Source: Halogeometricum sp. S3BR5-2 (lineage in GTDB: Archaea; Halobacteriota; Halobacteria; Halobacteriales; Haloferacaceae). From it: 64,000 nucleotides of DNA. Shown here piece after piece: positions 1 to 64,000 of this stretch (its first letter is position 1; the number at the start of each line of letters is the position of its first letter). The notes beneath the pieces are model-generated. The model did not search any database. It worked only from the letters and a program-made list of their open reading frames with translations, and had not been told where the DNA came from. The stretch spans positions 1 through 64,000 of the forward strand of contig NZ_JAMQOQ010000005.1 in assembly GCF_031624635.1 (NCBI RefSeq), read 5' to 3'. The position numbers were made by a program, and so were the translations under genes.

Positions 1-1
1 A

Positions 2-115
2 CAGCTGCAAAAGGCACTGAGCAACCGATTCTTTGACTCACTCGACGAGCTAACAACAGCGATCGACACCGCTCTCGACAAACTCTCCGTCCCTAAAGTG
101 AGCAATTACTTCTAG
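2..115 (+). CDS. IS630-family transposase, C-terminal fragment (gene begins outside the window)
   Basis: The open frame from the window edge to the TAG at 113-115 encodes about 37 residues ending SLDELTTAIDTALDKLSV...VSNYF. I recognise this as the typical C-terminus of haloarchaeal IS630-type DDE transposases; the catalytic DDE core lies upstream of the window. IS630 elements insert at TA dinucleotides. The IS right end probably falls within the next dozen bases (around the ACTATA at 121-126), directly against the recombinase remnant that follows, so this insertion is the likely cause of the recombinase truncation. Confidence 0.75.
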   Translation, partial: QLQKALSNRFFDSLDELTTAIDTALDKLSVPKVSNYF

Positions 116-603
116 TGTCTACTATAGGATTCCGGCCCTGTGATATAGAGGATTCTAGAGTTCAGTGGTTCGACACAGAGAACGAAAACGATGCGCATCT
201 CAGTCTCCCGCGGGAAGAAGACAGCAAAGCCGGAAAGAGAAACCGGAGTGGGAAAATCAGTCCCGAAGCGGCCCGAGTCTTCAATTACTGGCTTGAAGAA
301 CGGAAAGAAGACCCCGCGTACGAAGGTACAGATGCCGTTTGGCTCAATCAAAAGAATAAGCCATACAGTGCGCGTTCACTCCGATATCAGTTGATGAGCC
401 TTCAGCGGGCAGCGGGGATGAACGTTGAGGAGCGCGAGAATGGATGGTACATGATTCGACGGGGTGTGGGGACGGACATCATAAACAAAGAAGGCGACAT
501 TATCACCCTGATGCATCAACTCCGAATCGACCGCTATGAAACAGCGATGCGGTACGTAATGACTGCTGACCAAGCAGCTGATAGGTACTTTAGCAGGCGG
601 TAG
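115..603 (+). pseudogene. Tyrosine recombinase/integrase, 3' fragment cut by the IS630 insertion
   Basis: About 160 codons match the C-terminal catalytic half of haloarchaeal phage-type integrases. A conserved RRGVGT segment stands where HxxR normally lies, followed by QLRIDRYETAMRYV, whose final Tyr fits the nucleophile position. The N-terminal SAM-like domain and the first catalytic Arg are absent. The frame opens with a GTG right at the transposase stop, so that codon is probably not a genuine start. The recombinase presumably mediated integration into tRNA-His at 1072-1115. A cut gene explains the lack of an N-terminus better than a natural short protein. Confidence 0.65.
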
Positions 604-642
604 CGGGAGAGTGAAACACAAGTAGAGTCGGCTCAAAAGCTC

Positions 643-951
643 ATGGGAAAGGCAGACCACTATGATACACACCTACCTGAGAGCAGACAGTGGAATGTGC
701 AGACCATGACGCTGCGTGACCAAGCTTGGAATATCGCGTTACGCTACTTGGCCGACAAAGGGAAATTCAAACTTGCCGAGCTACCGTTCAAAGAAACGGA
801 GAGACACACTGTAAAGCGAGTTCTGAGGGAGATGGAGGAGTATGGATGGATACAGCGTGAATCGAAGCAAAGTGGAATCTATCGGCTGGGACCGACAGCT
901 GAGCAGTATCTCAACGTCGACGAAGAGATTATTGAAGCAGCGAAGTCGTAA
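643..951 (+). CDS. Small winged-helix DNA-binding protein of the integrated element
   Basis: A 102-aa protein. Residues about 25-90 look like a winged helix: a DQAWNIALRYLADKGKF helix, a second helix, a recognition helix HTVKRVLREMEEYGWI and a basic wing ending in YRLGPTAEQYL. No effector domain is present. An internal ATG at 706 (MTLRDQ) is an alternative start that would keep the whole domain. It follows the recombinase remnant by about 40 nt and precedes the att site by about 120 nt. That fits a small regulator or excisionase-like protein carried with the integrase, but the role is inferred. Confidence 0.6.
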   Translation: MGKADHYDTHLPESRQWNVQTMTLRDQAWNIALRYLADKGKFKLAELPFKETERHTVKRVLREMEEYGWIQRESKQSGIYRLGPTAEQYLNVDEEIIEAAKS

Positions 952-1071
952 CACTGACCACTATTGCTGTGAGATTCGGTAGCTTAAATATACCTTAGAA
1001 GAACATTCTATTGACTTCAGATTCAGTCTGTTGGTAAAAGATGCACCAAATATGGTTCGTGTTTTCGCCAC

Positions 1072-1115
1072 GCCTTGTGGAGGCTGAGACGCGGGTTCAA
1101 TTCTCGCACCCGGAC
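1072..1115 (+). other. att site: 3' half of tRNA-His(GTG)
   Basis: The sequence contains an anticodon loop TTGTGGA (anticodon GTG, His), the 3' anticodon strand, a short variable loop, a T-arm (GCGGG-TTCAATT-CTCGC) and the acceptor strand ACCCGGA followed by C. A C at position 73 is specific to tRNA-His. Upstream of 1072 the anticodon stem no longer pairs and no matching 5' half (which should begin GTCCGGGT) exists. It is therefore a truncated copy, not a functional gene. It marks the chromosomal junction of the integrated element at its left. Confidence 0.75.
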
Positions 1116-1150
1116 CTTTTCCGACGAACGAAGTGAGGAGTGAAAAGTCC
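1112..1150 (+). terminator. Hairpin overlapping the tRNA-His 3' end
   Basis: GGACcTTTTC at 1112-1121 pairs with GAAAAGTCC at 1142-1150 around a loop holding GAACGAAGTGAGGA (1126-1139). The left arm is the last bases of the tRNA copy plus a T-run, so the structure would form in the tRNA trailer and could act in termination or 3' processing. A similar loop motif lies after tRNA-Pro at 11662-11675. Confidence 0.45.
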
Positions 1151-1193
1151 GTACGGCGAGATTGAACCAGCGAGCGACTGGAAGGAGCGAGTG

Positions 1194-1218
1194 GGGTTCA
1201 ATTCTCGCACCCGGACCT
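1194..1218 (+). repeat. Second copy (echo) of the tRNA-His 3' tail
   Basis: The 25 bases 1194-1218 repeat 1093-1117 exactly (GGGTTCAATTCTCG...GACCT), 101 nt downstream. The 5' side of the T-stem is not conserved (TGGGG instead of GCGGG), so no tRNA arm forms. Instead GGTTCAATTCTC (1195-1206) pairs with GAGATTGAACC at 1158-1168. It could be a relic of an older integration event or part of a recurring post-tRNA structure. Confidence 0.6.
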
Positions 1219-1299
1219 ACCACTCCTCCGCCGTGTCCCGATTCTCGCTCTACCACGCGAAGTTCGCCGACGGAAGAGGCCTTCGACGCACGTCAGTTC

Positions 1300-1623
1300 T
1301 CACTCACCCCTCTCGCCGCGTACCGACGCCACCGCTTCGTTTTCCATCCGCGTCCACTCGTAGCGCCGCATCAGTCCCCGAACGGCCGTCTCCGAGAGCG
1401 ACCAGGCCTCGCCGACCGGTTCGCCGTCCTCGAGGTTCCGAGCGCTGTACGTTCGCGCGGTGCCCGCCCGCGTGACGAGCGTCGGTTCGCGGTAGTCGAT
1501 ACGGACGGTCTCGCCGGGTCCGATCGGGGCGTCCTCCGAGACGTCGGTGTCGTCGGTCCGGAGGTCCTGTAACTGCGGGTACGTCGGCTTGATCCGGTCG
1601 ACGATGTTCGGGTCGTCGCTCAT
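1300..1623 (-). CDS. Conserved-looking hypothetical protein (107 aa)
   Basis: An acidic 107-aa protein with haloarchaeal codon use, starting at the ATG at 1623 (MSDDPNIVDRI). An upstream extension to 1680 is Arg/His-rich and less likely. The middle (GETVRIDYREPTLVTRAG) looks like beta strands, and the C-terminus (SETAVRGLMRRYEWTRMENE) is helical. There are no cysteines, membrane segments or motifs that I can assign. It is the first chromosomal gene to the right of the integrated element and stands alone. Function unknown. Confidence 0.55.
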   Translation of the reverse strand: MSDDPNIVDRIKPTYPQLQDLRTDDTDVSEDAPIGPGETVRIDYREPTLVTRAGTARTYSARNLEDGEPVGEAWSLSETAVRGLMRRYEWTRMENEAVASVRGERGE

Positions 1624-1680
1624 CGGCGTTCGCCCGTGCCCTTCGAGGTGTGCGTGCAGGTTCGCAGGGACTCGACGCAT

Positions 1681-2081
1681 CCGCCGTCAGACGTACTCGT
1701 TTCCATGACTCTCCATACGTGCGACCGCTTTTGGCTATTGTATCGTTTACCGCCCGCGAACGGGCCTTAACCCCCCGTTGAACCCGCACCGTCGCATCGG
1801 TTGTGTCGCGGTAGGACCCTCGTACTCCGCCGCAGGCGGCGAACTCGCCCCTTCCGACCGTACGGGAACCCGACCGCCCTCGGAGAACACATACTATACA
1901 ACCACAGTAATCTTTTAGTGATTGTAAGTTATTCCTACTAATGCGGGCGCTGTTTTCGGTATTATAGTACCGACCGGGCCGGGTAACTATACATATAGAC
2001 AGTATCGGTATATGCCCATACCCCATTGGTGAGAGTGTCGAACGACGTGCCACAGAGACGGTGGGGAGGTCGACAACAACG
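1681..2081. promoter_or_regulatory. Intergenic region with three stacked short palindromes (1957-2022)
   Basis: No convincing gene. The right part turns AT-rich and contains CGGTA-ttatag-TACCG (1957-1972), CTATA-ca-TATAG (1987-1998) and GGTAT-atgccc-ATACC (2007-2022) within 66 bases. They lie 60-125 nt before the 52-aa gene at 2082. Several TATA-like strings fall inside the palindromes, so the block may be promoter plus operators. Which regulator would bind is unknown. Confidence 0.35.
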
Positions 2082-2240
2082 ATGAAGACGCCAAAAAAAT
2101 CGACAGACGACGCCGGAACGGATGGGGAGTATCAGTACATCGAGTACGAGTCTGACGACGAAACGGTCGTCGTCATCCAGGACCACGAGAACGAGAGCGC
2201 GTGGATCCAGTCGACCGTCTCGATTCCGATCGAACCCTGA
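2082..2240 (+). CDS. Small acidic protein, 52 aa (haloarchaeal small-protein family, DUF7331-like from memory)
   Basis: ATG at 2082 opens a 52-codon frame ending TGA at 2238-2240. The protein has a Lys-rich start (MKTPKKS), then the pattern EYQYIEYESDDETVVV, QDHENESAW and IQSTVSIPIE. This matches a family of tiny haloarchaeal proteins I remember, in which a YxxYE-DD-VVI strand pair precedes an N-x-x-AWI strand. It looks like a single small beta domain without a signal peptide or membrane segment. It stands alone behind the palindrome-rich leader. Biological role unknown. Confidence 0.6.
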   Translation: MKTPKKSTDDAGTDGEYQYIEYESDDETVVVIQDHENESAWIQSTVSIPIEP

Positions 2241-2606
2241 GGGGGGAGACCCGAACGGTCTCGGGGGAGACCGGGGTGGGTGGGCGATCGGAAAGCACCA
2301 GTTCGTCACGACAGGCAGAATAGCGAGTCGATCGGTATCGGTCCCTGCTGCGGCCCTCCCGGTCGTCGTCGAGGGGTTCGGGGGAAATCCTCGCGCGACG
2401 ACCACACATCACACGCAATCTCGCTGCGGCGAGAACGACGACCCGCGACCGAGCGGCACGTATACCAAAATCGTGTCCATGGCAGACGCCGCTCGGCCGG
2501 TAGAAATCGTCGAACGCCCGACGGAGTTCGGGTCTTCTTTCGGTAGATGTCACTTCCACGCCAGTACGTCCTCTTTTCGTCGGAGCGCCGCGTTCGGCGT
2601 TCGATT
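2241..2606. other. Gene-free stretch
   Basis: GC-rich sequence between the 52-aa gene and the end of the carotenoid oxygenase gene. The frames open here translate into Arg/Ser-rich chains without haloarchaeal composition, and I see no RNA gene or clear repeat. Confidence 0.4.
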
Positions 2607-4064
2607 TCAGTGCATCGTCCGCGTCGGATTCTCGCGGTCGTAGAACTGACCGTGGAACGGGTACGGCGTCCAGTGAGGGAGCGTCGCCCGCGCCAGTTCG
2701 GTCATCGTCCCGGCGTCCAAGACGACGAGCACCGACCGCTCGGCCGCCGGGTCGAGCATCAGCGTCAACAACACGCCGTCGTCCTCGCCGGACCCGTCGG
2801 GGCGGGGGACGAACGTCGCCTCGCTAGGGTAGGCGTCCCCGCCGTCGGCGGCCGCGGGCGTCCAGGCCGTCTCCGTCTCCGTCTCGATATCGAACTTCAG
2901 CAGTCCCGTGGGGAACGGCCCGGCGTTCATCTCCGCGAGGTAGACGTAGCGGTAGGGACGGCCGTTGTGACCGCGGTAGTTGATGGTGGGGAACTCGACG
3001 GGGCCGTCGTGAAGCGACTTTCGGGAGACGGCGCCGCGCCCGTCCAACGGGAGTCGGAAGCGGACCAGACGGCCCGGCGGGACGTCCGGGTCGCCGGAGC
3101 GGAGTTCGTCGAGGTAGAGGCCGGTTATCGCCCGGTCGTCCGGATAGACGACGGCGTCGACGACCACCTCGTCACCGTCCTCGAAGGCGTTCGCGTGGTG
3201 GTAGACGAAGAAGGGGTCCGTCTCGGGCGTCGCGACGACGTCACCCGTCCGCCGGTCGACGACGTGAAACCGGGTCGGGTCCTCGCGCCGTTCGAAGGAC
3301 TCGATGAACGTCGTCGAGTCGAACAGCGACCCCGCGAGGAGGGCGACGAGGTTCGGACCGTAGGGGACGGCCGGGAGCACGACGTATCGCTCGGTCAGGG
3401 AGAACGAGTGAACGTAGGGGATGTCTCGGAACGGCAGGTGCGCGACCATCGTCGGCACGCGGGTGTTCGCGGGGCGTTTGAACACCACGTAGCCCGTCTT
3501 CGGCCCGTAGGAGAGCCCGAGCCCCCAGAACTCCTCCGTTCGCGAATCGAAGTGCACGTGTCCGAGCGTCGCGTCGACGGGGAGGCCGCGCGTGAGGTCG
3601 ATTCGCTCGCCCGTCTCCAGCGTCTCGGGGTCGATGCGGTAGCCCCACGGCGACTCGGTGACGGCCACCCAGTCGCCGCCGATTCGGACGGTTCCGATGG
3701 AGGTGTTGTCGGTGAACCGCCCGGTCAGCAGTTGGCCGAAGCGAACGAGCGGGGACCGGTCGGGGGGCGTGCCCGGGAACGCGGTGCGGACGCCGCCGCG
3801 GTCGCGCGCCCACCGATAGTCCTCCGAATCGACGTACCGGTTGGTGTAGCGCACGGTTCCGTCCGGACCGCTCACGTCGAGCAGTCGGAGCATCGCGAAC
3901 GGGTCGAACCAGTACGCGAACGGCCGACCCCCCACGTCGAACTGTCCCGGACCGTTCAGGACGAACGATCCGTCCACCCAGTCGGGGAGCGTCCCCTCGA
4001 CCCGCAACTCGGCGTCCGAAACCGTCTCCGGTTGGCTCCGCAGGCCGAGCGACCACCGGTTCAT
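2607..4064 (-). CDS. Carotenoid cleavage oxygenase family protein (RPE65/CCD type)
   Basis: A 485-aa protein of the retinal-pigment-epithelium/carotenoid cleavage dioxygenase family: a seven-bladed beta-propeller that cleaves a polyene double bond with a non-haem Fe(II) held by four His. Candidate ligands are His169/171 (LGHVHFD), His219 (YVHSFSL), His289/290 (VYHHANAF) and His471 (YPFHGQFY). The ATG at 4064 is preferred over a GTG at 4082, because a TATA box (4084-4091) is placed for leaderless initiation there. The substrate is not evident; apocarotenoid or retinal formation is plausible in a carotenoid-rich haloarchaeon, but no carotenoid genes are adjacent. Confidence 0.9.
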   Translation of the reverse strand: MNRWSLGLRSQPETVSDAELRVEGTLPDWVDGSFVLNGPGQFDVGGRPFAYWFDPFAMLRLLDVSGPDGTVRYTNRYVDSEDYRWARDRGGVRTAFPGTPPDRSPLVRFGQLLTGRFTDNTSIGTVRIGGDWVAVTESPWGYRIDPETLETGERIDLTRGLPVDATLGHVHFDSRTEEFWGLGLSYGPKTGYVVFKRPANTRVPTMVAHLPFRDIPYVHSFSLTERYVVLPAVPYGPNLVALLAGSLFDSTTFIESFERREDPTRFHVVDRRTGDVVATPETDPFFVYHHANAFEDGDEVVVDAVVYPDDRAITGLYLDELRSGDPDVPPGRLVRFRLPLDGRGAVSRKSLHDGPVEFPTINYRGHNGRPYRYVYLAEMNAGPFPTGLLKFDIETETETAWTPAAADGGDAYPSEATFVPRPDGSGEDDGVLLTLMLDPAAERSVLVVLDAGTMTELARATLPHWTPYPFHGQFYDRENPTRTMH

Positions 4065-4083
4065 GGGCGACGTTGACGGCACT

Positions 4084-4091
4084 GTTATATG
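4084..4091 (-). promoter_or_regulatory. TATA box of the carotenoid oxygenase gene
   Basis: On the minus strand CATATAAC is centred about 24 nt before the ATG at 4064, the spacing expected for a leaderless archaeal transcript. This decides between the two possible starts. Confidence 0.55.
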
Positions 4092-4208
4092 AGATTTTCA
4101 TTCGGGACGACGAGGGTGTCGCTGTTTCCGTCCCCGTCCCGTCCGATTCCCCCGGCCCGCCACGCCGTCTCGCAGTAGGGCTATCCGTCCGGCGGTCGTA
4201 GCCGACGC

Positions 4209-4976
4209 ATGAACGTCGCCATCGTGACCGTCGGCAACGAACTGCTCGCCGGCGACATCGACAACACCAACGCGACGTGGTTGGCGCGCGAACTGACCGA
4301 ACGCGGCGCGGAGGTGGTCCGCGTGCTCACGGTCCCCGACGTGGAGTCCGTCATCGCCGAGACGGTCCGCGAGTGGGCGGCGTCGTTCGACGCCGTCCTC
4401 GTCACCGGCGGCCTCGGGGGGACGCCGGACGACCTGACGATGGACGGCGTCGCCGCCGGACTCGACCTGGAGTTGGAGGTGAACTCCGTCGCCGCCGCCG
4501 ACGTGGAGGCGACCATCGAGCGAATCCTCGAACGGCGGCCCGACATCGACTTCGACCTCGAAGTGCCGTGGTACGCCTCGATGCCCGCGGGGGCGACGCC
4601 GATTCCGAACCCCGAGGGCCTCGCGCCGGGGTGCGTCGCCGAGAACGTCTACGTCCTCCCGGGCATCCCCGAGGAGATGCGGGCCGTCTTCGGGAACGTC
4701 GCCGACGACTTCGGCGGCACCGTGGCGACGAGGACGTTCTACACGCCCGAACCGGAGGGGGCGATGGCGGAACCGCTCGCGGAGGCGGCCGCGCGGTTCA
4801 ACATCCGGGTCGGGAGCTACCCCAACCGCGAGGGGACCCGAACGCGCATCAAACTCACCGCGACGGACCCGTCGGTGCTGGCCGAGGCGTCGTCGTGGCT
4901 GGTCGAGAACGCGGGTCGGGAGTTGGTCGAGGCGGGGACCGAAGTCGACGGAGAAGGCGTCGAGGGCGCGGAGTAG
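4209..4976 (+). CDS. CinA N-terminal / molybdopterin-binding (MoCF) domain protein
   Basis: A 255-aa protein consisting almost only of the MoCF_biosynth/CinA-N domain. It begins MNVAIVTVGNELLAGDIDNTN and carries VTGGLGGTPDD (the GGxGxTxDD loop that binds pterin or ADP-ribose type ligands) and a LPGIPEEM segment typical of CinA-like proteins. The C-terminal nicotinamide-nucleotide amidase domain of bacterial CinA is absent, as in most archaeal homologues. It may act in nucleotide-sugar or pterin pyrophosphate hydrolysis; the exact substrate cannot be read from the sequence. It is divergent from the carotenoid oxygenase and convergent with the S2P protease. Confidence 0.85.
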   Translation: MNVAIVTVGNELLAGDIDNTNATWLARELTERGAEVVRVLTVPDVESVIAETVREWAASFDAVLVTGGLGGTPDDLTMDGVAAGLDLELEVNSVAAADVEATIERILERRPDIDFDLEVPWYASMPAGATPIPNPEGLAPGCVAENVYVLPGIPEEMRAVFGNVADDFGGTVATRTFYTPEPEGAMAEPLAEAAARFNIRVGSYPNREGTRTRIKLTATDPSVLAEASSWLVENAGRELVEAGTEVDGEGVEGAE

Positions 4977-4994
4977 AACGCCGGGAGTCGTCGG

Positions 4995-6170
4995 CTACCG
5001 CGGGTCGACCACCTCGGTCTGGTCGCCCCGACGGACCGCCGGGAGCGACCCGCGCGACTGGATGATGTTGAGCGCGGTGACGAGGTCCGAGCGCGAGATG
5101 AGACCGACGAGTTCCCCCTCCTCGTCGACGACGGGGAGTCGGCCGACGCCGTTCTCCTGCATGACCGTGATGGCGTCCATCGCGCCCGCGTCGGGGCCGA
5201 TGGTGGTGAGTTCGCCCGACATCACGTCCCCGACGAGGTAGGCGTCGCGTTCGACCTCGTTCACCGACCGGGCGTCGTTGAGCGTCACCATCCCCGCGAG
5301 GTGACCGTTCTTCAGCACCGGGTAGCCGGTGTGTCGCTCGCGGAACATCCGGTCGAGCAGTTCCGCGACGCTCGTCCGCACGTCGACGACGTCGAGTCGG
5401 TCCCGGTCGGTCATGATGTCCCGGACGGTCACGTCCTCGAAGGCGGCCTTCATCACCGTCTGTTGGGCCTCCGAAGAGGCGCCCATGTAGATGAAGAAGG
5501 CGAGGGCGACGAGAAACAGGTTCGAGAACAGGCCGACGATGCCGAGGAGGAACGCGAACGCCTTGCCCACCTCGGCGGCGAGTTGCGTCGCTCGCGCGTG
5601 CGAGCGGGTGCGGGCGAGGAGCGCGCGGAGGACGCGCCCGCCGTCCATCGGGAAGCCGGGGAGCATGTTGAACACCGCTAGCAGGACGTTCGTCAGCGCG
5701 AGGTAGCCGAGGACGAACTTCGCGGGCCCCTGCGAGGCGGGGAGGGCGAGAAAGCCGACGAGCGAGAGCGCGCCGACGGCGACGCTCACGAGGGGGCCGG
5801 CGACGGCGATGACGAGTTCCTGCCGCCAGTCCTCGGGCATCTCGACGAAACTGGCGACGCCGCCGAACAGCCACAGCGTGATGGACTCTATCTCGTAGCC
5901 GTAGCGCATCGCCACCAGCGAGTGGCCGAACTCGTGGAGGAGGACGCAGACGAACAGTCCGAGCGCCGCGGCGGTGCCGAGAATCCACTGCATCGACCCC
6001 TCGGTGAGCGGCGCGCCGTCGATGGGAGTGGGGGCGAACTGGTTCAGGACCCCGACGAGTTGCCCCACGTCGGAGCCGATGAGCCACGCGAACAGCGGAA
6101 GAACTAGCAAGAACGTGAGGTTCAGCTGAATCGGGATGCCGAAGACGCGTCCGATGCGGATTCCGCGCAT
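4995..6170 (-). CDS. Site-2 protease family metalloprotease with C-terminal CBS pair
   Basis: A 391-aa integral membrane M50 peptidase. The zinc motif HEFGH (79-83) lies in the second hydrophobic segment, and the second metal motif NMLPGFPMDGGRVLRAL gives the Asp ligand near residue 177. Several more TM helices follow to about residue 235. A cytoplasmic tail has two CBS domains (about 240-300 and 310-370), which sense adenosine-type nucleotides in related proteins. It probably cleaves membrane-anchored substrates under energy-state control. It is divergent from a cupin gene across about 165 nt. Confidence 0.92.
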   Translation of the reverse strand: MRGIRIGRVFGIPIQLNLTFLLVLPLFAWLIGSDVGQLVGVLNQFAPTPIDGAPLTEGSMQWILGTAAALGLFVCVLLHEFGHSLVAMRYGYEIESITLWLFGGVASFVEMPEDWRQELVIAVAGPLVSVAVGALSLVGFLALPASQGPAKFVLGYLALTNVLLAVFNMLPGFPMDGGRVLRALLARTRSHARATQLAAEVGKAFAFLLGIVGLFSNLFLVALAFFIYMGASSEAQQTVMKAAFEDVTVRDIMTDRDRLDVVDVRTSVAELLDRMFRERHTGYPVLKNGHLAGMVTLNDARSVNEVERDAYLVGDVMSGELTTIGPDAGAMDAITVMQENGVGRLPVVDEEGELVGLISRSDLVTALNIIQSRGSLPAVRRGDQTEVVDPR

Positions 6171-6337
6171 GGGGGAGCCTAGCCGGCGACGGATAATAAG
6201 TCCAGTCTCGATACCGGGAATCGGACGCCGGTGGCGGGGCGAGGCGGGGGGCGACGCGGCCGGACGACGGAAGACGCCGGGCGCCGAAACGCGTCCCCGG
6301 GGCGAACGTTTAGGCCGCCGGTCGTCCTCTCCCCGCT

Positions 6338-6721
6338 ATGAGCGAATCCCAGCCGAAACCGGTCGTCAAGCGCGCCGAAGACGTGGAGTACGAGGCCGTC
6401 GGGGCCGCCGACGGGATGTCCAAGGGCGTCCTCCTCGACGACTCGGACGGCGCGCCGAACTTCGCGATTCGGCGGTTCGTCCTCGAGGCGGGCGCCGCCG
6501 TCCCGAAGCACACGAACGAGGTCGAACACGAGCAGTACGTCCTCTCGGGGTCGTACACCGTCGGTATCGACGACGAGGAGTACGAGGTGTCGGAGGGCGA
6601 CTCGCTTCTCATCCCGGCGGGCGTCGTCCACTGGTACCGAAACGAGTCAGACGAGGAGGGGAGTTTCCTCTGTGCCGTCCCGAACGGCGACGACAGCATC
6701 GAACTGCTGGAGGAGGAGTAA
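6338..6721 (+). CDS. Single-domain cupin protein
   Basis: A 127-aa conserved beta-barrel protein. Cupin motif 1 is visible as PKHTNEVEHEQYVLSG (His and Glu metal ligands), and motif 2 as EGDSLLIPAGVVHWYRN. A TATA-like ACGTTTAGG about 28 nt before the ATG suggests a leaderless transcript. The metal site looks intact, but the family is too diverse (isomerase, dioxygenase or sensor) to name a reaction. An AT-rich islet begins immediately after its stop codon. Confidence 0.85.
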   Translation: MSESQPKPVVKRAEDVEYEAVGAADGMSKGVLLDDSDGAPNFAIRRFVLEAGAAVPKHTNEVEHEQYVLSGSYTVGIDDEEYEVSEGDSLLIPAGVVHWYRNESDEEGSFLCAVPNGDDSIELLEEE

Positions 6722-6789
6722 ATGCTAATCTGAACACTCACATCAAGAATAGTCAGATCGCACATTTTGATCCTCACACAATTAACATG

Positions 6790-7419
6790 TTATGACAGTA
6801 TAATCGATGCCGTTTGGAGCGCGATAGAAAGTGCGAGGAACAATGCGCCGAAGATACTCCATTTCTGAATTTCACTGGTAATGTAGTTCTGAACTTTATA
6901 CTCAATAATCATGATATCTCCAAACCACCGCCACTCTTCGCCAGAATCGGCAGTGACAGGAATTTGATCTCCACGGCGAGTCTCAACTGTCCCAGGACCA
7001 TCCGTGGATTTCTCGTAGCAAAGCAGAATATGCGGTCTGAGTTCGCCGGGATTCATTGCTATACGGATTTCCTCGATGAGCCAGTCAGAGCCATCCTGCT
7101 GGTAGGGTACTATGGCTTGATCGATACTCAGGTCGTTAGCTACGTGCTTTCTAAATTCTGGATATTCTCTGAGCAGGAATCCAGTTACCTCACGAAATCC
7201 AGGGTCGGTATAGCTTAGAGATCCATTTGTGATTAGCGACTCCCATCCTGTCTCAAATTTCTGCGGCCGAGCAAACGACTCAACGAAAGGGATTCTAGGA
7301 GCAGCGAATAGCAACGACGCAATTCCTCCTCCAATGACAGCGAGTATTTGAAGCAAAATACGGGTATCAAGCTGTAACAGTAGATTGCCTAACAAACACT
7401 GATGAATTAGCTGCTTCAT
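6790..7419 (-). CDS. Orphan membrane protein in an AT-rich islet
   Basis: A 209-aa protein whose DNA is much more AT-rich than its neighbours and whose residues are less acidic (more Ile, Lys, Asn, Gln). A TM helix at about 20-41 (ILLQILAVIGGGIASLLF) and one at the C-terminus (about 187-208) flank a soluble domain with motifs such as TGWESLITNGSLSYTDPG and IRIAMNPGELRPHILLCYE. The topology suggests a large domain tethered at both ends. I do not recognise the family. Composition points to recent acquisition between the cupin and helicase genes. Confidence 0.6.
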   Translation of the reverse strand: MKQLIHQCLLGNLLLQLDTRILLQILAVIGGGIASLLFAAPRIPFVESFARPQKFETGWESLITNGSLSYTDPGFREVTGFLLREYPEFRKHVANDLSIDQAIVPYQQDGSDWLIEEIRIAMNPGELRPHILLCYEKSTDGPGTVETRRGDQIPVTADSGEEWRWFGDIMIIEYKVQNYITSEIQKWSIFGALFLALSIALQTASIILS

Positions 7420-7525
7420 ATGAATCTACACTACTGTCGTCGCATGTATTCGCTGCTGCTGAATCAATTGCACCGGCCGAAGCACAGACGAATCTCTGAA
7501 ATACCCCGTCCGCATACCACAGAGC

Positions 7526-9586
7526 GTGTCTAAACAGGTCGGCCGCGTCGACACGCTGTTCGTCCACGAGACGAACGACGACTTCCTCGTCGTCGTCCAA
7601 CGGGACGGAGAGCGCGTCTTCCGCGCCGTGCTCGAACTGAAGGAGACGAGCGCCGGCCCCCGCCCCGCGAAGTTCCGCGTCAAGCGCGGGTCGTCGGACG
7701 AACCCCGAGACCCGAGCCAGTTCGTCGAACTGGCCCGCAGAGCCGAGCGAATCCGCATCTCCCAGCAGACTTCCAAGAGCCGCCGCGACGAGTTCCGCGA
7801 GATGCTGGAGGGCTACCAGTTGGAAGCCCTCGTCGTTCGGACCTGCCGCTTCTGCGCCTCGAACGGCCGCTACTCGCCCATCACCGAGGAGACGGCCATC
7901 AAGACGGACAACGAGTACATCTGTCCGGACTGCGCGAAGCGGGAATTAGAGCGGGAACTCGACTTCTCCGGGACGGGAGCGATGACGCAGGCCGCACAGG
8001 AGCGACTCGAAGCCCTCCTCCTCGAAACGCAGGACCTCGGCCGCATCTCGAACCTGTTGAAAGGGGGGCTCGACCCCGACCTCACGAAGTTCGACACCGT
8101 CTCGGCGACGACGGACGACGTGGAGTTGGTCTCCACCTCGACGCTCGACCTGCACCCGAAACTCCAGTCGATGGTGGAGGGCCGCTTCGACACCCTCCTT
8201 CCCGTGCAGTCGCTCTCCGTCGACAACGGTCTGTTCGACGGCAGGGACCAACTCGTCGTGTCCGCGACGGCGACGGGGAAGACGCTCGTCGGCGAACTCG
8301 CGGGCGTGAACCGCGCGCTCGAAGGAAAGGGGAAGATGCTCTTCTTGGTTCCGCTGGTCGCCCTCGCCAACCAGAAGCACGAGGACTTCGAGGAGCGCTA
8401 CGGCGACGACCTGAACGTCACCATCCGCGTCGGCGCCTCGCGCATCAACGACGACGGCAACCGCTTCGACCCGAACGCCGACGTCATCGTCGGCACCTAC
8501 GAGGGAATCGACCACGCCCTGCGGACGGGCAAGGACCTCGGGGACATCGCCACCGTCGTCATCGACGAGGTGCACACGCTCAAGGAGGACGAACGCGGCC
8601 ACCGCCTCGACGGGATGATCTCTCGTCTCAAGCACTACTGCGAGGAGCGACAGGAGCGACGGAGCAACTACGGGGGCGCGCAGTACGTCTACCTCTCCGC
8701 GACGGTCGGGAACCCGGAGACGCTGGCGCAGAAACTCCGAGCGACGCTCATCGAGTTCGAGGAGCGACCCGTCCCCATCGAGCGCCACGTCACGTTCGCC
8801 GACGGCCGCGAGAAACCCGACATCATCAACAAACTCGTCAGGCGGGAGTTCGACACGAAGTCCTCGAAGGGCTACCGGGGCCAGACCATCGTGTTCACCA
8901 ACTCCCGGCGGCGCTGCCACGAGATATCCAGAAAACTGGAGTACGACGCGGCGCCGTACCACGCCGGCCTCGACTACCGTCGCCGCAAGCAGGTCGAACG
9001 GCAGTTCGGCAACCAGGATTTGGCCGCCGTCGTCACCACCGCGGCGCTGGCCGCCGGCGTCGACTTCCCCGCCTCGCAGGTGGTGTTCGACACGCTGGCG
9101 ATGGGCATCGAGTGGCTCTCGGTGCAGGAGTTCGAGCAGATGCTCGGGCGGGCGGGGCGGCCGGACTACCACGACCAAGGGACGGTGTACCTCCTCGTCG
9201 AACCCGACGCCTCCTACCACAACTCCATGGAGATGACGGAGGACGAGGTGGCGTTCAAACTCCTGAAGGGGGAGATGGAGGACGTCGTCACCGTCTACGA
9301 CGAGTCCGCCGCCGCCGAGGAGACGCTGGCGAACATCACCGTGGCGGGCAAGAAGGCGAAACGGCTGAACGACCGGATGCTCGGCGACGTGCCGACGAAG
9401 CACGCCGTCGGAAAGCTCCTGGAGTGGAAGTTCATCGACGGCTTCGAGCCGACGCCGCTCGGCCGCGCCGTCTGCCGGCACTTCCTCGCGCCGCGGGACG
9501 CCTTCCGCATCCTCGACGGCATCCGCGGCGGTCTGAGCCCGTACGACGTCGTCGCAGAGATGGAACTGGCCGACGAGGAACTGTAG
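7526..9586 (+). CDS. DEAD/DEAH-box helicase, Ski2-like, with N-terminal zinc-binding domain
   Basis: A 686-aa superfamily 2 helicase starting at GTG 7526. The N-terminal ~100 residues are family-specific, followed by a four-Cys zinc site (CRFC at 107-110, CPDC at 133-136). The core has motif I SATATGKT (246-253), motif II DEVH, motif III SAT and motif VI QMLGRAGRP, the last typical of Ski2/Hel308-like enzymes. It presumably unwinds nucleic acid using ATP; DNA or RNA cannot be decided. The C-terminal part lacks the Hel308 ratchet signature I would expect, so it is a separate archaeal branch. Monocistronic. Confidence 0.9.
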   Translation: MSKQVGRVDTLFVHETNDDFLVVVQRDGERVFRAVLELKETSAGPRPAKFRVKRGSSDEPRDPSQFVELARRAERIRISQQTSKSRRDEFREMLEGYQLEALVVRTCRFCASNGRYSPITEETAIKTDNEYICPDCAKRELERELDFSGTGAMTQAAQERLEALLLETQDLGRISNLLKGGLDPDLTKFDTVSATTDDVELVSTSTLDLHPKLQSMVEGRFDTLLPVQSLSVDNGLFDGRDQLVVSATATGKTLVGELAGVNRALEGKGKMLFLVPLVALANQKHEDFEERYGDDLNVTIRVGASRINDDGNRFDPNADVIVGTYEGIDHALRTGKDLGDIATVVIDEVHTLKEDERGHRLDGMISRLKHYCEERQERRSNYGGAQYVYLSATVGNPETLAQKLRATLIEFEERPVPIERHVTFADGREKPDIINKLVRREFDTKSSKGYRGQTIVFTNSRRRCHEISRKLEYDAAPYHAGLDYRRRKQVERQFGNQDLAAVVTTAALAAGVDFPASQVVFDTLAMGIEWLSVQEFEQMLGRAGRPDYHDQGTVYLLVEPDASYHNSMEMTEDEVAFKLLKGEMEDVVTVYDESAAAEETLANITVAGKKAKRLNDRMLGDVPTKHAVGKLLEWKFIDGFEPTPLGRAVCRHFLAPRDAFRILDGIRGGLSPYDVVAEMELADEEL

Positions 9587-9666
9587 CGGGTATACCCCTG
9601 GGAAACCGGCAAACGGCAGCCGCGTGAACCTGTATCCTTTTCTGACGGGGGTGTTTCGGTGACGGT

Positions 9667-11529
9667 GTGGTAACGATAACCCCGAGTGTCGTCGTCGTCT
9701 TCGCGGTTATCCTCCTCGCGTTGGCGTTCTTCGCCACCGAACCGGTGCCGGTGGACGTCACCGCACTCGGGGTGATGGTGACGCTGATGCTCGCGCAACC
9801 GGCCTCCGAGTGGCTGGTGGCGTTCGGCCTCCTCGCCGAGCCGATTCTCCTGTTCGACCCCTACCCGCAGCAGGCGCTCTCTGGGTTCGCCAGCACGGCG
9901 ACGCTGACGGTGCTGGCGATGTTCATCCTGAGCGAGGGCGTCCAGCGGACCGGCATCGTCCAGATGCTCGGCGCGAAAATCGCGTCGTTCACCGGCGACA
10001 GCGAGTCCCGGCAGTTGGGGGCGACCATCGGCGTCGTCGGCCCCATCTCGGGCTTCATCAACAACACCGCCGCCGTCGCCATCCTGCTGCCGATGGTGAC
10101 CGACCTCGCCGAACGCGGCGGCACCTCGCCGTCGAAACTGCTCCTGCCGCTGTCGTACGCCTCCATGTTCGGCGGGATGCTCACGCTCATCGGCACGTCG
10201 ACGAACATCCTCGCCTCGGACCTCTCGGGCCGCCTCATCGGCCGGACGTTCACCATGTTCGAGTTCACGCAGTTGGGACTCGCCGTGAGCGTCGTCGGCA
10301 CCGTCTACTTGCTCACCGTGGGGAAGTGGCTCACGCCCGAGCGCATCAAACCCGAACGCGACCTGACCGAGGAGTTCGAGATGAGCGACTACCTGACCGA
10401 AGTCGTCGTCCGGGAGGACTCGCCGCTGGTGGGCCAGCAGGTCCAACGGGCGCTCGTGGAGACGGAGTTCGACGTGGACCTCATCCAACTCATCCGCGGC
10501 GGCGAGGTATTCCTCGAACCCCTCGGCCCGAAAGAGATCCAGTCCGGTGACGTGTTCGCGCTTCGAACCGACCGCGACACGCTCGTCGAACTGCTCGACG
10601 TGGAGGGCTTAGACCTCGTTCCGGTCACCGTCGACGAGGCGGAACTGGAGGCGGGCGAGTCCGGGCAGAACCTCGTGGAAGTCGTCGTCGCGCCGGGTTC
10701 GTCGCTCGTCGGCGAGTCGCTGGCCTCGGCGAGTTTCCGCCAGCGATACGACGCCACCGTCCTCGCCCTCCGCCGCGGCGGGGAACTCGTCCGTCGGCGG
10801 ATGGACAACATCTCGCTCCGGGTCGGCGACACGCTCCTCGTGCAGGCGACGACCGAGAGCGTCGAACGCCTCGACAACAACCGCGACTTCATCGTCGCCC
10901 AAGAGGTCCACCGGCACGACTACCGCGAGGAGAAAATTCCCGTCGCCATCGGCATCGTCGCCGTCGTCGTCGCTCTCGCGGCGCTGAACGTCGTCCCCAT
11001 CGTCGTCTCGGCGCTCGCCGGCGCGTTGGCGATGGTGGCGACGCGGTGTCTCCGCCCGCCGGAACTGTACGACGCCGTCCAGTGGGACGTCATCTTCCTC
11101 CTCGCGGGCGTCATCCCTCTCGGCATCGCCATGGAGAACTCGGGGGCGGCGGCACTGCTCGCGGAGTTCGTCGTGCTGTCGGGCGACGTGCTCCCCCTCG
11201 TCGGCGTTCTCGGGGTGTTCTACCTCGTCACCGCCCTGCTGACGAACGTCGTCTCGAACAACGCGAGCGTCGTGCTCATGGTTCCGGTCGCCGTCGAGGC
11301 GGCGGAGACGCTCGGCGCGAACGCGTTCGCGTTCATCCTCGCGGTGACGTTCGCGGCGTCGACGGCGTTCATGACGCCCGTCGGCTACCAGACGAACCTC
11401 TTCGTCTACGGCCCCGGCGGCTACCGCTTCACGGACTACCTGCGGGTCGGCGCCCCCCTGCAACTGCTGTTCGCGGTGGTGACGACGGTCGGAATCGCCG
11501 CGTGGTGGGGTCTCACGCCGCCCGCGTGA
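9667..11529 (+). CDS. SLC13/DASS-type permease with two TrkA-C (RCK_C) domains
   Basis: A 620-aa transporter with the inserted-domain layout of the CitT/SLC13-like family. N-terminal TM helices contain the SNT-like motif GFINNTAAVAILLP and GTSTNI, two soluble TrkA-C domains occupy about 235-320 and 330-410, and a second TM bundle has TNVVSNNASVVLM and MTPVGYQTN. The symmetric N-N-T motifs bind sodium and the carboxylate or sulfate substrate in known relatives. TrkA-C domains suggest ligand gating. The start is GTG at 9667. The substrate (dicarboxylate, sulfate or other anion) cannot be told. Confidence 0.9.
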   Translation: MVTITPSVVVVFAVILLALAFFATEPVPVDVTALGVMVTLMLAQPASEWLVAFGLLAEPILLFDPYPQQALSGFASTATLTVLAMFILSEGVQRTGIVQMLGAKIASFTGDSESRQLGATIGVVGPISGFINNTAAVAILLPMVTDLAERGGTSPSKLLLPLSYASMFGGMLTLIGTSTNILASDLSGRLIGRTFTMFEFTQLGLAVSVVGTVYLLTVGKWLTPERIKPERDLTEEFEMSDYLTEVVVREDSPLVGQQVQRALVETEFDVDLIQLIRGGEVFLEPLGPKEIQSGDVFALRTDRDTLVELLDVEGLDLVPVTVDEAELEAGESGQNLVEVVVAPGSSLVGESLASASFRQRYDATVLALRRGGELVRRRMDNISLRVGDTLLVQATTESVERLDNNRDFIVAQEVHRHDYREEKIPVAIGIVAVVVALAALNVVPIVVSALAGALAMVATRCLRPPELYDAVQWDVIFLLAGVIPLGIAMENSGAAALLAEFVVLSGDVLPLVGVLGVFYLVTALLTNVVSNNASVVLMVPVAVEAAETLGANAFAFILAVTFAASTAFMTPVGYQTNLFVYGPGGYRFTDYLRVGAPLQLLFAVVTTVGIAAWWGLTPPA

Positions 11530-11576
11530 GACCCGAGCGAAACGCTTTACCGCCGGACGGACTGAACCGTAGACGC

Positions 11577-11649
11577 GGGACCGTGGGTTAGCCTGGTATA
11601 CTTCGGGCCTTGGGTGCCCGTGACCCCGGTTCGAATCCGGGCGGTCCCA
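11577..11649 (+). tRNA. tRNA-Pro (anticodon TGG)
   Basis: 73 nt with acceptor GGGACCG/CGGTCCC and discriminator A. The anticodon stem is CGGGC/GCCCG with loop CTTGGGT (anticodon TGG), and the T-arm is CCCCG-GTTCGAA-TCCGGGC-like. CCA is not encoded. No intron is visible. It lies 48 nt after the SLC13 permease and is followed by a hairpin and an echo of its own 3' tail. Confidence 0.93.
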
Positions 11650-11687
11650 CTATTTCTGTCCGAGCGAAGCGAGGACGAAACCGTGCC
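11643..11687 (+). terminator. Hairpin in the tRNA-Pro trailer
   Basis: TTTCtGTCC (11653-11661) pairs with GGACgAAA (11673-11680) around GAGCGAAGCGA. The outer GGT/ACC bases include the tRNA acceptor strand. The loop motif GAGCGAAGCGAGGA at 11662-11675 matches GAACGAAGTGAGGA after the tRNA-His copy. It may assist termination or tRNase Z processing. Confidence 0.4.
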
Positions 11688-11697
11688 GAGCGACCGG

Positions 11698-11718
11698 GGT
11701 TCGAATCCGGGCGGCCCC
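11698..11718 (+). repeat. Echo of the tRNA-Pro 3' tail
   Basis: GGTTCGAATCCGGGCGG at 11698-11714 repeats 11628-11644 exactly, 70 nt downstream and on the same strand, with GCCCC in place of GTCCC after it. No complete tRNA surrounds it. The rest of 11719-11979 has no gene or RNA that I can support. Confidence 0.6.
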
Positions 11719-11979
11719 GTTTCGCCGTGTTACCTCGTCGGGTCGCACTCCGCGCGACTGCTCTCGCGAGACGCCTCGCGTCTCGTGCACCCCGCCGAAA
11801 TCTGGAGCAAAAAGGGCCGAGACTCGCCTCTGTGTAGTGGACGTGACGACGGGTGAGAGCGGAGGGAAGGAACAAACGGGGTTCGAGTAGGAGAGACCCA
11901 CGGTCGGCCGAGGCCGAGCGAGCGGTTCGCCCCTTCGAGCGTTTTCCCGACCTCGAACTGTCGAGGCGTTGGGGTTTAT

Positions 11980-13905
11980 GTGCGCCGGTTCGGAATCTGC
12001 CCCGTGTCACTCCTTCCCTCGGAAGACCGACCGACCCCGGTTCCCCTCGCGGACGTGTCCGTCGACGACGAGTTCTGGAACGGGCGATTGGCGACGAATC
12101 GCGAGACGACCATCGAGCATCAGTACGACCGACTCGGAGAGCGCTGCCTGCCGAACTTTCGGCGCGTCCGCGACGGAGAGACCGGCGGGTTTCGGGGGAT
12201 GTGCTTCGAGGACTCCGACGCCTACAAATGGCTCGAAGCCGCGAGCTACGTCCTCGCGAACCGCGACGACCCGGACCTGAAAGAGCGGGTAGACGAACTC
12301 GTCGACCTGATAGCGGCCGCTCAGGACGAGAACGGCTACCTGAACACGTACCACCAACTCGAGTTCGACGAGGAGCGCTGGACCAACGTTCGGAACCTCC
12401 ACGAACTGTACTGTGCGGGGCATCTCATCGAGGCGGCCGTCGCACATTACCGCGCGACCGGCGAGCGCTCGCTGCTGACGGTCGCCACGGAGTTCGCCGA
12501 CCACGTCGACCGGGTCTTCGGGACCGGCGAGGGCGAACTCGACGCGGCGCCGGGGCACGAAGAGATCGAACTCGCGCTGGTGAAACTCCATCGCGCGACC
12601 GACGAGGAGCGCTATCTCGAGTTGGCGAGGTACTTCGTCGACGCGCGGGGCACGACCGGGCGCTTCGAGTGGGAGACCGATCACGCCGAGGAACTCCCGG
12701 GCGACGAGGAGTGGCACACCGGGTCGGAGTACGACCCGACCTACTACCAGACGCACGCGCCGGTGCGCGCCCAAGAGACCGTGGAGGGTCACGCGGTTCG
12801 CGCGATGTACCTCTTCTGCGGCGCCGCCGACGTGGCCGGCGAGACGGACGACGAGGGCCTGCTCGACGCCCTGGTGGGACTCTGGCGCAACATGACCGAG
12901 CGGCGGACGTACGTCACCGGCGGCATCGGGTCGACGGCGGACGGCGAGCGCTTCACCGAGGACTACGACCTCCCGAATCGAACGGCGTACGCCGAGACCT
13001 GCGCGGCCGTCGGCAGCGTCTTCTGGAACCGCCGGCTGTTCCGTCTGACCGGCGAAGGACGCTTCTACGACGTCCTCGAACGGGCGCTGTACAACGGCGC
13101 GCTCGCCGGCACCTCGCTCGACGGCACCGCGTTCTTCTACGAGAACCCGCTCGAGAGCCTGGGCCACCACCACCGGAAGGGCTGGTTCGCCTGCGCGTGC
13201 TGCCCGCCGAACCTGGCCCGCCTGCTGGCGTCGCTCGGCGAGTACGTCTACGCGACGACCGACGGCGGGGTCTACGTGAACCTCTACGTCGGCAGCGAAA
13301 CCGAGGTCACGGTGGCGGGCGAAACCGTGTCGGTGACTCAGCGGACCGACTATCCGTGGGAGGGCTCCGTCGACCTCGAAATCGGAGTGGATTCGCCCGT
13401 CGAGGCGGCGCTACACCTCCGCGTCCCCGAGTGGTGCGCCGACGCCCGACTCAGCGTGAACGGCGAGCGGGTCGAGGGCGAGGCCGACGACGGCTACCGT
13501 ACCCTCGACCGGACGTGGCACGACGGCGACAGCGTCGAACTCTCCCTCAACCTCCCCGTCCGACGGATGATGGCCCACCCGGACCTCCCCGACGACGCCG
13601 GGCGCCTCGCCCTCCAGCGCGGCCCGCTCGTGTACTGCGTCGAGGAGACGGACGTCGACGTCCCGCCGTCGCGTCTGCGGATGGACTCCGAGGATTCGCT
13701 CGACGCCCGCTGGGATGAGGACCTGCTGGACGGCGTGGTCGCGCTCGAAGGTGAAACCCGCGTCGCCGGCACCGAGGGCTGGGACGGTCGTCTGTACCGG
13801 GAGTGGGAGGAGCACCGAGAGGAGAAGCGAGTCACCGCGGTTCCGTACTACGGGTGGGACAACCGCGAGGAGGGGCGGATGGCGGTCTGGCTTCCGACAA
13901 GGTAG
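11980..13905 (+). CDS. Glycoside hydrolase family 127 protein (beta-L-arabinofuranosidase type)
   Basis: A 641-aa protein with the (alpha/alpha)6 barrel and C-terminal beta domains of GH127 (formerly DUF1680). The zinc/cysteine catalytic set of HypBA1 is present: YAETC gives Glu339 and Cys341, and CACCPPN gives Cys407 and Cys408. Known members release beta-L-arabinofuranose through a Cys nucleophile. The start is GTG 11980, with GTG 12004 (VSLLPSEDRP) as an alternative. No signal peptide is seen, so the enzyme is probably cytoplasmic. There are no sugar transporters or arabinose-pathway genes beside it, so the physiological glycan is unclear. Confidence 0.9.
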   Translation: MRRFGICPVSLLPSEDRPTPVPLADVSVDDEFWNGRLATNRETTIEHQYDRLGERCLPNFRRVRDGETGGFRGMCFEDSDAYKWLEAASYVLANRDDPDLKERVDELVDLIAAAQDENGYLNTYHQLEFDEERWTNVRNLHELYCAGHLIEAAVAHYRATGERSLLTVATEFADHVDRVFGTGEGELDAAPGHEEIELALVKLHRATDEERYLELARYFVDARGTTGRFEWETDHAEELPGDEEWHTGSEYDPTYYQTHAPVRAQETVEGHAVRAMYLFCGAADVAGETDDEGLLDALVGLWRNMTERRTYVTGGIGSTADGERFTEDYDLPNRTAYAETCAAVGSVFWNRRLFRLTGEGRFYDVLERALYNGALAGTSLDGTAFFYENPLESLGHHHRKGWFACACCPPNLARLLASLGEYVYATTDGGVYVNLYVGSETEVTVAGETVSVTQRTDYPWEGSVDLEIGVDSPVEAALHLRVPEWCADARLSVNGERVEGEADDGYRTLDRTWHDGDSVELSLNLPVRRMMAHPDLPDDAGRLALQRGPLVYCVEETDVDVPPSRLRMDSEDSLDARWDEDLLDGVVALEGETRVAGTEGWDGRLYREWEEHREEKRVTAVPYYGWDNREEGRMAVWLPTR

Positions 13906-14094
13906 CCGCCGTCGGAACCGACGGAGTCGTCGCGACGGACCCGCGATGCTGATCCGAAAATGCTTCGTAACGTTTATGTCTCTAGATAGTGAATATCAGG
14001 TATATAGTTGTATGCCGCCACTATAGTAACCCGTTTTTCGAGTGGCTATGTATATACGCATAATTCCAATCCTCCCACCGTCCAATGGGGAAGT

Positions 14095-14268
14095 ATGCAC
14101 ACAGAAGCAGAACTCAACGACGAATTCGAACCCGTGGACGCCGACGAATGCACCGAGATGCGACTGGCCGCCGAAGTGGGGTACACGGTCGAAGCGCTCT
14201 CGACGCACTTCGAGTTCGACGAGGACACCGTTCGGCACCACCTCGACGGGCACTGCTCGCACTACTGA
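14095..14268 (+). CDS. Small HTH-like protein, 57 aa
   Basis: The ATG at 14095 gives a 57-aa acidic protein. CTEMRLAAEVGYTVEALSTHFEFDEDTVRHHLDGHC resembles a compact homeodomain-like helix-turn-helix (AAEVGYTVEALSTHF, then EDTVRHHL as recognition helix) common in tiny haloarchaeal proteins. Extension to 14008 would run into the TATA-rich promoter (GTATATA at 14050-14056) and is unlikely. Two Cys and three His near the C-terminus could bind a metal. The upstream 190 bases are AT-rich with several TATA-like strings. Function unknown, probably regulatory. Confidence 0.6.
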   Translation: MHTEAELNDEFEPVDADECTEMRLAAEVGYTVEALSTHFEFDEDTVRHHLDGHCSHY

Positions 14269-14407
14269 GTCGCTTCGTCTCGAAGGGGGGAGATAGAAGA
14301 CGGGGGTAGAGAAACGGGGAACAGGGGGGTACGCGGAGAGCCGAACGCGGCGGGGAAACCGACCGGGGGGTCGGAGGAACCGCGGACGGACGTCGCCGGG
14401 GGGCGAC

Positions 14408-14791
14408 TCAGTCCGTCGTCGCGGCCGTCGGACCGGACGCGGACGACGCGTTTTCGCGGCCTATCTGAACGCCGACGAGCAGCGACGCCGTTCCGACGCC
14501 GAGCACGAGAAATCCGAGGGCGATGGTGAGACTCGACGGGATGGGGAGGTTCGTGTGGACGCCGAACTGCGCGCCGCCGACGATGAGGAGGATATAGAGG
14601 AGCTGCCACCGGGAACGGGACGCGCGCAGGTCGCTCCGGAAGAACAGCAGTCCGACGACGGTCCAAGATATCCAGACGAAGAACGCGAGCCACGGGTCCC
14701 AGAAGCCGTCGACGTAAAGGACTGCGACGGGAACGGCGCCGACGGCGGCGCCGGAGAGGAGGGACGTGCGGTCGAACACACCGTGAATCAC
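14408..14791 (-). CDS. Small four-helix membrane protein
   Basis: A 127-aa hydrophobic protein with about four TM helices (LLSGAAVGAVPVAVLYVDG, AFFVWISWTVVGLLFF, LLYILLIVGGAQFGV and TIALGFLVLGVGTASLLVGV) and a polar Ser/Ala-rich tail. The start is GTG at 14791; a TATA-like AATTATTTGAC at about 14805-14815 would better fit GTG 14779 as a leaderless start. I recognise no family motif. Confidence 0.55.
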   Translation of the reverse strand: MIHGVFDRTSLLSGAAVGAVPVAVLYVDGFWDPWLAFFVWISWTVVGLLFFRSDLRASRSRWQLLYILLIVGGAQFGVHTNLPIPSSLTIALGFLVLGVGTASLLVGVQIGRENASSASGPTAATTD

Positions 14792-14874
14792 GGACGAGTT
14801 GTCAAATAATTGTCGATAGTCGGGCGGGACGACGCCGCACGTCCGGAGGGGCGGACGCCGAGACAGTCATGCGG

Positions 14875-15159
14875 TCAGTCGACCTCGGACCTCAACTCGG
14901 AGTCGAACTCCACGCCCGCCTCGCTCACTCGCACGAGTCCGCCTCCGTACGGGAAATTGACCGTGACGGCCGTCTCCGACGTGGTGAAGAGCGCTTCGAG
15001 GGCTTCCGGGTCGACCACGCTCGACACCGGCCGGAGGTCGAGCGGCTCGCAGTCGTTCGCCGCCGCGACCCGCGAGACGATCTCGTGTAACAGCGGTTCC
15101 CGGGGTGGTTCGTCAGTCGGAAGTGCGTCAGAATCGGCCCTCGTGGTATCGTTGCTCAT
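14875..15159 (-). CDS. HalOD1 output domain protein
   Basis: A 94-aa protein made almost entirely of a HalOD1 domain: an LLHEIVSRVAAANDCEP helix, the LRPVSSVVDPEALEALF signature, then strands TAVTVNFPYGGGLVRVSEAGVEF. HalOD1 is a haloarchaea-specific domain often fused behind sensor domains; here it stands alone, as is frequent. The role in signalling is unknown. It is divergent from the 331-aa membrane protein at 15372. Confidence 0.75.
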   Translation of the reverse strand: MSNDTTRADSDALPTDEPPREPLLHEIVSRVAAANDCEPLDLRPVSSVVDPEALEALFTTSETAVTVNFPYGGGLVRVSEAGVEFDSELRSEVD

Positions 15160-15371
15160 TGTTTCCCCTCTCCGACTGCGTCCGCGACGTCCGCACCGGC
15201 GTCACCGCGTTGCCGTCGTGATTCGTGTGATGACGCGTAGTAGCAAATAGATGGGGGTAGAGCCACTGAATCGCCAGTTCCTCGACAGGACTGTCGGTCG
15301 GTACGGCGGCGTCGAGCCGGATTTTTACGGCTCGCGCATCTACCGGCCGTCCCCGTCGAGGGTGACGACGC

Positions 15372-16367
15372 GTGACCGACGATACCCAGCACACCGAGAC
15401 GACGTCCGTCCGGCCCGCGAACAGCCTCCGCGCGGTGCGAGAGTGGATCCTCCTTCGAGGCGACAGAACGGTCGTGAGCGCCGGTATCGTCGGCGCCGTC
15501 CTCGTCGCCTTGACCGGACTGTCGCTCTCGGGTGAGTTCCCGCTCTCGGACCTGCAGGCGGTGTACTACGTCTACGGCGGCGTGATAAGCGGAAATCTCA
15601 CGCTCATCACCGTCGTCGTGTCCGTCAACCAGTTACTCCTGTCCCGCGAGTTCAGCGCGCCCGGCGAACTCCGTCGGCAGATATCTGACGTGATAGACTA
15701 CCGGCGCGATGTCGAGGACGCCGCCGGGCGAATCGCCCCGGTGGAACCGCTGGAGTTCCTTCGCCTGCTGCTCGAAGCGACGCGACAGGAATCGCAGGCG
15801 CTGGGCGGATTGGTCCGCGAGTCGGAGCTGGCCGTCGCCGACGAGATACTAGACGTGATGGCGACGCTCACGGAGGAGTTGGACCGCACCGACGAGCTGC
15901 TCGTCGGCGGCTCCTCAGGCACCATCGACGTGCTTTCGGCGATGCTGACGACGAACTACGCGCGGCAGATAAACGACCTCCGGCGGACGAAGCACGACCA
16001 CGAGGGAGACCTCCCCGACTCCGTCGAGGCGTCCGTCGACCGCCTCATCGACGGCCTCCAGAGCATCGACGTCGCCCGCCAGTACTTCAAGACGGTGTAC
16101 TTCAAACAGGAGCTGTCGTCGTTCTCGCGCGTCCTCCTCGTCACCGGCCTCCCCGCGGAGGGAGTCGCCATCGCGTCGCTGCTGTTCATGACCGTCGAGT
16201 CGGGAAATCCGGCCGCGGTGGACCACCTCAGGTTGTTGGTCCCGGTGTCGATAACGCTCGCGCTGACGCCGCTGGCCGTCCTCGCGTCGTTCATCGTTCG
16301 GACGGCGACGGTCAATCGCCGCACCGCGGCGACGATACCGTTCACCGCGCCGGAACAGGAGAAGTAG
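15372..16367 (+). CDS. Haloarchaeal membrane protein, unknown function (331 aa)
   Basis: Starts at GTG 15372. Two N-terminal TM helices (about 32-54 and 63-85) are followed by a long, mostly helical soluble region (about 90-235) rich in heptad-like Leu and acidic residues, then two TM helices (about 245-270 and 280-308). The arrangement suggests a membrane-anchored sensor or scaffold with a cytoplasmic coiled-coil middle. I recognise no catalytic motif. It is transcribed away from the HalOD1 gene and toward the ferredoxin gene. Confidence 0.7.
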   Translation: MTDDTQHTETTSVRPANSLRAVREWILLRGDRTVVSAGIVGAVLVALTGLSLSGEFPLSDLQAVYYVYGGVISGNLTLITVVVSVNQLLLSREFSAPGELRRQISDVIDYRRDVEDAAGRIAPVEPLEFLRLLLEATRQESQALGGLVRESELAVADEILDVMATLTEELDRTDELLVGGSSGTIDVLSAMLTTNYARQINDLRRTKHDHEGDLPDSVEASVDRLIDGLQSIDVARQYFKTVYFKQELSSFSRVLLVTGLPAEGVAIASLLFMTVESGNPAAVDHLRLLVPVSITLALTPLAVLASFIVRTATVNRRTAATIPFTAPEQEK

Positions 16368-16381
16368 TCCCCACTCCCGCG

Positions 16382-17095
16382 TCAGTCGTTCATGCGGGCC
16401 TTGTCGAACGGGTAGGGAGGGAGGCGGAGTTCGTCGAGGCCGGGGAGGTGTTTGACGTTGTAGACGACCTTCATCTCGTCGGAGACGGGGCCGCCCATGC
16501 AGGAGAGGCGGATGTCGCTGTCGAGCATGGTCGAGGGGAGGATGTGGTCGCCGGGCGTGTCCATCTCGCCCTCGAAGACGGCGACGGCGCAGTTCGCGCA
16601 CGCGCCGCCGCGGCAGGCGTACGGCCACGCGAACCCGCGGTTCTCGGCCGCTTCGAGCAGCGTCTCGTGCGGGTGTGCCAGGAACTGGCCGTAGTCCTCG
16701 TGGGCGAGACCCGCCTCGGCCGCCTTCTCGAAGAGGTCGTCGTCGCCGAGGTCCCAGCCGTGGTCGTCGAGCACCTCGTAGTTGAGGTACTCGACCCGCG
16801 ACCCCTCCTGTTCGGCCTCCTCGTCCTCGCCGGCGTCCGAGTCGTCGACGCCGGCGGACTCGGCGCCGGGGTCGGAGTCGTCGGGGGAACCGGGACCGGC
16901 CGCGGCGCCGTTCGAGGCCGGGTCCGGGACCTCGCCGGACATGATCTGCTCGTAGGCGGTCCGGACCCGGTGAAACTCGCTGGCCGACCCGCCCTGGTCC
17001 GGGTGCACTTCGATGACCCGGCGCCGGTAGGCCCGGTCGACCTCCGCGTCGTCCGCGTCCGGCCCGACTCCGAGAACGTCGAACGGAGAATCCAC
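16382..17095 (-). CDS. J-domain / 2Fe-2S ferredoxin fusion
   Basis: A 237-aa protein from GTG 17095. Residues 1-50 form a J domain (FDVLGVGPDADDAEVDRAY; HPD at 31-33). An acidic low-complexity linker follows, then a plant-type [2Fe-2S] ferredoxin domain with CxxxxCxxC (CRGGACANC) and the fourth ligand in LSCMGGP. The helix upstream (YEVLDDHGWDLGDDDLFE) resembles the halophilic insertion of Halobacterium ferredoxin. Ferredoxins of this class carry electrons for 2-oxoacid oxidoreductases. The J domain may couple cluster handling to DnaK. Extension upstream to 17212 is basic and unlikely. Confidence 0.88.
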   Translation of the reverse strand: MDSPFDVLGVGPDADDAEVDRAYRRRVIEVHPDQGGSASEFHRVRTAYEQIMSGEVPDPASNGAAAGPGSPDDSDPGAESAGVDDSDAGEDEEAEQEGSRVEYLNYEVLDDHGWDLGDDDLFEKAAEAGLAHEDYGQFLAHPHETLLEAAENRGFAWPYACRGGACANCAVAVFEGEMDTPGDHILPSTMLDSDIRLSCMGGPVSDEMKVVYNVKHLPGLDELRLPPYPFDKARMND

Positions 17096-17255
17096 GCTCG
17101 GCGGTAAGGAACGGGCACGTAAATCCTCTCCCCTCCCGGAAACTCGACGCCTTCCCGGCGGGCGTCCGACGGACGGCGGAAGAGTCGACGATAGGGGCGC
17201 CCAAATTCTCAAAACGGGGAATTGCTGGCGTAGCTATAACCGTCCCCGTCGTGCA

Positions 17256-18158
17256 GTGGCGAGCAACATCCGAGGCTACATCGTGTCACGAAACCCTCCA
17301 GACGGGGACGACGCCGGACTCGAAACCGTCGACGACAGCGCGGAGAAGCGGACGCCGGACCGGACGGCGGGCGAAGAGCGAGCGACCGGTGTCCCCGACG
17401 ACCCGGACGGCGCCGTCGACCCGGCGGCGTACGTCGACCGGGTGGTCGAGACGGCGCTGTCTGACCCCGTGGCCGCGGGCGACGCCGTCGGCGACCTGCT
17501 GGTCATCGTCCGCGACTGCGGGGACGAAGCCCGACGGGCCGCCGAGGAGGCGTTGGACCTCATCGGCCTCCTCCGCCCCGTCGAGTTCGAGGTGTGGGCC
17601 GACGACGTCGCGGCGTTCGCCGCGGCCGACGCCGAGTCGCTCTCGTTCGTCGGCATGCGCGCCCTCGCGCAACTCGCCGCCGTCCGCCCCGCGGCGGCGC
17701 GGAAGGGTCTCGACGCCGCCGTGCGGCGCTTGGAGACGCCGCACGCACCGACCCGATGGGCTGCCCTGGCCGTCGTCGGCGAAGTCGGCGAGGCGTTCCC
17801 CGAATCGGTCGTCCGGACCGACAGACAGGTGACGGCGGCGATGCGCGACGGCGACGCGACGGTGCGACTCGCGGGCGTGATGGCGGCCGGGAAACTGCTC
17901 GGCGCCGACCCTCGGCGGTTCCCGCGGACGGTGACGGCGCTCCCCGAGACGCTGTCGGACGACGACGGGGACGTGCGGACGTACGCGCACGTCTCGCTCG
18001 TCCACTTCGCCCGCGAGCATCCCTCGCAAGTGCCGGAGCGACGACGCGCCGTCGAGCGACTGGCCGCCGTCTCCGACGCGGAACTGGGCGTGCGCGAGGG
18101 GTCGACGAAGGACGCGATGACGAAACTGCTCGCGTGCGAACCCGGATTCGACCTCTGA
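17256..18158 (+). CDS. HEAT-repeat protein
   Basis: A 300-aa alpha-solenoid protein. After a disordered acidic N-terminus (about 1-55), repeated helix pairs appear (AVGDLLVIVRDCGDEARRAAEEAL, VGMRALAQLAAVRPAAARKGL, WAALAVVGEVGEAFPESV, VRLAGVMAAGKLL, VRTYAHVSLVHFAREHP) that match HEAT/PBS-lyase-like repeats. A TATA box CTATAA at 17234-17239 would also suit GTG 17283 (VSRNPPDG) as the start. Such proteins are scaffolds or adaptors; the partner is unknown. Confidence 0.75.
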   Translation: MASNIRGYIVSRNPPDGDDAGLETVDDSAEKRTPDRTAGEERATGVPDDPDGAVDPAAYVDRVVETALSDPVAAGDAVGDLLVIVRDCGDEARRAAEEALDLIGLLRPVEFEVWADDVAAFAAADAESLSFVGMRALAQLAAVRPAAARKGLDAAVRRLETPHAPTRWAALAVVGEVGEAFPESVVRTDRQVTAAMRDGDATVRLAGVMAAGKLLGADPRRFPRTVTALPETLSDDDGDVRTYAHVSLVHFAREHPSQVPERRRAVERLAAVSDAELGVREGSTKDAMTKLLACEPGFDL

Positions 18159-18234
18159 GCGTCGGTTCGTTCCCGTTTCTCCGCCGCTCCCCGCTCGACG
18201 AACGTTCAAGTACGGGAGCGACGCCAGCGTCCCC

Positions 18235-18903
18235 GTGTCACGACCCTCGACGCCGTTCTCGCACCTCGCGCGGGCGGCCTACTGCCCCCGGCAACTGTAC
18301 TACGCCGAGAAGTACGACGACCACGCGCCGCCGCCCGAGGTCGAAGCGGTCCGGGAACTCGCGTTCCGCTACGACGACCTGCGGGCGGCGAACGACGCCG
18401 AACTCGCCGACCTTCCGCTCTCGGTCGCTCCCGGCGCCTACCGCGCGAACCTCGAACGTCTGACCGAGCGCGACGACTGGGCGGGATTGGCCGACCCGTC
18501 CGGTCGCGAAGTGTTCCTCCGCGGCCGCGACTGCCACGGAATCGCGCACAAGGTGCTCGACGGCGACCCGCCGACGCCCACGCTCGTCTCCCCCGGCGAC
18601 CCGCCCGAACGCGGCGTCTGGGAACCCCAGCGCGTCCGCGCCGTCGCCGTCGCCAAGGCGTTGGCGTGGGAGCGCGAGGAGGAGATTCCGCGGGCGCTGG
18701 TCGAGTATCCGGCGCACGGCGTCGTCCGGACGGTCCGGGTCACGACGCGGAACGCGGGGGCCTACCGGCGGACGCTGTGGACGGTCAGGCGGACGACGGG
18801 CGTGCCGCCCCGCGTGAACGACTCGGCGAAGTGCGCGTCCTGCGAGTACCGGACGACGTGCGGGACGAAGACGCGGTCTTTGAAGACGCTGCTTGGGTTG
18901 TGA
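18235..18903 (+). CDS. Solitary Cas4-like PD-(D/E)XK nuclease
   Basis: A 222-aa protein from GTG 18235. The N-terminus has the Cas4-type SHLARAAYCPRQLYY box. A PD-(D/E)XK core is suggested by RGRDCHGIAHKVLD and LVEYPAHGV, and the C-terminus carries CASCEYRTTC, so Cys from the first box and three C-terminal Cys could hold a 4Fe-4S cluster as in Cas4. The lysine of the nuclease motif is not obvious, so activity is uncertain. No CRISPR repeats or other cas genes lie anywhere in the window, so a housekeeping or repair role is more likely than spacer acquisition. Confidence 0.72.
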   Translation: MSRPSTPFSHLARAAYCPRQLYYAEKYDDHAPPPEVEAVRELAFRYDDLRAANDAELADLPLSVAPGAYRANLERLTERDDWAGLADPSGREVFLRGRDCHGIAHKVLDGDPPTPTLVSPGDPPERGVWEPQRVRAVAVAKALAWEREEEIPRALVEYPAHGVVRTVRVTTRNAGAYRRTLWTVRRTTGVPPRVNDSAKCASCEYRTTCGTKTRSLKTLLGL

Positions 18904-18927
18904 GAGCTCCCGAGTTCCGACGACCGC

Positions 18928-19551
18928 CTACTCGACGGTCGGCGGGTCGCCCGTCTCCTCTGTGAGCCACGCCGCCACCTCGTCGGACATCGCGCCGCGG
19001 CGGTGAATCACGTTCCGCCCGGGGTCGACGACGGTGCTCTCGGTGCCGCCGGGCGTCTCGCCGGCGTCGAGGACCGCGCCGACGCGTTCGCGGAGGTCCG
19101 GGTCCAGTTCCGCGGGCGTCCGGACGCTGGGGGCGCCGCTCCGGTTCGCGCTGGTCGCCGTCACGGGCCGGTCGGCGCGCCGGTAGAAGTCCAGCGTCAC
19201 CTCGTAGTCGGGGACGCGGACGCCGACGCGGTCGCCGCCGGCCGTGAGCACGTCCGGGAGGGCCGGGCCGCGTTCGACGACGACGGTGACGGGGCCGGGG
19301 AGGAACCGCTCCATGAACCGGGCCTCGAACGGGGTCGGGCGGGTGTACTCGCGGGCGGCGGCCACGTCGGGGACGCCGACCGAGAGCGGTTTGGTCCGGT
19401 CGCGCCCCTTCAGTTCGAACACGCGTTCGACGGCGTCCGCGTCCGTCGCGTCCGCGCCGAGGCCGTACACGGTTTCGGTCGGATAGACGACGGCCTCGCC
19501 CGCGCGGACGGCCGCCGCGGCCGCGTCTATCGAGTCGTCGAGGTTCGACAT
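18928..19551 (-). CDS. L-threonylcarbamoyladenylate synthase (TsaC/Sua5/YrdC family)
   Basis: A 207-aa single-domain YrdC protein. Characteristic segments are VVYPTETVYGLGADAT, ELKGRDRTKPLSVGV, LPGPVTVVVERG, VGVRVPDYEV and TATSANRSGAPS, which bind ATP, threonine and bicarbonate to make threonylcarbamoyl-AMP for tRNA t6A37. It lacks the extra Sua5 C-terminal domain, so it is TsaC-like in length. The ATG at 19551 was chosen because longer frames read into the neighbouring intergenic region. It is followed by convergent Cas4-like and preceded by the redoxin operon. Confidence 0.92.
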   Translation of the reverse strand: MSNLDDSIDAAAAAVRAGEAVVYPTETVYGLGADATDADAVERVFELKGRDRTKPLSVGVPDVAAAREYTRPTPFEARFMERFLPGPVTVVVERGPALPDVLTAGGDRVGVRVPDYEVTLDFYRRADRPVTATSANRSGAPSVRTPAELDPDLRERVGAVLDAGETPGGTESTVVDPGRNVIHRRGAMSDEVAAWLTEETGDPPTVE

Positions 19552-19598
19552 CGCTCGTCGGATGGGAGACGGCGGGGGAGTAAGAGGGTGCCGGAGCG

Positions 19599-20114
19599 TT
19601 ACGCGTGCTCTTCGACGGCCTCGGCGACCTCCTCGTAGTCGGGGAAGTCGGGCCACTCGCTCGCGACCCACGCGTACTGTACGGTGCGCTCCCCGTCGAG
19701 GAGGAAGACGGCCGGACGGTGCTCGGTGATGCCGGTCATGCCGTCGAGGGGGTTCTCGATGCCGTACCCCTCGGCGACGCCGGCGGCGGGGTCGGAGTAG
19801 AGGCGGACGGAGTCCTCGATGTCGCGTTCGTCGAGGAGCGTCTTGTGCTCGTACGGCGAGGAGACGGAGACGCCGACGGTGGCCACCCGGTCGACGACGC
19901 CCTCGTCGCGGAGGTTGTTCCAGACGTACGTCGAGGGGAACGCGCCGTCCATCGGGTGGAAGACGAGCAGCACCGGTCCCTCGTCGGTGAGGTCCGAGAG
20001 GGCGACGTCCTCCCAGTACTCCGGGCCGACGAGCGGGCGGGTGAAGTCGGGCGCGGTGTCGCCGACTTCGGGGTGGTCCGACTCGGGCAGGTCGACGACT
20101 TCGAAGTCGACCAT
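19599..20114 (-). CDS. Peroxiredoxin/AhpC-TSA-fold protein without cysteines
   Basis: 171 aa with a thioredoxin-like AhpC/TSA fold: the entry motif VGDTAPDFTRPLV, the SDLTDEGPVLLVFHPMDGAF strand-loop, VATVGVSVSSPYEHKTLLDE, and the C-terminal AVFLLDGERTVQYAWVAS. The peroxidatic Cys position is replaced (FPSTYVW), and the whole protein contains no Cys at all, so it cannot be a thiol peroxidase. Its ATG overlaps the stop of the glutaredoxin-like gene (ATGA at 20112-20116), indicating coupled translation. A binding or regulatory role beside the thiol protein is an inference. Confidence 0.8.
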   Translation of the reverse strand: MVDFEVVDLPESDHPEVGDTAPDFTRPLVGPEYWEDVALSDLTDEGPVLLVFHPMDGAFPSTYVWNNLRDEGVVDRVATVGVSVSSPYEHKTLLDERDIEDSVRLYSDPAAGVAEGYGIENPLDGMTGITEHRPAVFLLDGERTVQYAWVASEWPDFPDYEEVAEAVEEHA

Positions 20115-20401
20115 CAGGCCGCACCCCCTTCGCTCGCCTCAGAGCCGTCGCCGTAGGTGTTTCTCAGGTAGTCGACGATGTTCGCCGACTCGGACATCGT
20201 CACGCCCGTCTCGTCGTCGACGACGGCCGGGGCGGTCCGCTTGCCCGAGATGCGCTTGACGACGTTCCGGTCGGAGTGCATCGGTTCGACGAAGCGCGAC
20301 TCGTAGGCGAGGTCCAGTTCGTCCAGCACGCGGACGACCCGTTCGCAGAAGGGGCACGCCTGGAGTCGATACAGCGTAATCGCCGGTTCGTCGCCCGTCA
20401 T
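20114..20401 (-). CDS. Glutaredoxin / GST N-terminal domain protein
   Basis: A 95-aa thioredoxin-fold protein with the dithiol active site ACPFCERV (CPFC at about residues 16-19), a cis-Pro region (RTAPAVVDDE) and the C-terminal SESANIVDYL typical of glutaredoxin and GST-N domains. Haloarchaea use gamma-glutamylcysteine rather than glutathione, so it probably reduces mixed disulfides with that thiol. It is the first gene of a two-gene operon with the Cys-less redoxin, overlapping it by the ATGA quartet. Confidence 0.85.
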   Translation of the reverse strand: MTGDEPAITLYRLQACPFCERVVRVLDELDLAYESRFVEPMHSDRNVVKRISGKRTAPAVVDDETGVTMSESANIVDYLRNTYGDGSEASEGGAA

Positions 20402-20545
20402 GCTCGCCCGTAGGGTTGTCCGGTCCCTAAGCGCTTCGCCCCCGGAATCCCCCGCCGCGAGCGGCGAAACCCGACGAGACGGGCGTTCGGACCGGAGGGA
20501 GAGGGCAACTCTTAATTCCGGGGCCGGACAAGTGGACGTATTTGC

Positions 20546-22006
20546 ATGGGTTTGTCGTCGCTCGTACCATCTCTCGCTGCTCAGCACCGCCCTCCGGCGG
20601 GTTCGGCAGTCTCCGTTCAGCCCGCCAGTGCGATGAGTAACGCGGCCTCCTCGGTCGCGGCCGGCGTCCTGCAGGTGCCGACGGTCCCGGTAGACAACAC
20701 CACCATCACCATCGGCGGCGCCGTCGCCATCGTCCTGCTCATCGCCCTCTCGGCGTTCTTCTCCTCGTCGGAGATAGCGATGTTCTCGCTCGCCAAGCAC
20801 CGCGTCGACTCGCTCGTCGAACGCGGCGTCCCGGGAGCGAAGGCCGTGAGCGACCTCAAATCCGACCCGCACCGACTGCTCATCACCATCCTCGTCGGCA
20901 ACAACATCGTCAACATCGCGATGTCGTCCATCTCGACGGCCATCGTCGGCATCTACTACGACGCCGGCCTCGCGGTTCTCATCTCGACGTTCGGCATCAC
21001 GACGCTCGTGTTGCTGTTCGGCGAGAGCGCGCCGAAGTCCTACGCCGTCGAGAACACCGAGTCGTGGTCGCTCCGCATCGCGCGGCCGCTGAAGTACTCC
21101 GAGTACGTGCTGTTCCCGCTGGTCGTCTTCTTCGACTACCTGACGCGCGTCATCAACAAGGTGACCGGCGGCCGGTCGTCCATCGAGACGTCGTACATCA
21201 CGCGCGACGAGATTCAGGACCTCATCCAGACCGGCGAGCGCGAGGGCGTCATCGAGGAGGAGGAACGCGAGATGCTCGACCGCATCTTCCGCTTCAACAA
21301 CACCATCGCCAAGGAGGTGATGACGCCGCGTCTCGACATGACCGCCGTCTCGAAGGACGCGACGCTCGACGAGGCCATCGAGACCTGCATCCAGTCGGAC
21401 CACGAACGCGTCCCCGTCTACGACGGTAACCTCGACAACGTCATCGGCATCGTCAACATCCGCGACCTCGTCCGCGAGCAGTTCTACGGCGAGGGCGGCG
21501 GCAAACTCGCCGACATCGTCCAGCCGACCTTGCACGTTCCCGAGTCGAAGAACGTCGACGAACTGCTGGCGGAGATACAGGACAACCGCCTGCAGATGGT
21601 CATCGTCATCGACGAGTTCGGGACGACCGAGGGCCTCCTCACGCTGGAGGACATGGTCGAGGAGATCGTCGGCGACATCCTCGAAGACGACGAGGAGGAG
21701 GCGTTCGAGTTCGTCAACGAACGCGAGACGCTCGTCCGCGGCGAGGTGAACATCGACGAGGTGAACGAGGTGCTCGAACTCGACCTGCCGGAGGGCGAGG
21801 AGTTCGAGACGCTCGCCGGATTCATCTTCAACCGCGCCGGCCGCCTGGTCGAAGAGGGGGAGGAGATCGCGTTCGAGGGCATCACCATCCGTATCGAGCA
21901 GGTCGACAACACGCGCATCATGAAGGCGCGAATCACCGTCGACGAGTCCTACGACCCGCAGGACCAAGAGGAGTCCGAGGCCGAGGAGATAGAGAACGAG
22001 TCGTGA
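20546..22006 (+). CDS. CNNM/CorC-type membrane transporter (DUF21 + CBS pair + CorC_HlyC)
   Basis: 486 aa. An N-terminal DUF21/CNNM transmembrane domain (about 50-230; SAFFSSSEIAMFSLAKHRVDSL is its signature) is followed by RIFRFNNTIAKEVMTPR leading into two CBS domains (about 250-375) and a C-terminal CorC_HlyC transporter-associated domain (about 390-470; IDEVNEVLELDLP). Such proteins take part in Mg2+ or Co2+ efflux or homeostasis; older annotations say hemolysin. ATG 20546 lies about 30 nt after a TATA-like CTTAATTCC, while ATG 20633 is an alternative. Confidence 0.9.
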   Translation: MGLSSLVPSLAAQHRPPAGSAVSVQPASAMSNAASSVAAGVLQVPTVPVDNTTITIGGAVAIVLLIALSAFFSSSEIAMFSLAKHRVDSLVERGVPGAKAVSDLKSDPHRLLITILVGNNIVNIAMSSISTAIVGIYYDAGLAVLISTFGITTLVLLFGESAPKSYAVENTESWSLRIARPLKYSEYVLFPLVVFFDYLTRVINKVTGGRSSIETSYITRDEIQDLIQTGEREGVIEEEEREMLDRIFRFNNTIAKEVMTPRLDMTAVSKDATLDEAIETCIQSDHERVPVYDGNLDNVIGIVNIRDLVREQFYGEGGGKLADIVQPTLHVPESKNVDELLAEIQDNRLQMVIVIDEFGTTEGLLTLEDMVEEIVGDILEDDEEEAFEFVNERETLVRGEVNIDEVNEVLELDLPEGEEFETLAGFIFNRAGRLVEEGEEIAFEGITIRIEQVDNTRIMKARITVDESYDPQDQEESEAEEIENES

Positions 22007-22042
22007 AGCGGGTCGTGAGGTCGTGAACGTGCGGTCCCGCCC

Positions 22043-22396
22043 TCAGGCGAGGGCCCACAGCGCCACCAGCACGAGTGCGACGCCGAGGAGAACGACGGCC
22101 AGCGCGTACGCCGCCAGCACGCTCCGCGAGTCCGCGACCGGCGCGCCGTCGGCGCGGCGCGAGAACACGTCGGTCGTCGGAATCGCCGTCGGCGGCGCCA
22201 CGAGCGAGTAGCCGGCGAGGACGAAGCCGCCGGCGCCGACGACGACGAAGGCGAGGCCGACGAGCGTCAGTCCGCGAGCGAGTCCTAACGCGAGGAACCC
22301 GACCCCGAACAGGGCCCAGAACGCGGCGTAGAGAACTCGTCCGAGTCGACCGTCGTCCTCGCCGGCCTGGTCGGGCCGCTTCACGGGGGAGGACAT
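22043..22396 (-). CDS. Small membrane protein, unknown
   Basis: A 117-aa protein with a polar N-terminus and three TM helices (VLYAAFWALFGVGFLALGLA, LVGLAFVVVGAGGFVLAGY and VLAAYALAVVLLGVALVLVALWAL). Between helices 2 and 3 is a polar loop. It shares the strand of the downstream phosphate permease operon, which ends 60 nt away. No family recognised. Confidence 0.65.
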   Translation of the reverse strand: MSSPVKRPDQAGEDDGRLGRVLYAAFWALFGVGFLALGLARGLTLVGLAFVVVGAGGFVLAGYSLVAPPTAIPTTDVFSRRADGAPVADSRSVLAAYALAVVLLGVALVLVALWALA

Positions 22397-22459
22397 GAGA
22401 GGAGATACGCGTCCGAGCGGGATGAGCGTGACTCTGGCGACACGAAGAAGGACGGGAAC

Positions 22460-23662
22460 TCAGAGGCCGAAGAGGAGCGCCAGCGCCGTGAACACGCCGT
22501 AGGAGAGCCCGAACGCGAGGGCGAGCGATCCGGCCCACGCGAGCACCGTCTTCACCATCTTCTCGCGACTGACGCCCGCGCCGCCGGCGGCGAACCCGCT
22601 GCCGACGATGGCGCTGACGATTATCTCGTTGAACGACACCGGGATGCCGAGCGCGACGGCCACCTGCGCGATGGCAAAGGAGGGAATCATCGCCGCGATG
22701 GAGCGCCGCGGTCCGAGCGAGGAGTAGTCCTGCGCGAGCGCCTTTATCATCCGCGGCGCGCCCGTCCACGACCCGACGAGGAGGCCGAGGCCCCCGCCGG
22801 CGAGGAGCGCCGGGAGCGGGAGGGCCACCTCGTCGAGCAGGGGGACGAGCGGTCCGATGGCGAGGCCGACCTGGCTCCCGCCCGCCGAGAAGGCGACGAG
22901 ACCGCCGAGGACGAGCAGGAACCGGCGCTGACCGGCCGCCTCGTCGCGGCGCATCTCTCGGGCGACGGCGGCGGCGGCGAGGAGGGCGACGGCGAGCGTC
23001 ACGGCGACGGCGCCGAGGGGGACGCCGCCCGCGTCGACGGCCGGCAGCGACCGGGCGACGTACCCCGCGATGGACCCGGCGTCGGCGCCGCCGCCCGCGA
23101 GGAGGGCGAAGTCGATGTTGGCGACGATGGCGCCGACGATTCCCGCGAGCACCGGGACGGCGACCCGTTCGGGCACCGACTCGTTGCGGAGCAGGCGCGC
23201 GGTGCCGTACGCCGCGCCCCCACCGAGGAACGGCGTGAGCACCCACAGCGAGACGATCTGTTGGTACTTGTCCCACGCGGGCGCGCCGCCGTTGGCGAGG
23301 CCGACGCCGACGACGGCGCCGGTGACGGTGAACGCGGTGGCGATAGGGTAGCCCGCGAACACGCCGAGGGCGACGAGGCCGGCGGCGAGGATGAGCGCGA
23401 CGGTGGCGGCGCTCGCGGTCAGCACGTTACCGACGACGAGGTCGTTGCCGACGGCCTGCGTGACGTTCGCGCCCTGCAGGAAGGCGCCGGCGAAGCCGAG
23501 GAGACCGACGATAAACCCCGCGCGCATGACCGAGATGGCGTTCGCGCCGACGGCGGGGGCGAACGGCGTCGAACCCGAGGAGCCGGCGCCGATAGCCCAC
23601 GCCATGAACAGACTGGCCAGTGCCGCGACGACGAGCGTCGCGAGCGTTCCGAAGGCGGCCAT
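22460..23662 (-). CDS. Inorganic phosphate transporter, PiT family
   Basis: A 400-aa membrane protein with about ten TM helices. The duplicated PiT signature is visible: GANAISVMRAG with GANVTQAVGND in the N-terminal half, and GGSQVGLAIGPL with GAPRMIKALAQDYSSLGPRRSIAAMI in the C-terminal half. The P-D half-motif is conserved in the first repeat. It probably imports phosphate with Na+ or H+. It starts at ATG 23662, 7 nt after the stop of the small membrane gene at 23670-23849, so both form an operon. A wHTH gene is divergent and could control it. Confidence 0.88.
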   Translation of the reverse strand: MAAFGTLATLVVAALASLFMAWAIGAGSSGSTPFAPAVGANAISVMRAGFIVGLLGFAGAFLQGANVTQAVGNDLVVGNVLTASAATVALILAAGLVALGVFAGYPIATAFTVTGAVVGVGLANGGAPAWDKYQQIVSLWVLTPFLGGGAAYGTARLLRNESVPERVAVPVLAGIVGAIVANIDFALLAGGGADAGSIAGYVARSLPAVDAGGVPLGAVAVTLAVALLAAAAVAREMRRDEAAGQRRFLLVLGGLVAFSAGGSQVGLAIGPLVPLLDEVALPLPALLAGGGLGLLVGSWTGAPRMIKALAQDYSSLGPRRSIAAMIPSFAIAQVAVALGIPVSFNEIIVSAIVGSGFAAGGAGVSREKMVKTVLAWAGSLALAFGLSYGVFTALALLFGL

Positions 23663-23669
23663 CGGCCGG

Positions 23670-23849
23670 CTACTTCCCCCGGTATCCCTCGTCGAATCCC
23701 TCGCGCATCCCCAGTACCGTCCGGCGGACGAAGAGATACCCGAAGAAGACGAACAGGAGGATGAGAACGACGAATCCGACGAAAATCGGCTCCGAGAGGA
23801 CGAACTCGACGGCGCCGTCGAGGAAACTCTGCAAGGGGCGGGAGAACAT
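23670..23849 (-). CDS. Small single-TM protein upstream of the phosphate permease
   Basis: 59 aa from ATG 23849. An amphipathic start (MFSRPLQSFLDGAVEF), one strong TM helix (PIFVGFVVLILLFVFFGYLFV) and a basic/polar tail ending GMREGFDEGYRGK. It lies 7 nt before the PiT permease on the same strand, which suggests an accessory or stabilising subunit. That role is an inference from position only. Confidence 0.7.
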   Translation of the reverse strand: MFSRPLQSFLDGAVEFVLSEPIFVGFVVLILLFVFFGYLFVRRTVLGMREGFDEGYRGK

Positions 23850-23918
23850 GGCCGAGGCTTTCTTGGGCGGAGGTAAAGCCGTTTCGCCGCGCTCCGGGCC
23901 GAAAGGAGGAGAAGACTC

Positions 23919-24839
23919 ATGTCGACGCACCGGAAATCGGGCGACGACGTGGCCGACATCCTCCCCTTCCGACCCGACCCGTCCGACGACGACAAGGAGC
24001 CGCGCGTCGTCGGACTGGACGGCGAGGAGGTGTCGGACCTGCTCTCGGCCATCTCCTCGGAGACGGCCCGGACCATCCTCTCGTCGCTCCACGAGGACCC
24101 CGCGACGCCCTCGGAAGTCGCCGACCGGGCCGACACCTCGATTCAGAACGCCCAGTACCACCTCGGCCGCCTCGAAGACGCCGGCCTCATCGAACCGGAC
24201 GGGACGGCCTACTCGGAGAAGGGCCGGGAGATGACCGTCTACGCGCCCGCCGACCGGGCGCTGGTCGTCGTCGCCGGCCGGGAGGAGGACACGAGCGGCC
24301 TCCGGTCGGTGCTCTCGCGACTGCTCGGCGGCCTCGGCGTCGTCGCCCTCGGCAGCGTCGTCGTCGACCGACTGACGCGGACGGCGGCGGGGCCCACCGT
24401 CTCGCTCGCCGGCGACGGGGGCGAGGGCGGGGCGGCGCCGGGCGCCCCCTCCGGCGCGAACGCAACGGGGGCGACGGCGGGGTCGACGTCGACACCGACC
24501 GCCGCCGCGACGCCGACGGACGCCGGAAACGGCGGCAGTGGGGGCGGATTCAGTATCGCGGAGGCGCCGTCGACGGCCGGCGGGGAGGCGACGAGTACGG
24601 AGGCCGCGACGCGGGCCGCGGAGGCGACGCAGGCGGCGGAAGCGCCGAGCGGCGCGGGTACGCACGCCGCCGATGCGACCCGGACGGCGCTGGAGACGGC
24701 CGCCGGTTCCGGCGGGGGCGGCGCGGACGCCGTCCCCGTCGTCGCCGCGCTGTCGACGCTCGCGCCCGCGGAACTGTTCTTCCTCGGCGGCGTCGCGACG
24801 CTCGCCTGCGCGACGGCCTACTGGTGGGTCACCCGCTGA
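23919..24839 (+). CDS. Winged-helix (ArsR-like) regulator with membrane-anchored C-terminus
   Basis: 306 aa. A winged helix at about 40-115 (SDLLSAISSETARTILSSLHEDPATPSEVADRADTS, recognition helix SIQNAQYHLGRLEDAGLI, wing EKGREMTVYAPA) is followed by a hydrophobic segment (GGLGVVALGSVVVDRL). A long Gly/Ala/Thr/Ser-rich linker comes next, then a C-terminal TM helix (LFFLGGVATLACATAYWWV). A membrane-tethered ArsR/HTH_20-type regulator is a common haloarchaeal design. It is divergent from the phosphate operon (69 nt between starts), so it may regulate phosphate uptake; this is inferred. Confidence 0.8.
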   Translation: MSTHRKSGDDVADILPFRPDPSDDDKEPRVVGLDGEEVSDLLSAISSETARTILSSLHEDPATPSEVADRADTSIQNAQYHLGRLEDAGLIEPDGTAYSEKGREMTVYAPADRALVVVAGREEDTSGLRSVLSRLLGGLGVVALGSVVVDRLTRTAAGPTVSLAGDGGEGGAAPGAPSGANATGATAGSTSTPTAAATPTDAGNGGSGGGFSIAEAPSTAGGEATSTEAATRAAEATQAAEAPSGAGTHAADATRTALETAAGSGGGGADAVPVVAALSTLAPAELFFLGGVATLACATAYWWVTR

Positions 24840-24858
24840 CGGAGCGGCGGGTCACTCC

Positions 24859-25380
24859 TCACCCATCGGACGGCGGTATCGTGAACGTCTCGAAGGCGTC
24901 GCCCTCGACGGTGACGAGTCGGCCGGTGACGCCGCCGTCCGTCATGGCTTCGAGTTCGGCGTGCGCGGCGCGATGTCCGCGCGGTTGCGCGTGGCTCCCC
25001 GGGTTCAGGAGCGTCACCTCGCCCGTCGCCTCGAACGTCGGCCGGTGGCTGTGACCGAACAGGACCACGTCGGCGTCGCGTTCGCGGCCGAACATCGACA
25101 GCGCCGTCGACCCGCCGCGGCGCGTGTGCGTCGCCGCGAACGTCAGACCCCCGAAGGTGAGGGTCCGCGCCGCCGGCAGTCGCTCTCGTATCTCGGCGTC
25201 GTCGTTGTTGCCGTACACGCCGAGAAGCCGCGAGGACTCCGACTCGAAGTCGTCGAGGACGGGTTCGCGCATGAAGTCGCCGAGGTGGACGACGAGTTCC
25301 GCCTCGCGGACGGCGTCCAGCGTCCGACCGGTGAGTCGGTGCGAGTCCGTGCTGTGGGTGTCGGAGACGACGGTCAGCAT
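24859..25380 (-). CDS. Metallophosphoesterase, YfcE/MJ0936 type
   Basis: A 173-aa single-domain calcineurin-like phosphoesterase. The dinuclear metal motifs are complete: D-x-H (SDTHSTD), GD (LGDFM), GNND (YGNNDD), a His in AATHTRRG and GHSH near residue 120. Members hydrolyse phosphodiesters in vitro; the cellular substrate is unknown. It is convergent with the wHTH regulator and divergent from the CDF transporter. Confidence 0.9.
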   Translation of the reverse strand: MLTVVSDTHSTDSHRLTGRTLDAVREAELVVHLGDFMREPVLDDFESESSRLLGVYGNNDDAEIRERLPAARTLTFGGLTFAATHTRRGGSTALSMFGRERDADVVLFGHSHRPTFEATGEVTLLNPGSHAQPRGHRAAHAELEAMTDGGVTGRLVTVEGDAFETFTIPPSDG

Positions 25381-25497
25381 CGGGTCGGGCTACGAATCGG
25401 GGGGATAGGAACGTTCCGCTCGGTCGCCGCGGCGGCGAAGTGCGGTGCGGGAGACCCGCGTGGAAACGCTCTTACGGGAGACCCTTGAGGTGAAAGC

Positions 25498-26439
25498 ATG
25501 GCAGGAAGCAGAGGCGTCGTCATCGCCGCCCTCGTCGCGAACGGCGCCATCGCCGTCCTGAAGTTCCTCGGATATCTCCTGACGCAGAGTCCCTCGATGC
25601 TGTCGGAGACGTACCACTCCCTCTCCGATACGGGCAATCAGGTGTTCCTCCTCATCGGCATCCGGTACAGCGACAGAGAGGCGAACCGGGCGCACCCGTT
25701 CGGCTACGGGAAGGCGCAGTTCTTCTACGCGTTCCTCGTCTCGGTGCTGCTGTTCGGCATCGCCGGCTGGGAGTCGCTGAAGCACGGCTACGACGCCATC
25801 CTGCACGGCAGTCACGCCGCCGCCGGACTGGTCTCGTTCGCGGGCTATCAGTTCCCCGCCTGGTACGTCAACGTCGTCGTCCTCCTCGGGGCCATCGGCT
25901 TCGAGACGTACGCGATGAAGAAGGCCAACGCCGAACTCCAGCGGCAGATACGCGAGTACGAGTGGAGCGGCGTCGTGGAGGCATTCAAGAAGACGAGCGA
26001 CGTGACGACGCTGACGGCGTTCACTGAGGACGGCATCGCCCTCGCGGGCGCGGCCATCGCACTCGTCGGCGTCGTCCTCACGCAGCTCACGGGCAACTAC
26101 ATCTACGACGCCGTCTCCGCCGCGCTCATCGGCGTCCTCCTCATGGGGTTCGCCCTCGCCCTCGCGTGGGAGAACAAGCGCCTCCTCCTCGGCGAGAGCC
26201 TCCCGAAGGACGTGGAGGACCGACTGCGCGAGGTCGTCCGGAACCACCCGGGCGTCGTCCACGTCGACAACTTCCGGACCGTCCACGTCGGCCCGGAGAA
26301 GGTCCTCGTCAACGCGGACGTCAGCTTCGACTCCGACCTCGACACCGACGATATCGACACCGACATCACGCGGATAGAGGAGAAACTCAAGCGCGAGGAC
26401 GCCCGGGTGAAGTTCGTCTACGTCGAACCCGAACTCTGA
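25498..26439 (+). CDS. Cation diffusion facilitator (CDF) transporter, SLC30A9-like branch
   Basis: 313 aa with six TM helices and a C-terminal cytoplasmic domain. TM2 carries the HxxxD half-site (ETYHSLSDTGNQ). TM5 has AFTEDGIALAG, where the usual His is missing and an E-D pair stands. This pattern, together with the long TM3-TM4 loop (AMKKANAELQRQIREYEWSG), resembles the ZnT9/SLC30A9 branch more than classical zinc exporters. The likely substrate is a divalent cation, exchanged for protons. Monocistronic, with the start at ATG 25498. Confidence 0.88.
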   Translation: MAGSRGVVIAALVANGAIAVLKFLGYLLTQSPSMLSETYHSLSDTGNQVFLLIGIRYSDREANRAHPFGYGKAQFFYAFLVSVLLFGIAGWESLKHGYDAILHGSHAAAGLVSFAGYQFPAWYVNVVVLLGAIGFETYAMKKANAELQRQIREYEWSGVVEAFKKTSDVTTLTAFTEDGIALAGAAIALVGVVLTQLTGNYIYDAVSAALIGVLLMGFALALAWENKRLLLGESLPKDVEDRLREVVRNHPGVVHVDNFRTVHVGPEKVLVNADVSFDSDLDTDDIDTDITRIEEKLKREDARVKFVYVEPEL

Positions 26440-26458
26440 GCGGACTCGTCGCTCTCTT

Positions 26459-27484
26459 CTACGCCGACACCGCCGCGTCGATTCGGTCGACGGCCTCGTC
26501 CACGTCGTCGGCGGAGACGTCGAGGTGCGTGCAGAATCGCGTCAGGTACTCGCCGTGTGCGCCGGCGAGGACGCCCTCGGCTTCGCAGAGCGCCTCGAAC
26601 TCGTCGGCGGTGAGGCCCGCCTCCTCGGAGAACACCTGCACGATGTTCGTGTCGGGGTCGGGCGCGCGGAGGCCCGCGATATCGTCCAAACCGGCCGCGA
26701 GGCGCGCCGCGTTCTCGTGGTCCTCGGCCAGTCGCTCGACGTTGTCGAGGGCGCGGAGACCCGGCGCGGCGATGATTCCGGCCTGTCGCATCCCGCCGCC
26801 GAACAGTTTGCGGACGCGGCGGGCGCGTTCGACGTACTCCTCGCTGCCGGCGAGCATCGACCCCACGGGCGCGCCGAGGCCCTTCGAGAGGCAGAACATC
26901 ACCGAGTCGACGTTCCGGGTCATGCGTTCGGGGTCGACGCCGAGGGCGACGCAGGCGTTGAACAGGCGGGCGCCGTCGAGGTGGACCGGCACGCCGAGGT
27001 CGTGCGCCGCCTCGGCCGCGGCGTCTATCCCCTCGGGCGGGACGGCGACGCCGCCGCGCGCGTTGTGCGTGTTTTCGAGCGCCAGCAGGCCCGTGCCGGC
27101 CCTGTGGAGGTCCTCTGCGACGAACCGCTCTCGGATCTGTTCGGGCGTCGGGACGGCCGACTCGCCCGCGTCGAACGTGCGGACCTGCAACCCCGAGAGT
27201 TGCGCGAGGCCGCCGACCTCCCACTTGTAGATGTGCGCCTGTTCGTCGAGTAAAATCTCCTCTCCTCGGTCGGCGTGGACGCGGGCGGCTATCTGGTTGC
27301 CCATCGTCCCCGTCGGAACGTAGAGGGCGGCGTCCATCCCCACCCGTTCGGCCGCCGCCGCTTCGAGTTCGTTCACCGTCGGGTCGTCGCCGTACACGTC
27401 GTCGCCGACGGGGGCGTCCCGCGCCGCCTCCCGCATCGCCGCCGAGGGGCGCGTCACCGTGTCGCTGCGAAGGTCGATGGCCAT
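26459..27484 (-). CDS. L-threonine aldolase (low-specificity type)
   Basis: A 341-aa PLP-dependent fold-type I enzyme. It opens [12 protein letters not shown] with [15 protein letters not shown], the hallmark of threonine aldolases. PLP contacts appear in [20 protein letters not shown] and the Schiff-base Lys in [13 protein letters not shown]. It cleaves L-threonine or allo-threonine into glycine and acetaldehyde. Full length, start ATG 27484. The gene is convergent with the CDF gene and not in an operon. Confidence 0.92.
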
Positions 27485-27606
27485 GAGGGACGGTGTCGGT
27501 CCCCGGAGTTATAGGCGGTGGTCGCGGCCGTCTGTGCGGGGCGGACGCGGAGCGCGAGGTTCGGAGGTCGAGAACGGTCGGAGAAGGAGGGGCGGTCGGT
27601 CGCGGT

Positions 27607-28140
27607 TCACCCGAGGATGAACTTCGCGAGGCGGTTGTCGGCTAGGTCGAGTTTTTCGAGGTAGGCGTCGAGGCCGAGGATGCGGCCCGCGCCGAACGTC
27701 GCGATGGTGACGAACAGCACGAGGCCGAACAGGTCACCGTTGACCAGGCCGTGCGCCCAGTCGGCGTTCCCCAGGTAGAAGAACGCCATCAGCAGGGCCC
27801 CGAACAACGAGGCCAGGCGGACGAGACCGCCGACGATGAGTCCGAGACCGATGAGGAACTCCCCGGCGGGAATCATGACGTTCGTGACGTCCATCAGCCA
27901 GGGCGTCGCCGCGACCCACGCGAAGAAGCCCTGGATGGGCCCCGAGTTGTTCGCGAGGTAGCCGGTGGCGTCGAACGCCTCGCCCGACACGAAGGCGAAC
28001 TTGGTCCACCCGGCGTGGAGGAACCAGTAGCCCGTGATGAGGCGGAGGGCGACCAGCCAGTAGCCGGCGATGGTGCCCTGCAGGTCGAACTCGAGGACGT
28101 CCTCGAAGGCGGTTCGGGTGGTGGTGGTGGGAGTGCTCAT
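27607..28140 (-). CDS. DoxX family membrane protein
   Basis: A 177-aa protein with four TM helices typical of DoxX/Dox[19 protein letters not shown], then [39 protein letters not shown] and [21 protein letters not shown]. Family members are subunits of thiosulfate:quinone oxidoreductase or membrane redox proteins, but here no partner genes are adjacent. The start is ATG 28140, and the following 190 bases contain the divergent promoter region shared with the aminopeptidase. Confidence 0.85.
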
Positions 28141-28333
28141 GGTCTGTTACCTCTTACAGTTGTACACTCTCCCGAAGAGATCATATAAACTGAGCGTGAT
28201 TCTCGGTTCTTCAGAACGACCGTGTCACGGCCGCTGTGAGCCATTGGCAGCGGCCACGGCTTCTCACGGATTCGAGCGGCGAGCGTCGACACCGGTGCGA
28301 AAGCGGTTTCACGCCGACGCGACACCTCGTGGT

Positions 28334-29419
28334 ATGGACCCACGCATCCGGGAACACGCCCAGACCATCGCCGAGCACTCGACGGGCATCGAGTCCGGCG
28401 ACGACGTCGTCATCGCGGCGCCCGCCGCCGCCGAGGAGTTGGTCGTCGCCCTCCACGAGGAGTGCGCCGAACGCGGCGCCAACCCCGTCTACACCAACAG
28501 CAGTTCCCGCGCCTCCCGCGCGTTCCTCCGGAACCGCGAGGGCGACTTCGAGACGCCGGAGCACCTCCTCGCGATGTACGAGGAGATGGACGTCTACATC
28601 GCGGTGCGCGGCGACGAGAACGCCTCGGAGACGGCGGACGTCGACCCCGAGACGAACGCCGCCTACCGCCGCGCGATGCAACCCGTCCTGCAGGAGCGAC
28701 TCTCGAAGACGTGGTGTCTCACACAGTTCCCCACCGCCGGCAACGCCCAACTCGCCGGCATGAGCACCGACGCCTACCAGAACTTCGTCTGGGACGCCGT
28801 CAGCCTCGACTGGGACGAGCAGTACGAACACCAACAGCAGATGGTCGAGATTCTGAACGACGCCGACGAGGTGCGCATCGCCGCCGGCGACGAGACGGAC
28901 GTGACGATGAGCGTCGCCGGCAACACCGCGATAAACGACAAGGGCGAGAAGAACCTCCCCGGCGGGGAGGTGTTCACCGCGCCCGTGCGCGACAGCGTCG
29001 AGGGCGAGGTGCACTTCGACATGCCCCTCTACCGACAGGGCCGCGAGATAGAGGACGTCCGGGTTCGCTTCGAGGAGGGCCGCGTCGAGTCCTACAGCGC
29101 CGGACGCAACGAGGAGGTTCTGGACGGCGTGTTCGACACCGACGAGGGCGCGCGCTATCTCGGCGAACTCGGCATTGGGATGAACCGCGCCATCGACACG
29201 TTCACGTACAACATGCTGTTCGACGAGAAGATGGGCGACACCGTCCACATGGCCGTCGGGTCGGCGTACCCTGACACGGTGGGCGAGGAGAACGAGGTGA
29301 ACGAGAGCGCCGAGCACGTCGACATGATTCTGGACATGGCCGAGGACTCCGTCATCGAGGTGGACGGGGACGTCGTCCAGCGAGACGGTACGTTCGTGTT
29401 CGAGGACGACTTCGAGTAG
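28334..29419 (+). CDS. M29-family aminopeptidase
   Basis: 361 aa from ATG 28334. The N-terminal domain binds substrate. The C-terminal metal region shows NLPGGEVFTAP (Glu), GELGIGMN (Glu), FDEKMGDTVHMAVGSAYP (Glu and His) and AEHVDMILDM (His, Asp), the dinuclear cocatalytic set of the thermophilic AmpS/AmpT aminopeptidases. It removes N-terminal residues from peptides in the cytoplasm. A longer frame to 28070 would overlap the DoxX start and promoter and is rejected. A T-run follows its stop. Confidence 0.9.
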   Translation: MDPRIREHAQTIAEHSTGIESGDDVVIAAPAAAEELVVALHEECAERGANPVYTNSSSRASRAFLRNREGDFETPEHLLAMYEEMDVYIAVRGDENASETADVDPETNAAYRRAMQPVLQERLSKTWCLTQFPTAGNAQLAGMSTDAYQNFVWDAVSLDWDEQYEHQQQMVEILNDADEVRIAAGDETDVTMSVAGNTAINDKGEKNLPGGEVFTAPVRDSVEGEVHFDMPLYRQGREIEDVRVRFEEGRVESYSAGRNEEVLDGVFDTDEGARYLGELGIGMNRAIDTFTYNMLFDEKMGDTVHMAVGSAYPDTVGEENEVNESAEHVDMILDMAEDSVIEVDGDVVQRDGTFVFEDDFE

Positions 29420-29433
29420 TTTTTCTCATTTTT
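29420..29433 (+). terminator. T-rich terminator after the aminopeptidase
   Basis: TTTTT at 29420-29424 directly after the TAG stop and a second run at 29428-29433 form the oligo-T signal used for intrinsic termination in archaea. Confidence 0.5.
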
Positions 29434-29549
29434 GGTCCAGCTTTTGCGGCCGCGAACCGTGTGAGCGGCCGGAAAAGGTGGGACGGCACCGTGCGGAGCG
29501 TTCACAGCCACCGGTCGATTTATGGGGGTCTGTTCGTGAACTGTTAGCT

Positions 29550-29702
29550 ATGCCGAAGGTGCTCTGTACCGAGTGCGGCCGGGACGTGGGGATGCACGAA
29601 CTGGAGGCGAAGACGACGACGCGGCGCGACGGGTTCGACACGCGGTATCGCTGTCCGTACTGTCGGACCGACATGGAGGAGGTGGCGAGCCGGTTCGTCT
29701 GA
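29550..29702 (+). CDS. Zinc-ribbon mini-protein, 50 aa
   Basis: ATG at 29550, preceded by TTTATG at 29519-29524, about 28 nt before it, which fits a leaderless transcript. Two CxxC knuckles (CTEC at residues 6-9 and CPYC near 35-38) separated by about 25 residues make a classic zinc ribbon (LCTECGRDVG ... RYRCPYCRTDM). Nothing else is present. Such small zinc-finger proteins are abundant in haloarchaea; some affect biofilm or swarming, but the role of this one is unknown. Confidence 0.75.
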   Translation: MPKVLCTECGRDVGMHELEAKTTTRRDGFDTRYRCPYCRTDMEEVASRFV

Positions 29703-29774
29703 GTCGTCGCTCGGGAGGGGGTTTCGGGTTCCGAGTTTCGGAGGGTGGTCGGGCGGTCGAACGGCGCCGCGCGG

Positions 29775-30233
29775 TTACTCGTCGACGTCGAGGTCGAACT
29801 GCTGGTTCTCGACGACGGCGTTGAGGACGACGCTCGTGTTGGACTCGCGGATGTCCGCGTCGGTCAACAGCGCCTTTATCTGGCTGTTCATGCCGTCGGT
29901 GTCGGTGAACTTGCCGACGGCGATGATGTCGTAGTCGCCGGTGACTTCGTAGACGGAGACCATCTGCTTCTGCTCGCGCAGTCGGTCGGTGATGTCCGGG
30001 AGCGCGCTCCCTTCGACTTTCAACTGGATGATGGCGGTGACGTCGTAGCCGAGTGCGTCGTAGTTCACCCGAGGGGTGTACCCCTCGATGACGCCTTCGT
30101 CTTCCAGGTCGCGGAGGTGGTTGGAGACGGTCGTAACCGACACGTCGAGTTCTTCAGCGAGGCTTCGGAGGCTGGCGCGCCCGTCTCCCAACAGAGCGTT
30201 GATGAGTTTCGCGTCGAGGTTTTCGTACGTCAT
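29775..30233 (-). CDS. lrp: Lrp/AsnC-family transcriptional regulator next to glnA
   Basis: 152 aa from ATG 30233 (a GTG lies one codon before). The N-terminal HTH ([24 protein letters not shown], recognition helix [16 protein letters not shown]) is followed by a beta hinge and a RAM/ligand domain ([23 protein letters not shown]). It is divergent from glnA across about 125 nt, an arrangement conserved in haloarchaea, where Lrp acts on glnA and on itself. AT-rich sequence at 30258-30285 probably holds its own TATA box (TAAAATTC) and binding sites. Confidence 0.9.
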
Positions 30234-30257
30234 CACAGCGACCCACTCGCTCGGGGC

Positions 30258-30328
30258 ATTAGAATTTTACGAATATCCAGTTCTAGGGGGGCCACCGGCG
30301 AGTTGCGCTAAGCGATAACGTCATAAAG
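30258..30328. promoter_or_regulatory. Divergent lrp / glnA control region
   Basis: Minus strand: TAAAATTC at about 30262-30269 lies about 30 nt before the lrp start. Plus strand: TCATAAAG at 30321-30328 lies about 31 nt before the glnA ATG at 30359. TAGAA (30260-30264) and TTCTA (30281-30285) form an inverted repeat 26 bp long overall that could bind an Lrp dimer. These are predictions from spacing. Confidence 0.45.
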
Positions 30329-30358
30329 ATGGACGTTGACGAAACCGGTGTCCAGAAG

Positions 30359-31735
30359 ATGACGGACGATAACGCTAACACGAATGTGGCAACGGACGGC
30401 GGACTCTCGACGAAAGCGCAGGCGGTCGTCGAGGAGATAGAGTCCAAGGAAGTGGACTTCCTCCGTCTCCAGTTCACCGATATTCTCGGCACGGTAAAGA
30501 ACGTGGCTATCCCCGCCACGCAGGCTGAGAAGGCATTTACCGAGGGAATCTACTTCGACGGCTCTTCTATCGAAGGCTTCGTGCGCATCCAGGAGTCCGA
30601 CATGCGCCTCAAGCCCGACCCGGATACGTTCGCGGTTCTGCCGTGGCGCGACGGTCGCTCCGCGCGCCTCATCTGCGACGTCATCGACACGAGCACGGGC
30701 GAACCGTTCGTCGGTGACCCGCGCTACGTGCTGAAAGACGCCATCGACCGCGCCGAGGAGATGGGCTACGAGATAAACGCCGCGCCGGAACCCGAGTTCT
30801 TCCTGTTCGAGGAGGACGAGGAGGGCCGCGCGACGACGGACACCAACGACGCCGGCGGCTACTTCGACCTCGCGCCGAAGGACCTCGCGAGCGACGTGCG
30901 CCGCGACATCATCTACGGCCTCGAACGGATGGACTTCGAGATCGAGGCCAGCCACCACGAGGTCGCCGAGGGCCAACACGAGATCAACTTCGAGTACGAC
31001 GACGCGCTCACGACGGCCGACAACGTGGGGACGTTCCGCACGGTCGTCCGCGCCATCGCCGCCCAGCACGACCTGCACGCGACGTTCATGCCCAAGCCCA
31101 TCTCTCGGGTCAACGGCTCCGGCATGCACACGCACCTGTCGCTGTTCACCGAGGACGGCGAGAACGCGTTCCACGACGAGGACGACGAGTTCAACCTCTC
31201 GGAGACGGCAAAGCAGTTCACCGCCGGCATCCTCGAACACGCCCCGGCCATCACCGCCGTCACGAACCCGACGGTGAACTCCTACAAGCGCCTCGTCCCC
31301 GGATACGAGGCGCCCGTCTACGTCGCGTGGTCGGACCGCAACCGCTCGGCGCTCATCCGCAAGCCGGCCGCGCGCATCCCCGCGGCCAGTCGTGTCGAGG
31401 CCCGCTTCCCCGACCCGTCCTGCAACCCGTACCTCGCGTTCGCGGCGCTCATCCACGCGGGTCTGGACGGCATCGAACGCGAACTGGAGTGCGACGACCC
31501 CGTGCGCGAGAACATCTACGAGTTCGACGAGGAGAAGCGCGAGGAGTACGGTATCGAGACGCTCCCGGCGAACCTCGGCGAGGCGCTCGACGCCCTCGAA
31601 GAGGACGAGGTCATCCAGGACGCCCTCGGCGAACACGTCTACGAGAAGTTCCACGAGGCGAAGTCCTACGAGTACGACGAGTTCCGCGTCGACGTCTCGC
31701 AGTGGGAACTCGACCAGTACCTCGAGACGTTCTGA
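30359..31735 (+). CDS. glnA: Glutamine synthetase, type I
   Basis: 458 aa making glutamine from glutamate, ammonia and ATP. Signatures: the beta-grasp [18 protein letters not shown], the EPEFFLF metal Glu, [10 protein letters not shown], the ATP region [27 protein letters not shown] and the RIP/SRNRSA loops. The adenylylation-site loop of bacterial GSI-beta (NLYDLP) is absent, so regulation is of the GSI-alpha kind, by feedback or protein partners. ATG 30359 fits the TATA box at 30321-30328 better than the ATG at 30329. It is controlled by the divergent Lrp. A T6 run follows the stop. Confidence 0.96.
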
Positions 31736-31786
31736 GACCGGACCGAACCGGACGCCCCGGACCCGAACGACCGACTCCGTTCTCGC

Positions 31787-31792
31787 TTTTTT
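31787..31792 (+). terminator. T6 terminator after glnA
   Basis: TTTTTT about 50 nt after the glnA stop, at the convergent junction with the PAP2 gene. Confidence 0.4.
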
Positions 31793-31796
31793 CACC

Positions 31797-32717
31797 TCAC
31801 TCGAGCAGCGTTGCCGCCGCGACGGGCAGCGACAGCAGCGCCGCGCCGCCGACGGCGCCCGCCCCCGCGAGGGCGAGCGACCGCACCGGAAGTTCCGCGA
31901 CGGCGGCCATCGCGGCCAGCGGCACCGGGACGGCGAGGGCGCCGACGACGAGCGACCGGGGGGACAGCGAGACGGCGCCGCCGGTCGACCGCGCGGAGAG
32001 CGTGTCGCCGAGCGACGCCCACGTCGCCGCGCCGCCGGCGGCCGTCCCGACGGCGAGGAGCACCTCCCGTTCGACCGGATTCGCGGCGGCGGCGGCCGCG
32101 GAGAGGACGCCGCCGGCGAGGAAGCAGGCGACCACGGCGCGGGTCGAGGGAGGGGACGGGCGGCGGAGGCCGGGGCCGGCGGCGACGGCGGCGGTCGCGA
32201 AGAGGGCGCCGACGGCGACGCCCGCGACCACGTCCGCGAGGTAGTGGACGCCGATGACGACGCGCGAGAGGGCGACGACGGCGACGACGGCGGCGGCGAC
32301 GCCGAGGCGAACGCGGCGGCGACCCGCGTGCGCGAGGAGCGCCGCGCCCCCCCAGAACACCGTCGTCCCGAGGGCGTGACCGCTGGGGAAGCCGTACCCC
32401 GTCTCGGCCGCCCCCGGCGGGCGGGGGAGCGCGAAGGCCGCCTTGAGACCGAGGGTGAGTCCGACCGCGCCGAGTCCGAGGGCGAGGACGAACGCCGCGG
32501 ACGGGCGCGCGATGCCGGCGCGGGGGCCGACGACGTAGGCGAGGCAGACGGCGAACAGGCAGACCCACGGGTTTCCGAGGTAGGTGAGCACGGAGAACAG
32601 CGTCACGACGGCGTCCGGCAGCGACGCCGCGGCGTCGAGTTCGCCCAGGCCGCGGGCGGCGAGCGAAAGGGGAAGAGACGGGGAAGCGGCGGTTACGACG
32701 GTCGGTGGTCCGGTCAT
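31797..32717 (-). CDS. PAP2-family membrane phosphatase
   Basis: 306 aa from ATG 32717. The three acid-phosphatase motifs are present: KAAFALPRP (KxxxxxxRP), FPSGHALG (PSGH) and SRVVIGVHYLADVVAG (SRxxxxxHxxxD). About six TM helices carry the active site, and an extra hydrophobic C-terminal region of about 100 residues adds further helices. It probably dephosphorylates a lipid pyrophosphate or phosphatidate at the outer membrane face. It lies 19 nt after the YihY gene on the same strand, suggesting co-transcription. Confidence 0.88.
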   Translation of the reverse strand: MTGPPTVVTAASPSLPLSLAARGLGELDAAASLPDAVVTLFSVLTYLGNPWVCLFAVCLAYVVGPRAGIARPSAAFVLALGLGAVGLTLGLKAAFALPRPPGAAETGYGFPSGHALGTTVFWGGAALLAHAGRRRVRLGVAAAVVAVVALSRVVIGVHYLADVVAGVAVGALFATAAVAAGPGLRRPSPPSTRAVVACFLAGGVLSAAAAAANPVEREVLLAVGTAAGGAATWASLGDTLSARSTGGAVSLSPRSLVVGALAVPVPLAAMAAVAELPVRSLALAGAGAVGGAALLSLPVAAATLLE

Positions 32718-32736
32718 CGGTCGCGGCGGGGCGGAG

Positions 32737-34017
32737 TCAGGACCGCCGGTCGCGGACCCAGTCGACGAGGCGGCCGGGAACCCCCAGCGCGCCGAGTCCG
32801 GCACCGAACACGACGAAGATGACGTAGAGGCCGAGCGTCGAGAGATACGTGACGAGCATGGCGACGACGGCGAGCAGGTCGTCCTGGATGAGGAAGAACG
32901 CCGCGATGGTCACGGCGGTGCCGTACAGGAGCACGAGGTACGGTCCCCACCCGCGCGCCTTGCCCTGCCGCATCCGGTTGCGCACGTAGCGCTTGAGTTC
33001 GGACTCCACGTCGGGGCGCTCGACCGTCCGTTCCTGTACGTCCGACTCGAAGGAGTCGAGGTCCGCGCGGAGTTCCTCGACGCGGTCCTCGAGTTGTTCG
33101 ATGTCGGGCGCGCCGCGGGGGTCGACGTCCGCCTCGCCCGACTCGTCTACGGCTGCGTCGTCCACGCTCATCGTTCGGTGTGTCTGTCGGGCGGGCCTGT
33201 GTTGTACCTGCCGGTCCGGTGCGCCGCGGTCGCTCGGTCCGGGCGACACCTGGTCGGCGAGGACTGCGTTCACCACCGCGCCCGTGAGGACGAGGATGCC
33301 CGAGAAGTAGAACCACGTGACGAGCAGCAGGATGGCGCCGAGGGCGCCCGCGACGCCGCCCGCGTTCGCCGCGTAGATACCGAAGACGCCGCCGAGGACG
33401 GACCAGCCGACGGCCGCGAAGACGGTTCCCGGCAGCGCCTGCCGCGGCGAGAGTCCGGCGTCAGGAAAGACGTAGTAGAACGGGAAGAACGCCACCACGA
33501 GCAGACCGAGGAGGAGGAGCGGACTGATGTACTCCGCGAACGGGAGGTTCAGAACGGCGATGACCGCGGTGGCGACGGCGACGCCGATAGTCCCGGCGCC
33601 GATGGAACCCAGCGCGATAGCGCCGTCCTTTATCTGGTCGACGATGCCGCCCGCCTCCGAGCCGTAGATCCGCGAGAAGGCGATGTCCAGCCCGCGAAAG
33701 AGCTTCAGCGCCCCCCAGAGGGTGACGCCGATGCTCACGACGGAGAGCAGCCCCTGACCGGTCGGGTCGGTGAGAGCGCCCCTGACCATCTCCGACCCCG
33801 ACGGCAGGAGGTACTGCTCGGCGAGTGCCAGCACGTCGTCTCGAAGTGCGTCGCCGCCGACGAACGACGCGACGAGCAGGCCGAGCGTGAGGAGCGGAAC
33901 GAGCGAGACGAGCGTGTAGTAGGAGATGCTCGCCGCGAGGAACGTCACCTCGCGCTCCTGAATCGTCTCGACCACCGAACGAACCACGGAAACGGGATTT
34001 TGAGTCCGAACGCTCAC
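32737..34017 (-). CDS. YihY/BrkB-family membrane protein
   Basis: 426 aa from GTG 34017 (GTG 34041 is also possible). The N-terminal ~260 residues are the YihY/virulence-factor-BrkB domain with six TM helices, beginning REVTFLAASISYYTLVSLVPLLT and containing WGALKLFRGLDIAFSRIYGSE and VTWFYFSGILVLTGAVVNAV. A charged coiled-coil-like stretch (DIEQLEDRVEELRADLDSFESDV) and two more C-terminal TM helices follow, a haloarchaeal extension. The biochemical role is unknown; older RNase BN annotations of this family are wrong. Confidence 0.87.
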   Translation of the reverse strand: MSVRTQNPVSVVRSVVETIQEREVTFLAASISYYTLVSLVPLLTLGLLVASFVGGDALRDDVLALAEQYLLPSGSEMVRGALTDPTGQGLLSVVSIGVTLWGALKLFRGLDIAFSRIYGSEAGGIVDQIKDGAIALGSIGAGTIGVAVATAVIAVLNLPFAEYISPLLLLGLLVVAFFPFYYVFPDAGLSPRQALPGTVFAAVGWSVLGGVFGIYAANAGGVAGALGAILLLVTWFYFSGILVLTGAVVNAVLADQVSPGPSDRGAPDRQVQHRPARQTHRTMSVDDAAVDESGEADVDPRGAPDIEQLEDRVEELRADLDSFESDVQERTVERPDVESELKRYVRNRMRQGKARGWGPYLVLLYGTAVTIAAFFLIQDDLLAVVAMLVTYLSTLGLYVIFVVFGAGLGALGVPGRLVDWVRDRRS

Positions 34018-34114
34018 GCCCGCAGTTCGGACGAAGCACACAAGAAGTTACTTGCACACGAGAGCGCCCGCGAGGCGCTCTCAGTCGTCTGTTCTGATAG
34101 TTCGCCCTCGCCTC

Positions 34115-35239
34115 TCAGCCGTCGCCGTCGGTCGTCGCCGCGCGCGTCTCCGCGATGGTCGCGTCCGTCTTGAACGCCGTCCCGGAGTAGTGCGCCCTCG
34201 TCGCCTCGTAGCCGGCGTCGCGGAGTTCGCCGAGGAACTCGTCCATCCCCGTCGCCGAGCGGTTCCACAGTTTGCACAGGCGGTGTTGGTCGTAGTGCGT
34301 CGGCGCGTCGAGTTCGCCGGCGACGGTGTCGAGCATCGACCGGGCGCGCTTGGCCTCGCCCATCTCCTCGGTCACGTGCTCGCGGACCGACTCGGCGAAC
34401 GCCGGTTCGCAGATGGGGCCGAGATAGAGCGGTCCGGCGACGAGCGTCCGCGAACTCCCGCAGGCGGGGCACTCCTCGGGCGGGTGGGCGACGAGGCCGA
34501 ACTCGTGGTCGCGTTCGAGGCAGTCCTCGCAGTGGTAGACGTGGCCCAACTGTTCGAGCAGTTCGTCCGCCTTCGTCGCCCGCGCGTCGAGTTCGAGGTA
34601 CGCCCGCGCGTAGTGGCGCGTCACGTGCGAGAGAATCGGCACGGCCGCCTTATCGTAGCGCGCGGCGGTGCGGACCATCGCCGAGAGAAGGACGCGGAGG
34701 CCCATCTCGGGGTGGTAGTCGGTATTCTGCGGGAGCGTCGAGTACTTGCGGATGCCGGAGTTCTGGTGGGCGCCGCAGAGCGGCGCGGTGTCCGTGGCGG
34801 TGACGCAGACCAAATCGCGCGTGTTGGCGAACGCCGCGTCGGCGAACGGAATCGGCGTGCCGAACGGGTCCAAATCCACGATATCGAACACGGAGTCGTG
34901 CATGAGCGCGTTCGCGTTTCGATGGACGGCCTCGCCGTCGAGTCCGTTGCGTGCGAGGTTCTCGCGGGCGAGTTCGACCGCCTCCTCGTCGAGGTCGGCG
35001 CAGGTCACGTCGAACCCCTCGGCCGCGGCGCGAACGCCTCGAATCCCGCTGGCGGCCATCGCGTCGAGGTACGACGACGCCCGGTCGTCGCGTTCGCGGT
35101 AGGCGCGGAGCGTCGCCACCGTCACGTCGCGGTTGAGTTCCTGTGTCGGGTTGTAGAACACGTCGTCGCCGGCCCCCTCGGAGGCGCCGTCGCGGGCGCC
35201 GGGCACCTCGACCGTGAGGCCTCCCTCGCGTACGTCCAT
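34115..35239 (-). CDS. trm1: tRNA (guanine(26)-N2)-dimethyltransferase Trm1
   Basis: 374 aa, the normal archaeal length. The N-terminal ~240 residues form a Rossmann methyltransferase with [17 protein letters not shown] (SAM motif I), the catalytic [11 protein letters not shown] and [10 protein letters not shown]. The C-terminal Trm1-specific domain includes two CxxC pairs (CEDC, CPAC) that bind zinc. It methylates G26 of tRNA with SAM. Start ATG 35239. It is divergent from the SWIM-domain gene across about 120 nt. Confidence 0.95.
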
Positions 35240-35361
35240 GTCCCGAGGAGCGACCCCCGCGGCGAAAAGCGATGCGATGCGGGCGGGCGAGAGCGCGCGC
35301 GAGCGACGAGCGCTGCGCGGGCATCGGTGGCGTTTTGTCCGTCACCGGCCTACGTCGCGAC

Positions 35362-35901
35362 GTGAGAGAGGTGGGCGACGACGCCGGGAGAGGGGACGCC
35401 GCCGCCGACAGCGACGGCGCCTGCGGGAGTGACGACGCCGAGGGAAGCGGCGGGTCCGACGACGAGGGTGAGAGCGCCTGCGCGACGCCGCCCGGCGCCG
35501 ACGCGGACGAGCGGACGGCTTCGGACGGGTTCGCCGTCCCGACCGAGACGGACAGCGACCGCGGGACCGCGTGGCGGCGGACGCTCGCTCGAACGGGCGA
35601 ACTCACCGCCGACGTGGTCGACTCGCTCGTCGACCTGCACGGGAGTCGCGGCGTGCGCGCCGTCGAGGCAGTCTCGGAGGGCCGGGTGAAGCGTTATCGC
35701 GACTTCACCGTCGTCGTCGGCTACGCCGAGGAGTACGTCGTCGAGGACGGCGGCTGTACCTGCAAGGATAGCTCCTACAACCTCGACCCCGCGGAGGCCG
35801 ACCAGCGCTGCTGGCACGTCCTCGCCGCCGCCGTCGCCGAGCGAATCGGCGAGGTCGACCACCACGACATGTGGTACTCCGACGTGCGCGAGTTCATCTG
35901 A
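35362..35901 (+). CDS. SWIM zinc-finger protein
   Basis: 179 aa from GTG 35362, where a CGTTTTGTCC element about 28 nt upstream fits leaderless initiation; an ATG at 35272 would add a basic tail overlapping the trm1 promoter. The first ~75 residues are acidic and disordered. The C-terminal half has a small beta domain (RVKRYRDFTVVVGYAEEYVVE) and a SWIM finger CTCKDSSYNL...RCWHVLA (CxC...CxH). SWIM fingers bind DNA or proteins; the haloarchaeal members are uncharacterised to my knowledge. Confidence 0.82.
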   Translation: MREVGDDAGRGDAAADSDGACGSDDAEGSGGSDDEGESACATPPGADADERTASDGFAVPTETDSDRGTAWRRTLARTGELTADVVDSLVDLHGSRGVRAVEAVSEGRVKRYRDFTVVVGYAEEYVVEDGGCTCKDSSYNLDPAEADQRCWHVLAAAVAERIGEVDHHDMWYSDVREFI

Positions 35902-35976
35902 ACCGCCGCTCCCGGCCGGCCTCCGACCGCCGCCTCCGCAACGTTTTCCCGACCCCTCTTCGAACTTTGGACCGAG

Positions 35977-36873
35977 ATGCCCACCATCGACGAGAAACGC
36001 GTCTATACCGACAACACGGGCACCGAGACGGTGTTCGTCGCCACCGGCGCGGGCGCCGTCGCCGTCTCCGTCTCGGACGACCTCGTGGGCGGATTCGGCA
36101 TCGCCCACCGGTGTGCGGCCCGCGACGTGGCCGCCGGCGGCGGAACCCTCGCCGTCGCCGCCGACGAGGACGTGTTCCGCGCGGACCTGACGGCCGCCGG
36201 CGGGGCGGGCGCGGACGAGGGCGGAGACGCGGCGACGGACGCCGAGGCCGCCGAGGGCGCCCTCGACTTCGAGGCGACCGGGTTCGGCCCCGCGGCCGCC
36301 GTCGGCTTCGACGGCGAGTCGCTCCTCGCGGGCGACGACGAGGGGCGAGTGGCCCGACTCGACGCCGGGGAGAAAGCGGGGAGCGAGGAGAGCGGAGAGA
36401 GCGGAGCAGGTGCGTGGACCGACCTCGGGCGCGTCGGGGGCGTCCGGGCCGCCGACGGTCCCCTCGTCGCCGCCGCGGACGGCGTGTACCGAGTCGACGA
36501 CGGCCTCTCGCACGTCGGATTGGACGACGCGCGCGACGTGGCCGGGAGCGAACCGCTCGCGGCGACGGGGACGGGACTGTACAAGCTCGGAAACGGGTGG
36601 ATGGACGTTCTCGACGGAGAATTCGAGGCAGTGAGCGCCCGCGACGGGCGGGCGCACGCCGCGGGCGGCGGCGACCTGTACGCCCGCGACGACGGCGGCG
36701 AGTGGTCGCGCGAACCCCTTCCGGTCGGGGGCGACGTGGCCGCCGTGACCCACGGGAGGGGCGCGACGTACGCCGTCACCGACGCCGGGACGTTCCTCGT
36801 CCGCCTGCCCGGCGAGGAGTGGCGTCACCAGATACTCGGGTTACGGGGCGTCGCGGCCGCCGCGGCGGTCTGA
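35977..36873 (+). CDS. Beta-propeller protein of the HVO_0234 type
   Basis: 298 aa with repeated short blades (ETVFVATGAGAVAVSVSDD, TLAVAADEDVFRADL, SLLAGDDEGRVARLD, PLVAAADGVYRVDD, LAATGTGLYKLGNGWMDV, RAHAAGGGDLYARDDGGEW, ATYAVTDAGTFLVRL), each ending in a [VL]xRxD-like turn. That gives about six or seven blades of a soluble propeller. It sits directly before prs, as I recall for Haloferax HVO_0234/prs. No catalytic residues are apparent, so it is probably a protein-interaction platform. Confidence 0.8.
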   Translation: MPTIDEKRVYTDNTGTETVFVATGAGAVAVSVSDDLVGGFGIAHRCAARDVAAGGGTLAVAADEDVFRADLTAAGGAGADEGGDAATDAEAAEGALDFEATGFGPAAAVGFDGESLLAGDDEGRVARLDAGEKAGSEESGESGAGAWTDLGRVGGVRAADGPLVAAADGVYRVDDGLSHVGLDDARDVAGSEPLAATGTGLYKLGNGWMDVLDGEFEAVSARDGRAHAAGGGDLYARDDGGEWSREPLPVGGDVAAVTHGRGATYAVTDAGTFLVRLPGEEWRHQILGLRGVAAAAAV

Positions 36874-36975
36874 GTCGGGCGGCGTCCCGCCCGCGAAGCG
36901 GACGCCGCGAGGGCGGCCGCTGACCCGCCCGCGCGAGACGAAAACGGGTTTAACGCGCGACGGAGAGTTGCGAGT

Positions 36976-37839
36976 ATGATTGTACCCGGCGCATCTTCGC
37001 AGGCGCTGGCCGCCGCGGTGGCGACGGCGATGGACGAACCGCTTGCGGCCGTCGAGTACGACCGCTTCCCCGACGGCGAGACGCTCGCGGCCGTCCCCGA
37101 GTTCGACGGCGGCCGCGCCGTCGTCGTGGCGACGACGGACTCGAACGACGCGTGGGTCGAACTGCTCCAACTGCAGGACGCGGTCCGCGAGGCCGGCGCC
37201 GCGGAGGTGGTGACCGTCATCCCGTACATGGGCTACGCGAGGCAGGACGAAGCGTTCGACGCGGGCCACCCCGTCTCCGCCCGCGCGATGGCGAAGGCCG
37301 TCTCGACGGGCGCCGACCGCGTGGTGCTGGTCAACCCCCACGAGGAGGCGCTCACCTCCTTTTTCGACGCGCACGTCACCGTCGTCGACGCCGCCGCCCG
37401 CCTCGCCGCGCCGCTTCCGGACGACCTGAGCGACCCCCTCTTCCTCTCGCCGGACTCGGGCGCGATAGAACTCGCCGAGAGCGTCCGCGAGGCGTACGGC
37501 CGCGGCGAGACGGACTACTTCGAGAAGGTCCGACACTCGGGGACGGAGGTGGAGGTGACGCCGAGCGACGCCGACGCCGCCGGCCGCGACGCGGTCATCG
37601 TCGACGACATCGTCGCCACCGGGTCGACGATGAGCGAGGCCGTCTCGTACCTCCGGTCGGACGGCGCCGCCCGCGTGTTCGCCGCCTGCGTGCATCCGCT
37701 GTTGGTCAGAAACGCGCGGACGAAACTCGAACGCGCCGGCATCGAGCGCATCGTCGGCACCGACACCGTCGAACGCGACGTGAGCGTCGTCAGCGTCGCG
37801 CCGAACGTCGCCGCCGCGGTGGACGCGGTCACACAGTAG
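36976..37839 (+). CDS. prs: Ribose-phosphate diphosphokinase (PRPP synthetase)
   Basis: A 287-aa class III-like archaeal PRPP synthetase. It has the FPDGET N-terminal motif, the flexible-loop region VIPYMGYARQDE, NPHEEALTSFF, and the PRPP-binding loop VIVDDIVATGSTM. It transfers pyrophosphate from ATP to ribose-5-phosphate for purine, pyrimidine, His and Trp synthesis. GTTTAAC at 36946-36952 lies about 27 nt before ATG 36976, indicating a leaderless transcript separate from the propeller gene. Confidence 0.95.
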   Translation: MIVPGASSQALAAAVATAMDEPLAAVEYDRFPDGETLAAVPEFDGGRAVVVATTDSNDAWVELLQLQDAVREAGAAEVVTVIPYMGYARQDEAFDAGHPVSARAMAKAVSTGADRVVLVNPHEEALTSFFDAHVTVVDAAARLAAPLPDDLSDPLFLSPDSGAIELAESVREAYGRGETDYFEKVRHSGTEVEVTPSDADAAGRDAVIVDDIVATGSTMSEAVSYLRSDGAARVFAACVHPLLVRNARTKLERAGIERIVGTDTVERDVSVVSVAPNVAAAVDAVTQ

Positions 37840-37898
37840 CACGGAACATCCCCTCGCCGGAGAGAAACGTTCTTATCATCGACAACGTTTCATCGGAT

Positions 37899-38123
37899 AT
37901 GGCACACGGAAACCTGGACTACTCGCGGCTCACCAAACTCGGAGTCGGCTCCGGCCTCGCGCTGTTCGCCGTCGGCGCGCTCGGACTGCTCGTCGCCCCC
38001 GCCGTCGTCGGACCGCTCCCGGCCTGGGAACGGACGCTGCTTCTCGACGCGGAGGCTCTCGGCGTCGCCCTCACGCTGCTGTCGCCGTTCGTCTTCGGCA
38101 TCCTGCTTCCGCTCATCGAGTAG
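37899..38123 (+). CDS. Small two-TM protein downstream of prs
   Basis: 74 aa from ATG 37899, about 26 nt after a TTCTTATC promoter-like string. After MAHGNLDYSRLTKLGVGSG there are two TM helices (LALFAVGALGLLVAPAVVG and ALGVALTLLSPFVFGILLPLI) separated by PAWERTLLLDAE. Compact small proteins of this shape are common in haloarchaea. No function can be proposed. Confidence 0.65.
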   Translation: MAHGNLDYSRLTKLGVGSGLALFAVGALGLLVAPAVVGPLPAWERTLLLDAEALGVALTLLSPFVFGILLPLIE

Positions 38124-38165
38124 AGCGGGTGAAAAGCGGGAGAGGAGAGGAGAGGAAAGCCGGCG

Positions 38166-38480
38166 TCAGTCGGTCGTCGTATCCGACGCCGACGGCGATT
38201 CGACCGCCAGCGAGTCGTAGACGGCGACTTCGTGCCGCGACACCTGCACCGCCACGTCCCAGAGTTCGAGGACGACGAACCCCGAGTCCCGCCCGGAGCG
38301 CGGCCCGCGGAACAGGCGGTCCAAGGCGCCGGGGTCGACGTAGTTGTAGAGGGCGTCGGTCGAGTCGGGTTCGACGTCCACGTCCGCGGCCTCGAACGCG
38401 CGGAGCAGCGCGGCGGCGGGGCTATCGTCCGCCGCGATGCGTTCCGTGTGGAGGAGCGGACCGAACTCGTAGCGGTACAT
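38166..38480 (-). CDS. HalOD1-like output domain protein
   Basis: 104 aa from ATG 38480. The line PAAALLRAFEAADVDVEPDSTDALYNYVDPGALDRLF carries the HalOD1 signature (VDPxALDRLF), followed by strands GFVVLELWDVAVQVSRHEVAVYD. A second stand-alone HalOD1 protein occurs at 14875-15159. Start choice: longer frames overlap the divergent uracil-DNA glycosylase and are rejected. Confidence 0.7.
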   Translation of the reverse strand: MYRYEFGPLLHTERIAADDSPAAALLRAFEAADVDVEPDSTDALYNYVDPGALDRLFRGPRSGRDSGFVVLELWDVAVQVSRHEVAVYDSLAVESPSASDTTTD

Positions 38481-38655
38481 CGGAGGACCCCGTCTCGTCT
38501 GTACTGCCGACGGAGACGGTAATGAAAGTGGGCCAAAAGCTACATACGGAGCGTTCGGAGTCCGGTGGCGGTTCCCTCGGAGTCGTCCGCACGGCCGGAC
38601 CGCCGACGGGTCGATGCCGGTGTCTCTATCACGCCGGCGCGTGCGTACTCCGTCG

Positions 38656-39315
38656 ATGACCGACGCAGACCGAGGGACCGACGGTTCGCGGGCGTCCGCG
38701 GAGCCGTCCGTCCCGGACCCCGAATCGGCGTTCGTCGTCGAGGAGGGCTGTTCGCGGTGTCCGGACCTCGTCGCCTGCCGGAACCGAATCTCGTGGGGGA
38801 ACGGGCCGCGGGACGCCTCGGTGGTGGTGGTGGGCGAGGCGCCCGGCGCGGGGAACCCCGACGCCGAGGCGTGGCGCGGCGGCAACTACACCGGGATGGC
38901 GTACACGACGCGGCACTCGGGCGGCCGCGTCCGCCGACTGCTGGCCGACGCCGGCCACCCCGACGTCTACTACACGAACGCGGTGAAGTGCTTCCCGTGC
39001 GACGGCGAGGGGTCGAACCGCGAACCGACGGAGCGGGAACGGGCGAACTGTCGGCCGCATCTCGAAACCGAACTCGACGCGATAGCGCCCGAGGTGGTCG
39101 TCTCGACCGGAAAGCACGCGACGGCGACGATGCTCGCCTTCGAGGGGTGCGAGGTGGACGGCTTCCTCGATTCGGTCCTCGAACCCGTTGACCTCGACGC
39201 GTTCGACGCGACGCTGCTTCCCCTGCTGCACCCCTCCTATCAGGAGGTGTGGCTCTCGCGTCTCGGCTACTCGGAGTCGGAGTACGTCGACGAGATACGG
39301 GCGCGCCTGCCCTGA
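38656..39315 (+). CDS. Uracil-DNA glycosylase, family 4/5 (Fe-S type)
   Basis: 219 aa from ATG 38656. The motifs are CSRCPDLVACRN (first cluster Cys), VVVGEAPGAGNP (catalytic motif A), YYTNAVKCFPC (motif with further Cys) and LLPLLHPSYQ (motif C, HPS). Four Cys near CSRC and CFPC/NC could hold the 4Fe-4S cluster of these enzymes. It removes uracil from deaminated DNA to start base-excision repair. Motif A with Ala-Gly after GEAPG is compatible with either family 4 or 5, so I leave the subfamily open. Confidence 0.9.
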   Translation: MTDADRGTDGSRASAEPSVPDPESAFVVEEGCSRCPDLVACRNRISWGNGPRDASVVVVGEAPGAGNPDAEAWRGGNYTGMAYTTRHSGGRVRRLLADAGHPDVYYTNAVKCFPCDGEGSNREPTERERANCRPHLETELDAIAPEVVVSTGKHATATMLAFEGCEVDGFLDSVLEPVDLDAFDATLLPLLHPSYQEVWLSRLGYSESEYVDEIRARLP

Positions 39316-39366
39316 GTCGACCCGTTCACCCGAACCTCTTTGCCGAATCCGGACGACGGCACCCAC

Positions 39367-39786
39367 ATGAGCGAACCCACCATCTTCGAGCAGATAGCCG
39401 CGGGCGACATCCCCGCGCGAATCGTCTACGAGACCGACTCGGTGCTCGCGTTCCTCGACGCGAACCCCCTCGCGCCGGGGCACACGCTCGTCGTCCCGAA
39501 GGAGGCGCACGAGCGACTCCGGGACCTGCCCGACGACGTGGCGACCGAACTGTGGGCCGCCGTCGACGAACTCGGCCCGCGCGTGGAGGACGCCGTCGAC
39601 GCGGACGGCCTCACGGTCGGCGTCAACGACGGCGAGGCGGCCGGACAGGAGGTGCCGCACGTCCACGTCCACCTCGTCCCCCGCTTCGACGGCGACGGCG
39701 GCGGCCCCATCCACGGCGTCGTCGGGTCCCGGCCGGACCTCTCCGACGAGGAACTGGACGACATCGCCGGGCGAATCGAGGGCTGA
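39367..39786 (+). CDS. HIT-family nucleotide-binding protein
   Basis: 139 aa from ATG 39367. A histidine-triad protein with the signature HVHVHLVPR near residue 100, preceded by the strand region VLAFLDANPLAPGHTLVVPKEAH typical of Hint-type proteins. Such enzymes hydrolyse nucleoside phosphoramidates or AMP-lysine adducts or act as Ap4A hydrolases. It follows the glycosylase by about 50 nt on the same strand with its own promoter-like CCTCTTTGCC. Confidence 0.9.
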   Translation: MSEPTIFEQIAAGDIPARIVYETDSVLAFLDANPLAPGHTLVVPKEAHERLRDLPDDVATELWAAVDELGPRVEDAVDADGLTVGVNDGEAAGQEVPHVHVHLVPRFDGDGGGPIHGVVGSRPDLSDEELDDIAGRIEG

Positions 39787-39877
39787 GCGGTCGAGTCGAA
39801 CCGAGTCAGAGGAGGACCCGCAGAGGGACGTTCGAACGGCGAACACGTTCTTGTCGCCCCCGCCCGAGGCGTGGAGT

Positions 39878-39958
39878 ATGAGTCGACGTAGCCGCAGCGA
39901 CGACGACGCGAGCGCCCTCGAACCAAGTCTCGAACCCGAGGGGGCGCGGTCGCGATGA
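39878..39958 (+). CDS. 26-codon leader ORF overlapping the TPP-enzyme start
   Basis: ATG at 39878 opens 26 codons (MSRRSRSDDDASALEPSLEP..., Arg/Ser/Asp-rich), and its TGA stop at 39956-39958 overlaps the ATG of the following gene (ATGA quartet at 39955-39958). A promoter-like string AACACGTTCTTGT about 30 nt before 39878 would make this the first start on a leaderless transcript. The large enzyme would then be reached by translational coupling. The peptide itself resembles nothing I know; it may be a true small protein or only a translation leader. Confidence 0.4.
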   Translation: MSRRSRSDDDASALEPSLEPEGARSR

Positions 39959-41535
39959 GCGCCGCCGACCTCCTCGTCGAGTGTCTGGAGGCCGAGGGCG
40001 TCGAGGACGTGTTCGGCGTCCCCGGCGAGGAACTCCAAGACCTGCTGTTCGCCCTCCGGGACTCCGACATCCGGTACATCCCCGTCCGACACGAGCAGGG
40101 GGCGGCGTTCATGGCCGACGTGCACGGCCGCCTCACGGGCGAGGCCGGCGTCTGCATGGGCACGCTCGGTCCCGGCGCGACGAACCTCCTCACGGGCGTC
40201 GCGGACGCCCACCTCGACAAATCCCCCCTCGTCGCCATCACGGGACAGGGCGGCCGCGAGCGACTCCACAAGGAGAGCCACCAGGCGCTGGACGTCGTCG
40301 ACATGTTCGAGCCGGTGGTGAAGTGGAACACGCAGATAGCCGAGGGCGAGACGGTCGCCGAATCGATCCGCAAGGCGTTCAAACTCGCCGAGTACGAGAA
40401 GCCCGGCGCGACGCACGTCGAGTTCCCCGAGGACGTGGCCGCCGCCTCCGTCGAGGGCGAACCCCTGCCGACGCGCGAACCCGTCCGCCGCGCCGACCCC
40501 GACGAACGGTCGCTCGAACGCGCCGCCGACCGCATCGACGAGGCGGAGAATCCGCTGGTCCTCGCCGGCAACGGCGCCGTGCGCACCCGGACGGCGGAGG
40601 GTCTCCGCGAACTCGTCGAGCGCGCCGGGATGCCCGTCGTCGCCACCTACATGGGCAAGGGCGCGGTGTCGGACCGCCTCGACAACTCGCTTCTGACGCT
40701 GGACTCGGGGCCGAACGAGGAGGCCGGCGAGGCCATCGAGCGCGCCGACTGCGTCGTCGCCGTCGGCTACGACATCGCCGAGCACGACCCGAAGTCGTGG
40801 AACCCCCACCTCGACACCGACATCGTCCACGTCGACCACGAACCCGCGGAGGTGTACCAACACTACAACCCCGACGTCGAAATCGTCGCCGACATCTCCG
40901 CGACGCTCGAAGGGCTGGCCGAGCGGTTGGACGACGTCCGCGCGACGGACTGGTGCGAGGAGTACCGCGAGACGATAATCGACCACGTGACGGAGAAACC
41001 CGACGACGGCGACCCCCTGTCGGTGAAGGGGACGCTGCCGTACCTCCGCGAGACCCTCGCCGACGAGGACGTGCTCATCTCGGACGTGGGGAGCCACAAG
41101 ATGGCCATCGCGCAGAGCTACCCGACGTACGAACCGAACACCTGCATCATCTCGAACGGCCTCGCGTCGATGGGCATCGGCGTCCCCGGCGGCGTCGCCG
41201 CGGACCTCGCGGTGGACGGAAACGTCGTCGTCGCCACCGGCGACGGCGGGTTCATGATGAACGCCGCGGAGTTGGAGACGGCCACCCGACTCGACCTCGG
41301 GTTCACCGTCGTCGTCTTCACCGACGACGACTACGGGCTCATCTCCGAGAAGCAGACCGAACACACCGGCGAGCACTTCGGCACGGAGTTGACGAACCCC
41401 GACTTCGAGACGTTCGCGGAGAGTTTCGGTATCGAGAGCCACCGGCCCGAGTCGTGGGAGGAGGTCGATGCGGCGTTGACCGAGGCCGTCGAGAGCGACG
41501 AGATGGCGCTGGTCGCGGTGCCGATTCCGCGGTAA
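39955..41535 (+). CDS. Thiamine-pyrophosphate enzyme, acetolactate-synthase-like
   Basis: 526 aa with the three domains of the POX/ALS family: the N-terminal Pyr domain (FGVPGEELQDLLFAL, catalytic Glu in RHEQGAAFMAD, GTLGPGATNLLTGVADA), a central domain and a C-terminal PP domain with the GDGGFMMNAAELETA TPP/Mg motif. The second metal residue pair is DD (FTDDDYGLI) rather than NN. No regulatory small subunit (IlvH/IlvN) follows, so a catabolic acetolactate synthase or another 2-oxoacid enzyme is as likely as the branched-chain biosynthetic one. The start overlaps a 26-codon leader ORF. Confidence 0.88.
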   Translation: MSAADLLVECLEAEGVEDVFGVPGEELQDLLFALRDSDIRYIPVRHEQGAAFMADVHGRLTGEAGVCMGTLGPGATNLLTGVADAHLDKSPLVAITGQGGRERLHKESHQALDVVDMFEPVVKWNTQIAEGETVAESIRKAFKLAEYEKPGATHVEFPEDVAAASVEGEPLPTREPVRRADPDERSLERAADRIDEAENPLVLAGNGAVRTRTAEGLRELVERAGMPVVATYMGKGAVSDRLDNSLLTLDSGPNEEAGEAIERADCVVAVGYDIAEHDPKSWNPHLDTDIVHVDHEPAEVYQHYNPDVEIVADISATLEGLAERLDDVRATDWCEEYRETIIDHVTEKPDDGDPLSVKGTLPYLRETLADEDVLISDVGSHKMAIAQSYPTYEPNTCIISNGLASMGIGVPGGVAADLAVDGNVVVATGDGGFMMNAAELETATRLDLGFTVVVFTDDDYGLISEKQTEHTGEHFGTELTNPDFETFAESFGIESHRPESWEEVDAALTEAVESDEMALVAVPIPR

Positions 41536-41625
41536 GGCGGTAAGCGGTCGCCGGACGCCGAACGCGGAACCGACACCGGTCGGGCGGAAAACGTATTTTC
41601 CGACGCCGCGAACCCCGCCGCTACC

Positions 41626-41985
41626 GTGTCCTCCACTCCCCTTCGCGAGCGGGTCAGCCCGTCTCGGGTCGGCGCGCTCCTCGTCGTCACAGCGCTGCTC
41701 GTGGTGCTGGTCCTCGCCCTCGACCAACCGCTGACGGCCGAATTCGTCGCGCTCTCGGTGGTCGTACTCGGGTTCATGACAGCCAGCGTCTTCGACGCCG
41801 TGCGGTCGCATCCGCTCTACACCCTCGCGTCAGTCGTCGAGCTGTCGGTCGTGTTCTGGGTGCTGTATCTCGGCGGCGCCGGCGGTCTGTTCTTCCTCGC
41901 GCTCGCCTGTCTGGCGCTCGTCGGCGTCGCCGTCGAACTGTACAACTACCGGAACGGAACGTCGTACCTCCGGTTCGAGGCGTGA
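41626..41985 (+). CDS. Small membrane protein, unknown
   Basis: 119 aa from GTG 41626 with four predicted TM helices (VGALLVVTALLVVLVLAL, FVALSVVVLGFMTASVF, YTLASVVELSVVFWVLYLGG and LFFLALACLALVGVAVELY) and a short C-terminal tail NYRNGTSYLRFEA. GTATTTTCC lies about 30 nt upstream. It follows the TPP enzyme but has its own promoter-like signal. Unknown function. Confidence 0.65.
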   Translation: MSSTPLRERVSPSRVGALLVVTALLVVLVLALDQPLTAEFVALSVVVLGFMTASVFDAVRSHPLYTLASVVELSVVFWVLYLGGAGGLFFLALACLALVGVAVELYNYRNGTSYLRFEA

Positions 41986-42021
41986 CCGCCGCGGGAGACG
42001 GCCGTCACCTCGCCCTCGCCC

Positions 42022-44268
42022 TCACCGCACGCCGCCCATCTCGATGCGCGCGCCGCCCGCCTCGCTCTCAGTGACGGAGACGGTCCATCCGTGGCCCTCG
42101 GCTATCTGCTTCACGATGGCGAGACCGAACCCGGTGCCCTCGCGGTGCGTGGTGTACCCCTGCTCGAACACCTCCTCGCGTCGCTCCGGCGGGATGCCTG
42201 GACCGTCGTCCTCGACGGCGAACCCGTCGTCGGTCGGGACGACGCGGACGCTGACGGCGGGGCCGGCGTGGTCGAGGCTGTTCCGGAAGACGTTCTCCAG
42301 CAGTTGGGCCAGTCGGTTCGAGTCGGCGGTGATGACGCCGAGGCCGTCCGCGACGGCGAGCGTCGCCTCCCCGTCGGCGCCGTCGATCGTCTCCCACGCC
42401 CGCCGGACCGCCTCCTCGAGGTCGACGGGTTCGAGTTCGCGTATCTGTTCGTTCTCCCGCGCGAGGTACAGCAGGTCGCCGACGATGCGGTCCATGCGGT
42501 CCAGGGCGGACTCGACGCGGTCGAACTTCTCGGGGTCGCCGTCCTCCCGCGCGAGTTCGAGGTAGCCGTTGGCGACCGACAGGGGGTTCCTGAGGTCGTG
42601 GCTCACCATGGAGGCGAACTCGTCCAAGCGGTCGGTCTGACTCCGGAGTTCCCGCGTGTGCTCTCGGCGCTCCAGTTCGTAGGCGACCCACCGCGCCATC
42701 AGTTCCACGATGGCCCGCTCGCCGTCGGAGAACGGTTCCTCGCGCGGGTCGGTCCCCGCGAAGCAGAACGTTCCGTACAGGTCGTCGTCGGCGACGACCC
42801 GCGCGCCGATGTAACAGCCGAGGTCGAACGCCTCGTACGCCGGGTCCTCCGACCAGCCCTCCGCCTCCGCGTCCCGCACCGCGACGAGTCCCCCGTCGCC
42901 GACGACCTTCCGGCAGTACGCCCGCGAGAGCGGGGCCGACTCGCCGGGTTGGAGCGACTCGTGCTCGCCGACGGAGTGGACGACCGTCTGCGTTCCGTCC
43001 TCGATGCACGTCAGGAAGCCGTACGGCACGTCCAGGAACTCCGTGCCCAGTTCGAGCAGGCGCCGCACCTTCTCCTCGAAGGAGGCGTCTCGGTCGGCGG
43101 TGACGCGGTACATCCGCTCTAAGGCGTCGTGCTCGGCCCGTCGCCGCTCCATCAGTCGGACGCGGTCGGTCACGTCCCGCAGCACCGAGAGATGCTCGCC
43201 GGGGACGACGTCCCGCGTCGCCGCGTACTCGACGACCCGTCGCTCGCCGTCGGGTCTGCGGAGCGAGAACATCCCCCTGTCCTGGCCGGCGGACAGGAAC
43301 TCCGACCACGCGTCGTCCGTCTCGTAGCCCTCGTCCGCGAAGTCCTCGACGCGCATCCCGAGCAGTTCGTCCCGCGAGACGCCGAACAGGTCGCAGGCGC
43401 TCCGGTTGGCGTCGACGTACGCGCCGTCGTCGTCGGCGACGACGATGGCGTCCATCGCCTCGGCGAAGGCGGCGGCGTACCGCGTCCGCTCGTCCTCCCG
43501 CGTCTCCCACTCGGAGACGTCGCGGACGATGGAGACGATGCCGTCCTTCCCGTCCCACGTGATGGGTCGGGCGGTCACCTCGACGGTGAGCGTCTCTCCG
43601 TCGAGCGTCTGGCCGGTTCGGCGCGCTCTGGTCATCTCTCCCTCGCCGTTCCGAATCCGCGAGACGTCGTCCTCGGCGGTCGCTCTGCTGTCCGGCGGTA
43701 CCAGTTTCTCCGCGGGGCGTCCGAGCAGGTCGTCCGCGTCGTCGGCGCCGTGCAGTTCGACCGCGGCGGGGTTGGCGAAGACGTACTTCCCGTCGACGGT
43801 CACGAGGATGGCGTTCGGCGAACTGTCGAGAATCGACTCCACCTGCGCGGCGGATACCGCCGTCGAGTCGTCCGCCCGGCCGCGGTCGACGGCGTCGCGG
43901 ACGCGACCGGCGAGCGTCACGTCCGAGTCCGGACCGGCCTCGGGGACGTACTCCGTGACGCCCGCCGAGACGGCCTCGCTCGCCAGTTCCTCGTCGCCGT
44001 CGGCGGCGAAGAGGACGAACGGGAGCGAGGGCCGGTGACGCCGGACCGCTTCGAGGAACGCCAACCCGTCCGTGCCCGAATCGCCGTGGGCGCTGACGAC
44101 GCAGTCGAACTCGTCGTCGGCTAGCGCGTCGAGGCCCGCGTCGACGCCCGGTGCGACGGTGACGGAGAAGCGGTCGTCCTCGCGTTCGAGCGACGCGGCG
44201 GTGCGCTCACCCGAGCGGGGGTCGTCGTCGACGCAGAGCACCGAGATAGCCTCCGCACCGCGAGTCAT
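42022..44268 (-). CDS. Sensor histidine kinase: receiver-like, two PAS, GAF, HisKA, HATPase
   Basis: 748 aa, cytoplasmic (no TM). Domain order: receiver-like (1-120), PAS (about 140-255), PAS (260-370), GAF (about 385-530), HisKA with FASMVSHDLRNPLSVANGYL (phosphorylatable His near 555), and HATPase with NVFRNSLDHAG (N box), DDGPGIP (G1) and GTGFGLAIVKQI (G2). In the receiver the Asp cluster DDD (14-16) remains, but the phospho-acceptor position is Ala60 (CVVSAHGD) and the C-terminal Lys is missing, so it should not be phosphorylated. No response regulator is adjacent, as is usual in haloarchaea. Confidence 0.92.
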   Translation of the reverse strand: MTRGAEAISVLCVDDDPRSGERTAASLEREDDRFSVTVAPGVDAGLDALADDEFDCVVSAHGDSGTDGLAFLEAVRRHRPSLPFVLFAADGDEELASEAVSAGVTEYVPEAGPDSDVTLAGRVRDAVDRGRADDSTAVSAAQVESILDSSPNAILVTVDGKYVFANPAAVELHGADDADDLLGRPAEKLVPPDSRATAEDDVSRIRNGEGEMTRARRTGQTLDGETLTVEVTARPITWDGKDGIVSIVRDVSEWETREDERTRYAAAFAEAMDAIVVADDDGAYVDANRSACDLFGVSRDELLGMRVEDFADEGYETDDAWSEFLSAGQDRGMFSLRRPDGERRVVEYAATRDVVPGEHLSVLRDVTDRVRLMERRRAEHDALERMYRVTADRDASFEEKVRRLLELGTEFLDVPYGFLTCIEDGTQTVVHSVGEHESLQPGESAPLSRAYCRKVVGDGGLVAVRDAEAEGWSEDPAYEAFDLGCYIGARVVADDDLYGTFCFAGTDPREEPFSDGERAIVELMARWVAYELERREHTRELRSQTDRLDEFASMVSHDLRNPLSVANGYLELAREDGDPEKFDRVESALDRMDRIVGDLLYLARENEQIRELEPVDLEEAVRRAWETIDGADGEATLAVADGLGVITADSNRLAQLLENVFRNSLDHAGPAVSVRVVPTDDGFAVEDDGPGIPPERREEVFEQGYTTHREGTGFGLAIVKQIAEGHGWTVSVTESEAGGARIEMGGVR

Positions 44269-44413
44269 GTTATTTAACCGGCGGTCGGCGCTGTTAAGTG
44301 TTTTGAGCCGTCGGATTCGCCGGCCATCGGGGAGCCGCGAGAGGATACGTTCAATTTTTGAAGAGAGTCACTACAACCGGATGCTTTAGGAGGGGGAGGC
44401 GACCATCGGAGGT

Positions 44414-45217
44414 ATGCACGACGCAGGGAGCGCGGACGGGACGGACGACGGCGACCGGACAGATAGCGACCGGACGGGCGGCGCGAATATCGGGGCGCTC
44501 GTCGGCGCCGTCGGCGGCGCGGGGACGACGCGGTGCACGCTGGAGGCCGCGGCGGCCCTCGCCGCGGACGGCGCGGACGTGGGCGTGTTCGACGCCGCGT
44601 ACGCGACGCAGGGCCTCGCGGACCACCTCGACGGCCGAATCGAACCCGACCTGACGGCGCTCGTGACCGACGCGGCCGACGCACCGCTGTCGGACGCGCT
44701 GACGACGCTGGACTGCGAGGCCCCCGGCCGGGTCTCCGTCTGTCCGGCGTTCGCCCCGCTCGAACGGTTCGCGCGGGCGAAGGCGCCGGACGCAGCGCGG
44801 CGGTTCGAGGCGCGCTTGAACCGGGCGAGCGAGCGGTTCGACCACGTACTGGTCGACGTGCCGCCGGTCGCCGCCAACCAGGCCATCGCGGCGGTGAACG
44901 CCGCCGACCGGGTCGTCGTCGTCGCCCCGGGTACGACGCGCGGGGCGGACGCCGTCCAGCGGACGCGGACGCGCCTCGAACACGTCGGGAGCGGAGCCGA
45001 CTTCGTCGTCGCGACGCGCGGGGCGTTCGAGGCGGCCGACTGCGAGGTGCCCGCGTCGGAGGTGACAGACCCCGCGTCGGTGCCGTCGTGTCTCGACGAG
45101 GGCGGGCCGTTCGCCGAGAGCGTCGCGCGCCTCGCGGCGGGCGCGACGGGTCGCGACGTGAGCGAGGCCGCCGGGAGCGGCGGCCTCCTCTCGGGCGTAG
45201 AGCGGTACGTGAAGTGA
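44414..45217 (+). CDS. ParA/MinD-like protein with degenerate P-loop
   Basis: A 267-aa ParA/MinD/SIMIBI fold. The sequence GALVGAVGGAGTTR (28-40) occupies the deviant Walker A position (KGGxGKT), but both lysines are missing. Later motifs persist: DVGVFDAAYATQGL (switch I Asp), HVLVDVPPVAANQAIAAVNAAD (Walker B/switch II) and VVVVAPGTTRGADAVQRTRTRL. ATP hydrolysis is therefore doubtful. A true MinD lies 1.7 kb away across tfb. It may be a pseudo-ATPase partner that dimerises with an active family member; this is inference. Confidence 0.8.
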   Translation: MHDAGSADGTDDGDRTDSDRTGGANIGALVGAVGGAGTTRCTLEAAAALAADGADVGVFDAAYATQGLADHLDGRIEPDLTALVTDAADAPLSDALTTLDCEAPGRVSVCPAFAPLERFARAKAPDAARRFEARLNRASERFDHVLVDVPPVAANQAIAAVNAADRVVVVAPGTTRGADAVQRTRTRLEHVGSGADFVVATRGAFEAADCEVPASEVTDPASVPSCLDEGGPFAESVARLAAGATGRDVSEAAGSGGLLSGVERYVK

Positions 45218-45243
45218 GTACGGAGAAGAGTACGTAGAGGGAG

Positions 45244-45768
45244 TCAGAGATAGTCCGCCGACGCGCTCATCGTCTCTCCGAGCGCGTCGCGTTTCCGGAC
45301 GAGGGCGTCGCCGCCGAGCGGTCGCGCCGCGTCGCGTCGGGTCGCCTCGGCGAGTTCCGGCACCGGGTCGTGCGTCTCGACGTAGGCCGCGAGGGCGAAC
45401 TCCGCCTCGTCGGCGCCCGTGAGTTCGAGCGCGTCCGCGCGGGAGAGCGTCCCCGACAGCCAGTCGCGGAGGACCGTCCGCGCCGTCGGCGCGAGGGGGG
45501 TGACGCCCTCGACGCCGGCGCGGTGGAGCACCTTCGCGGCCGTCACGGGGGCGACGGCGGCCGCCCGCCCCGCGTCGCCGACGCTGTCGCCGCCGGCGTA
45601 CCGTTCGACGACCGTGGCCGCGGCCGCCGGCGCGCAGGGGAGCGCGTCGGCGTGGTCGCGCAGTCGGGCGTCGAGGTCGACGTCGGTATCGTCCACCGTC
45701 GCGACGCCCCGCGCGTCCTGCCTGCTCGTCGTCACCGCCGTCTCCGCCGCGATGTCCGCCAGTCCCAT
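45244..45768 (-). CDS. Haloarchaea-specific protein, unknown (174 aa)
   Basis: A helical, Ala-rich acidic protein without Cys or TM. It opens MGLADIAAETAVTTSRQDARGVATVDD. A central part (ATVVERYAGGDSVGDAGRAAAVAPVTAAKVLHRAGVEGV) resembles a helix-turn-helix, and a second helical part (VLRDWLSGTLSRADALELTGADEAEFALAAYVE) follows. It is divergent from tfb over about 160 nt and convergent with the P-loop-less ParA-like gene. I recall members of this family (DUF7858, not verified) in the same position in other haloarchaea. A DNA-binding role is possible. Confidence 0.7.
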   Translation of the reverse strand: MGLADIAAETAVTTSRQDARGVATVDDTDVDLDARLRDHADALPCAPAAAATVVERYAGGDSVGDAGRAAAVAPVTAAKVLHRAGVEGVTPLAPTARTVLRDWLSGTLSRADALELTGADEAEFALAAYVETHDPVPELAEATRRDAARPLGGDALVRKRDALGETMSASADYL

Positions 45769-45892
45769 CGGAGATACCTACGTCTAAGTGATAGTAAGCT
45801 ATTTCGATATATTTTCGGAGATGATATTCGAGCGTGCCGGTGACCGGTACGTTCGAGCGCCGGATTCAGTCATTTCAAGCTACTTTCTCCGA

Positions 45893-45912
45893 TTTTTAAA
45901 TACCCGATCGGG
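45893..45912 (+). promoter_or_regulatory. tfb promoter with palindrome CCCGATCGGG
   Basis: A strong TATA box TTTTTAAATA (45893-45902), centred about 30 nt before the tfb start, is immediately followed by the perfect 10-bp palindrome CCCGATCGGG (45903-45912), between TATA and start. The position would block polymerase, as expected for a repressor or autoregulatory site. Confidence 0.5.
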
Positions 45913-45929
45913 ACCAAGAATCAATTGTG

Positions 45930-46820
45930 ATGACCGAAGCACGCGCCGACGACGCGACGACGACGAACGCCTGCCCCGAGTGCGACGGCCGACTCCACGC
46001 CGACGGTCGCGAGACGGTCTGCGGCGACTGCGGGCTGGTCGTCTCCGAGTACGCCATCGACCACGGGCCCGAGTGGCGGTCGTTCGCCGACGACGCCGGG
46101 AACCCCAAGCGGACGGGCGCGCCGCTCACCCGGTCGCGGCACGACCGCGGCCTCTCGACCGAAATCGGCCGCTCGACGCGCCTGAAGGGTCGCAAGCGTC
46201 GGCAGATGGCTCGTCTGCGCCGCCAGCACAACCGCGCTCGCATCTCCACGAAACGGGAGCGGAACCAGGTGTACGCGTTCACCGAGATACGCCGCCTCAC
46301 GAGCGCGCTGTCGCTCCCCGAGCGCATCCGCGACCACGCCTGCTCGCTGTTCCGGTCGGCGCAGACGGAGGACCTTCTGCGCGGGCGGTCGCTGGAGGGG
46401 TTCGCGGCCGCGTGCGTCTACGCCGCCTGCCGCGTCGCGAACGTCTCCCGCACCGTCGGCGAAGTCGTCGCGGAGGCGAAGGCGACGAGGGCCGAACAGA
46501 CGGCCGCGTACGACGCTCTGAACCGCGAACTCGGGCTTCCCGTGGGGTCGGTCGACCCCGCGGAGTACGTCCCCCGGTTCGCCACCCGCCTCGACCTCCC
46601 GCGCGAGGCGGAGCGCCGCGCCCACGAGTACGTCGCGGAGGCCGCCGAGGCGGGTATCTCGACGGGGCGGAACCCGGGCGGCGTCGCCGCGGGCTGTCTG
46701 TACACCGCCGCGCGCGACGTCGGCGCGGACGTGACGCAGGCGGAGGCGGCCGACGTCGCGGACGTGACGCCCGTCACCCTGCGGAAGACGTACGCGGCGC
46801 TCCGGGAGCGGGAGAGCTGA
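45930..46820 (+). CDS. tfb: Transcription initiation factor B (TFIIB homologue)
   Basis: 296 aa from ATG 45930 (a GTG lies one codon earlier). The N-terminal zinc ribbon CPEC...CGDC is followed by the B-reader/linker GPEWRSFADD and LSTEIGR, then two cyclin folds (about 105-200 and 205-295) that contact TBP and the BRE. It is one of the multiple TFBs haloarchaea carry. This one has DRGLSTEIGRSTRLKGRKRR instead of the more usual LSTxIG-D-NG, so it is a divergent paralogue. It recruits RNA polymerase to promoters. It has its own strong promoter. Confidence 0.93.
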   Translation: MTEARADDATTTNACPECDGRLHADGRETVCGDCGLVVSEYAIDHGPEWRSFADDAGNPKRTGAPLTRSRHDRGLSTEIGRSTRLKGRKRRQMARLRRQHNRARISTKRERNQVYAFTEIRRLTSALSLPERIRDHACSLFRSAQTEDLLRGRSLEGFAAACVYAACRVANVSRTVGEVVAEAKATRAEQTAAYDALNRELGLPVGSVDPAEYVPRFATRLDLPREAERRAHEYVAEAAEAGISTGRNPGGVAAGCLYTAARDVGADVTQAEAADVADVTPVTLRKTYAALRERES

Positions 46821-46899
46821 GCGGGCCGGAGAGCGAGTGGGTGACGCGAGCGCGAGGAGAGCCCTTTTCGAGGTGTCGAGACGGACCGCGAGCGACCGC

Positions 46900-47565
46900 T
46901 CAGTCGCTCGAACAGCGGTCGACCGCCCGCGCGAGCGACAGAATCGCTCGCCCGGCGCGACTCGACGGGGCGACGCGGCAGACGGGGCGACCGGTCTCGA
47001 CGGCGCGGGCGACGCGGGGGTCCGCCGGAACCGTGACCGCGGGCGCGCCGAGCACCTCCTCGAAGACGGCCTCGGGCGGGTCGTCGACGGCGCGGTTGAC
47101 CGCGACGGCGACGAGTCCGGCGTCGAGTTCGCGCGCCAGTTCCCGCGTCCGGACGGCGTCGGCCAGCGCGTACGGCCGCGGTGACGCGACGACGACGCAG
47201 GCGTCGGCGACGGCGAGGGGAACGCCCGCGTCGGCTTTCATCCCCGCCGGACAGTCGACCACGACGTCGCCGTAGGTCCGTTCGACGGCGCGGAGCGCGT
47301 CGCCCAGTCGGCCCACGTCGGCCGCCCGCGCGCCCGCGAGCGACCGGCCGCACGGGAGCAGCGTCACCGGTCCGCCCTCGCGCACGGCCTCGACGGCCGA
47401 CGCCCGCCCCGCCAGCACGTCGTGCAGGTCCGGCCCGCGACCCGTCGGCAGGTCGGCCATGCCGACGTCCGCGTCGACGACGACGGCGTCCGTCGCGGCG
47501 CCGAGTTCGAAAGACAGCGTCGACTTGCCGACGCCGCCCTTCCCGCCGGTCACGGCGAGTATCAC
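46900..47565 (-). CDS. minD: MinD/ParA-family ATPase at the end of the mcm-linked cluster
   Basis: 221 aa from GTG 47565. It has the complete deviant Walker A KGGVGKST at residues 9-16, the switch DADVGMADL, and DVVVDCPAGMKADAGVPLAVAD (Walker B). It is short for MinD, and the C-terminal amphipathic membrane-targeting helix is not obvious (LSLARAVDRCSSD). The GTG overlaps the stop of the preceding gene (GTGA at 47562-47565), so the two are translationally coupled. Its place beside tfb matches my memory of Haloferax MinD1. MinD paralogues in archaea organise chemotaxis arrays and archaella poles; this one's role is open. Confidence 0.88.
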   Translation of the reverse strand: MILAVTGGKGGVGKSTLSFELGAATDAVVVDADVGMADLPTGRGPDLHDVLAGRASAVEAVREGGPVTLLPCGRSLAGARAADVGRLGDALRAVERTYGDVVVDCPAGMKADAGVPLAVADACVVVASPRPYALADAVRTRELARELDAGLVAVAVNRAVDDPPEAVFEEVLGAPAVTVPADPRVARAVETGRPVCRVAPSSRAGRAILSLARAVDRCSSD

Positions 47566-48311
47566 GGCGCCTCCAGCGCGGCGACGACCGGACCGGCCTC
47601 CGTCCCGGCGGCCCGGTCGGCGAGTTCCGCGGCGCGGGCCGCGACGGCCCGGAGCGCCGCCTCGTCGGCGTCGACCGCCGAGGGGAGTCCGGAGACGTCG
47701 CCCGCAGTTTCGAGCGTCGCCGCGGCGTCCGCCGCCGTGGCGTCCGTCAGTCGCTCCGCAAGGCGGACGCGCGTCTCGACCGCATCGAGCCACGAGGCGA
47801 CCGCGGGCGGTCGAGGCTTCGGACTCTGGCCGCCGGAGTCCGGTTCTGAGCCGTTCCCCTCGAAGACATCCGATCCATCGGGGTCGGAAGCGCCCTCGTC
47901 CGAGGGCGATTCGCGCGCGAGCGACGCGTCCGAAACCGAATCCGGAATCGGAACCGGAACGGCGTCGGCGGGCGGCCGCGCCCGACCCAGCGCGCGGATG
48001 GCCTCGTTCTCGCGGTTCTCCTCCTCCGCTCCCTCGGCCCGGCCGAGCGACGTCACGGAGACCGGAGGCTCGCCGTCGGAGGCGACGGGACAGGCGTAGC
48101 CGAGCGCTCGTGCCTCGCCGGCGGCGAGGACGCCCTCGAAGCCCTCCGCGTCCCATCCGCGTTCGGGGACGCCCTCGCGCCGCGGCGGGAGGACGGGGCC
48201 GGGGAGTTCGTTGCGGACGCGGACGCGCCGCGGGACGGGCGCGTCGTTGCGGACCCGGACCGTCACGAGCGTCGCGCCGGCGACGGCCTCGGTCGCGCAG
48301 TCGTGTTTCAT
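47562..48311 (-). CDS. Haloarchaea-specific protein upstream of minD (249 aa)
   Basis: The N-terminal half is beta-rich (LVTVRVRNDAPVPRRVRVRNELPGPVLPP, GVLAAGEARALGYACPV), like an immunoglobulin or CARDB-type domain. A long acidic low-complexity linker with PxP follows, then a helical C-terminus (VASWLDAVETRVRLAERL, ALRAVAARAAELADRA). Cys5 and Cys in GYACPV are the only cysteines. The stop overlaps the minD start, so stoichiometric partnership with MinD is likely. I recall it as DUF7857 (not verified). Start ATG 48311. Confidence 0.75.
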   Translation of the reverse strand: MKHDCATEAVAGATLVTVRVRNDAPVPRRVRVRNELPGPVLPPRREGVPERGWDAEGFEGVLAAGEARALGYACPVASDGEPPVSVTSLGRAEGAEEENRENEAIRALGRARPPADAVPVPIPDSVSDASLARESPSDEGASDPDGSDVFEGNGSEPDSGGQSPKPRPPAVASWLDAVETRVRLAERLTDATAADAAATLETAGDVSGLPSAVDADEAALRAVAARAAELADRAAGTEAGPVVAALEAP

Positions 48312-48363
48312 GGCCGGTCTGGCCGCGCACTGGTACTTCAACGTTCGACCGCACCGGCCGGCG

Positions 48364-49245
48364 TCAGCGGACCACGACCGGCGCCGAGAGGTAGCGGACG
48401 GCGCGAGCGAGGCCGCCGAAGCGGTCGACGACGGCCGAGTCGACGACGACGGGGGCGCGGAGGGGGGCCGCCCGAGCGACGGCGAGAGCGGCGGAGAGGG
48501 AGTCGGCGTCGAACGCGGGCGGGAGCGCCGCCACCGCGGCGGCGAACGCGTCGCGGACGGCGGCGGCGAGCGTCCGTCGCGCGTCGCGTTCGAGGTTCGC
48601 CGCCCGGTCTTCGAGTCGCATGCGCGCCTCGCGCGAGTCGCGGGCGCGGCGCGCCTCCGCCTCCAGGGCGTCGAGTCGCTGTCTGGCGGCCACGCGTTCG
48701 GTCGCCGCCTCCGAGAGTCGCCGCATCGTCTCCGAGAGGTCGCTCTCGGCGACCTCGACGGCGTCGCCGCCGACCTCCCGCGCGGCCTCAACCCGCCCGC
48801 GGACCGTCGCGGCGCGTTCGCGGAGGCGGTCGGTCTCCGCGCCCGCCTCCGCCGCCCGGCGGCGCGCGGCGGCGAGGTCGGTCGACTCCGCGGGCGCCGT
48901 CTCGGCTATCGCCTCCCGAACCCGTCTGAGTTCGGTCAGCGCTCCGCCGGCGTCGTGACCGCGGAGACGGGCCAGAGCGGCCAGCGCGCCCCGCCGGTCG
49001 AACGAGACTCCCACGGAGAGTCGCGCGACGAACGGGTGGACCGGCGTCGGCGCGGGGCGGACGACGCTGGGTGCGGCGGGTTCGGCCGGGAGACCGCCGG
49101 CGACTGCTCGGCGGAGCGTCGCGGCGCCGGGGGCCGTCTCGACCCCCCGGAGGTCGACGACCGGACCGACGTGGAGGCCCCCGTCGGGCAGGCGGACGCG
49201 TATCGGCCGGCGGGGGACCGCGGCCGCGACCGGACCGGCGGTCAC
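48364..49245 (-). CDS. Coiled-coil haloarchaeal protein of the mcm-minD cluster (293 aa)
   Basis: The N-terminal ~90 residues are a beta domain (RPIRVRLPDGGLHVGPVVDLRG). Residues about 95-225 form a long Ala/Arg/Glu-rich coiled coil (SETMRRLSEAATERVAARQRLDALEAEARRARDSREARMRLEDRAANLERDARRTL-like heptads). The C-terminus returns to strands (APVVVDSAVVDRFGG, VRYLSAPVVVR). Its ATG overlaps the previous gene's stop (49242-49245). The SMC-like rod without ATPase heads suggests a structural partner; family number DUF7856 from memory. Confidence 0.75.
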   Translation of the reverse strand: MTAGPVAAAVPRRPIRVRLPDGGLHVGPVVDLRGVETAPGAATLRRAVAGGLPAEPAAPSVVRPAPTPVHPFVARLSVGVSFDRRGALAALARLRGHDAGGALTELRRVREAIAETAPAESTDLAAARRRAAEAGAETDRLRERAATVRGRVEAAREVGGDAVEVAESDLSETMRRLSEAATERVAARQRLDALEAEARRARDSREARMRLEDRAANLERDARRTLAAAVRDAFAAAVAALPPAFDADSLSAALAVARAAPLRAPVVVDSAVVDRFGGLARAVRYLSAPVVVR

Positions 49246-49580
49246 AGGTCGGCGTCGCGCATCGCCGCCGAGGAGGGGTGGTCGGTGCCGGCGGCGAACT
49301 TGTCGTACGGGGTGCTCGGAGACTCACGAGCCTCGTAGGCCGCCGCGGCCGTCCGGACCGAGGCGGGCGCGTCGGCGAACTCGTTGAACGGTTCGGTGCG
49401 TTCGACCTGCACGTCGCCGGCGTGCTTCTCGCGGAGGCGGCACGCGAGGAAGGCGCCGAACTCCGTCTCCGCGAGGAGGGCCGCGCGGCCGAACCGCCGC
49501 ACGACGGTCTCCTCGTGCGTTCGACAGACGTTCCGGAGCGTCTCGCGGGCGGACCGCGAATAGGTCACGACGAGCAACAC
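49242..49580 (-). CDS. Small haloarchaeal protein of the mcm-minD cluster (112 aa)
   Basis: Starts at GTG 49580 (MLLVVTYSRSARETLRNVCRTHEETVVRRFGRAALLAETEF). The first half is helical with a basic face. The second half is acidic, with the conserved-looking tail PYDKFAAGTDHPSSAAMRDADL. One Cys. The stop/start overlap with the coiled-coil gene indicates coupled expression. Family DUF7855 from memory; no function known to me. Confidence 0.72.
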   Translation of the reverse strand: MLLVVTYSRSARETLRNVCRTHEETVVRRFGRAALLAETEFGAFLACRLREKHAGDVQVERTEPFNEFADAPASVRTAAAAYEARESPSTPYDKFAAGTDHPSSAAMRDADL

Positions 49581-49643
49581 GGTTACGGAAGAAAATTCAG
49601 TATGGGATAAAACTCTCCCGAATTGATTTGTTCGGCGACCCGG

Positions 49644-49928
49644 CTACAGGCGTTCGACGTCGAACGTCAGCGACCCGGGAGCCTCGTCCAGGAGGTCGTA
49701 CACGCGCGCTCGGGCGTCCTCGGCGCTCTCGGCGACGACGACGAGTCCGTTCGCGCGGTTCTCGCCCGCGGCCCGGTAGGGCGCGAGGCCCGCCTCGCCC
49801 TCGAAGTCGGTGGCGTACGTCCGGAGGACGGTCACGACGCGCCGTTCGGTCGCCGCGAGGTCGGACTCGCCGGACTCGAAGTCCCGGAGGGCCTCCTCAA
49901 CGTTTCGCAGGGCGGAGATTCTGTCCAT
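49644..49928 (-). CDS. Small haloarchaeal protein directly downstream of mcm (94 aa)
   Basis: An acidic alpha/beta protein (MDRISALRNVEEALRDFESGESDLAATERRVVTVLRTYATDF, then ANGLVVVAESAEDARARVYDLLDEAPGSLTFDVE). The end resembles a small ferredoxin-like beta-alpha-beta unit. It starts 70 nt after the mcm stop on the same strand and precedes the 112-aa gene by 63 nt, so it probably belongs to the mcm transcript. Family DUF7854 from memory. Unknown function. Confidence 0.72.
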   Translation of the reverse strand: MDRISALRNVEEALRDFESGESDLAATERRVVTVLRTYATDFEGEAGLAPYRAAGENRANGLVVVAESAEDARARVYDLLDEAPGSLTFDVERL

Positions 49929-49998
49929 CTACTTTGGGAGTCGTTCCGCGTCTCGGTACAAGAAGCCACCTCCTCGTCGGACTTCCATCGGGAGAGCG

Positions 49999-52900
49999 CT
50001 ACGTCGTCCGCAGGTGGTCCGTCCGCGGTTCGTACACCTCGCCCTTCCGGCGTAGGCTCTCTATCTCCTGTTCGGCCTTGCTCTCGCTGAGGTTCAACTC
50101 GGTTTCGGCGCGGGCGAGCACCTCGTCCACCGGCGCACCGCCCTCGTACTCGTCTTCGAGTTCGTTGATGAGCGCTTTCAGGTTCTTGATGCGGTCGCGC
50201 TGGTTCTTCGAGGTGCCGGTCTCCACGATATCGGCGTCGAACTCGCCCGTCTCGGGGTCCATCCCGATGTCGCGCAGGCAGGACTCGACGATGTTCGTGA
50301 CGCGGACGGCGTCCTCCTCGCTGACGGTGTCCGAGAGGCGGACGCGCGCCGACGCTTCCGCGAGGCGAACGAGCGCTTCGAGTTTCCGGGCGGTGACGGG
50401 GATGGGCGAGTCCTCGTCGGAGCCCTTCGCGCGGAAGTTGACGTAGAAGTCGCGGATGGTCTGCTTGGCCTCCTGCGTCATCGTCGGATAGCAGTTGCGC
50501 TTCGCGTAGGCGATGTACTTCCGCAGGAGTTCGGCGTCTATCTCCGGCGCCACCTCCTCTGTGACCGAGTTCACCTCGTCCTCGGTGAACTCGGAGTTGG
50601 CTATCTTCGTCCGCTGGGTGTGCAGTTCGCCCGCGTAGTTCGTGTTGATGATGTGGTCGGCGAGTTCGGCGTCGGTGTCCGGGTCCGGGGTGTCGGTCAC
50701 CGTGAAGATGAGGTCGAACCGCGAGATGAGCGCGGGTTCGAGGTCTATCTGCTCGCCGATGGGTTCGTACTGGTCGAATCTGCCGTATTTGGGGTTCGCA
50801 GCGCCGAGCAGCGAACACCGGGACTTGAGCGTGGCGTTGATGCCGGCTTTGGAGACCGAAATCTGCTGCTGTTCGAGACCCTCGTGCATCGCAGAGCGGT
50901 CCTCCGGGCGCATCTTGTCCAGTTCGTCCACGGCCGCGATGCCCTTGTCGGCGAGGACGAGGGCGCCGGCTTCGAGCGTCCACTGCTGTCCGTCGCCGAA
51001 GTCGTCGCGGACGGCGGCGGCGGTGAGACCCGCCGAGGAGGAACCCTTACCGGAGGTGTAGACGGAACGAGGGGCGATGTTCCGGATGTACTGGAGCATC
51101 TGGGAGTTGTGGGAGACGACGTTGTTCGTGAGGAAGTTGTGCGTTCCCTCGATTTCGAGGTCGTACACCCACTCGTCGTCACATTCGACCGATTCGATGG
51201 ACTCGATGCGGTCCCAGGCGACGTCGCCGTCCGCGAGTGCGCGAAGCGACGCGAGTTGGCGTTCGACGCTCTCACCGCCGTCGCCGTCGGCGCGGATTCC
51301 TCCGTCCGCGGCGTCGGAGAACGCCCGCACGACCGTCCGGAGGCTGTCTCGACTCGGATTTCTGTCGCCGCGTTCGTAATGCTGGTACGTACTGCGCGGG
51401 AGACCGCAGTCCCCCTGCGCGAGGTCGAGCGATTCGCGGATATCGCGGAGCGTCTCGTCGACGCCGGGGACGACGTCGCGGTTCGTGTTCCCGTCGGCGT
51501 TGACGGTTGCGGCGGCGGCCTCGATCTTCCGTTCAGTGACGAAACCGACCCGTTCGACGTAGCGAGCGAAATCGTCGCCGCTGATTCGGAGTCGGAAGCT
51601 GCCGCCGGCTTTCGGCCGGAGTTGCGAGTCGACGCTGAACGCGAGGAGGAGGCTCCGAATCCCTTCGAGGACGTCTCGGCTCGTCGAGGAGACTGTCGCC
51701 TCCCGTTGCGTCGGAGAAACGGTGCCTTCCGCGTCGACGAAGGCGCGGAGGAATCCTCGCTTGACGGGGCGCGTCGCGCGCAGAATCGCCTCGGGGACGC
51801 GCTGCTCGCTCGAACCCGCTAAGAACGCCGGCTCCAGTTCTTCGAGGAAGCTCACGAGTTCGGACGACGAGCAGATGAGCTCTCGAGCGCTCTTTCCGTC
51901 GTGCGGCGCCCGCTCGGTCGCGGAGAGACCGAGTCCGTCCAGCGCGTCGAGCGTGTCATCCAGTATCTCTCGGTCGTTGTTCGTCACGGAGACGAACCCG
52001 CTCCCCGAGTCGCGCCGTTCGACATACCCTTCGGCGGCGACGTACCCGAGCAGACGGGCGAGCGACGGCGTCAGTCGATCCGGGAGGTCCATTCGGACGG
52101 CATTGGACGAGCGCGAGCGTCGAATCGACACGTCGAGCGAGTCGTCGCCCTCGACCGGCAACGACCGGGGGACGGCGACGAAATCGCCCGTTTCGAGGTC
52201 GTCGGCGACGACGGCGTCGGTGCCGCCGTCCCGGCCGACGAACAGGGGATGCGACGGGGTGACCGTGAGTTCGCGTCCGCTGGCGGTCCGAACCTCGTAC
52301 ATTCGCTCGGGGGCCTCGCGCTTCCAGACCTTCGTCGCCCGCCGCGAGGATATCGAACCGTCAGGCGCCATCGACGGCACCGCGAAGTCGACGGAGTCCC
52401 ACACCCCGTCGTCGACCGGTTTCGGGTCGTCGAGGTTTCGCTCCACGAGTTCGCGGATGGGAACCTCCGACCCGTCGGCCAGCGTCACGCGCGTGTCCCC
52501 GGCGACGCACTTCCCCGTCCCGGGGTCCCCTATCAGCAACATGTGCAGGTCGCCGCGAATCCGCGACCCGTCGGGGAGGTGCTTGGTGACCCCCGAGAAC
52601 AGTTGGAGGATCATCGCGAGTTTCTCCTGCTCGTAGCCGTAGATGGAGGGCGCGACGGAGCCGACCATCTTCTCGTAGATGTCCTCCTCGTTGGAGAGTT
52701 CGATAATCTCCGCGACGTCCTCCTCGGAGATGTCCATGTCCTCGAACTCCTCGTCCTCTATCTCGATGGCGACGCCGTCCATGTAGAGGTCGAAGATGGG
52801 CGTCTTCTCCTGCCCGGAGGTCTGCTGTTCGATGTGGAGGACGCCCGTGACGGTGACGTGGTCACCGGCGGTCACTCTCCCCGTGATGTCGTCTTCGGTG

Positions 52901-53517
52901 TCGATGTCGATGCTCTGCGGCGTCTCGCCGCCCCGCAGGCCCTCGGGGCTCTCCTGGACGCGCAGTTTCTGGGAGTCGACGAACTCCGATTGGTCGAAGT
53001 CGACGTGGAACGGTCCCTGTCGCTCGCAGCCCTGACACTCGTGGGGTTCCTGAAAGCCGCTGTCGGTCTGCGGGATGTACGTCATCGTCCCGCAGCGCTG
53101 ACACTCGAAGGCGGCCTCCGTTATCTTGGGCCGGACGTCGGTCGCCTTGCGGACGATTCCCTGGACGGAGACCATCCGTCCGATGTGGTCGTCGTGGACG
53201 CGGATGTTCCTGATGTCGACCGAATCCGGGAGGTTGTGGAGGCGGACGTGCGCGCGCCCGAGTTTCACGTCGACCGGAAGGTCGTAGAGGCGGAGGGCCT
53301 CCTCGGCGTACTCGCGTATCTGGTCGGGTTTCTTGCGGTAGTCCTCCGCGAGGTCCTCGTCGAAGCGGAACAGGTCGTCGTAGTCGACGTACAACGAGCG
53401 CTGCTCGTTCGGATACCGCTGGGCGAGGCGGCCGATATCGTCGCTGTAGTACTTTCTGTAGAACTGGACGAACCGGTCGGTGAGGTCCACGTCCGGGTCC
53501 TGCGGGGCCTGTGCCAT
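49999..53517 (-). CDS. mcm: Replicative helicase MCM with intein
   Basis: 1172 codons; about 704 aa after intein removal, the normal archaeal size. The N-terminal domain carries the zinc site CQRC...CQGC (139-164) and OB fold with beta-hairpin. The AAA+ domain has Walker A GDPGTGKS, split by the intein after Lys336. Further on are Walker B AAVDELDKM, sensor 1 GAANPKYGRF and the Arg-finger SRFDLIF. A winged helix closes the protein (NELEDEYEGGAPVDEVLARAE). It forms the hexameric 3'-5' replicative helicase. It heads a same-strand run of four small unknown genes and minD. Confidence 0.97.
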   Translation of the reverse strand: MAQAPQDPDVDLTDRFVQFYRKYYSDDIGRLAQRYPNEQRSLYVDYDDLFRFDEDLAEDYRKKPDQIREYAEEALRLYDLPVDVKLGRAHVRLHNLPDSVDIRNIRVHDDHIGRMVSVQGIVRKATDVRPKITEAAFECQRCGTMTYIPQTDSGFQEPHECQGCERQGPFHVDFDQSEFVDSQKLRVQESPEGLRGGETPQSIDIDTEDDITGRVTAGDHVTVTGVLHIEQQTSGQEKTPIFDLYMDGVAIEIEDEEFEDMDISEEDVAEIIELSNEEDIYEKMVGSVAPSIYGYEQEKLAMILQLFSGVTKHLPDGSRIRGDLHMLLIGDPGTGKCVAGDTRVTLADGSEVPIRELVERNLDDPKPVDDGVWDSVDFAVPSMAPDGSISSRRATKVWKREAPERMYEVRTASGRELTVTPSHPLFVGRDGGTDAVVADDLETGDFVAVPRSLPVEGDDSLDVSIRRSRSSNAVRMDLPDRLTPSLARLLGYVAAEGYVERRDSGSGFVSVTNNDREILDDTLDALDGLGLSATERAPHDGKSARELICSSSELVSFLEELEPAFLAGSSEQRVPEAILRATRPVKRGFLRAFVDAEGTVSPTQREATVSSTSRDVLEGIRSLLLAFSVDSQLRPKAGGSFRLRISGDDFARYVERVGFVTERKIEAAAATVNADGNTNRDVVPGVDETLRDIRESLDLAQGDCGLPRSTYQHYERGDRNPSRDSLRTVVRAFSDAADGGIRADGDGGESVERQLASLRALADGDVAWDRIESIESVECDDEWVYDLEIEGTHNFLTNNVVSHNSQMLQYIRNIAPRSVYTSGKGSSSAGLTAAAVRDDFGDGQQWTLEAGALVLADKGIAAVDELDKMRPEDRSAMHEGLEQQQISVSKAGINATLKSRCSLLGAANPKYGRFDQYEPIGEQIDLEPALISRFDLIFTVTDTPDPDTDAELADHIINTNYAGELHTQRTKIANSEFTEDEVNSVTEEVAPEIDAELLRKYIAYAKRNCYPTMTQEAKQTIRDFYVNFRAKGSDEDSPIPVTARKLEALVRLAEASARVRLSDTVSEEDAVRVTNIVESCLRDIGMDPETGEFDADIVETGTSKNQRDRIKNLKALINELEDEYEGGAPVDEVLARAETELNLSESKAEQEIESLRRKGEVYEPRTDHLRTT
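51106..52509 (-). other. Intein in MCM Walker A motif (468 aa, residues 337-804)
   Basis: Begins Cys337 (CVAGDTRV, block A) directly after GDPGTGK and ends VVSHN (block G) before Ser of SQML. Block B is TVTPSHPLF. The dodecapeptide homing-endonuclease motifs are LLGYVAAEG (intein 153-161) and FLRAFVDAEG (253-262), both with Glu or Asp at the catalytic position. A helix-turn-helix of XRE type (about 350-398, GDCGLPRSTYQHYERGDRNPS-like) is inserted before block F (VYDLEIEGTHNF). All splicing residues are present, so it should be active. MCM cannot bind ATP until splicing restores GKS. Confidence 0.92.
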
Positions 53518-53587
53518 CGAACCGGAGTAAGTCCCCCATCCGGTAAGAGTCTTCGTTCGGAGCGGAAGTGATGGGGGAGCGGAGGGG

Positions 53588-54199
53588 CTACAGCGAGACG
53601 TCCGTCTCGATGTCCTCGGTGGCCTCGCGCAGGCCGTCGCGGCGGGCGTCCTCGGCGAGTCGCGCCGAGAGGTCCGAGTCGGTCAGCAGTTCCTCGAACT
53701 CGGTCCGGAAGCGGTCGTTCGCGCGCGTCGCCTCTCGTCGCGCCTCGACGACGCGGCGGACGCGAGCGACCGTCCCGGCGTCGGCGTCGAGTGCGGCCGC
53801 GCACGCCTCGTCGTCCGCGCCGTCCGCGAGGAGTGACCGGAACTCGTCGAGCGAGAAGGGGGCGTCGGCGTCCGACTCCCGCAGGAGGTGGAGGTCCGTC
53901 CGCGCGACGAACACCTCCCCCTCGTCGGCGTTCACCTCTAAGACCGACGCGAGTTCCGCGTCGGTGTCGCCGTCGAAGAACCCGCGGACGATTCGGCGCA
54001 GGTCCGCGTCCGAGAGGTCCGTCTCGAACTCGTAGCGCTCCCGCATCGCCGCGACGAGGTCACCTACTCGGCGGTTTCGCTCCTCGTCGTCGGGGGCGTC
54101 CGTCAACGACCCGGGCGACTCCTCCTGTCTCTCCGTCACCGACTCCGACCCGGTCGTCTCGACGAAGATGTCCCTGAGTTCGGCCGTCTTCTCGTCCAT
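53588..54199 (-). CDS. Conserved haloarchaeal protein upstream of mcm (cmi4-like)
   Basis: 203 aa from ATG 54199. It begins MDEKTAELRDIFVETTGSESVTERQEESPGSL, which I recognise from the haloarchaeal 'conditioned medium-induced protein 4' family commonly found beside mcm. It is helical and highly acidic, with two HTH-like stretches (LRRIVRGFFDGDTDAELASVLEV and EFRSLLADGADDEACAAALDADAGTVARVRRVV), suggesting duplicated DNA-binding modules. It shares the mcm strand with a 70-nt gap, so co-transcription is likely. The actual function is unknown; the name reflects expression, not mechanism. Confidence 0.75.
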   Translation of the reverse strand: MDEKTAELRDIFVETTGSESVTERQEESPGSLTDAPDDEERNRRVGDLVAAMRERYEFETDLSDADLRRIVRGFFDGDTDAELASVLEVNADEGEVFVARTDLHLLRESDADAPFSLDEFRSLLADGADDEACAAALDADAGTVARVRRVVEARREATRANDRFRTEFEELLTDSDLSARLAEDARRDGLREATEDIETDVSL

Positions 54200-54316
54200 G
54201 ACCGGCCGGTAGGCGCTGCGAACGTACAAAACTTTGCCGGGCGCGCGGCGGTTCGCGGTCGCCGCGTCGGGGACCGCCGCCGCGACCGACGCCCGCGCCG
54301 ACGGCGACTCCGACCT

Positions 54317-54348
54317 TCGTAAACCGAACCACTGATAGTGGTTTACGA
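54317..54348 (+). promoter_or_regulatory. BirA-type biotin operator
   Basis: TCGTAAACC (54317-54325), 14 nt, then GGTTTACGA (54340-54348), matching the established biotin-operator pattern TTGTAAACC-N14/16-GGTTTACAA recognised by BirA with an HTH domain. It ends 13 nt before the bioY ATG, with a Shine-Dalgarno-like GGAGGG between, so bound repressor would block the transcript when biotin is plentiful. A second perfect palindrome AACCACT-gat-AGTGGTT lies inside (54328-54344). Confidence 0.8.
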
Positions 54349-54361
54349 GACAGGAGGGAGT

Positions 54362-54967
54362 ATGTCGACAAACGCGGAGTCGGTCGAACTCGTCGGCGAC
54401 GACGTGGTCGGCAACGTCGCCCGCGCGGCGCTGTTCGCGGCGCTCACGGGCGCGTTCGCCTACGTCTCGTTCCCGAACCCCGTCTCGCCCGTCCCGGTGA
54501 GCCTGCAGGTGCTGGGCGTCTTCCTCGCGGGCATCTTTCTGGGACCGGTCTGGGGCGGCGCGTCGATGGTGCTCTACCTCGTCGCCGGGGCCGCCGGCGC
54601 CCCCGTCTTCGCCGGCGGGTCCGCCGGCCTCGGGTCGTTCGTGAGTTACACCGCCGGCTTCCTCTGGTCGTACCCCCTCGCGGCGGCCCTCGTCGGAGCC
54701 GTCGTCCACGGCACGGCGGACCTGCGCGACCCCTCGGCGGTGGGGGTGGCCCGCCTCGTCGGCGGCATGGTCGCCGGCACCGCCGTCATCTACGCCCTCG
54801 GCACCGTCGGCTACGCGATAGTCGAGAACGGTCTCGCCGGCGCGTTCGCTCCGGACGCCCTCGTCCGCGCGTTCGCCGTCAGCGCCCTCGCGTTCGTGCC
54901 GTTCGAGGCGGTGAAGATGGCCGCCGCCGTCGGCGTCGTCCGGAGCGACGCCGCGACGGCGGAGTGA
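54362..54967 (+). CDS. bioY: Biotin ECF transporter S component BioY
   Basis: 201 aa from ATG 54362, preceded by GGAGGGAGT as ribosome-binding site. Six TM helices; signatures FPNPVSPVPVSLQVLGVFLAGIFLGP and YLVAGAAGAPVFAGGSAGLGSFVSYTAGFLWSYPLAA are diagnostic of BioY, including the biotin-binding loop. It captures biotin and works with the BioM ATPase and BioN coupling protein encoded next. The operon is expected to be repressed by BirA-biotinyl-AMP at the operator just upstream. Confidence 0.95.
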   Translation: MSTNAESVELVGDDVVGNVARAALFAALTGAFAYVSFPNPVSPVPVSLQVLGVFLAGIFLGPVWGGASMVLYLVAGAAGAPVFAGGSAGLGSFVSYTAGFLWSYPLAAALVGAVVHGTADLRDPSAVGVARLVGGMVAGTAVIYALGTVGYAIVENGLAGAFAPDALVRAFAVSALAFVPFEAVKMAAAVGVVRSDAATAE

Positions 54968-54986
54968 GCGGGCGGGGCGACGACTG

Positions 54987-55709
54987 ATGACGATCCGAAC
55001 CGAGTCGCTGGTCCACCGCTACGGCGACAGCGTCGCCGTCGACGGCGTGGGTCTCGAAATCGACGACGGCGAGTTCGTTCTTCTAGCGGGCGCGAACGGG
55101 TCCGGCAAGACCACGCTCGTCCGCCACTTCAACGGCCTCCTCGAACCCGATTCGGGTGAGGTGTTCGTCGACGGCCGCTCCGTGCCCGAGAACCCCGTCG
55201 CCGCCAGAACCGCCGTCGGGATGGTGTTTCAGAACCCCCGCGACCAGTTCGTCGCCGCGACGGTGGGCGCCGACGTGGCGTTCGGGCCGGAGAACCTCGG
55301 CCTCCCCCGAGACGAGATAGACGCACGCGTCGCGGACGCCCTCGACGCGGTGAACCTGAGCGAGAGAAGGGACGCCCGCGTGGACGAACTCTCCGGCGGC
55401 GAACGGGAACGCGCCGCCATCGCGGGCGCCCTGGCGATGCGGCCGACCCACCTCGTCCTCGACGAACCGTTCACCGGACTCGACGCGCCCGCGCGCGAGG
55501 CCGTCCTCGACAGGCTCGAAACCCTGAACAGGTCGGGCACCAGCGTCGTCGTCGTCACCCACGACGTGCGCGACGCCCTCGAACTCGCGGACAGGGTCGT
55601 CGTGATGAGCGACGGCCGCGTCGTCGTCGACGGGACGCCCGAACGAGCGGTCAAGAGACTGGAGCGGTACGACGTGCGCGCGCCGCGCCGCCCGACCGCC
55701 GACCGATGA
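54987..55709 (+). CDS. bioM: ECF transporter ATPase BioM
   Basis: 240-aa ABC ATPase: Walker A GANGSGKTT, Q-loop FQNPRDQF, signature LSGGERERAAIAGAL, Walker B HLVLDEPFTGLD and switch His in VVTHD. QNPRDQF in the Q-loop region is typical of energy-coupling-factor A subunits. It drives biotin import with BioY and BioN. The stop overlaps the bioN ATG (ATGA), so expression is coupled. Confidence 0.94.
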   Translation: MTIRTESLVHRYGDSVAVDGVGLEIDDGEFVLLAGANGSGKTTLVRHFNGLLEPDSGEVFVDGRSVPENPVAARTAVGMVFQNPRDQFVAATVGADVAFGPENLGLPRDEIDARVADALDAVNLSERRDARVDELSGGERERAAIAGALAMRPTHLVLDEPFTGLDAPAREAVLDRLETLNRSGTSVVVVTHDVRDALELADRVVVMSDGRVVVDGTPERAVKRLERYDVRAPRRPTADR

Positions 55710-56431
55710 CGCTGGCGTACCGTCCGAGCGACTCCCTCGCGCACCGTCTCGACCCGCGGACGAAACTGCTCGTGCAGGCCGCCTTCGCCCTCGCCGTGTT
55801 CGCGCGGAGCGATCCGGTCGGACTCGCCGCGTGCACCGCGTTCGCGGGCGGCGTCCTCCTCGCGGGGCGCGTCTCGCCCGTCGACGCCCTCCGCGGGTTC
55901 GCGCCGGCGCTTCCCTTCCTCGTCGTCGCCCCCCTCGCGCGGACGGTGGTGCTGTCTCCCGCCGGGTCCGCTCTCCCCGTCGGCGTCGACCCGGCCGCCG
56001 CCGTCGAACCCGCCGTGGCGAGTTACCGCGTCCTCCTCGTCCTCCTCGTCTCCGCGACGTACCTGCGGACGACGCCGGTCCGGGAGTCCCGCGCCGCGAT
56101 AGAGCGCGTCGTGCCGGGCCGCGTCGGTCGCTTCCTCGGCGTCGGCGTCGCCCTCGTCTTCCGCTTCTTCCCGCTTCTCCTCGCGGACCTCCGGCGCGTC
56201 CGCGAGGCGTCGAACGCCCGACTGGGCGACCGCCGGCCCCTCCGAGAGCGGATGCGCGTCGTCGCCGCCGCGGGCGTCCGCCGGGCGTTCGCCCGGTCGG
56301 ACCGACTGGCGCTGGCGCTGCGGGCGCGCTGTTTCGCGTGGAACCCGACGCTGCCCGAACTGCAGTTCGCGCGCCGGGACTACCCGGCGCTCTGCCTCGG
56401 CGTCGCCCTCGTGGCGTCGGCGTTTCTCTGA
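55706..56431 (+). CDS. bioN: ECF transporter T component BioN
   Basis: 241 aa, EcfT family: about five TM helices and the cytoplasmic coupling motifs near SNARLGDRRPLRERMRV and LALALRARCF (the A-R-G type short helices that dock on the ATPase). It begins MTLAYRPSDSLAHRLDPRTKLL, the conserved EcfT opening. Together with BioY and BioM it forms a complete BioMNY transporter. The start overlaps bioM by four bases. Confidence 0.92.
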   Translation: MTLAYRPSDSLAHRLDPRTKLLVQAAFALAVFARSDPVGLAACTAFAGGVLLAGRVSPVDALRGFAPALPFLVVAPLARTVVLSPAGSALPVGVDPAAAVEPAVASYRVLLVLLVSATYLRTTPVRESRAAIERVVPGRVGRFLGVGVALVFRFFPLLLADLRRVREASNARLGDRRPLRERMRVVAAAGVRRAFARSDRLALALRARCFAWNPTLPELQFARRDYPALCLGVALVASAFL

Positions 56432-56508
56432 GCGGTTCCGGGGGACGACGCCGCGTTCGCTCCCCTCGGGAGGCAAGATTTAACCGCTCCGTTTCCGGCT
56501 GATAAACT

Positions 56509-58641
56509 ATGATACTCTTGCAGTCGGAACCGACTCGGGAGACGTTCTGGACCATCTCGCCGGTGGGGGAGGCGGTGTTCTACGCCCTCGCCGCGATGGC
56601 CGTGGTCGTCTTCCTGTACGGAGTCTACGAGCGGTTCGCCCGCTACGCCGAGGGCGAGACCGACGCCTTCGACCGACTCGACGACCTCTCGGGGCGCGTC
56701 CGTCGCGCCTCGCGAATCGTCCTCTCGAACGAGAAGCAGTTCGACCGCGACCTGTACGGGGGAATCATGCACGCGTTCATCCTCTGGGGCTTTCTGACGC
56801 TGCTCATCGGGACGACCATCCTCGCCATCGACATCGACTTCTACCGCCGCATCACGGGCGAGTCGTTCTTCGTCGGCGACTTCTACCTCTCGTACTCGTT
56901 CGTGATGGACGCCCTCGGCTTCCTGTTCGTCGTCGGCGTCGGCATGGCCCTCTACCGCCGCTACGCCGTCCGCGAGGAGCGTCTGTGGGGCCGACACACC
57001 GGCCGCGAGGACGACGTGTTCGTCTGGACGCTGTTCGTCCTCGGCGTCGGCGGCTACCTCCTCGAAGCGCTCCGTATCGTCGGCACCGAGTTCCCCGAGT
57101 GGGAGACGGTGTCGTTCGTCGGCTACTTCATCGCCCTCGGATTCGACGCCGCCGGGATGTCCGCCGGCCTCGCCGAGACGCTGTACTGGCCCGCGTGGTG
57201 GTCCCACGCCGTCATCGCCCTCGGGTTCGTCGCGTTCGTCCCCGCCGCGAAGCCGTTCCACATGATATCCTCGTTCGCCAACGTCGTCACCGCCGACGAG
57301 AAGGCGGGCAAGCGACTGCCGGGCGTCCCCGCCGACGAGAGCCCCGACGAGATAGGCTACACCTCCATCGAGGACCTCTCGTGGAAGCAACTGCTCGACA
57401 CCGACGCCTGCACGAAGTGCGGCCGGTGTTCGGCGGTCTGCCCCGCGAAGGCGTCGGGGAGACCCCTCGACCCGCGGGACGTCATCCTCGACCTGAAACG
57501 CTACCGCGAGGAGTTGGACGCGGGGCGGACGGAGGAAGTCGACATAATCGCCGACGGCGGCACCTCCGTCGTCGACGCGGAGACGATGGAATCCTGCATG
57601 GCCTGCATGGCCTGCATGGACTCCTGTCCGGTCGACATCGAACATCTGAGCCACTTCACCGAGATGAACCGCCGCCTCACCGAGACGGGCCAGATGCAGG
57701 AACCCGTCCAGGAGGCGATGATGAACGTCTTCCAGAACGGCAACGCCTTCGGCGACCCGGCGCGGAAGCGCCCCGACTGGACCGACGAGTTGGAGTTCGA
57801 GGTGCCCGACGCCCGCGAGGAGGACGTGGAGTTCCTCTGGTACGTCGGCGACTACCCGTCCTACGACGAGCGAAACCGCCGCGTGGCGCGCTCTCTCGCC
57901 CGCCTCTTCGAACTCGCGGGCGTCTCCTACGGCATCCTCTACGAGGACGAACAGAACGACGGCAACGACGTGCGCCGCGTCGGCGAGGAGGGACTCTACG
58001 AGATGCTCGTCGAGGACAACAGCGAGGCCATCCACGACTGCGAGTTCGACAAAATCGTCTGTACGGACCCCCACTCGTACAACACGTTCCTGAACGAGTA
58101 CCCCGAGATGGACCCCGAGTTCGACTACCCTGTCTACCACTACACGCAGGTGGTCGAGACGCTCGTCCGCGAGGGGCGCGTCGGCCTCGACGGGTCCGAG
58201 ATAGGCTACACCGTCACCTACCACGACCCCTGTCACCTCGGGCGGTTCAACGACGAGTACGAGGCACCGCGGGAACTCGTGCGCGCGACGGGCGCGAGGC
58301 TGGCGGAGATGCCGCGCAACCGCTCCGATTCGTTCTGCTGCGGTGGAGGCGGCGGCGGCCTCTGGATGGAACACGAGGAGGAGACGAAACCGAGCGAAGA
58401 GCGGTTGCGCGAGGCCCTCGAAGACACCGCGGCCGGAGGCGAAGTAGAGAAGTTCGTCGTCGCCTGTCCGATGTGCGCGACGATGTACGAGGACGGACGG
58501 AAGACCGGCGACTACGAGGACGACATCGAGATAATCGACGTGGCCGAGTTGCTGGTGGAGGCGCTGGAGTCGAAGCGGGGGGCCGGCGGGTCCGGTGCCG
58601 GCGCCGTCACAGACGGAACCGGCGTCGGGACGGCGGACTGA
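56509..58641 (+). CDS. Membrane-bound Fe-S oxidoreductase, heterodisulfide-reductase-like
   Basis: 710 aa. A nitrate-reductase-gamma/HdrE-like membrane domain (about 15-265, five TM with conserved His for haem b) is fused to two [4Fe-4S] motifs (CTKCGRCSAVCP and CMACMACMDSCPVD) and the CCG region, of which the second copy is intact (HDPCHLGR ... CCGGGGGG) and the first is weak. The design is an electron carrier between quinone and a soluble redox partner (GlpC/HdrD, LutA or Fix-linked type). No HdrB or ETF gene is adjacent. A GATTTAACC promoter element precedes the ATG. Confidence 0.9.
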   Translation: MILLQSEPTRETFWTISPVGEAVFYALAAMAVVVFLYGVYERFARYAEGETDAFDRLDDLSGRVRRASRIVLSNEKQFDRDLYGGIMHAFILWGFLTLLIGTTILAIDIDFYRRITGESFFVGDFYLSYSFVMDALGFLFVVGVGMALYRRYAVREERLWGRHTGREDDVFVWTLFVLGVGGYLLEALRIVGTEFPEWETVSFVGYFIALGFDAAGMSAGLAETLYWPAWWSHAVIALGFVAFVPAAKPFHMISSFANVVTADEKAGKRLPGVPADESPDEIGYTSIEDLSWKQLLDTDACTKCGRCSAVCPAKASGRPLDPRDVILDLKRYREELDAGRTEEVDIIADGGTSVVDAETMESCMACMACMDSCPVDIEHLSHFTEMNRRLTETGQMQEPVQEAMMNVFQNGNAFGDPARKRPDWTDELEFEVPDAREEDVEFLWYVGDYPSYDERNRRVARSLARLFELAGVSYGILYEDEQNDGNDVRRVGEEGLYEMLVEDNSEAIHDCEFDKIVCTDPHSYNTFLNEYPEMDPEFDYPVYHYTQVVETLVREGRVGLDGSEIGYTVTYHDPCHLGRFNDEYEAPRELVRATGARLAEMPRNRSDSFCCGGGGGGLWMEHEEETKPSEERLREALEDTAAGGEVEKFVVACPMCATMYEDGRKTGDYEDDIEIIDVAELLVEALESKRGAGGSGAGAVTDGTGVGTAD

Positions 58642-58815
58642 GCCGTTCGGACTCACCTCGTTCTTCCTTCGGAACGCCCGCGAACCCGCGGCCACGGCCG
58701 TCGCTGTGGCCACAGCTAGCGAGTTCGGCAACGGAAGGAGGGCGGGGCAAAGCGGGACGACGAGTCGAATCGAATCGAGTCGAAGTGAGGCGTCGGCGTC
58801 GGCCGGGCGTCCGCC

Positions 58816-59292
58816 TCAGTCGCTCTTGTACTCTTTGCGGAAGCCGCGGAACTCCGTCCGGTGGGCCTCCTCGTCGGCGAGGAGGGTGACCGCGAGGTCC
58901 TCCGTCACCGGGTCGTTGGCCTCCTCCGCGGCATCGATGAGCGCGCGGTACGTGTCAATGGCGTCGTTCTCGGCCTCGATGACGCCTTCGATGACGGAGA
59001 TGACGCTGGTGCTGTCCTCGGGCGGTTGGAGGTTCGTCTGCGCGGCCTCGAAGTCGGCCGACCCCGGCGGCACCTCGTCGAGTTGCTTGAGGCGCTGACC
59101 GATCTGTTCTGCGTGGCCGAGTTCCTCCTGGATGTCCTCCTGCAGCGACCCCTTTATCTCCTCGGCGCGGACGCCGTCGAGGACGATGGAGTTCGTCAGG
59201 TAGTTCATCACCGTCTCCAGTTCGTCGAGGTACGCCTTCTTCAGCAGTTCGATGGCCTCGTCGTTGTCCGTCGCTTGCTTGGTTTCTGACAT
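58816..59292 (-). CDS. Ferritin-like / Dps-type protein
   Basis: 158 aa from ATG 59292; a four-helix bundle with di-iron candidates LDELETVMNY (Glu), EELGHAEQIGQRL (Glu, His), EGVIEAENDAIDTYRAL (Glu) and LADEEAHRTEF (Glu, His). Spacing matches bacterioferritin-type ferroxidase domains rather than DNA-binding Dps with a basic tail. It stores iron or detoxifies peroxide. Stand-alone; its promoter region faces away from the VOC gene. Confidence 0.85.
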   Translation of the reverse strand: MSETKQATDNDEAIELLKKAYLDELETVMNYLTNSIVLDGVRAEEIKGSLQEDIQEELGHAEQIGQRLKQLDEVPPGSADFEAAQTNLQPPEDSTSVISVIEGVIEAENDAIDTYRALIDAAEEANDPVTEDLAVTLLADEEAHRTEFRGFRKEYKSD

Positions 59293-59351
59293 CGTTCGCA
59301 CATTCGTCCCGAGGGTAAAAATAGGTACCCGCCGGCGTATCGGCGAGCGGT

Positions 59352-59723
59352 TTACTCCAGGTACTCGACCAGTTCGACGACGTATCCGTCGGGGTCCTCG
59401 ACGAACGCCGCGCGGGCGCCGGCGGGGTCGACGTCGAACGGTTCGCGGACGACCGGACAGTCGGTGGCCGCGCGGAGTTCCTCGAACGCCTCGTCGGCGT
59501 CGTCGACTTCGACGGCGAGGTGGTCGATGCCCGCGGGGTCGACCGACTCCTCCGAGTCGGGGTCGTGTTTGAACTGTATCTCCAGTCCGTCGCCGCCGCC
59601 GACGTAGACGTTCTCGACGCCGTTCAGCGTGAACTCCCCCGTCTTCGAGAGGCCGAGTTCGCCGTAGAACTCCAGCATCGCGTCGAGGTCCGAGACCGTT
59701 ATGGCCGTGTGTATCAGGCGCAT
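59352..59723 (-). CDS. VOC-superfamily protein (glyoxalase I-like)
   Basis: 123 aa with two beta-alpha-beta-beta-beta modules. Metal ligands in the classical H/E/H/E order are visible: IHTAITVSDLD (His), LEIQFK (Glu), IDHLAVEVDD (His) and GYVVELVEY (Glu). That set fits lactoylglutathione lyase, although haloarchaea lack glutathione, so another thiol adduct or methylmalonyl-CoA-type substrate is possible. Start ATG 59723. Confidence 0.85.
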   Translation of the reverse strand: MRLIHTAITVSDLDAMLEFYGELGLSKTGEFTLNGVENVYVGGGDGLEIQFKHDPDSEESVDPAGIDHLAVEVDDADEAFEELRAATDCPVVREPFDVDPAGARAAFVEDPDGYVVELVEYLE

Positions 59724-59854
59724 ACCGGTTCGCTCGGACGCGCGGGTGAAATAGACCGCGGATACCCGTCCGGCGGCCGCGGTCCGGCGTCGCTCGGGAG
59801 GGCGGTGCGTCGACCGAGCCGAGAGTTAACTTCGCCGCCGCCCTCACGTCCCCC

Positions 59855-60337
59855 ATGCCGCGGATCAACGAATCCGACCTCGAGTGGTCGGAGACGACGC
59901 ACGGCGGGACGGCATTCGAGCGGAAGAAACTCGGGTCGGCGGCGGGCGCCGAACGCCTCGGCGCGAGCCTGTACGAACTGCCGCCGGGGGCCGCCTCGTG
60001 GCCGTACCACTTCCACGCCGGCAACGAGGAGGCGGCGTACGTGCTCTCCGGAGAGGGAACGCTCAGAACGCCCGACGGCGAAGAGGCGGTCGAGGCGGGC
60101 GACTTCCTCCTCTTTCCGGCGGACCCCTCGGGCGCGCACCGACTCCGCAACGACGGCGACGAACCGCTCCGCTACCTCGCCGTCTCCACGATGCGGGACC
60201 CGGACGTGACCGTCTACCCGGACTCCGAGAAGGTCGGCGTGTTCGCCGGGGCGCCGCCGGGCGGCGACGGAGAGCGCGTCGTCTCGGGGTATTTCAGGCG
60301 AGACGACGCGGTGGACTACTGGGAGGGCGAGTCGTAG
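59855..60337 (+). CDS. Cupin domain protein (160 aa)
   Basis: A cupin with motif 1 WPYHFHAGNEEAAYVLSGEG (His, His, Glu) and motif 2 EAGDFLLFPADPSGAHRL. The C-terminal extension (STMRDPDVTVYPDSEKVGVF, SGYFRRDDAVDYWEG) is the typical tail of a cupin group often called sugar-phosphate isomerase-like. Metal ligands look intact. No operon partner; divergent from the VOC gene. Confidence 0.85.
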   Translation: MPRINESDLEWSETTHGGTAFERKKLGSAAGAERLGASLYELPPGAASWPYHFHAGNEEAAYVLSGEGTLRTPDGEEAVEAGDFLLFPADPSGAHRLRNDGDEPLRYLAVSTMRDPDVTVYPDSEKVGVFAGAPPGGDGERVVSGYFRRDDAVDYWEGES

Positions 60338-60356
60338 GCCGTCAGTCGAACAGGGT

Positions 60357-60647
60357 TCACGCGAGTGCCGTCTCGATATCGTCGATGACGCTCCGCGCGG
60401 GCCGGCGGTCGCGGGAGGGGGCGCGTCCGTCCGCGTAGTCGCGGAGCACGCGGGCGAAGAACGCCAGTTCGTCGCGCTCGAACGTGTCGTCGTCTTCGAG
60501 ACGCGCGAGGAGCGAGAGGGCTTGCTGGGGGTCGTCACCGTCGTCGACGGTGCGTTCGGCGTCGCTCAGGAGGGCGGCGTGCACCACCCATAGCTCTTCG
60601 AGCGAGAGGTCGAGCGGGGTCGGGTAGTTGTGGGCCGAAGCGGTCAT
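60357..60647 (-). CDS. Small haloarchaeal protein, unknown (96 aa)
   Basis: A mostly helical acidic protein beginning MTASAHNYPTPLDLSLEELWVVHAALLSDAERTVDD. LSLEELWVVHAALL is a recurring opening in a haloarchaeal family that I recall as DUF7853 (unverified). A helical body follows (ALSLLARLEDDDTFERDELAFFARVLRDY). A TATA-like TTTATACCC at about 60680-60688 on the minus strand precedes the ATG. Function unknown. Confidence 0.7.
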   Translation of the reverse strand: MTASAHNYPTPLDLSLEELWVVHAALLSDAERTVDDGDDPQQALSLLARLEDDDTFERDELAFFARVLRDYADGRAPSRDRRPARSVIDDIETALA

Positions 60648-60824
60648 GCTCTGTCTCTGGTCGAACGTACGTCCGCACGGGTATAAACTGTGCGCGTGAG
60701 TGGCACAGCCCGCGCACGCGCGGCAAAGATTGATGTTTCCATCGGAAAACCGTACAGGGCCGATATAGACAGTTGTGCGTACGTTCTTTTTCTAGGTACA
60801 AACTCTGATGGTGAAATTTGATAG

Positions 60825-60844
60825 ACACACACACACACACACAC
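60825..60844. repeat. (AC)10 dinucleotide repeat in an AT-rich intergenic region
   Basis: Ten uninterrupted AC units at 60825-60844 lie in the 280-nt gene-free interval 60648-60927, which is AT-rich for about 110 nt before the repeat. Such a tract can slip in replication. No gene or clear RNA is seen in the interval. Confidence 0.85.
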
Positions 60845-60927
60845 GCACGGACTAGGGAGGCGAAGCTACTCGAAGGCTGGAATGCCAGTCCCGCTCACCG
60901 AAATCGCACCGATTCGAGTGAACGGAG

Positions 60928-62091
60928 TCACTCGAAGGCCGCGATTCCGGTGAGGTCCGCCCCCAGCACGAGCGTGTGGATGTCGTGGGTGCCCTCGTAG
61001 GTGTACACCGTCTCCATGTTAGCGAGGTGTCGCATCGGGGAGTAGTCGGTCGTGATTCCGTTGCCGCCGAGCATCTCGCGGGCCGTCCGCGACACCTGCC
61101 GGGCCATTCGGACGTTGTGCCGCTTGGCCATCGACACCTGTTGGTTCCGGAGTTCGCCGCGCTCTTTCAACTCGGCGAGGCGGTAGGCCATCAGCTGTCC
61201 GTTCGTTATCTTCGTCGCCATCTCCGCGAGTTTGTCCTGCTGAATCTGGAACCGGGCGATGGGGCCGCCGAACTGGTCGCGGTCCTTCGCGTACGACAGC
61301 GCCGTCTCGAAGGCGTCCCGCGCCGCGCCGACGACGCCCCACGAGATGCCGTAGCGGGCCTGCGTGAGACACGACAGCGGCCCCTTCATCCCCTCGACGC
61401 CCGGTAGCACGTCCGACTCGGGGACGCAGACGTCGTCGAGGCCGATGTCGCCCGTGACCGACGCGCGCATGGAGAGTTTGTCGTGTATCTCGTTGGTCGT
61501 CACCCCGTCGCGGTCCGTCTCCACGAGGAACCCGCGGACGGGCGACTCCTCCGCCGAGGTGTCCCGCGCCCAGACGACGGCCACGTCCGCGATGGGTGAG
61601 TTGGTTATCCACGTCTTCGAGCCGTTGAGCACGTACTCGTCGCCGTCTTTCTCCGCCCGCGTCTGCATCCCCGAGGGGTTCGACCCGTGCTCGGGTTCGG
61701 TGAGACCGAAACAGCCCACCGCCTCGCCGGTACCGAGGTCCGGGAGCCACCGCTCCTTCTGCTCCTCGGAGCCGAACTCGTGAATAGGGTACATGACGAG
61801 CGCACCCTGCACGCTCGCCATCGACCGGAGGCCGGAGTCGCCCGCCTCCAACTCCTGCATCAGGACGCCGTACGCCCTGTCGCCGACGCCCGGCAGACCG
61901 TAGCCGTCGATTGTCGGCGCGTAGAAGCCGAGTTCGCCCATTTTCGGGATGAGGTCCGTCGGGAACGTCCCCGCCTCGAAGTGGTCGCCGATGTCGGGTT
62001 TGACCTCCTCGTCGACGAAGCGCCGCGCCTCGTCGCGGATCATCCGCTCTTCGGTCGTCAGGTCCGCCTCCAAACCCAGATAATCGAGCAT
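60928..62091 (-). CDS. Acyl-CoA dehydrogenase, glutaryl-CoA-dehydrogenase-like
   Basis: 387 aa with the full three-domain ACAD fold: FAD-contacting GCFGLTEPEHGSNPSGMQTRA, WITNSPIADVAVVWA, the helical C-terminal domain and MLGGNGITTDY. The catalytic base lies in YTYEGTHDIHTLVLG, where the YEGTHDIH spelling is characteristic of glutaryl-CoA dehydrogenase. It probably oxidises glutaryl-CoA (decarboxylating) or a close acyl-CoA, passing electrons to ETF. No CoA-ligase or ETF genes adjoin it. Confidence 0.9.
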   Translation of the reverse strand: MLDYLGLEADLTTEERMIRDEARRFVDEEVKPDIGDHFEAGTFPTDLIPKMGELGFYAPTIDGYGLPGVGDRAYGVLMQELEAGDSGLRSMASVQGALVMYPIHEFGSEEQKERWLPDLGTGEAVGCFGLTEPEHGSNPSGMQTRAEKDGDEYVLNGSKTWITNSPIADVAVVWARDTSAEESPVRGFLVETDRDGVTTNEIHDKLSMRASVTGDIGLDDVCVPESDVLPGVEGMKGPLSCLTQARYGISWGVVGAARDAFETALSYAKDRDQFGGPIARFQIQQDKLAEMATKITNGQLMAYRLAELKERGELRNQQVSMAKRHNVRMARQVSRTAREMLGGNGITTDYSPMRHLANMETVYTYEGTHDIHTLVLGADLTGIAAFE

Positions 62092-62229
62092 GAACGACTC
62101 TCTGCGGCGGGCGGCAAAAGGTGTTCGCTCGGCCCCGCGGGGCGCCGCCGGCGGAGCGTCCGAGCGAAGCGGAGAGACGAGGAGAGAAGCGAGGGGAAGA
62201 GAAGAGGGGGAAGAACCGTCGCGGGCGCC

Positions 62230-62964
62230 TCAGGACGCCGTCTCGGCGTCGGTGCCGATGTCGGGCGCGGCGCCCGCGCGCACCCGCCGCGCGTAGGAGA
62301 CGAAGTTCTCGAACAGGCGCTTGGCCTCGCAGGCGGCGCCGTAGTTCTCCTCGTCGATACCGTCCAGAACCGACCGAATCCGCTCGTCGGGGAGGTCCTT
62401 CCCCATCGTCACGTCCCGGGCGGTGTCGGGGTCGTACTCGGGGTGGAACTGCACGCCCCACGCGTGCCGCTTCCGGAAGGCGTGGACGCCGTACTCGTTC
62501 TCCGCGAGGAGGTCCGCGCCCGCCGGGAGTTCGGTCACCGCGTCCGAGTGCGTCGTGAAGACGGTGAACCGGTCGCCGATTCCCTCGAACAGTTCGCTGT
62601 CGGTCGTCTTCCGTACCTCTCGGTAGCCGATTTCGTACTCGCCCATCCCCTCGACGGTGCCCCCGAGCGCCGTCGCGAGAATCTGGTGTCCGTAGCAGAC
62701 GCCGAGAACCGGCACGTCGCGTTCGGCGGCGTCGCCCACGTACGTCACGAGGGGCGGAATCCACGCCTCGTCCCAGTAGACGGACGCGCGCGACCCCGTG
62801 ACGACGACGCCGTCGAAGTCGAAGTGCGAGGGGAGTTGCCCGCTCGTGACGTCGAATTCGACGAGGTCGGCGTCGAGTTCGCGGCGGAAGTTCCGCCGGG
62901 TGTTACTGTCCCCGTGCGACGCGTCGAGAAGAGCGAAACGGAGTCGCTCGGTGCCCTGACTCAT
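62230..62964 (-). CDS. Class I glutamine amidotransferase-like protein (GMP synthase GATase type)
   Basis: 244 aa with the catalytic triad of GATase1: nucleophile Cys in LGVCYGHQILATALGG, His and Glu in WGVQFHPEYD. No synthetase domain is attached, so it is a stand-alone amidotransferase-like protein, a group that includes gamma-glutamyl-peptide hydrolases and uncharacterised members. Start ATG 62964. The 138 nt after it hold no gene. Confidence 0.88.
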   Translation of the reverse strand: MSQGTERLRFALLDASHGDSNTRRNFRRELDADLVEFDVTSGQLPSHFDFDGVVVTGSRASVYWDEAWIPPLVTYVGDAAERDVPVLGVCYGHQILATALGGTVEGMGEYEIGYREVRKTTDSELFEGIGDRFTVFTTHSDAVTELPAGADLLAENEYGVHAFRKRHAWGVQFHPEYDPDTARDVTMGKDLPDERIRSVLDGIDEENYGAACEAKRLFENFVSYARRVRAGAAPDIGTDAETAS

Positions 62965-63065
62965 TGTTGAATACGAAGAAATCCGTCGTGAAGAGAGTTG
63001 TGCTCGTGGTACGTGTTGTCACCACGAAAACCGTCGTCGGGCTGACAAGCGACAACCGATTTCAG

Positions 63066-63830
63066 TTATTCTTCGAGAAATCCAGCCAGTTCGTCGTTCA
63101 CGCGCTTCGAACGTTCGACGTGCGCGAGGTGTCCCGCATCGTCGACGCCGACGAACTCCCCGCGGGGCAGGTCCGCCGCGAGCGTTCGGGCGTCTTCGAC
63201 GGGCCACGCCGCGTCGTCGGCGCCGTGGACGACCAGCGTCGGCGCCGTCACCTCGTACGGCGCGTCGAGCGAGTACCCGCGGACGGCGGCGGCCTGCGCC
63301 TCCCACGCCGCCGGGTCGGCGTCCTCGGCGGCGCGCCACTCGGTGATGTCCCGCACCGCCTCGGGGTGGTCGTCGACGAACTCGGTCGAAAGCGCCGCCT
63401 TCGTCGTCCGCCGCAGGGCGTCGCGGTCCGTCGGCGGGGCGTACAGCGATTCGAGGTCGACGCCCGACCCCGAGGGGGCGGTCCCGAGGCAGACGAGGCG
63501 CTCGACGCGCGAGGTGGTCCGGGCCGCTTCGAGGCCCACCATCCCGCCGAGGCCCGCGCCGACGACGGCCGCCGAGTGGAGGCCGGCGTCCGAGAGGACG
63601 GTCGTGAGGTCCGAGACGAGGTCGGGGATAGAGTAAGGGCCCGGCGGAGCGTCGGAGCGACCCGCGCCGCGCACGTCGGTGACGAGGCTCTCGAACGGCC
63701 CCGCGACGGCCGCGTGCTGCCACCCCCACTGCCACGCGCCGTACCCGGCGTCGCCGACGAAGACGACCGGGTCGCCGTCGCCGTCGCGTTCGTAGTAGCA
63801 GGCGACGCCGCCGTTCGAAGCCACTGGCAT
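63066..63830 (-). CDS. Alpha/beta-hydrolase-fold protein lacking the nucleophile Ser
   Basis: 254 aa from ATG 63830, placed by a CGATAAAG element about 27 nt upstream (leaderless). Fold motifs: DPVVFVGDAGYGAWQW (oxyanion strand), TDVRGAGRSD, nucleophile elbow VVGAGLGGMVGL, LVVHGADDAAWPVEDA (acid Asp) and VDDAGHLAHVE (His). In the elbow GxSxGG the Ser is Gly93, so no ester hydrolysis by the usual mechanism. It resembles 3-oxoadipate enol-lactonase-like proteins. It could be a cofactorless oxygenase-type or purely binding protein. Confidence 0.85.
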   Translation of the reverse strand: MPVASNGGVACYYERDGDGDPVVFVGDAGYGAWQWGWQHAAVAGPFESLVTDVRGAGRSDAPPGPYSIPDLVSDLTTVLSDAGLHSAAVVGAGLGGMVGLEAARTTSRVERLVCLGTAPSGSGVDLESLYAPPTDRDALRRTTKAALSTEFVDDHPEAVRDITEWRAAEDADPAAWEAQAAAVRGYSLDAPYEVTAPTLVVHGADDAAWPVEDARTLAADLPRGEFVGVDDAGHLAHVERSKRVNDELAGFLEE

Positions 63831-63887
63831 GGTACGGTCGTAGTCGGCGGGGCGTCCCTTTATCGGCACCGACACGACTCTCACTGC

Positions 63888-64000
63888 CTACTGCGTCCGC
63901 AGTCGCCACCCGCCGTCGCCCTCGTACGACAACACGCCGTGAAAGAGGCTCTCCAGCGTCGTCACCGTCGTCTCCTCCTGGGTCGACGGGTCGAGGAAGA
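63888..64000 (-). CDS. C-terminal fragment of an unidentified protein (gene continues beyond the window)
   Basis: The minus-strand frame entering from the right edge encodes about 36 residues (FLDPSTQEETTVTTLES, then LFHGVLSYEGDGGWRLRTQ) and stops at TAG 63888-63890. Composition is normal for the genome, and the stop lies about 58 nt before the start of the alpha/beta-hydrolase gene on the same strand. I do not recognise the family. Confidence 0.55.
   Translation of the reverse strand, partial: FLDPSTQEETTVTTLESLFHGVLSYEGDGGWRLRTQ

Follow-up and report, generated by a model that had tools for sequence, protein, structure and literature searches.

A MinD-type ATPase and DUF7857, its proposed dedicated partner, as a two-gene module near the mcm helicase gene of haloarchaea

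Haloarchaea carry several MinD paralogues, and to our knowledge a MinE-like partner has been identified for none of them. Like MinD1, the subject of this study, MinD2 is a MinD paralogue with a conserved neighbouring partner gene in haloarchaea, HVO_0596, which in Haloferax volcanii lies downstream of it (PMC11588486). MinD2 affects cell shape and motility in H. volcanii, whereas MinD1 (HVO_0225) is without known effect: it has been named, but its function has not been described (PMC11621097). Deletion of all four minD genes leaves growth and division unaffected and causes the same motility defect as deletion of minD2 and minD4 (PMC11588486; PMC11621097). Because the quadruple deletion adds nothing beyond minD2/minD4, MinD1 carries no attached phenotype. 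A literature search found no publication naming HVO_0219, HVO_0221-0224 or DUF7854-7857.

In the window, the 64,000 nucleotides of a Halogeometricum sp. S3BR5-2 contig analysed here, the genes for a cmi4-like protein, the MCM helicase, proteins of 94, 112, 293 and 249 amino acids and MinD1 are all present on the minus strand, in the places that the original prediction gave them (Table 1). Haloferax loci have the same mcm-DUF7854-7855-7856-7857-minD1 order; gene order and the published name make it likely that the MinD1 of the window is the orthologue of HVO_0225.

Table 1. Features of the mcm-minD1 region (positions in the window)
Feature	Position	Strand	Description
minD1	46900..47565	-	ParA/MinD-type P-loop ATPase, 221 aa; GTG start overlaps DUF7857 stop
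DUF7857/minD1 stop/start overlap	47562..47565	-	4 nt, GTGA
DUF7857	47562..48311	-	249 aa; PF25256, 1e-36; proposed dedicated MinD1 partner
TATA-box-like element TTGAAGTA	48334..48341	-	30-23 nt before DUF7857 start
DUF7856	48364..49245	-	293 aa; PF25254, 9e-72; second gene of DUF7855-DUF7856 unit
DUF7855/DUF7856 stop/start overlap	49242-49245	-	4 nt
DUF7855	49242..49580	-	112 aa; PF25253, 3e-59
TATA-box-like element TTTTATC	49606..49612	-	32-26 nt before DUF7855 start
DUF7854	49644..49928	-	94 aa; PF25252, 1e-37
mcm replicative helicase	49999..53517	-	1172 aa; MCM, 1.5e-84; contains intein
cmi4-like protein	53588..54199	-	203 aa; judged outside the system

In the salt-loving archaea that carry them, the unstudied protein DUF7857 and MinD1, an uncharacterised MinD-type switch, are almost always paired. 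We surveyed gene presence and order in 145 Halobacteria genomes; later locus counts used stop-to-stop ORFs with profile matches, and the called genes of the compared loci served as the background for charge. Both genes occurred in 101 genomes, neither in 39 and a single one in 5 (Fisher's test, 1.4e-29, a statistic that ignores phylogeny). They were adjacent on one strand in 101 of 101 genomes, and their 4-nt overlap was present in 126 of 130 loci (62 of 63 named loci), which gives MinD1 the dedicated partner gene seen in ParA/MinD positioning systems. Both this overlap and that between DUF7855 and DUF7856, which the original prediction had pointed out, proved to be real; they are conserved far above chance across relatives, the latter being kept in 58 of 70 loci. 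The GTGA overlap is expected to couple translation of DUF7857 and minD1. Among H. volcanii gene pairs at a spacing of -8 to +10 nt, 45.2% give heteromeric complexes, compared with 5.6% of distant pairs (PMC10666635).

The two proteins also diverged together: given mcm divergence, their distances were correlated with a partial rank r of 0.52, against 0.19 to 0.31 for all other pairs. Furthermore, the two genes behave as a unit when they change place, disappear or are present as a second copy. Natrialbaceae-like copies and second copies, the latter found in two genomes that also retain an mcm-linked copy, form a clade with 100/99 support. DUF7857 in this mobile clade is about 120 amino acids long and consists of the N-domain only, suggesting that the Ig-like sandwich suffices for association with MinD1. 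A plasmid search returned nothing for DUF7857 and one distant P-loop match for MinD1. In phylum-wide samples, DUF7855 and DUF7857 were restricted to the order from which the window comes, Halobacteriales, so the description of these proteins as haloarchaea-specific holds.

MinD1 scored above the Pfam cut-offs for CbiA and AAA_31. Its best NCBIfam match was TIGR01969 minD_arch (131.2 bits, 3.6e-38), although it did not reach the curated cut-off of 201.75 bits, and we have therefore filed it as MinD-like but divergent; its score was also below the curated minD_bact cut-off. The nearest solved structure is that of Archaeoglobus fulgidus MinD (1hyq, 5e-26). MinD1 has the deviant Walker A motif KGGxGK[ST], with its signature lysine, and the D-x-P-A-G motif; in 64 orthologues the Walker A residues G8 K9 G10 G11 V12 G13 K14 and the switch region D104-x-P-A-G (P106-A-G) were at least 95% conserved. 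Archaeal and bacterial MinD typically end in an amphipathic membrane-targeting helix; in the same alignment the C-termini were variable, and a conserved extra helix was not seen.

The AlphaFold2 model of DUF7857 is confident (mean pLDDT 85.8, about 95 in both domains) and agrees with the original description of the 249-aa protein as an Ig-like domain joined to helices. An Ig-like beta-sandwich (residues 2-91) is followed by a disordered linker (about 120-165) and a helical bundle (169-247). Structural searches gave generic sandwich matches only, with E values of at least 0.02, and a profile search of the PDB gave chance matches only. The sandwich weakly resembles ligand- or carbohydrate-binding modules.

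What was computed for the pair is its fixed pairing and overlap, a TATA box of its own, the gain, loss and relocation of both genes together, the correlated divergence of the two proteins, the intact ATPase motifs and the predicted domains. We consider it rather probable that the core of this region is a two-gene module in which MinD1, a ParA/MinD-type ATPase, has DUF7857 as its dedicated partner. As a deviant-Walker-A ATPase, MinD1 would form ATP-dependent dimers that attach to a surface in the cell, and termination-reinitiation at the 4-nt overlap would match the amounts of the two proteins. The Ig-like N-domain of DUF7857 would recognise MinD1, bind it physically and control its ATPase cycle, with positioning as the presumed output, and the tethered helical bundle, where present, would link DUF7857 to cargo or to itself, in the manner of McdA-McdB and ParA-ParB.

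Several observations weigh against a dedicated partnership. The 39 genomes that have neither gene manage without the pair, and the lack of a phenotype attached to MinD1 in the H. volcanii minD deletions (PMC11588486; PMC11621097) counts on the same side. ParA/MinD partners have been reported to have a basic, disordered N-terminus (PMC10241942), which is not present in the DUF7857 model, where residues 2-10 are confidently predicted as a beta strand. Natronomonas-type genomes retain DUF7857, with its conserved PPR..GWD loop, in the absence of MinD1, so a further role or partner must exist for DUF7857.

A different reading, which we think unlikely, makes MinD1 a signalling or assembly P-loop switch, either ApbC/NifH/Get3-like or coupled to KaiC-like ATPases, with DUF7857 as its client or sensor. 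The mobile-clade pair adjoins a gene for a MinD-DUF7125 (KaiC-like) fusion in 15 of 19 loci, compared with 0 of 138 others; a gene for DUF7504 (RecA/KaiC-like) lies between DUF7854 and DUF7855 in one scanned example locus, and 28 of 71 loci have an insert of that size; and the weak likeness of the DUF7857 sandwich to ligand- or carbohydrate-binding modules points the same way. However, the solved structures closest to MinD1 belong to archaeal MinD and to site-determining proteins of the FlhG type rather than to NifH or ApbC.

The original prediction had joined the whole run into one positioning or segregation machine, in which MinD, a coiled coil and an Ig-helix protein were linked with the replicative helicase. 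Such a machine might, for instance, position replication forks or sister chromosomes. The predicted ParA/MinD switch ATPase of undescribed function stands, now with DUF7857 as its proposed dedicated partner and in an arrangement specific to haloarchaea, but the single machine is not supported: gene order in the 145 genomes separates three units, namely mcm-DUF7854, DUF7855-DUF7856 and DUF7857-minD1. The mcm gene is universal (145 of 145 genomes), the DUF7857-minD1 pair is missing from 39-43 genomes, and 25 of 102 have no minD1 within about 12-14 kb of mcm. The minD1 gene is within 12 kb on the same strand in 75 of the 102, as DUF7855 is in 88 of 93, and two Natrialbaceae-like genomes (G057 and G087) keep mcm beside DUF7857-minD1 despite having lost DUF7854-7856; all of this speaks for the helicase-tied machine. 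The strongest correlated divergence, however, is confined to DUF7857-MinD1. Of the small genes, DUF7854 alone keeps close to mcm, lying downstream of it within 12 kb in 88 of 89 genomes, at a spacing of 10 nt or less in 51 of 70 loci (median, 1 nt). Among the small genes, mcm-linked co-expression with constant linkage fits only DUF7854, the one small protein that may truly belong with MCM. The cmi4-like gene was rejected as a member of the system, being near-universal (142 of 145 genomes) yet near mcm (12 kb, same strand) in only 16 of 140.

Promoter elements divide the block in the same way. The pattern scan for loci was run with DUF7855 because the DUF7857 alignment was too divergent. A TATA-like motif preceded DUF7857 in 59 of 78 relatives and DUF7855 in 30 of 43, compared with 2.5% expected by chance (random 30-mers); there was none before minD1 in any of 64 loci, and DUF7854 likewise had none. 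The TTGAAGTA element of the window is a degenerate version of the box that reads TTTAAATA/TTTATA in relatives. Since conserved boxes precede both DUF7855 and DUF7857, expression of the small genes is probably separate, an outcome that had been named in advance as refuting the original prediction, and minD1 is probably expressed from the promoter of its own pair rather than from that of mcm. A single operon with mcm was rejected on spacing, internal TATA boxes and the relocation of DUF7857-minD1. The helicase-tied machine is improbable; adjacency of the pair to the helicase gene in many species appears incidental and does not clearly denote membership of the replication machine. Separating the pair from mcm prevents a false "replication-coupled" annotation.

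DUF7855-DUF7856 and mcm-DUF7854 are probably neighbouring units with functions of their own. DUF7855 adjoins DUF7856 in 88 of 89 genomes. Its AlphaFold2 model has a ferredoxin-like alpha/beta fold (pLDDT 95), with only weak matches to PDB folds (best E value, 0.03; TM-score, <0.5) and no match in a profile search of the PDB. VapD/Cas2 ferredoxin-like nucleases carry their defining catalytic Asp where strand 1 ends; DUF7855 was rejected as such a nuclease, as the fold match is too weak and its strand 1 ends T-Y-S. DUF7856 is probably the coiled coil that had been proposed, with indirect support from an 81-residue stretch free of Gly and Pro and from similarity, below the threshold, to an SMC-related protein. 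A natural in-frame DUF7856-DUF7857 fusion in one locus (L063) hints at some contact between the two units, as the helicase-tied machine would have it. The mcm intein is of the LAGLIDADG type (about residues 339-805; Intein_splicing, 2e-25; LAGLIDADG_3, 1.5e-28).

That MinD1-DUF7857 acts as a positioning factor for the cell pole or for motility is as improbable as the helicase-tied machine. MinD2 and MinD4 do act on motility and pole organisation in H. volcanii (PMC11588486; PMC11621097), and HVO_0596 offers a parallel to DUF7857, but the quadruple minD mutant swims like the minD2/minD4 mutant (PMC11621097). Moreover, of 28 genomes that lack an archaellin-family match, 16 retain MinD1 (Fisher's test of presence, p = 0.11, not significant), so archaella positioning, which had been named among the phenotypes to check, is not a general explanation. 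That the linkage merely reflects inherited gene order and means nothing for function is very improbable: the mcm-linked genomes are mostly related, judging by family composition, and their counts non-independent, but DUF7857 and MinD1 remain paired with an intact overlap after relocation, loss and transfer.

With DUF7857 proposed as its partner, the orphan ATPase MinD1 can be tested as one half of a pair in H. volcanii, in which genes are routinely deleted and proteins routinely given fluorescent tags. In the comparable pair MinD2-HVO_0596 the partner is not the same: in this genome, the gene that lies below the MinD2-like copy (L061) has no DUF7857 match. MinD1 shares the MinD fold and ATPase motifs with bacterial MinCDE, and MinC and MinE had no match among the clustered proteins. 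A profile search likewise found no match between DUF7857 and the McdB-, ParB- and PomX-type partner families, which bind through a basic disordered N-terminus, whereas DUF7857 begins with a folded Ig-like domain. It is a long shot that DUF7857 founds a new, folded class of ParA/MinD partner, that haloarchaea use separate pairs (MinD1-DUF7857, MinD2-HVO_0596 and MinD3-DUF7125/KaiC-like) for different cargoes, and that in polyploid cells the MinD1 pair, via DUF7856 and DUF7855, positions structures of replication or of the nucleoid. As in McdA-McdB, ParA-ParB and PomZ-PomX, the gene for a deviant-Walker-A ATPase lies beside that of one dedicated partner, and DUF7857, like the partners in those systems, has one part for recognition and one that is helical, together with a disordered segment.

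On the minus strand of the window lie a cmi4-like gene, mcm with an intein, DUF7854, DUF7855, DUF7856, DUF7857 and the gene for a MinD-type ATPase, minD1; on its opposite side, this block faces a convergent TFB gene. When every gene of the block was located in one common set of 145 Halobacteria genomes and the coordinates were then compared, DUF7857 and minD1 emerged as the tightest unit, adjacent in all 101 genomes having both (neither in 39, DUF7857 only in 4, as in Natronomonas, and MinD1 only in 1). DUF7855 adjoined DUF7856 and DUF7854 followed mcm, each in 88 of 89 genomes, and minD1 lay within 12 kb of mcm in 75 of 102. Of the single mcm-linked machine originally suggested, the DUF7857-MinD1 pairing is supported. 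The cmi4-like gene, present in 142/145 genomes, had mcm as a same-strand neighbor in just 16/140, mostly of the window's own family, and we rejected it as a bystander. In phylum samples, neither DUF7855 nor DUF7857 gave matches over the cut-offs beyond the window's order; the window's DUF7855 is 94 to 95% identical to that of Halogeometricum pallidum, which places the source of the window close to that genus. Downstream of minD1, the arrangement of DUF7858 and the convergent TFB gene is conserved in many loci.

Coordinates of features in the window and in extracted loci (L-numbers)
Feature	Sequence	Strand	Coordinates
DUF7858 gene	window		45244-45768
TFB gene	window		45927-46820
minD1	window	minus	46900-47565
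DUF7857	window	minus	47562-48311
DUF7855	window	minus	49242-49580
mcm intein	window	minus	51100-52500
~200-aa insert gene	L094		2616-3215
~200-aa insert gene	L071		3789-4394
~200-aa insert gene	L107		2968-3558
~2370-aa protein gene	L112 (genome G086)		4389-11510
MinD4-like gene	L060 (window's genome)		4483-5853
MinD2-like gene, then 185-aa gene	L061 (window's genome)		4713-6049
MinD3-like gene ahead of DUF7125	L062 (window's genome)		4616-5956

After controlling for mcm divergence, the correlation between the pairwise distances of MinD1 and those of the DUF7857 N-domain was 0.52, against 0.19 to 0.31 for all other gene pairs of the block. Genome counts are phylogenetically non-independent, which inflates the significance of Fisher values on them; the partial correlation and the adjacency kept after relocation carry more weight. 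One MinD1 clade (support 100/99) is made up of copies from Natrialbaceae-like genomes and some other lineages; it also includes second copies from G058 and G141, two genomes that retain an mcm-linked copy as well. Transfer of the DUF7857-MinD1 pair is the simplest explanation. Within this clade, DUF7857 is only ~120 residues long, the N-domain alone, and a MinD-DUF7125 (KaiC-like) fusion gene lies near the pair in 15/19 loci (11 directly convergent) and in none of the 138 others. DUF7856 and DUF7857 are fused in one Natronomonas-type genome; this label and Natrialbaceae-like are our presumption from the named loci.

We surveyed spacing and TATA-like elements in 80 named loci, with start codons chosen by rule. 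The DUF7854 start lay 10 nt or less from the end of mcm in 51/70 loci, and the gene was taken as having no TATA box (6/72). An element ~25 to 35 nt upstream of the start, present in 2.5% of random 30-mers, preceded DUF7855 in 30/43 loci and DUF7857 in 59/78 (the window's own being a degenerate version), DUF7856 in 2/74 and minD1 in 0/64. The latter two overlapped the preceding gene by 4 nt in 58/70 and 62/63 loci, and both stop/start overlaps originally read in the window are real and of that length. Judged from sequence, these elements, together with overlaps or tight spacing elsewhere, argue for three expression units: mcm-DUF7854, DUF7855-DUF7856 and DUF7857-minD1.

The reading with the best support is that of a MinD-type ATPase with a dedicated partner, DUF7857. 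The two would be produced together through coupled translation; among H. volcanii gene pairs with such spacing, 45.2% code for heteromeric complexes, versus 5.6% of distant pairs (PMC10666635). MinD1 retains its ATPase motifs and is closest to archaeal MinD structures, and it scores below the curated archaeal-MinD cut-off. As predicted, the 249-aa DUF7857 was modeled as an Ig-like sandwich (residues 2 to 91), a disordered linker and a helical bundle (169 to 247), both folded parts at ~95 pLDDT; PDB comparison gave generic sandwich matches only. Since the N-domain suffices in one clade, this suggests that it would be the MinD-facing part and the bundle a cargo or oligomerization part. A tie to the helicase is seen in synteny only.

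DUF7855 was predicted to adopt a ferredoxin-like fold (pLDDT 95), for which comparison with the PDB gave no significant match. DUF7855, DUF7856, MinD1 and their relatives are much less acidic than haloarchaeal proteins usually are (net charge at a median 88th, 82nd and 80th percentile, respectively), which might suit them to nucleic acid contact. The mcm intein, a LAGLIDADG element with an internal HTH-like stretch, sits at the Walker A site (residues about 339 to 805); mcm length varies among relatives, consistent with differing intein content. Many genomes, unlike the window's species, carry an extra ~200-aa gene between DUF7854 and DUF7855, in one case DUF7504 (KaiC/RecA-like); 28/71 named loci have an insert of this length. 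In G086, a gene for a giant secreted-looking protein separates mcm-DUF7854 from DUF7855, with a duplicated DUF7855 fragment 5' of it.

By gene order in Haloferax loci, the window's MinD is likely the orthologue of H. volcanii MinD1 (HVO_0225), in a numbering that we take to make HVO_0220 mcm and HVO_0224 DUF7857. HVO_0225 has been named, with no function described for it (PMC11588486, PMC11621097). A role in motility is not favored, because MinD1 occurs in 16/28 genomes lacking a match to PF01917, an archaellin family that could overlook divergent archaellins, and because a quadruple minD mutant of H. volcanii behaves like the minD2/minD4 mutant (PMC11621097).

Among the other MinD genes of the window's genome, the MinD4-like protein has a long acidic tail and ends in KGIFGRFLG, which on sequence looks like a membrane-targeting helix. 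The MinD3-like gene directly precedes the KaiC-like DUF7125 gene, and Natrialbaceae-type genomes fuse a MinD domain and DUF7125 in one protein; the MinD3-like protein may therefore have a KaiC-like partner. In known ParA/MinD partners, the N-terminus that is used is basic and disordered (PMC10241942). DUF7857 departs from that rule, so that either this case falls outside the rule or DUF7857 is no activator of this kind. The MinD2-like gene, followed after 8 nt by the 185-aa gene, matches the published arrangement of H. volcanii MinD2 and its conserved downstream partner gene, HVO_0596 (PMC11588486).
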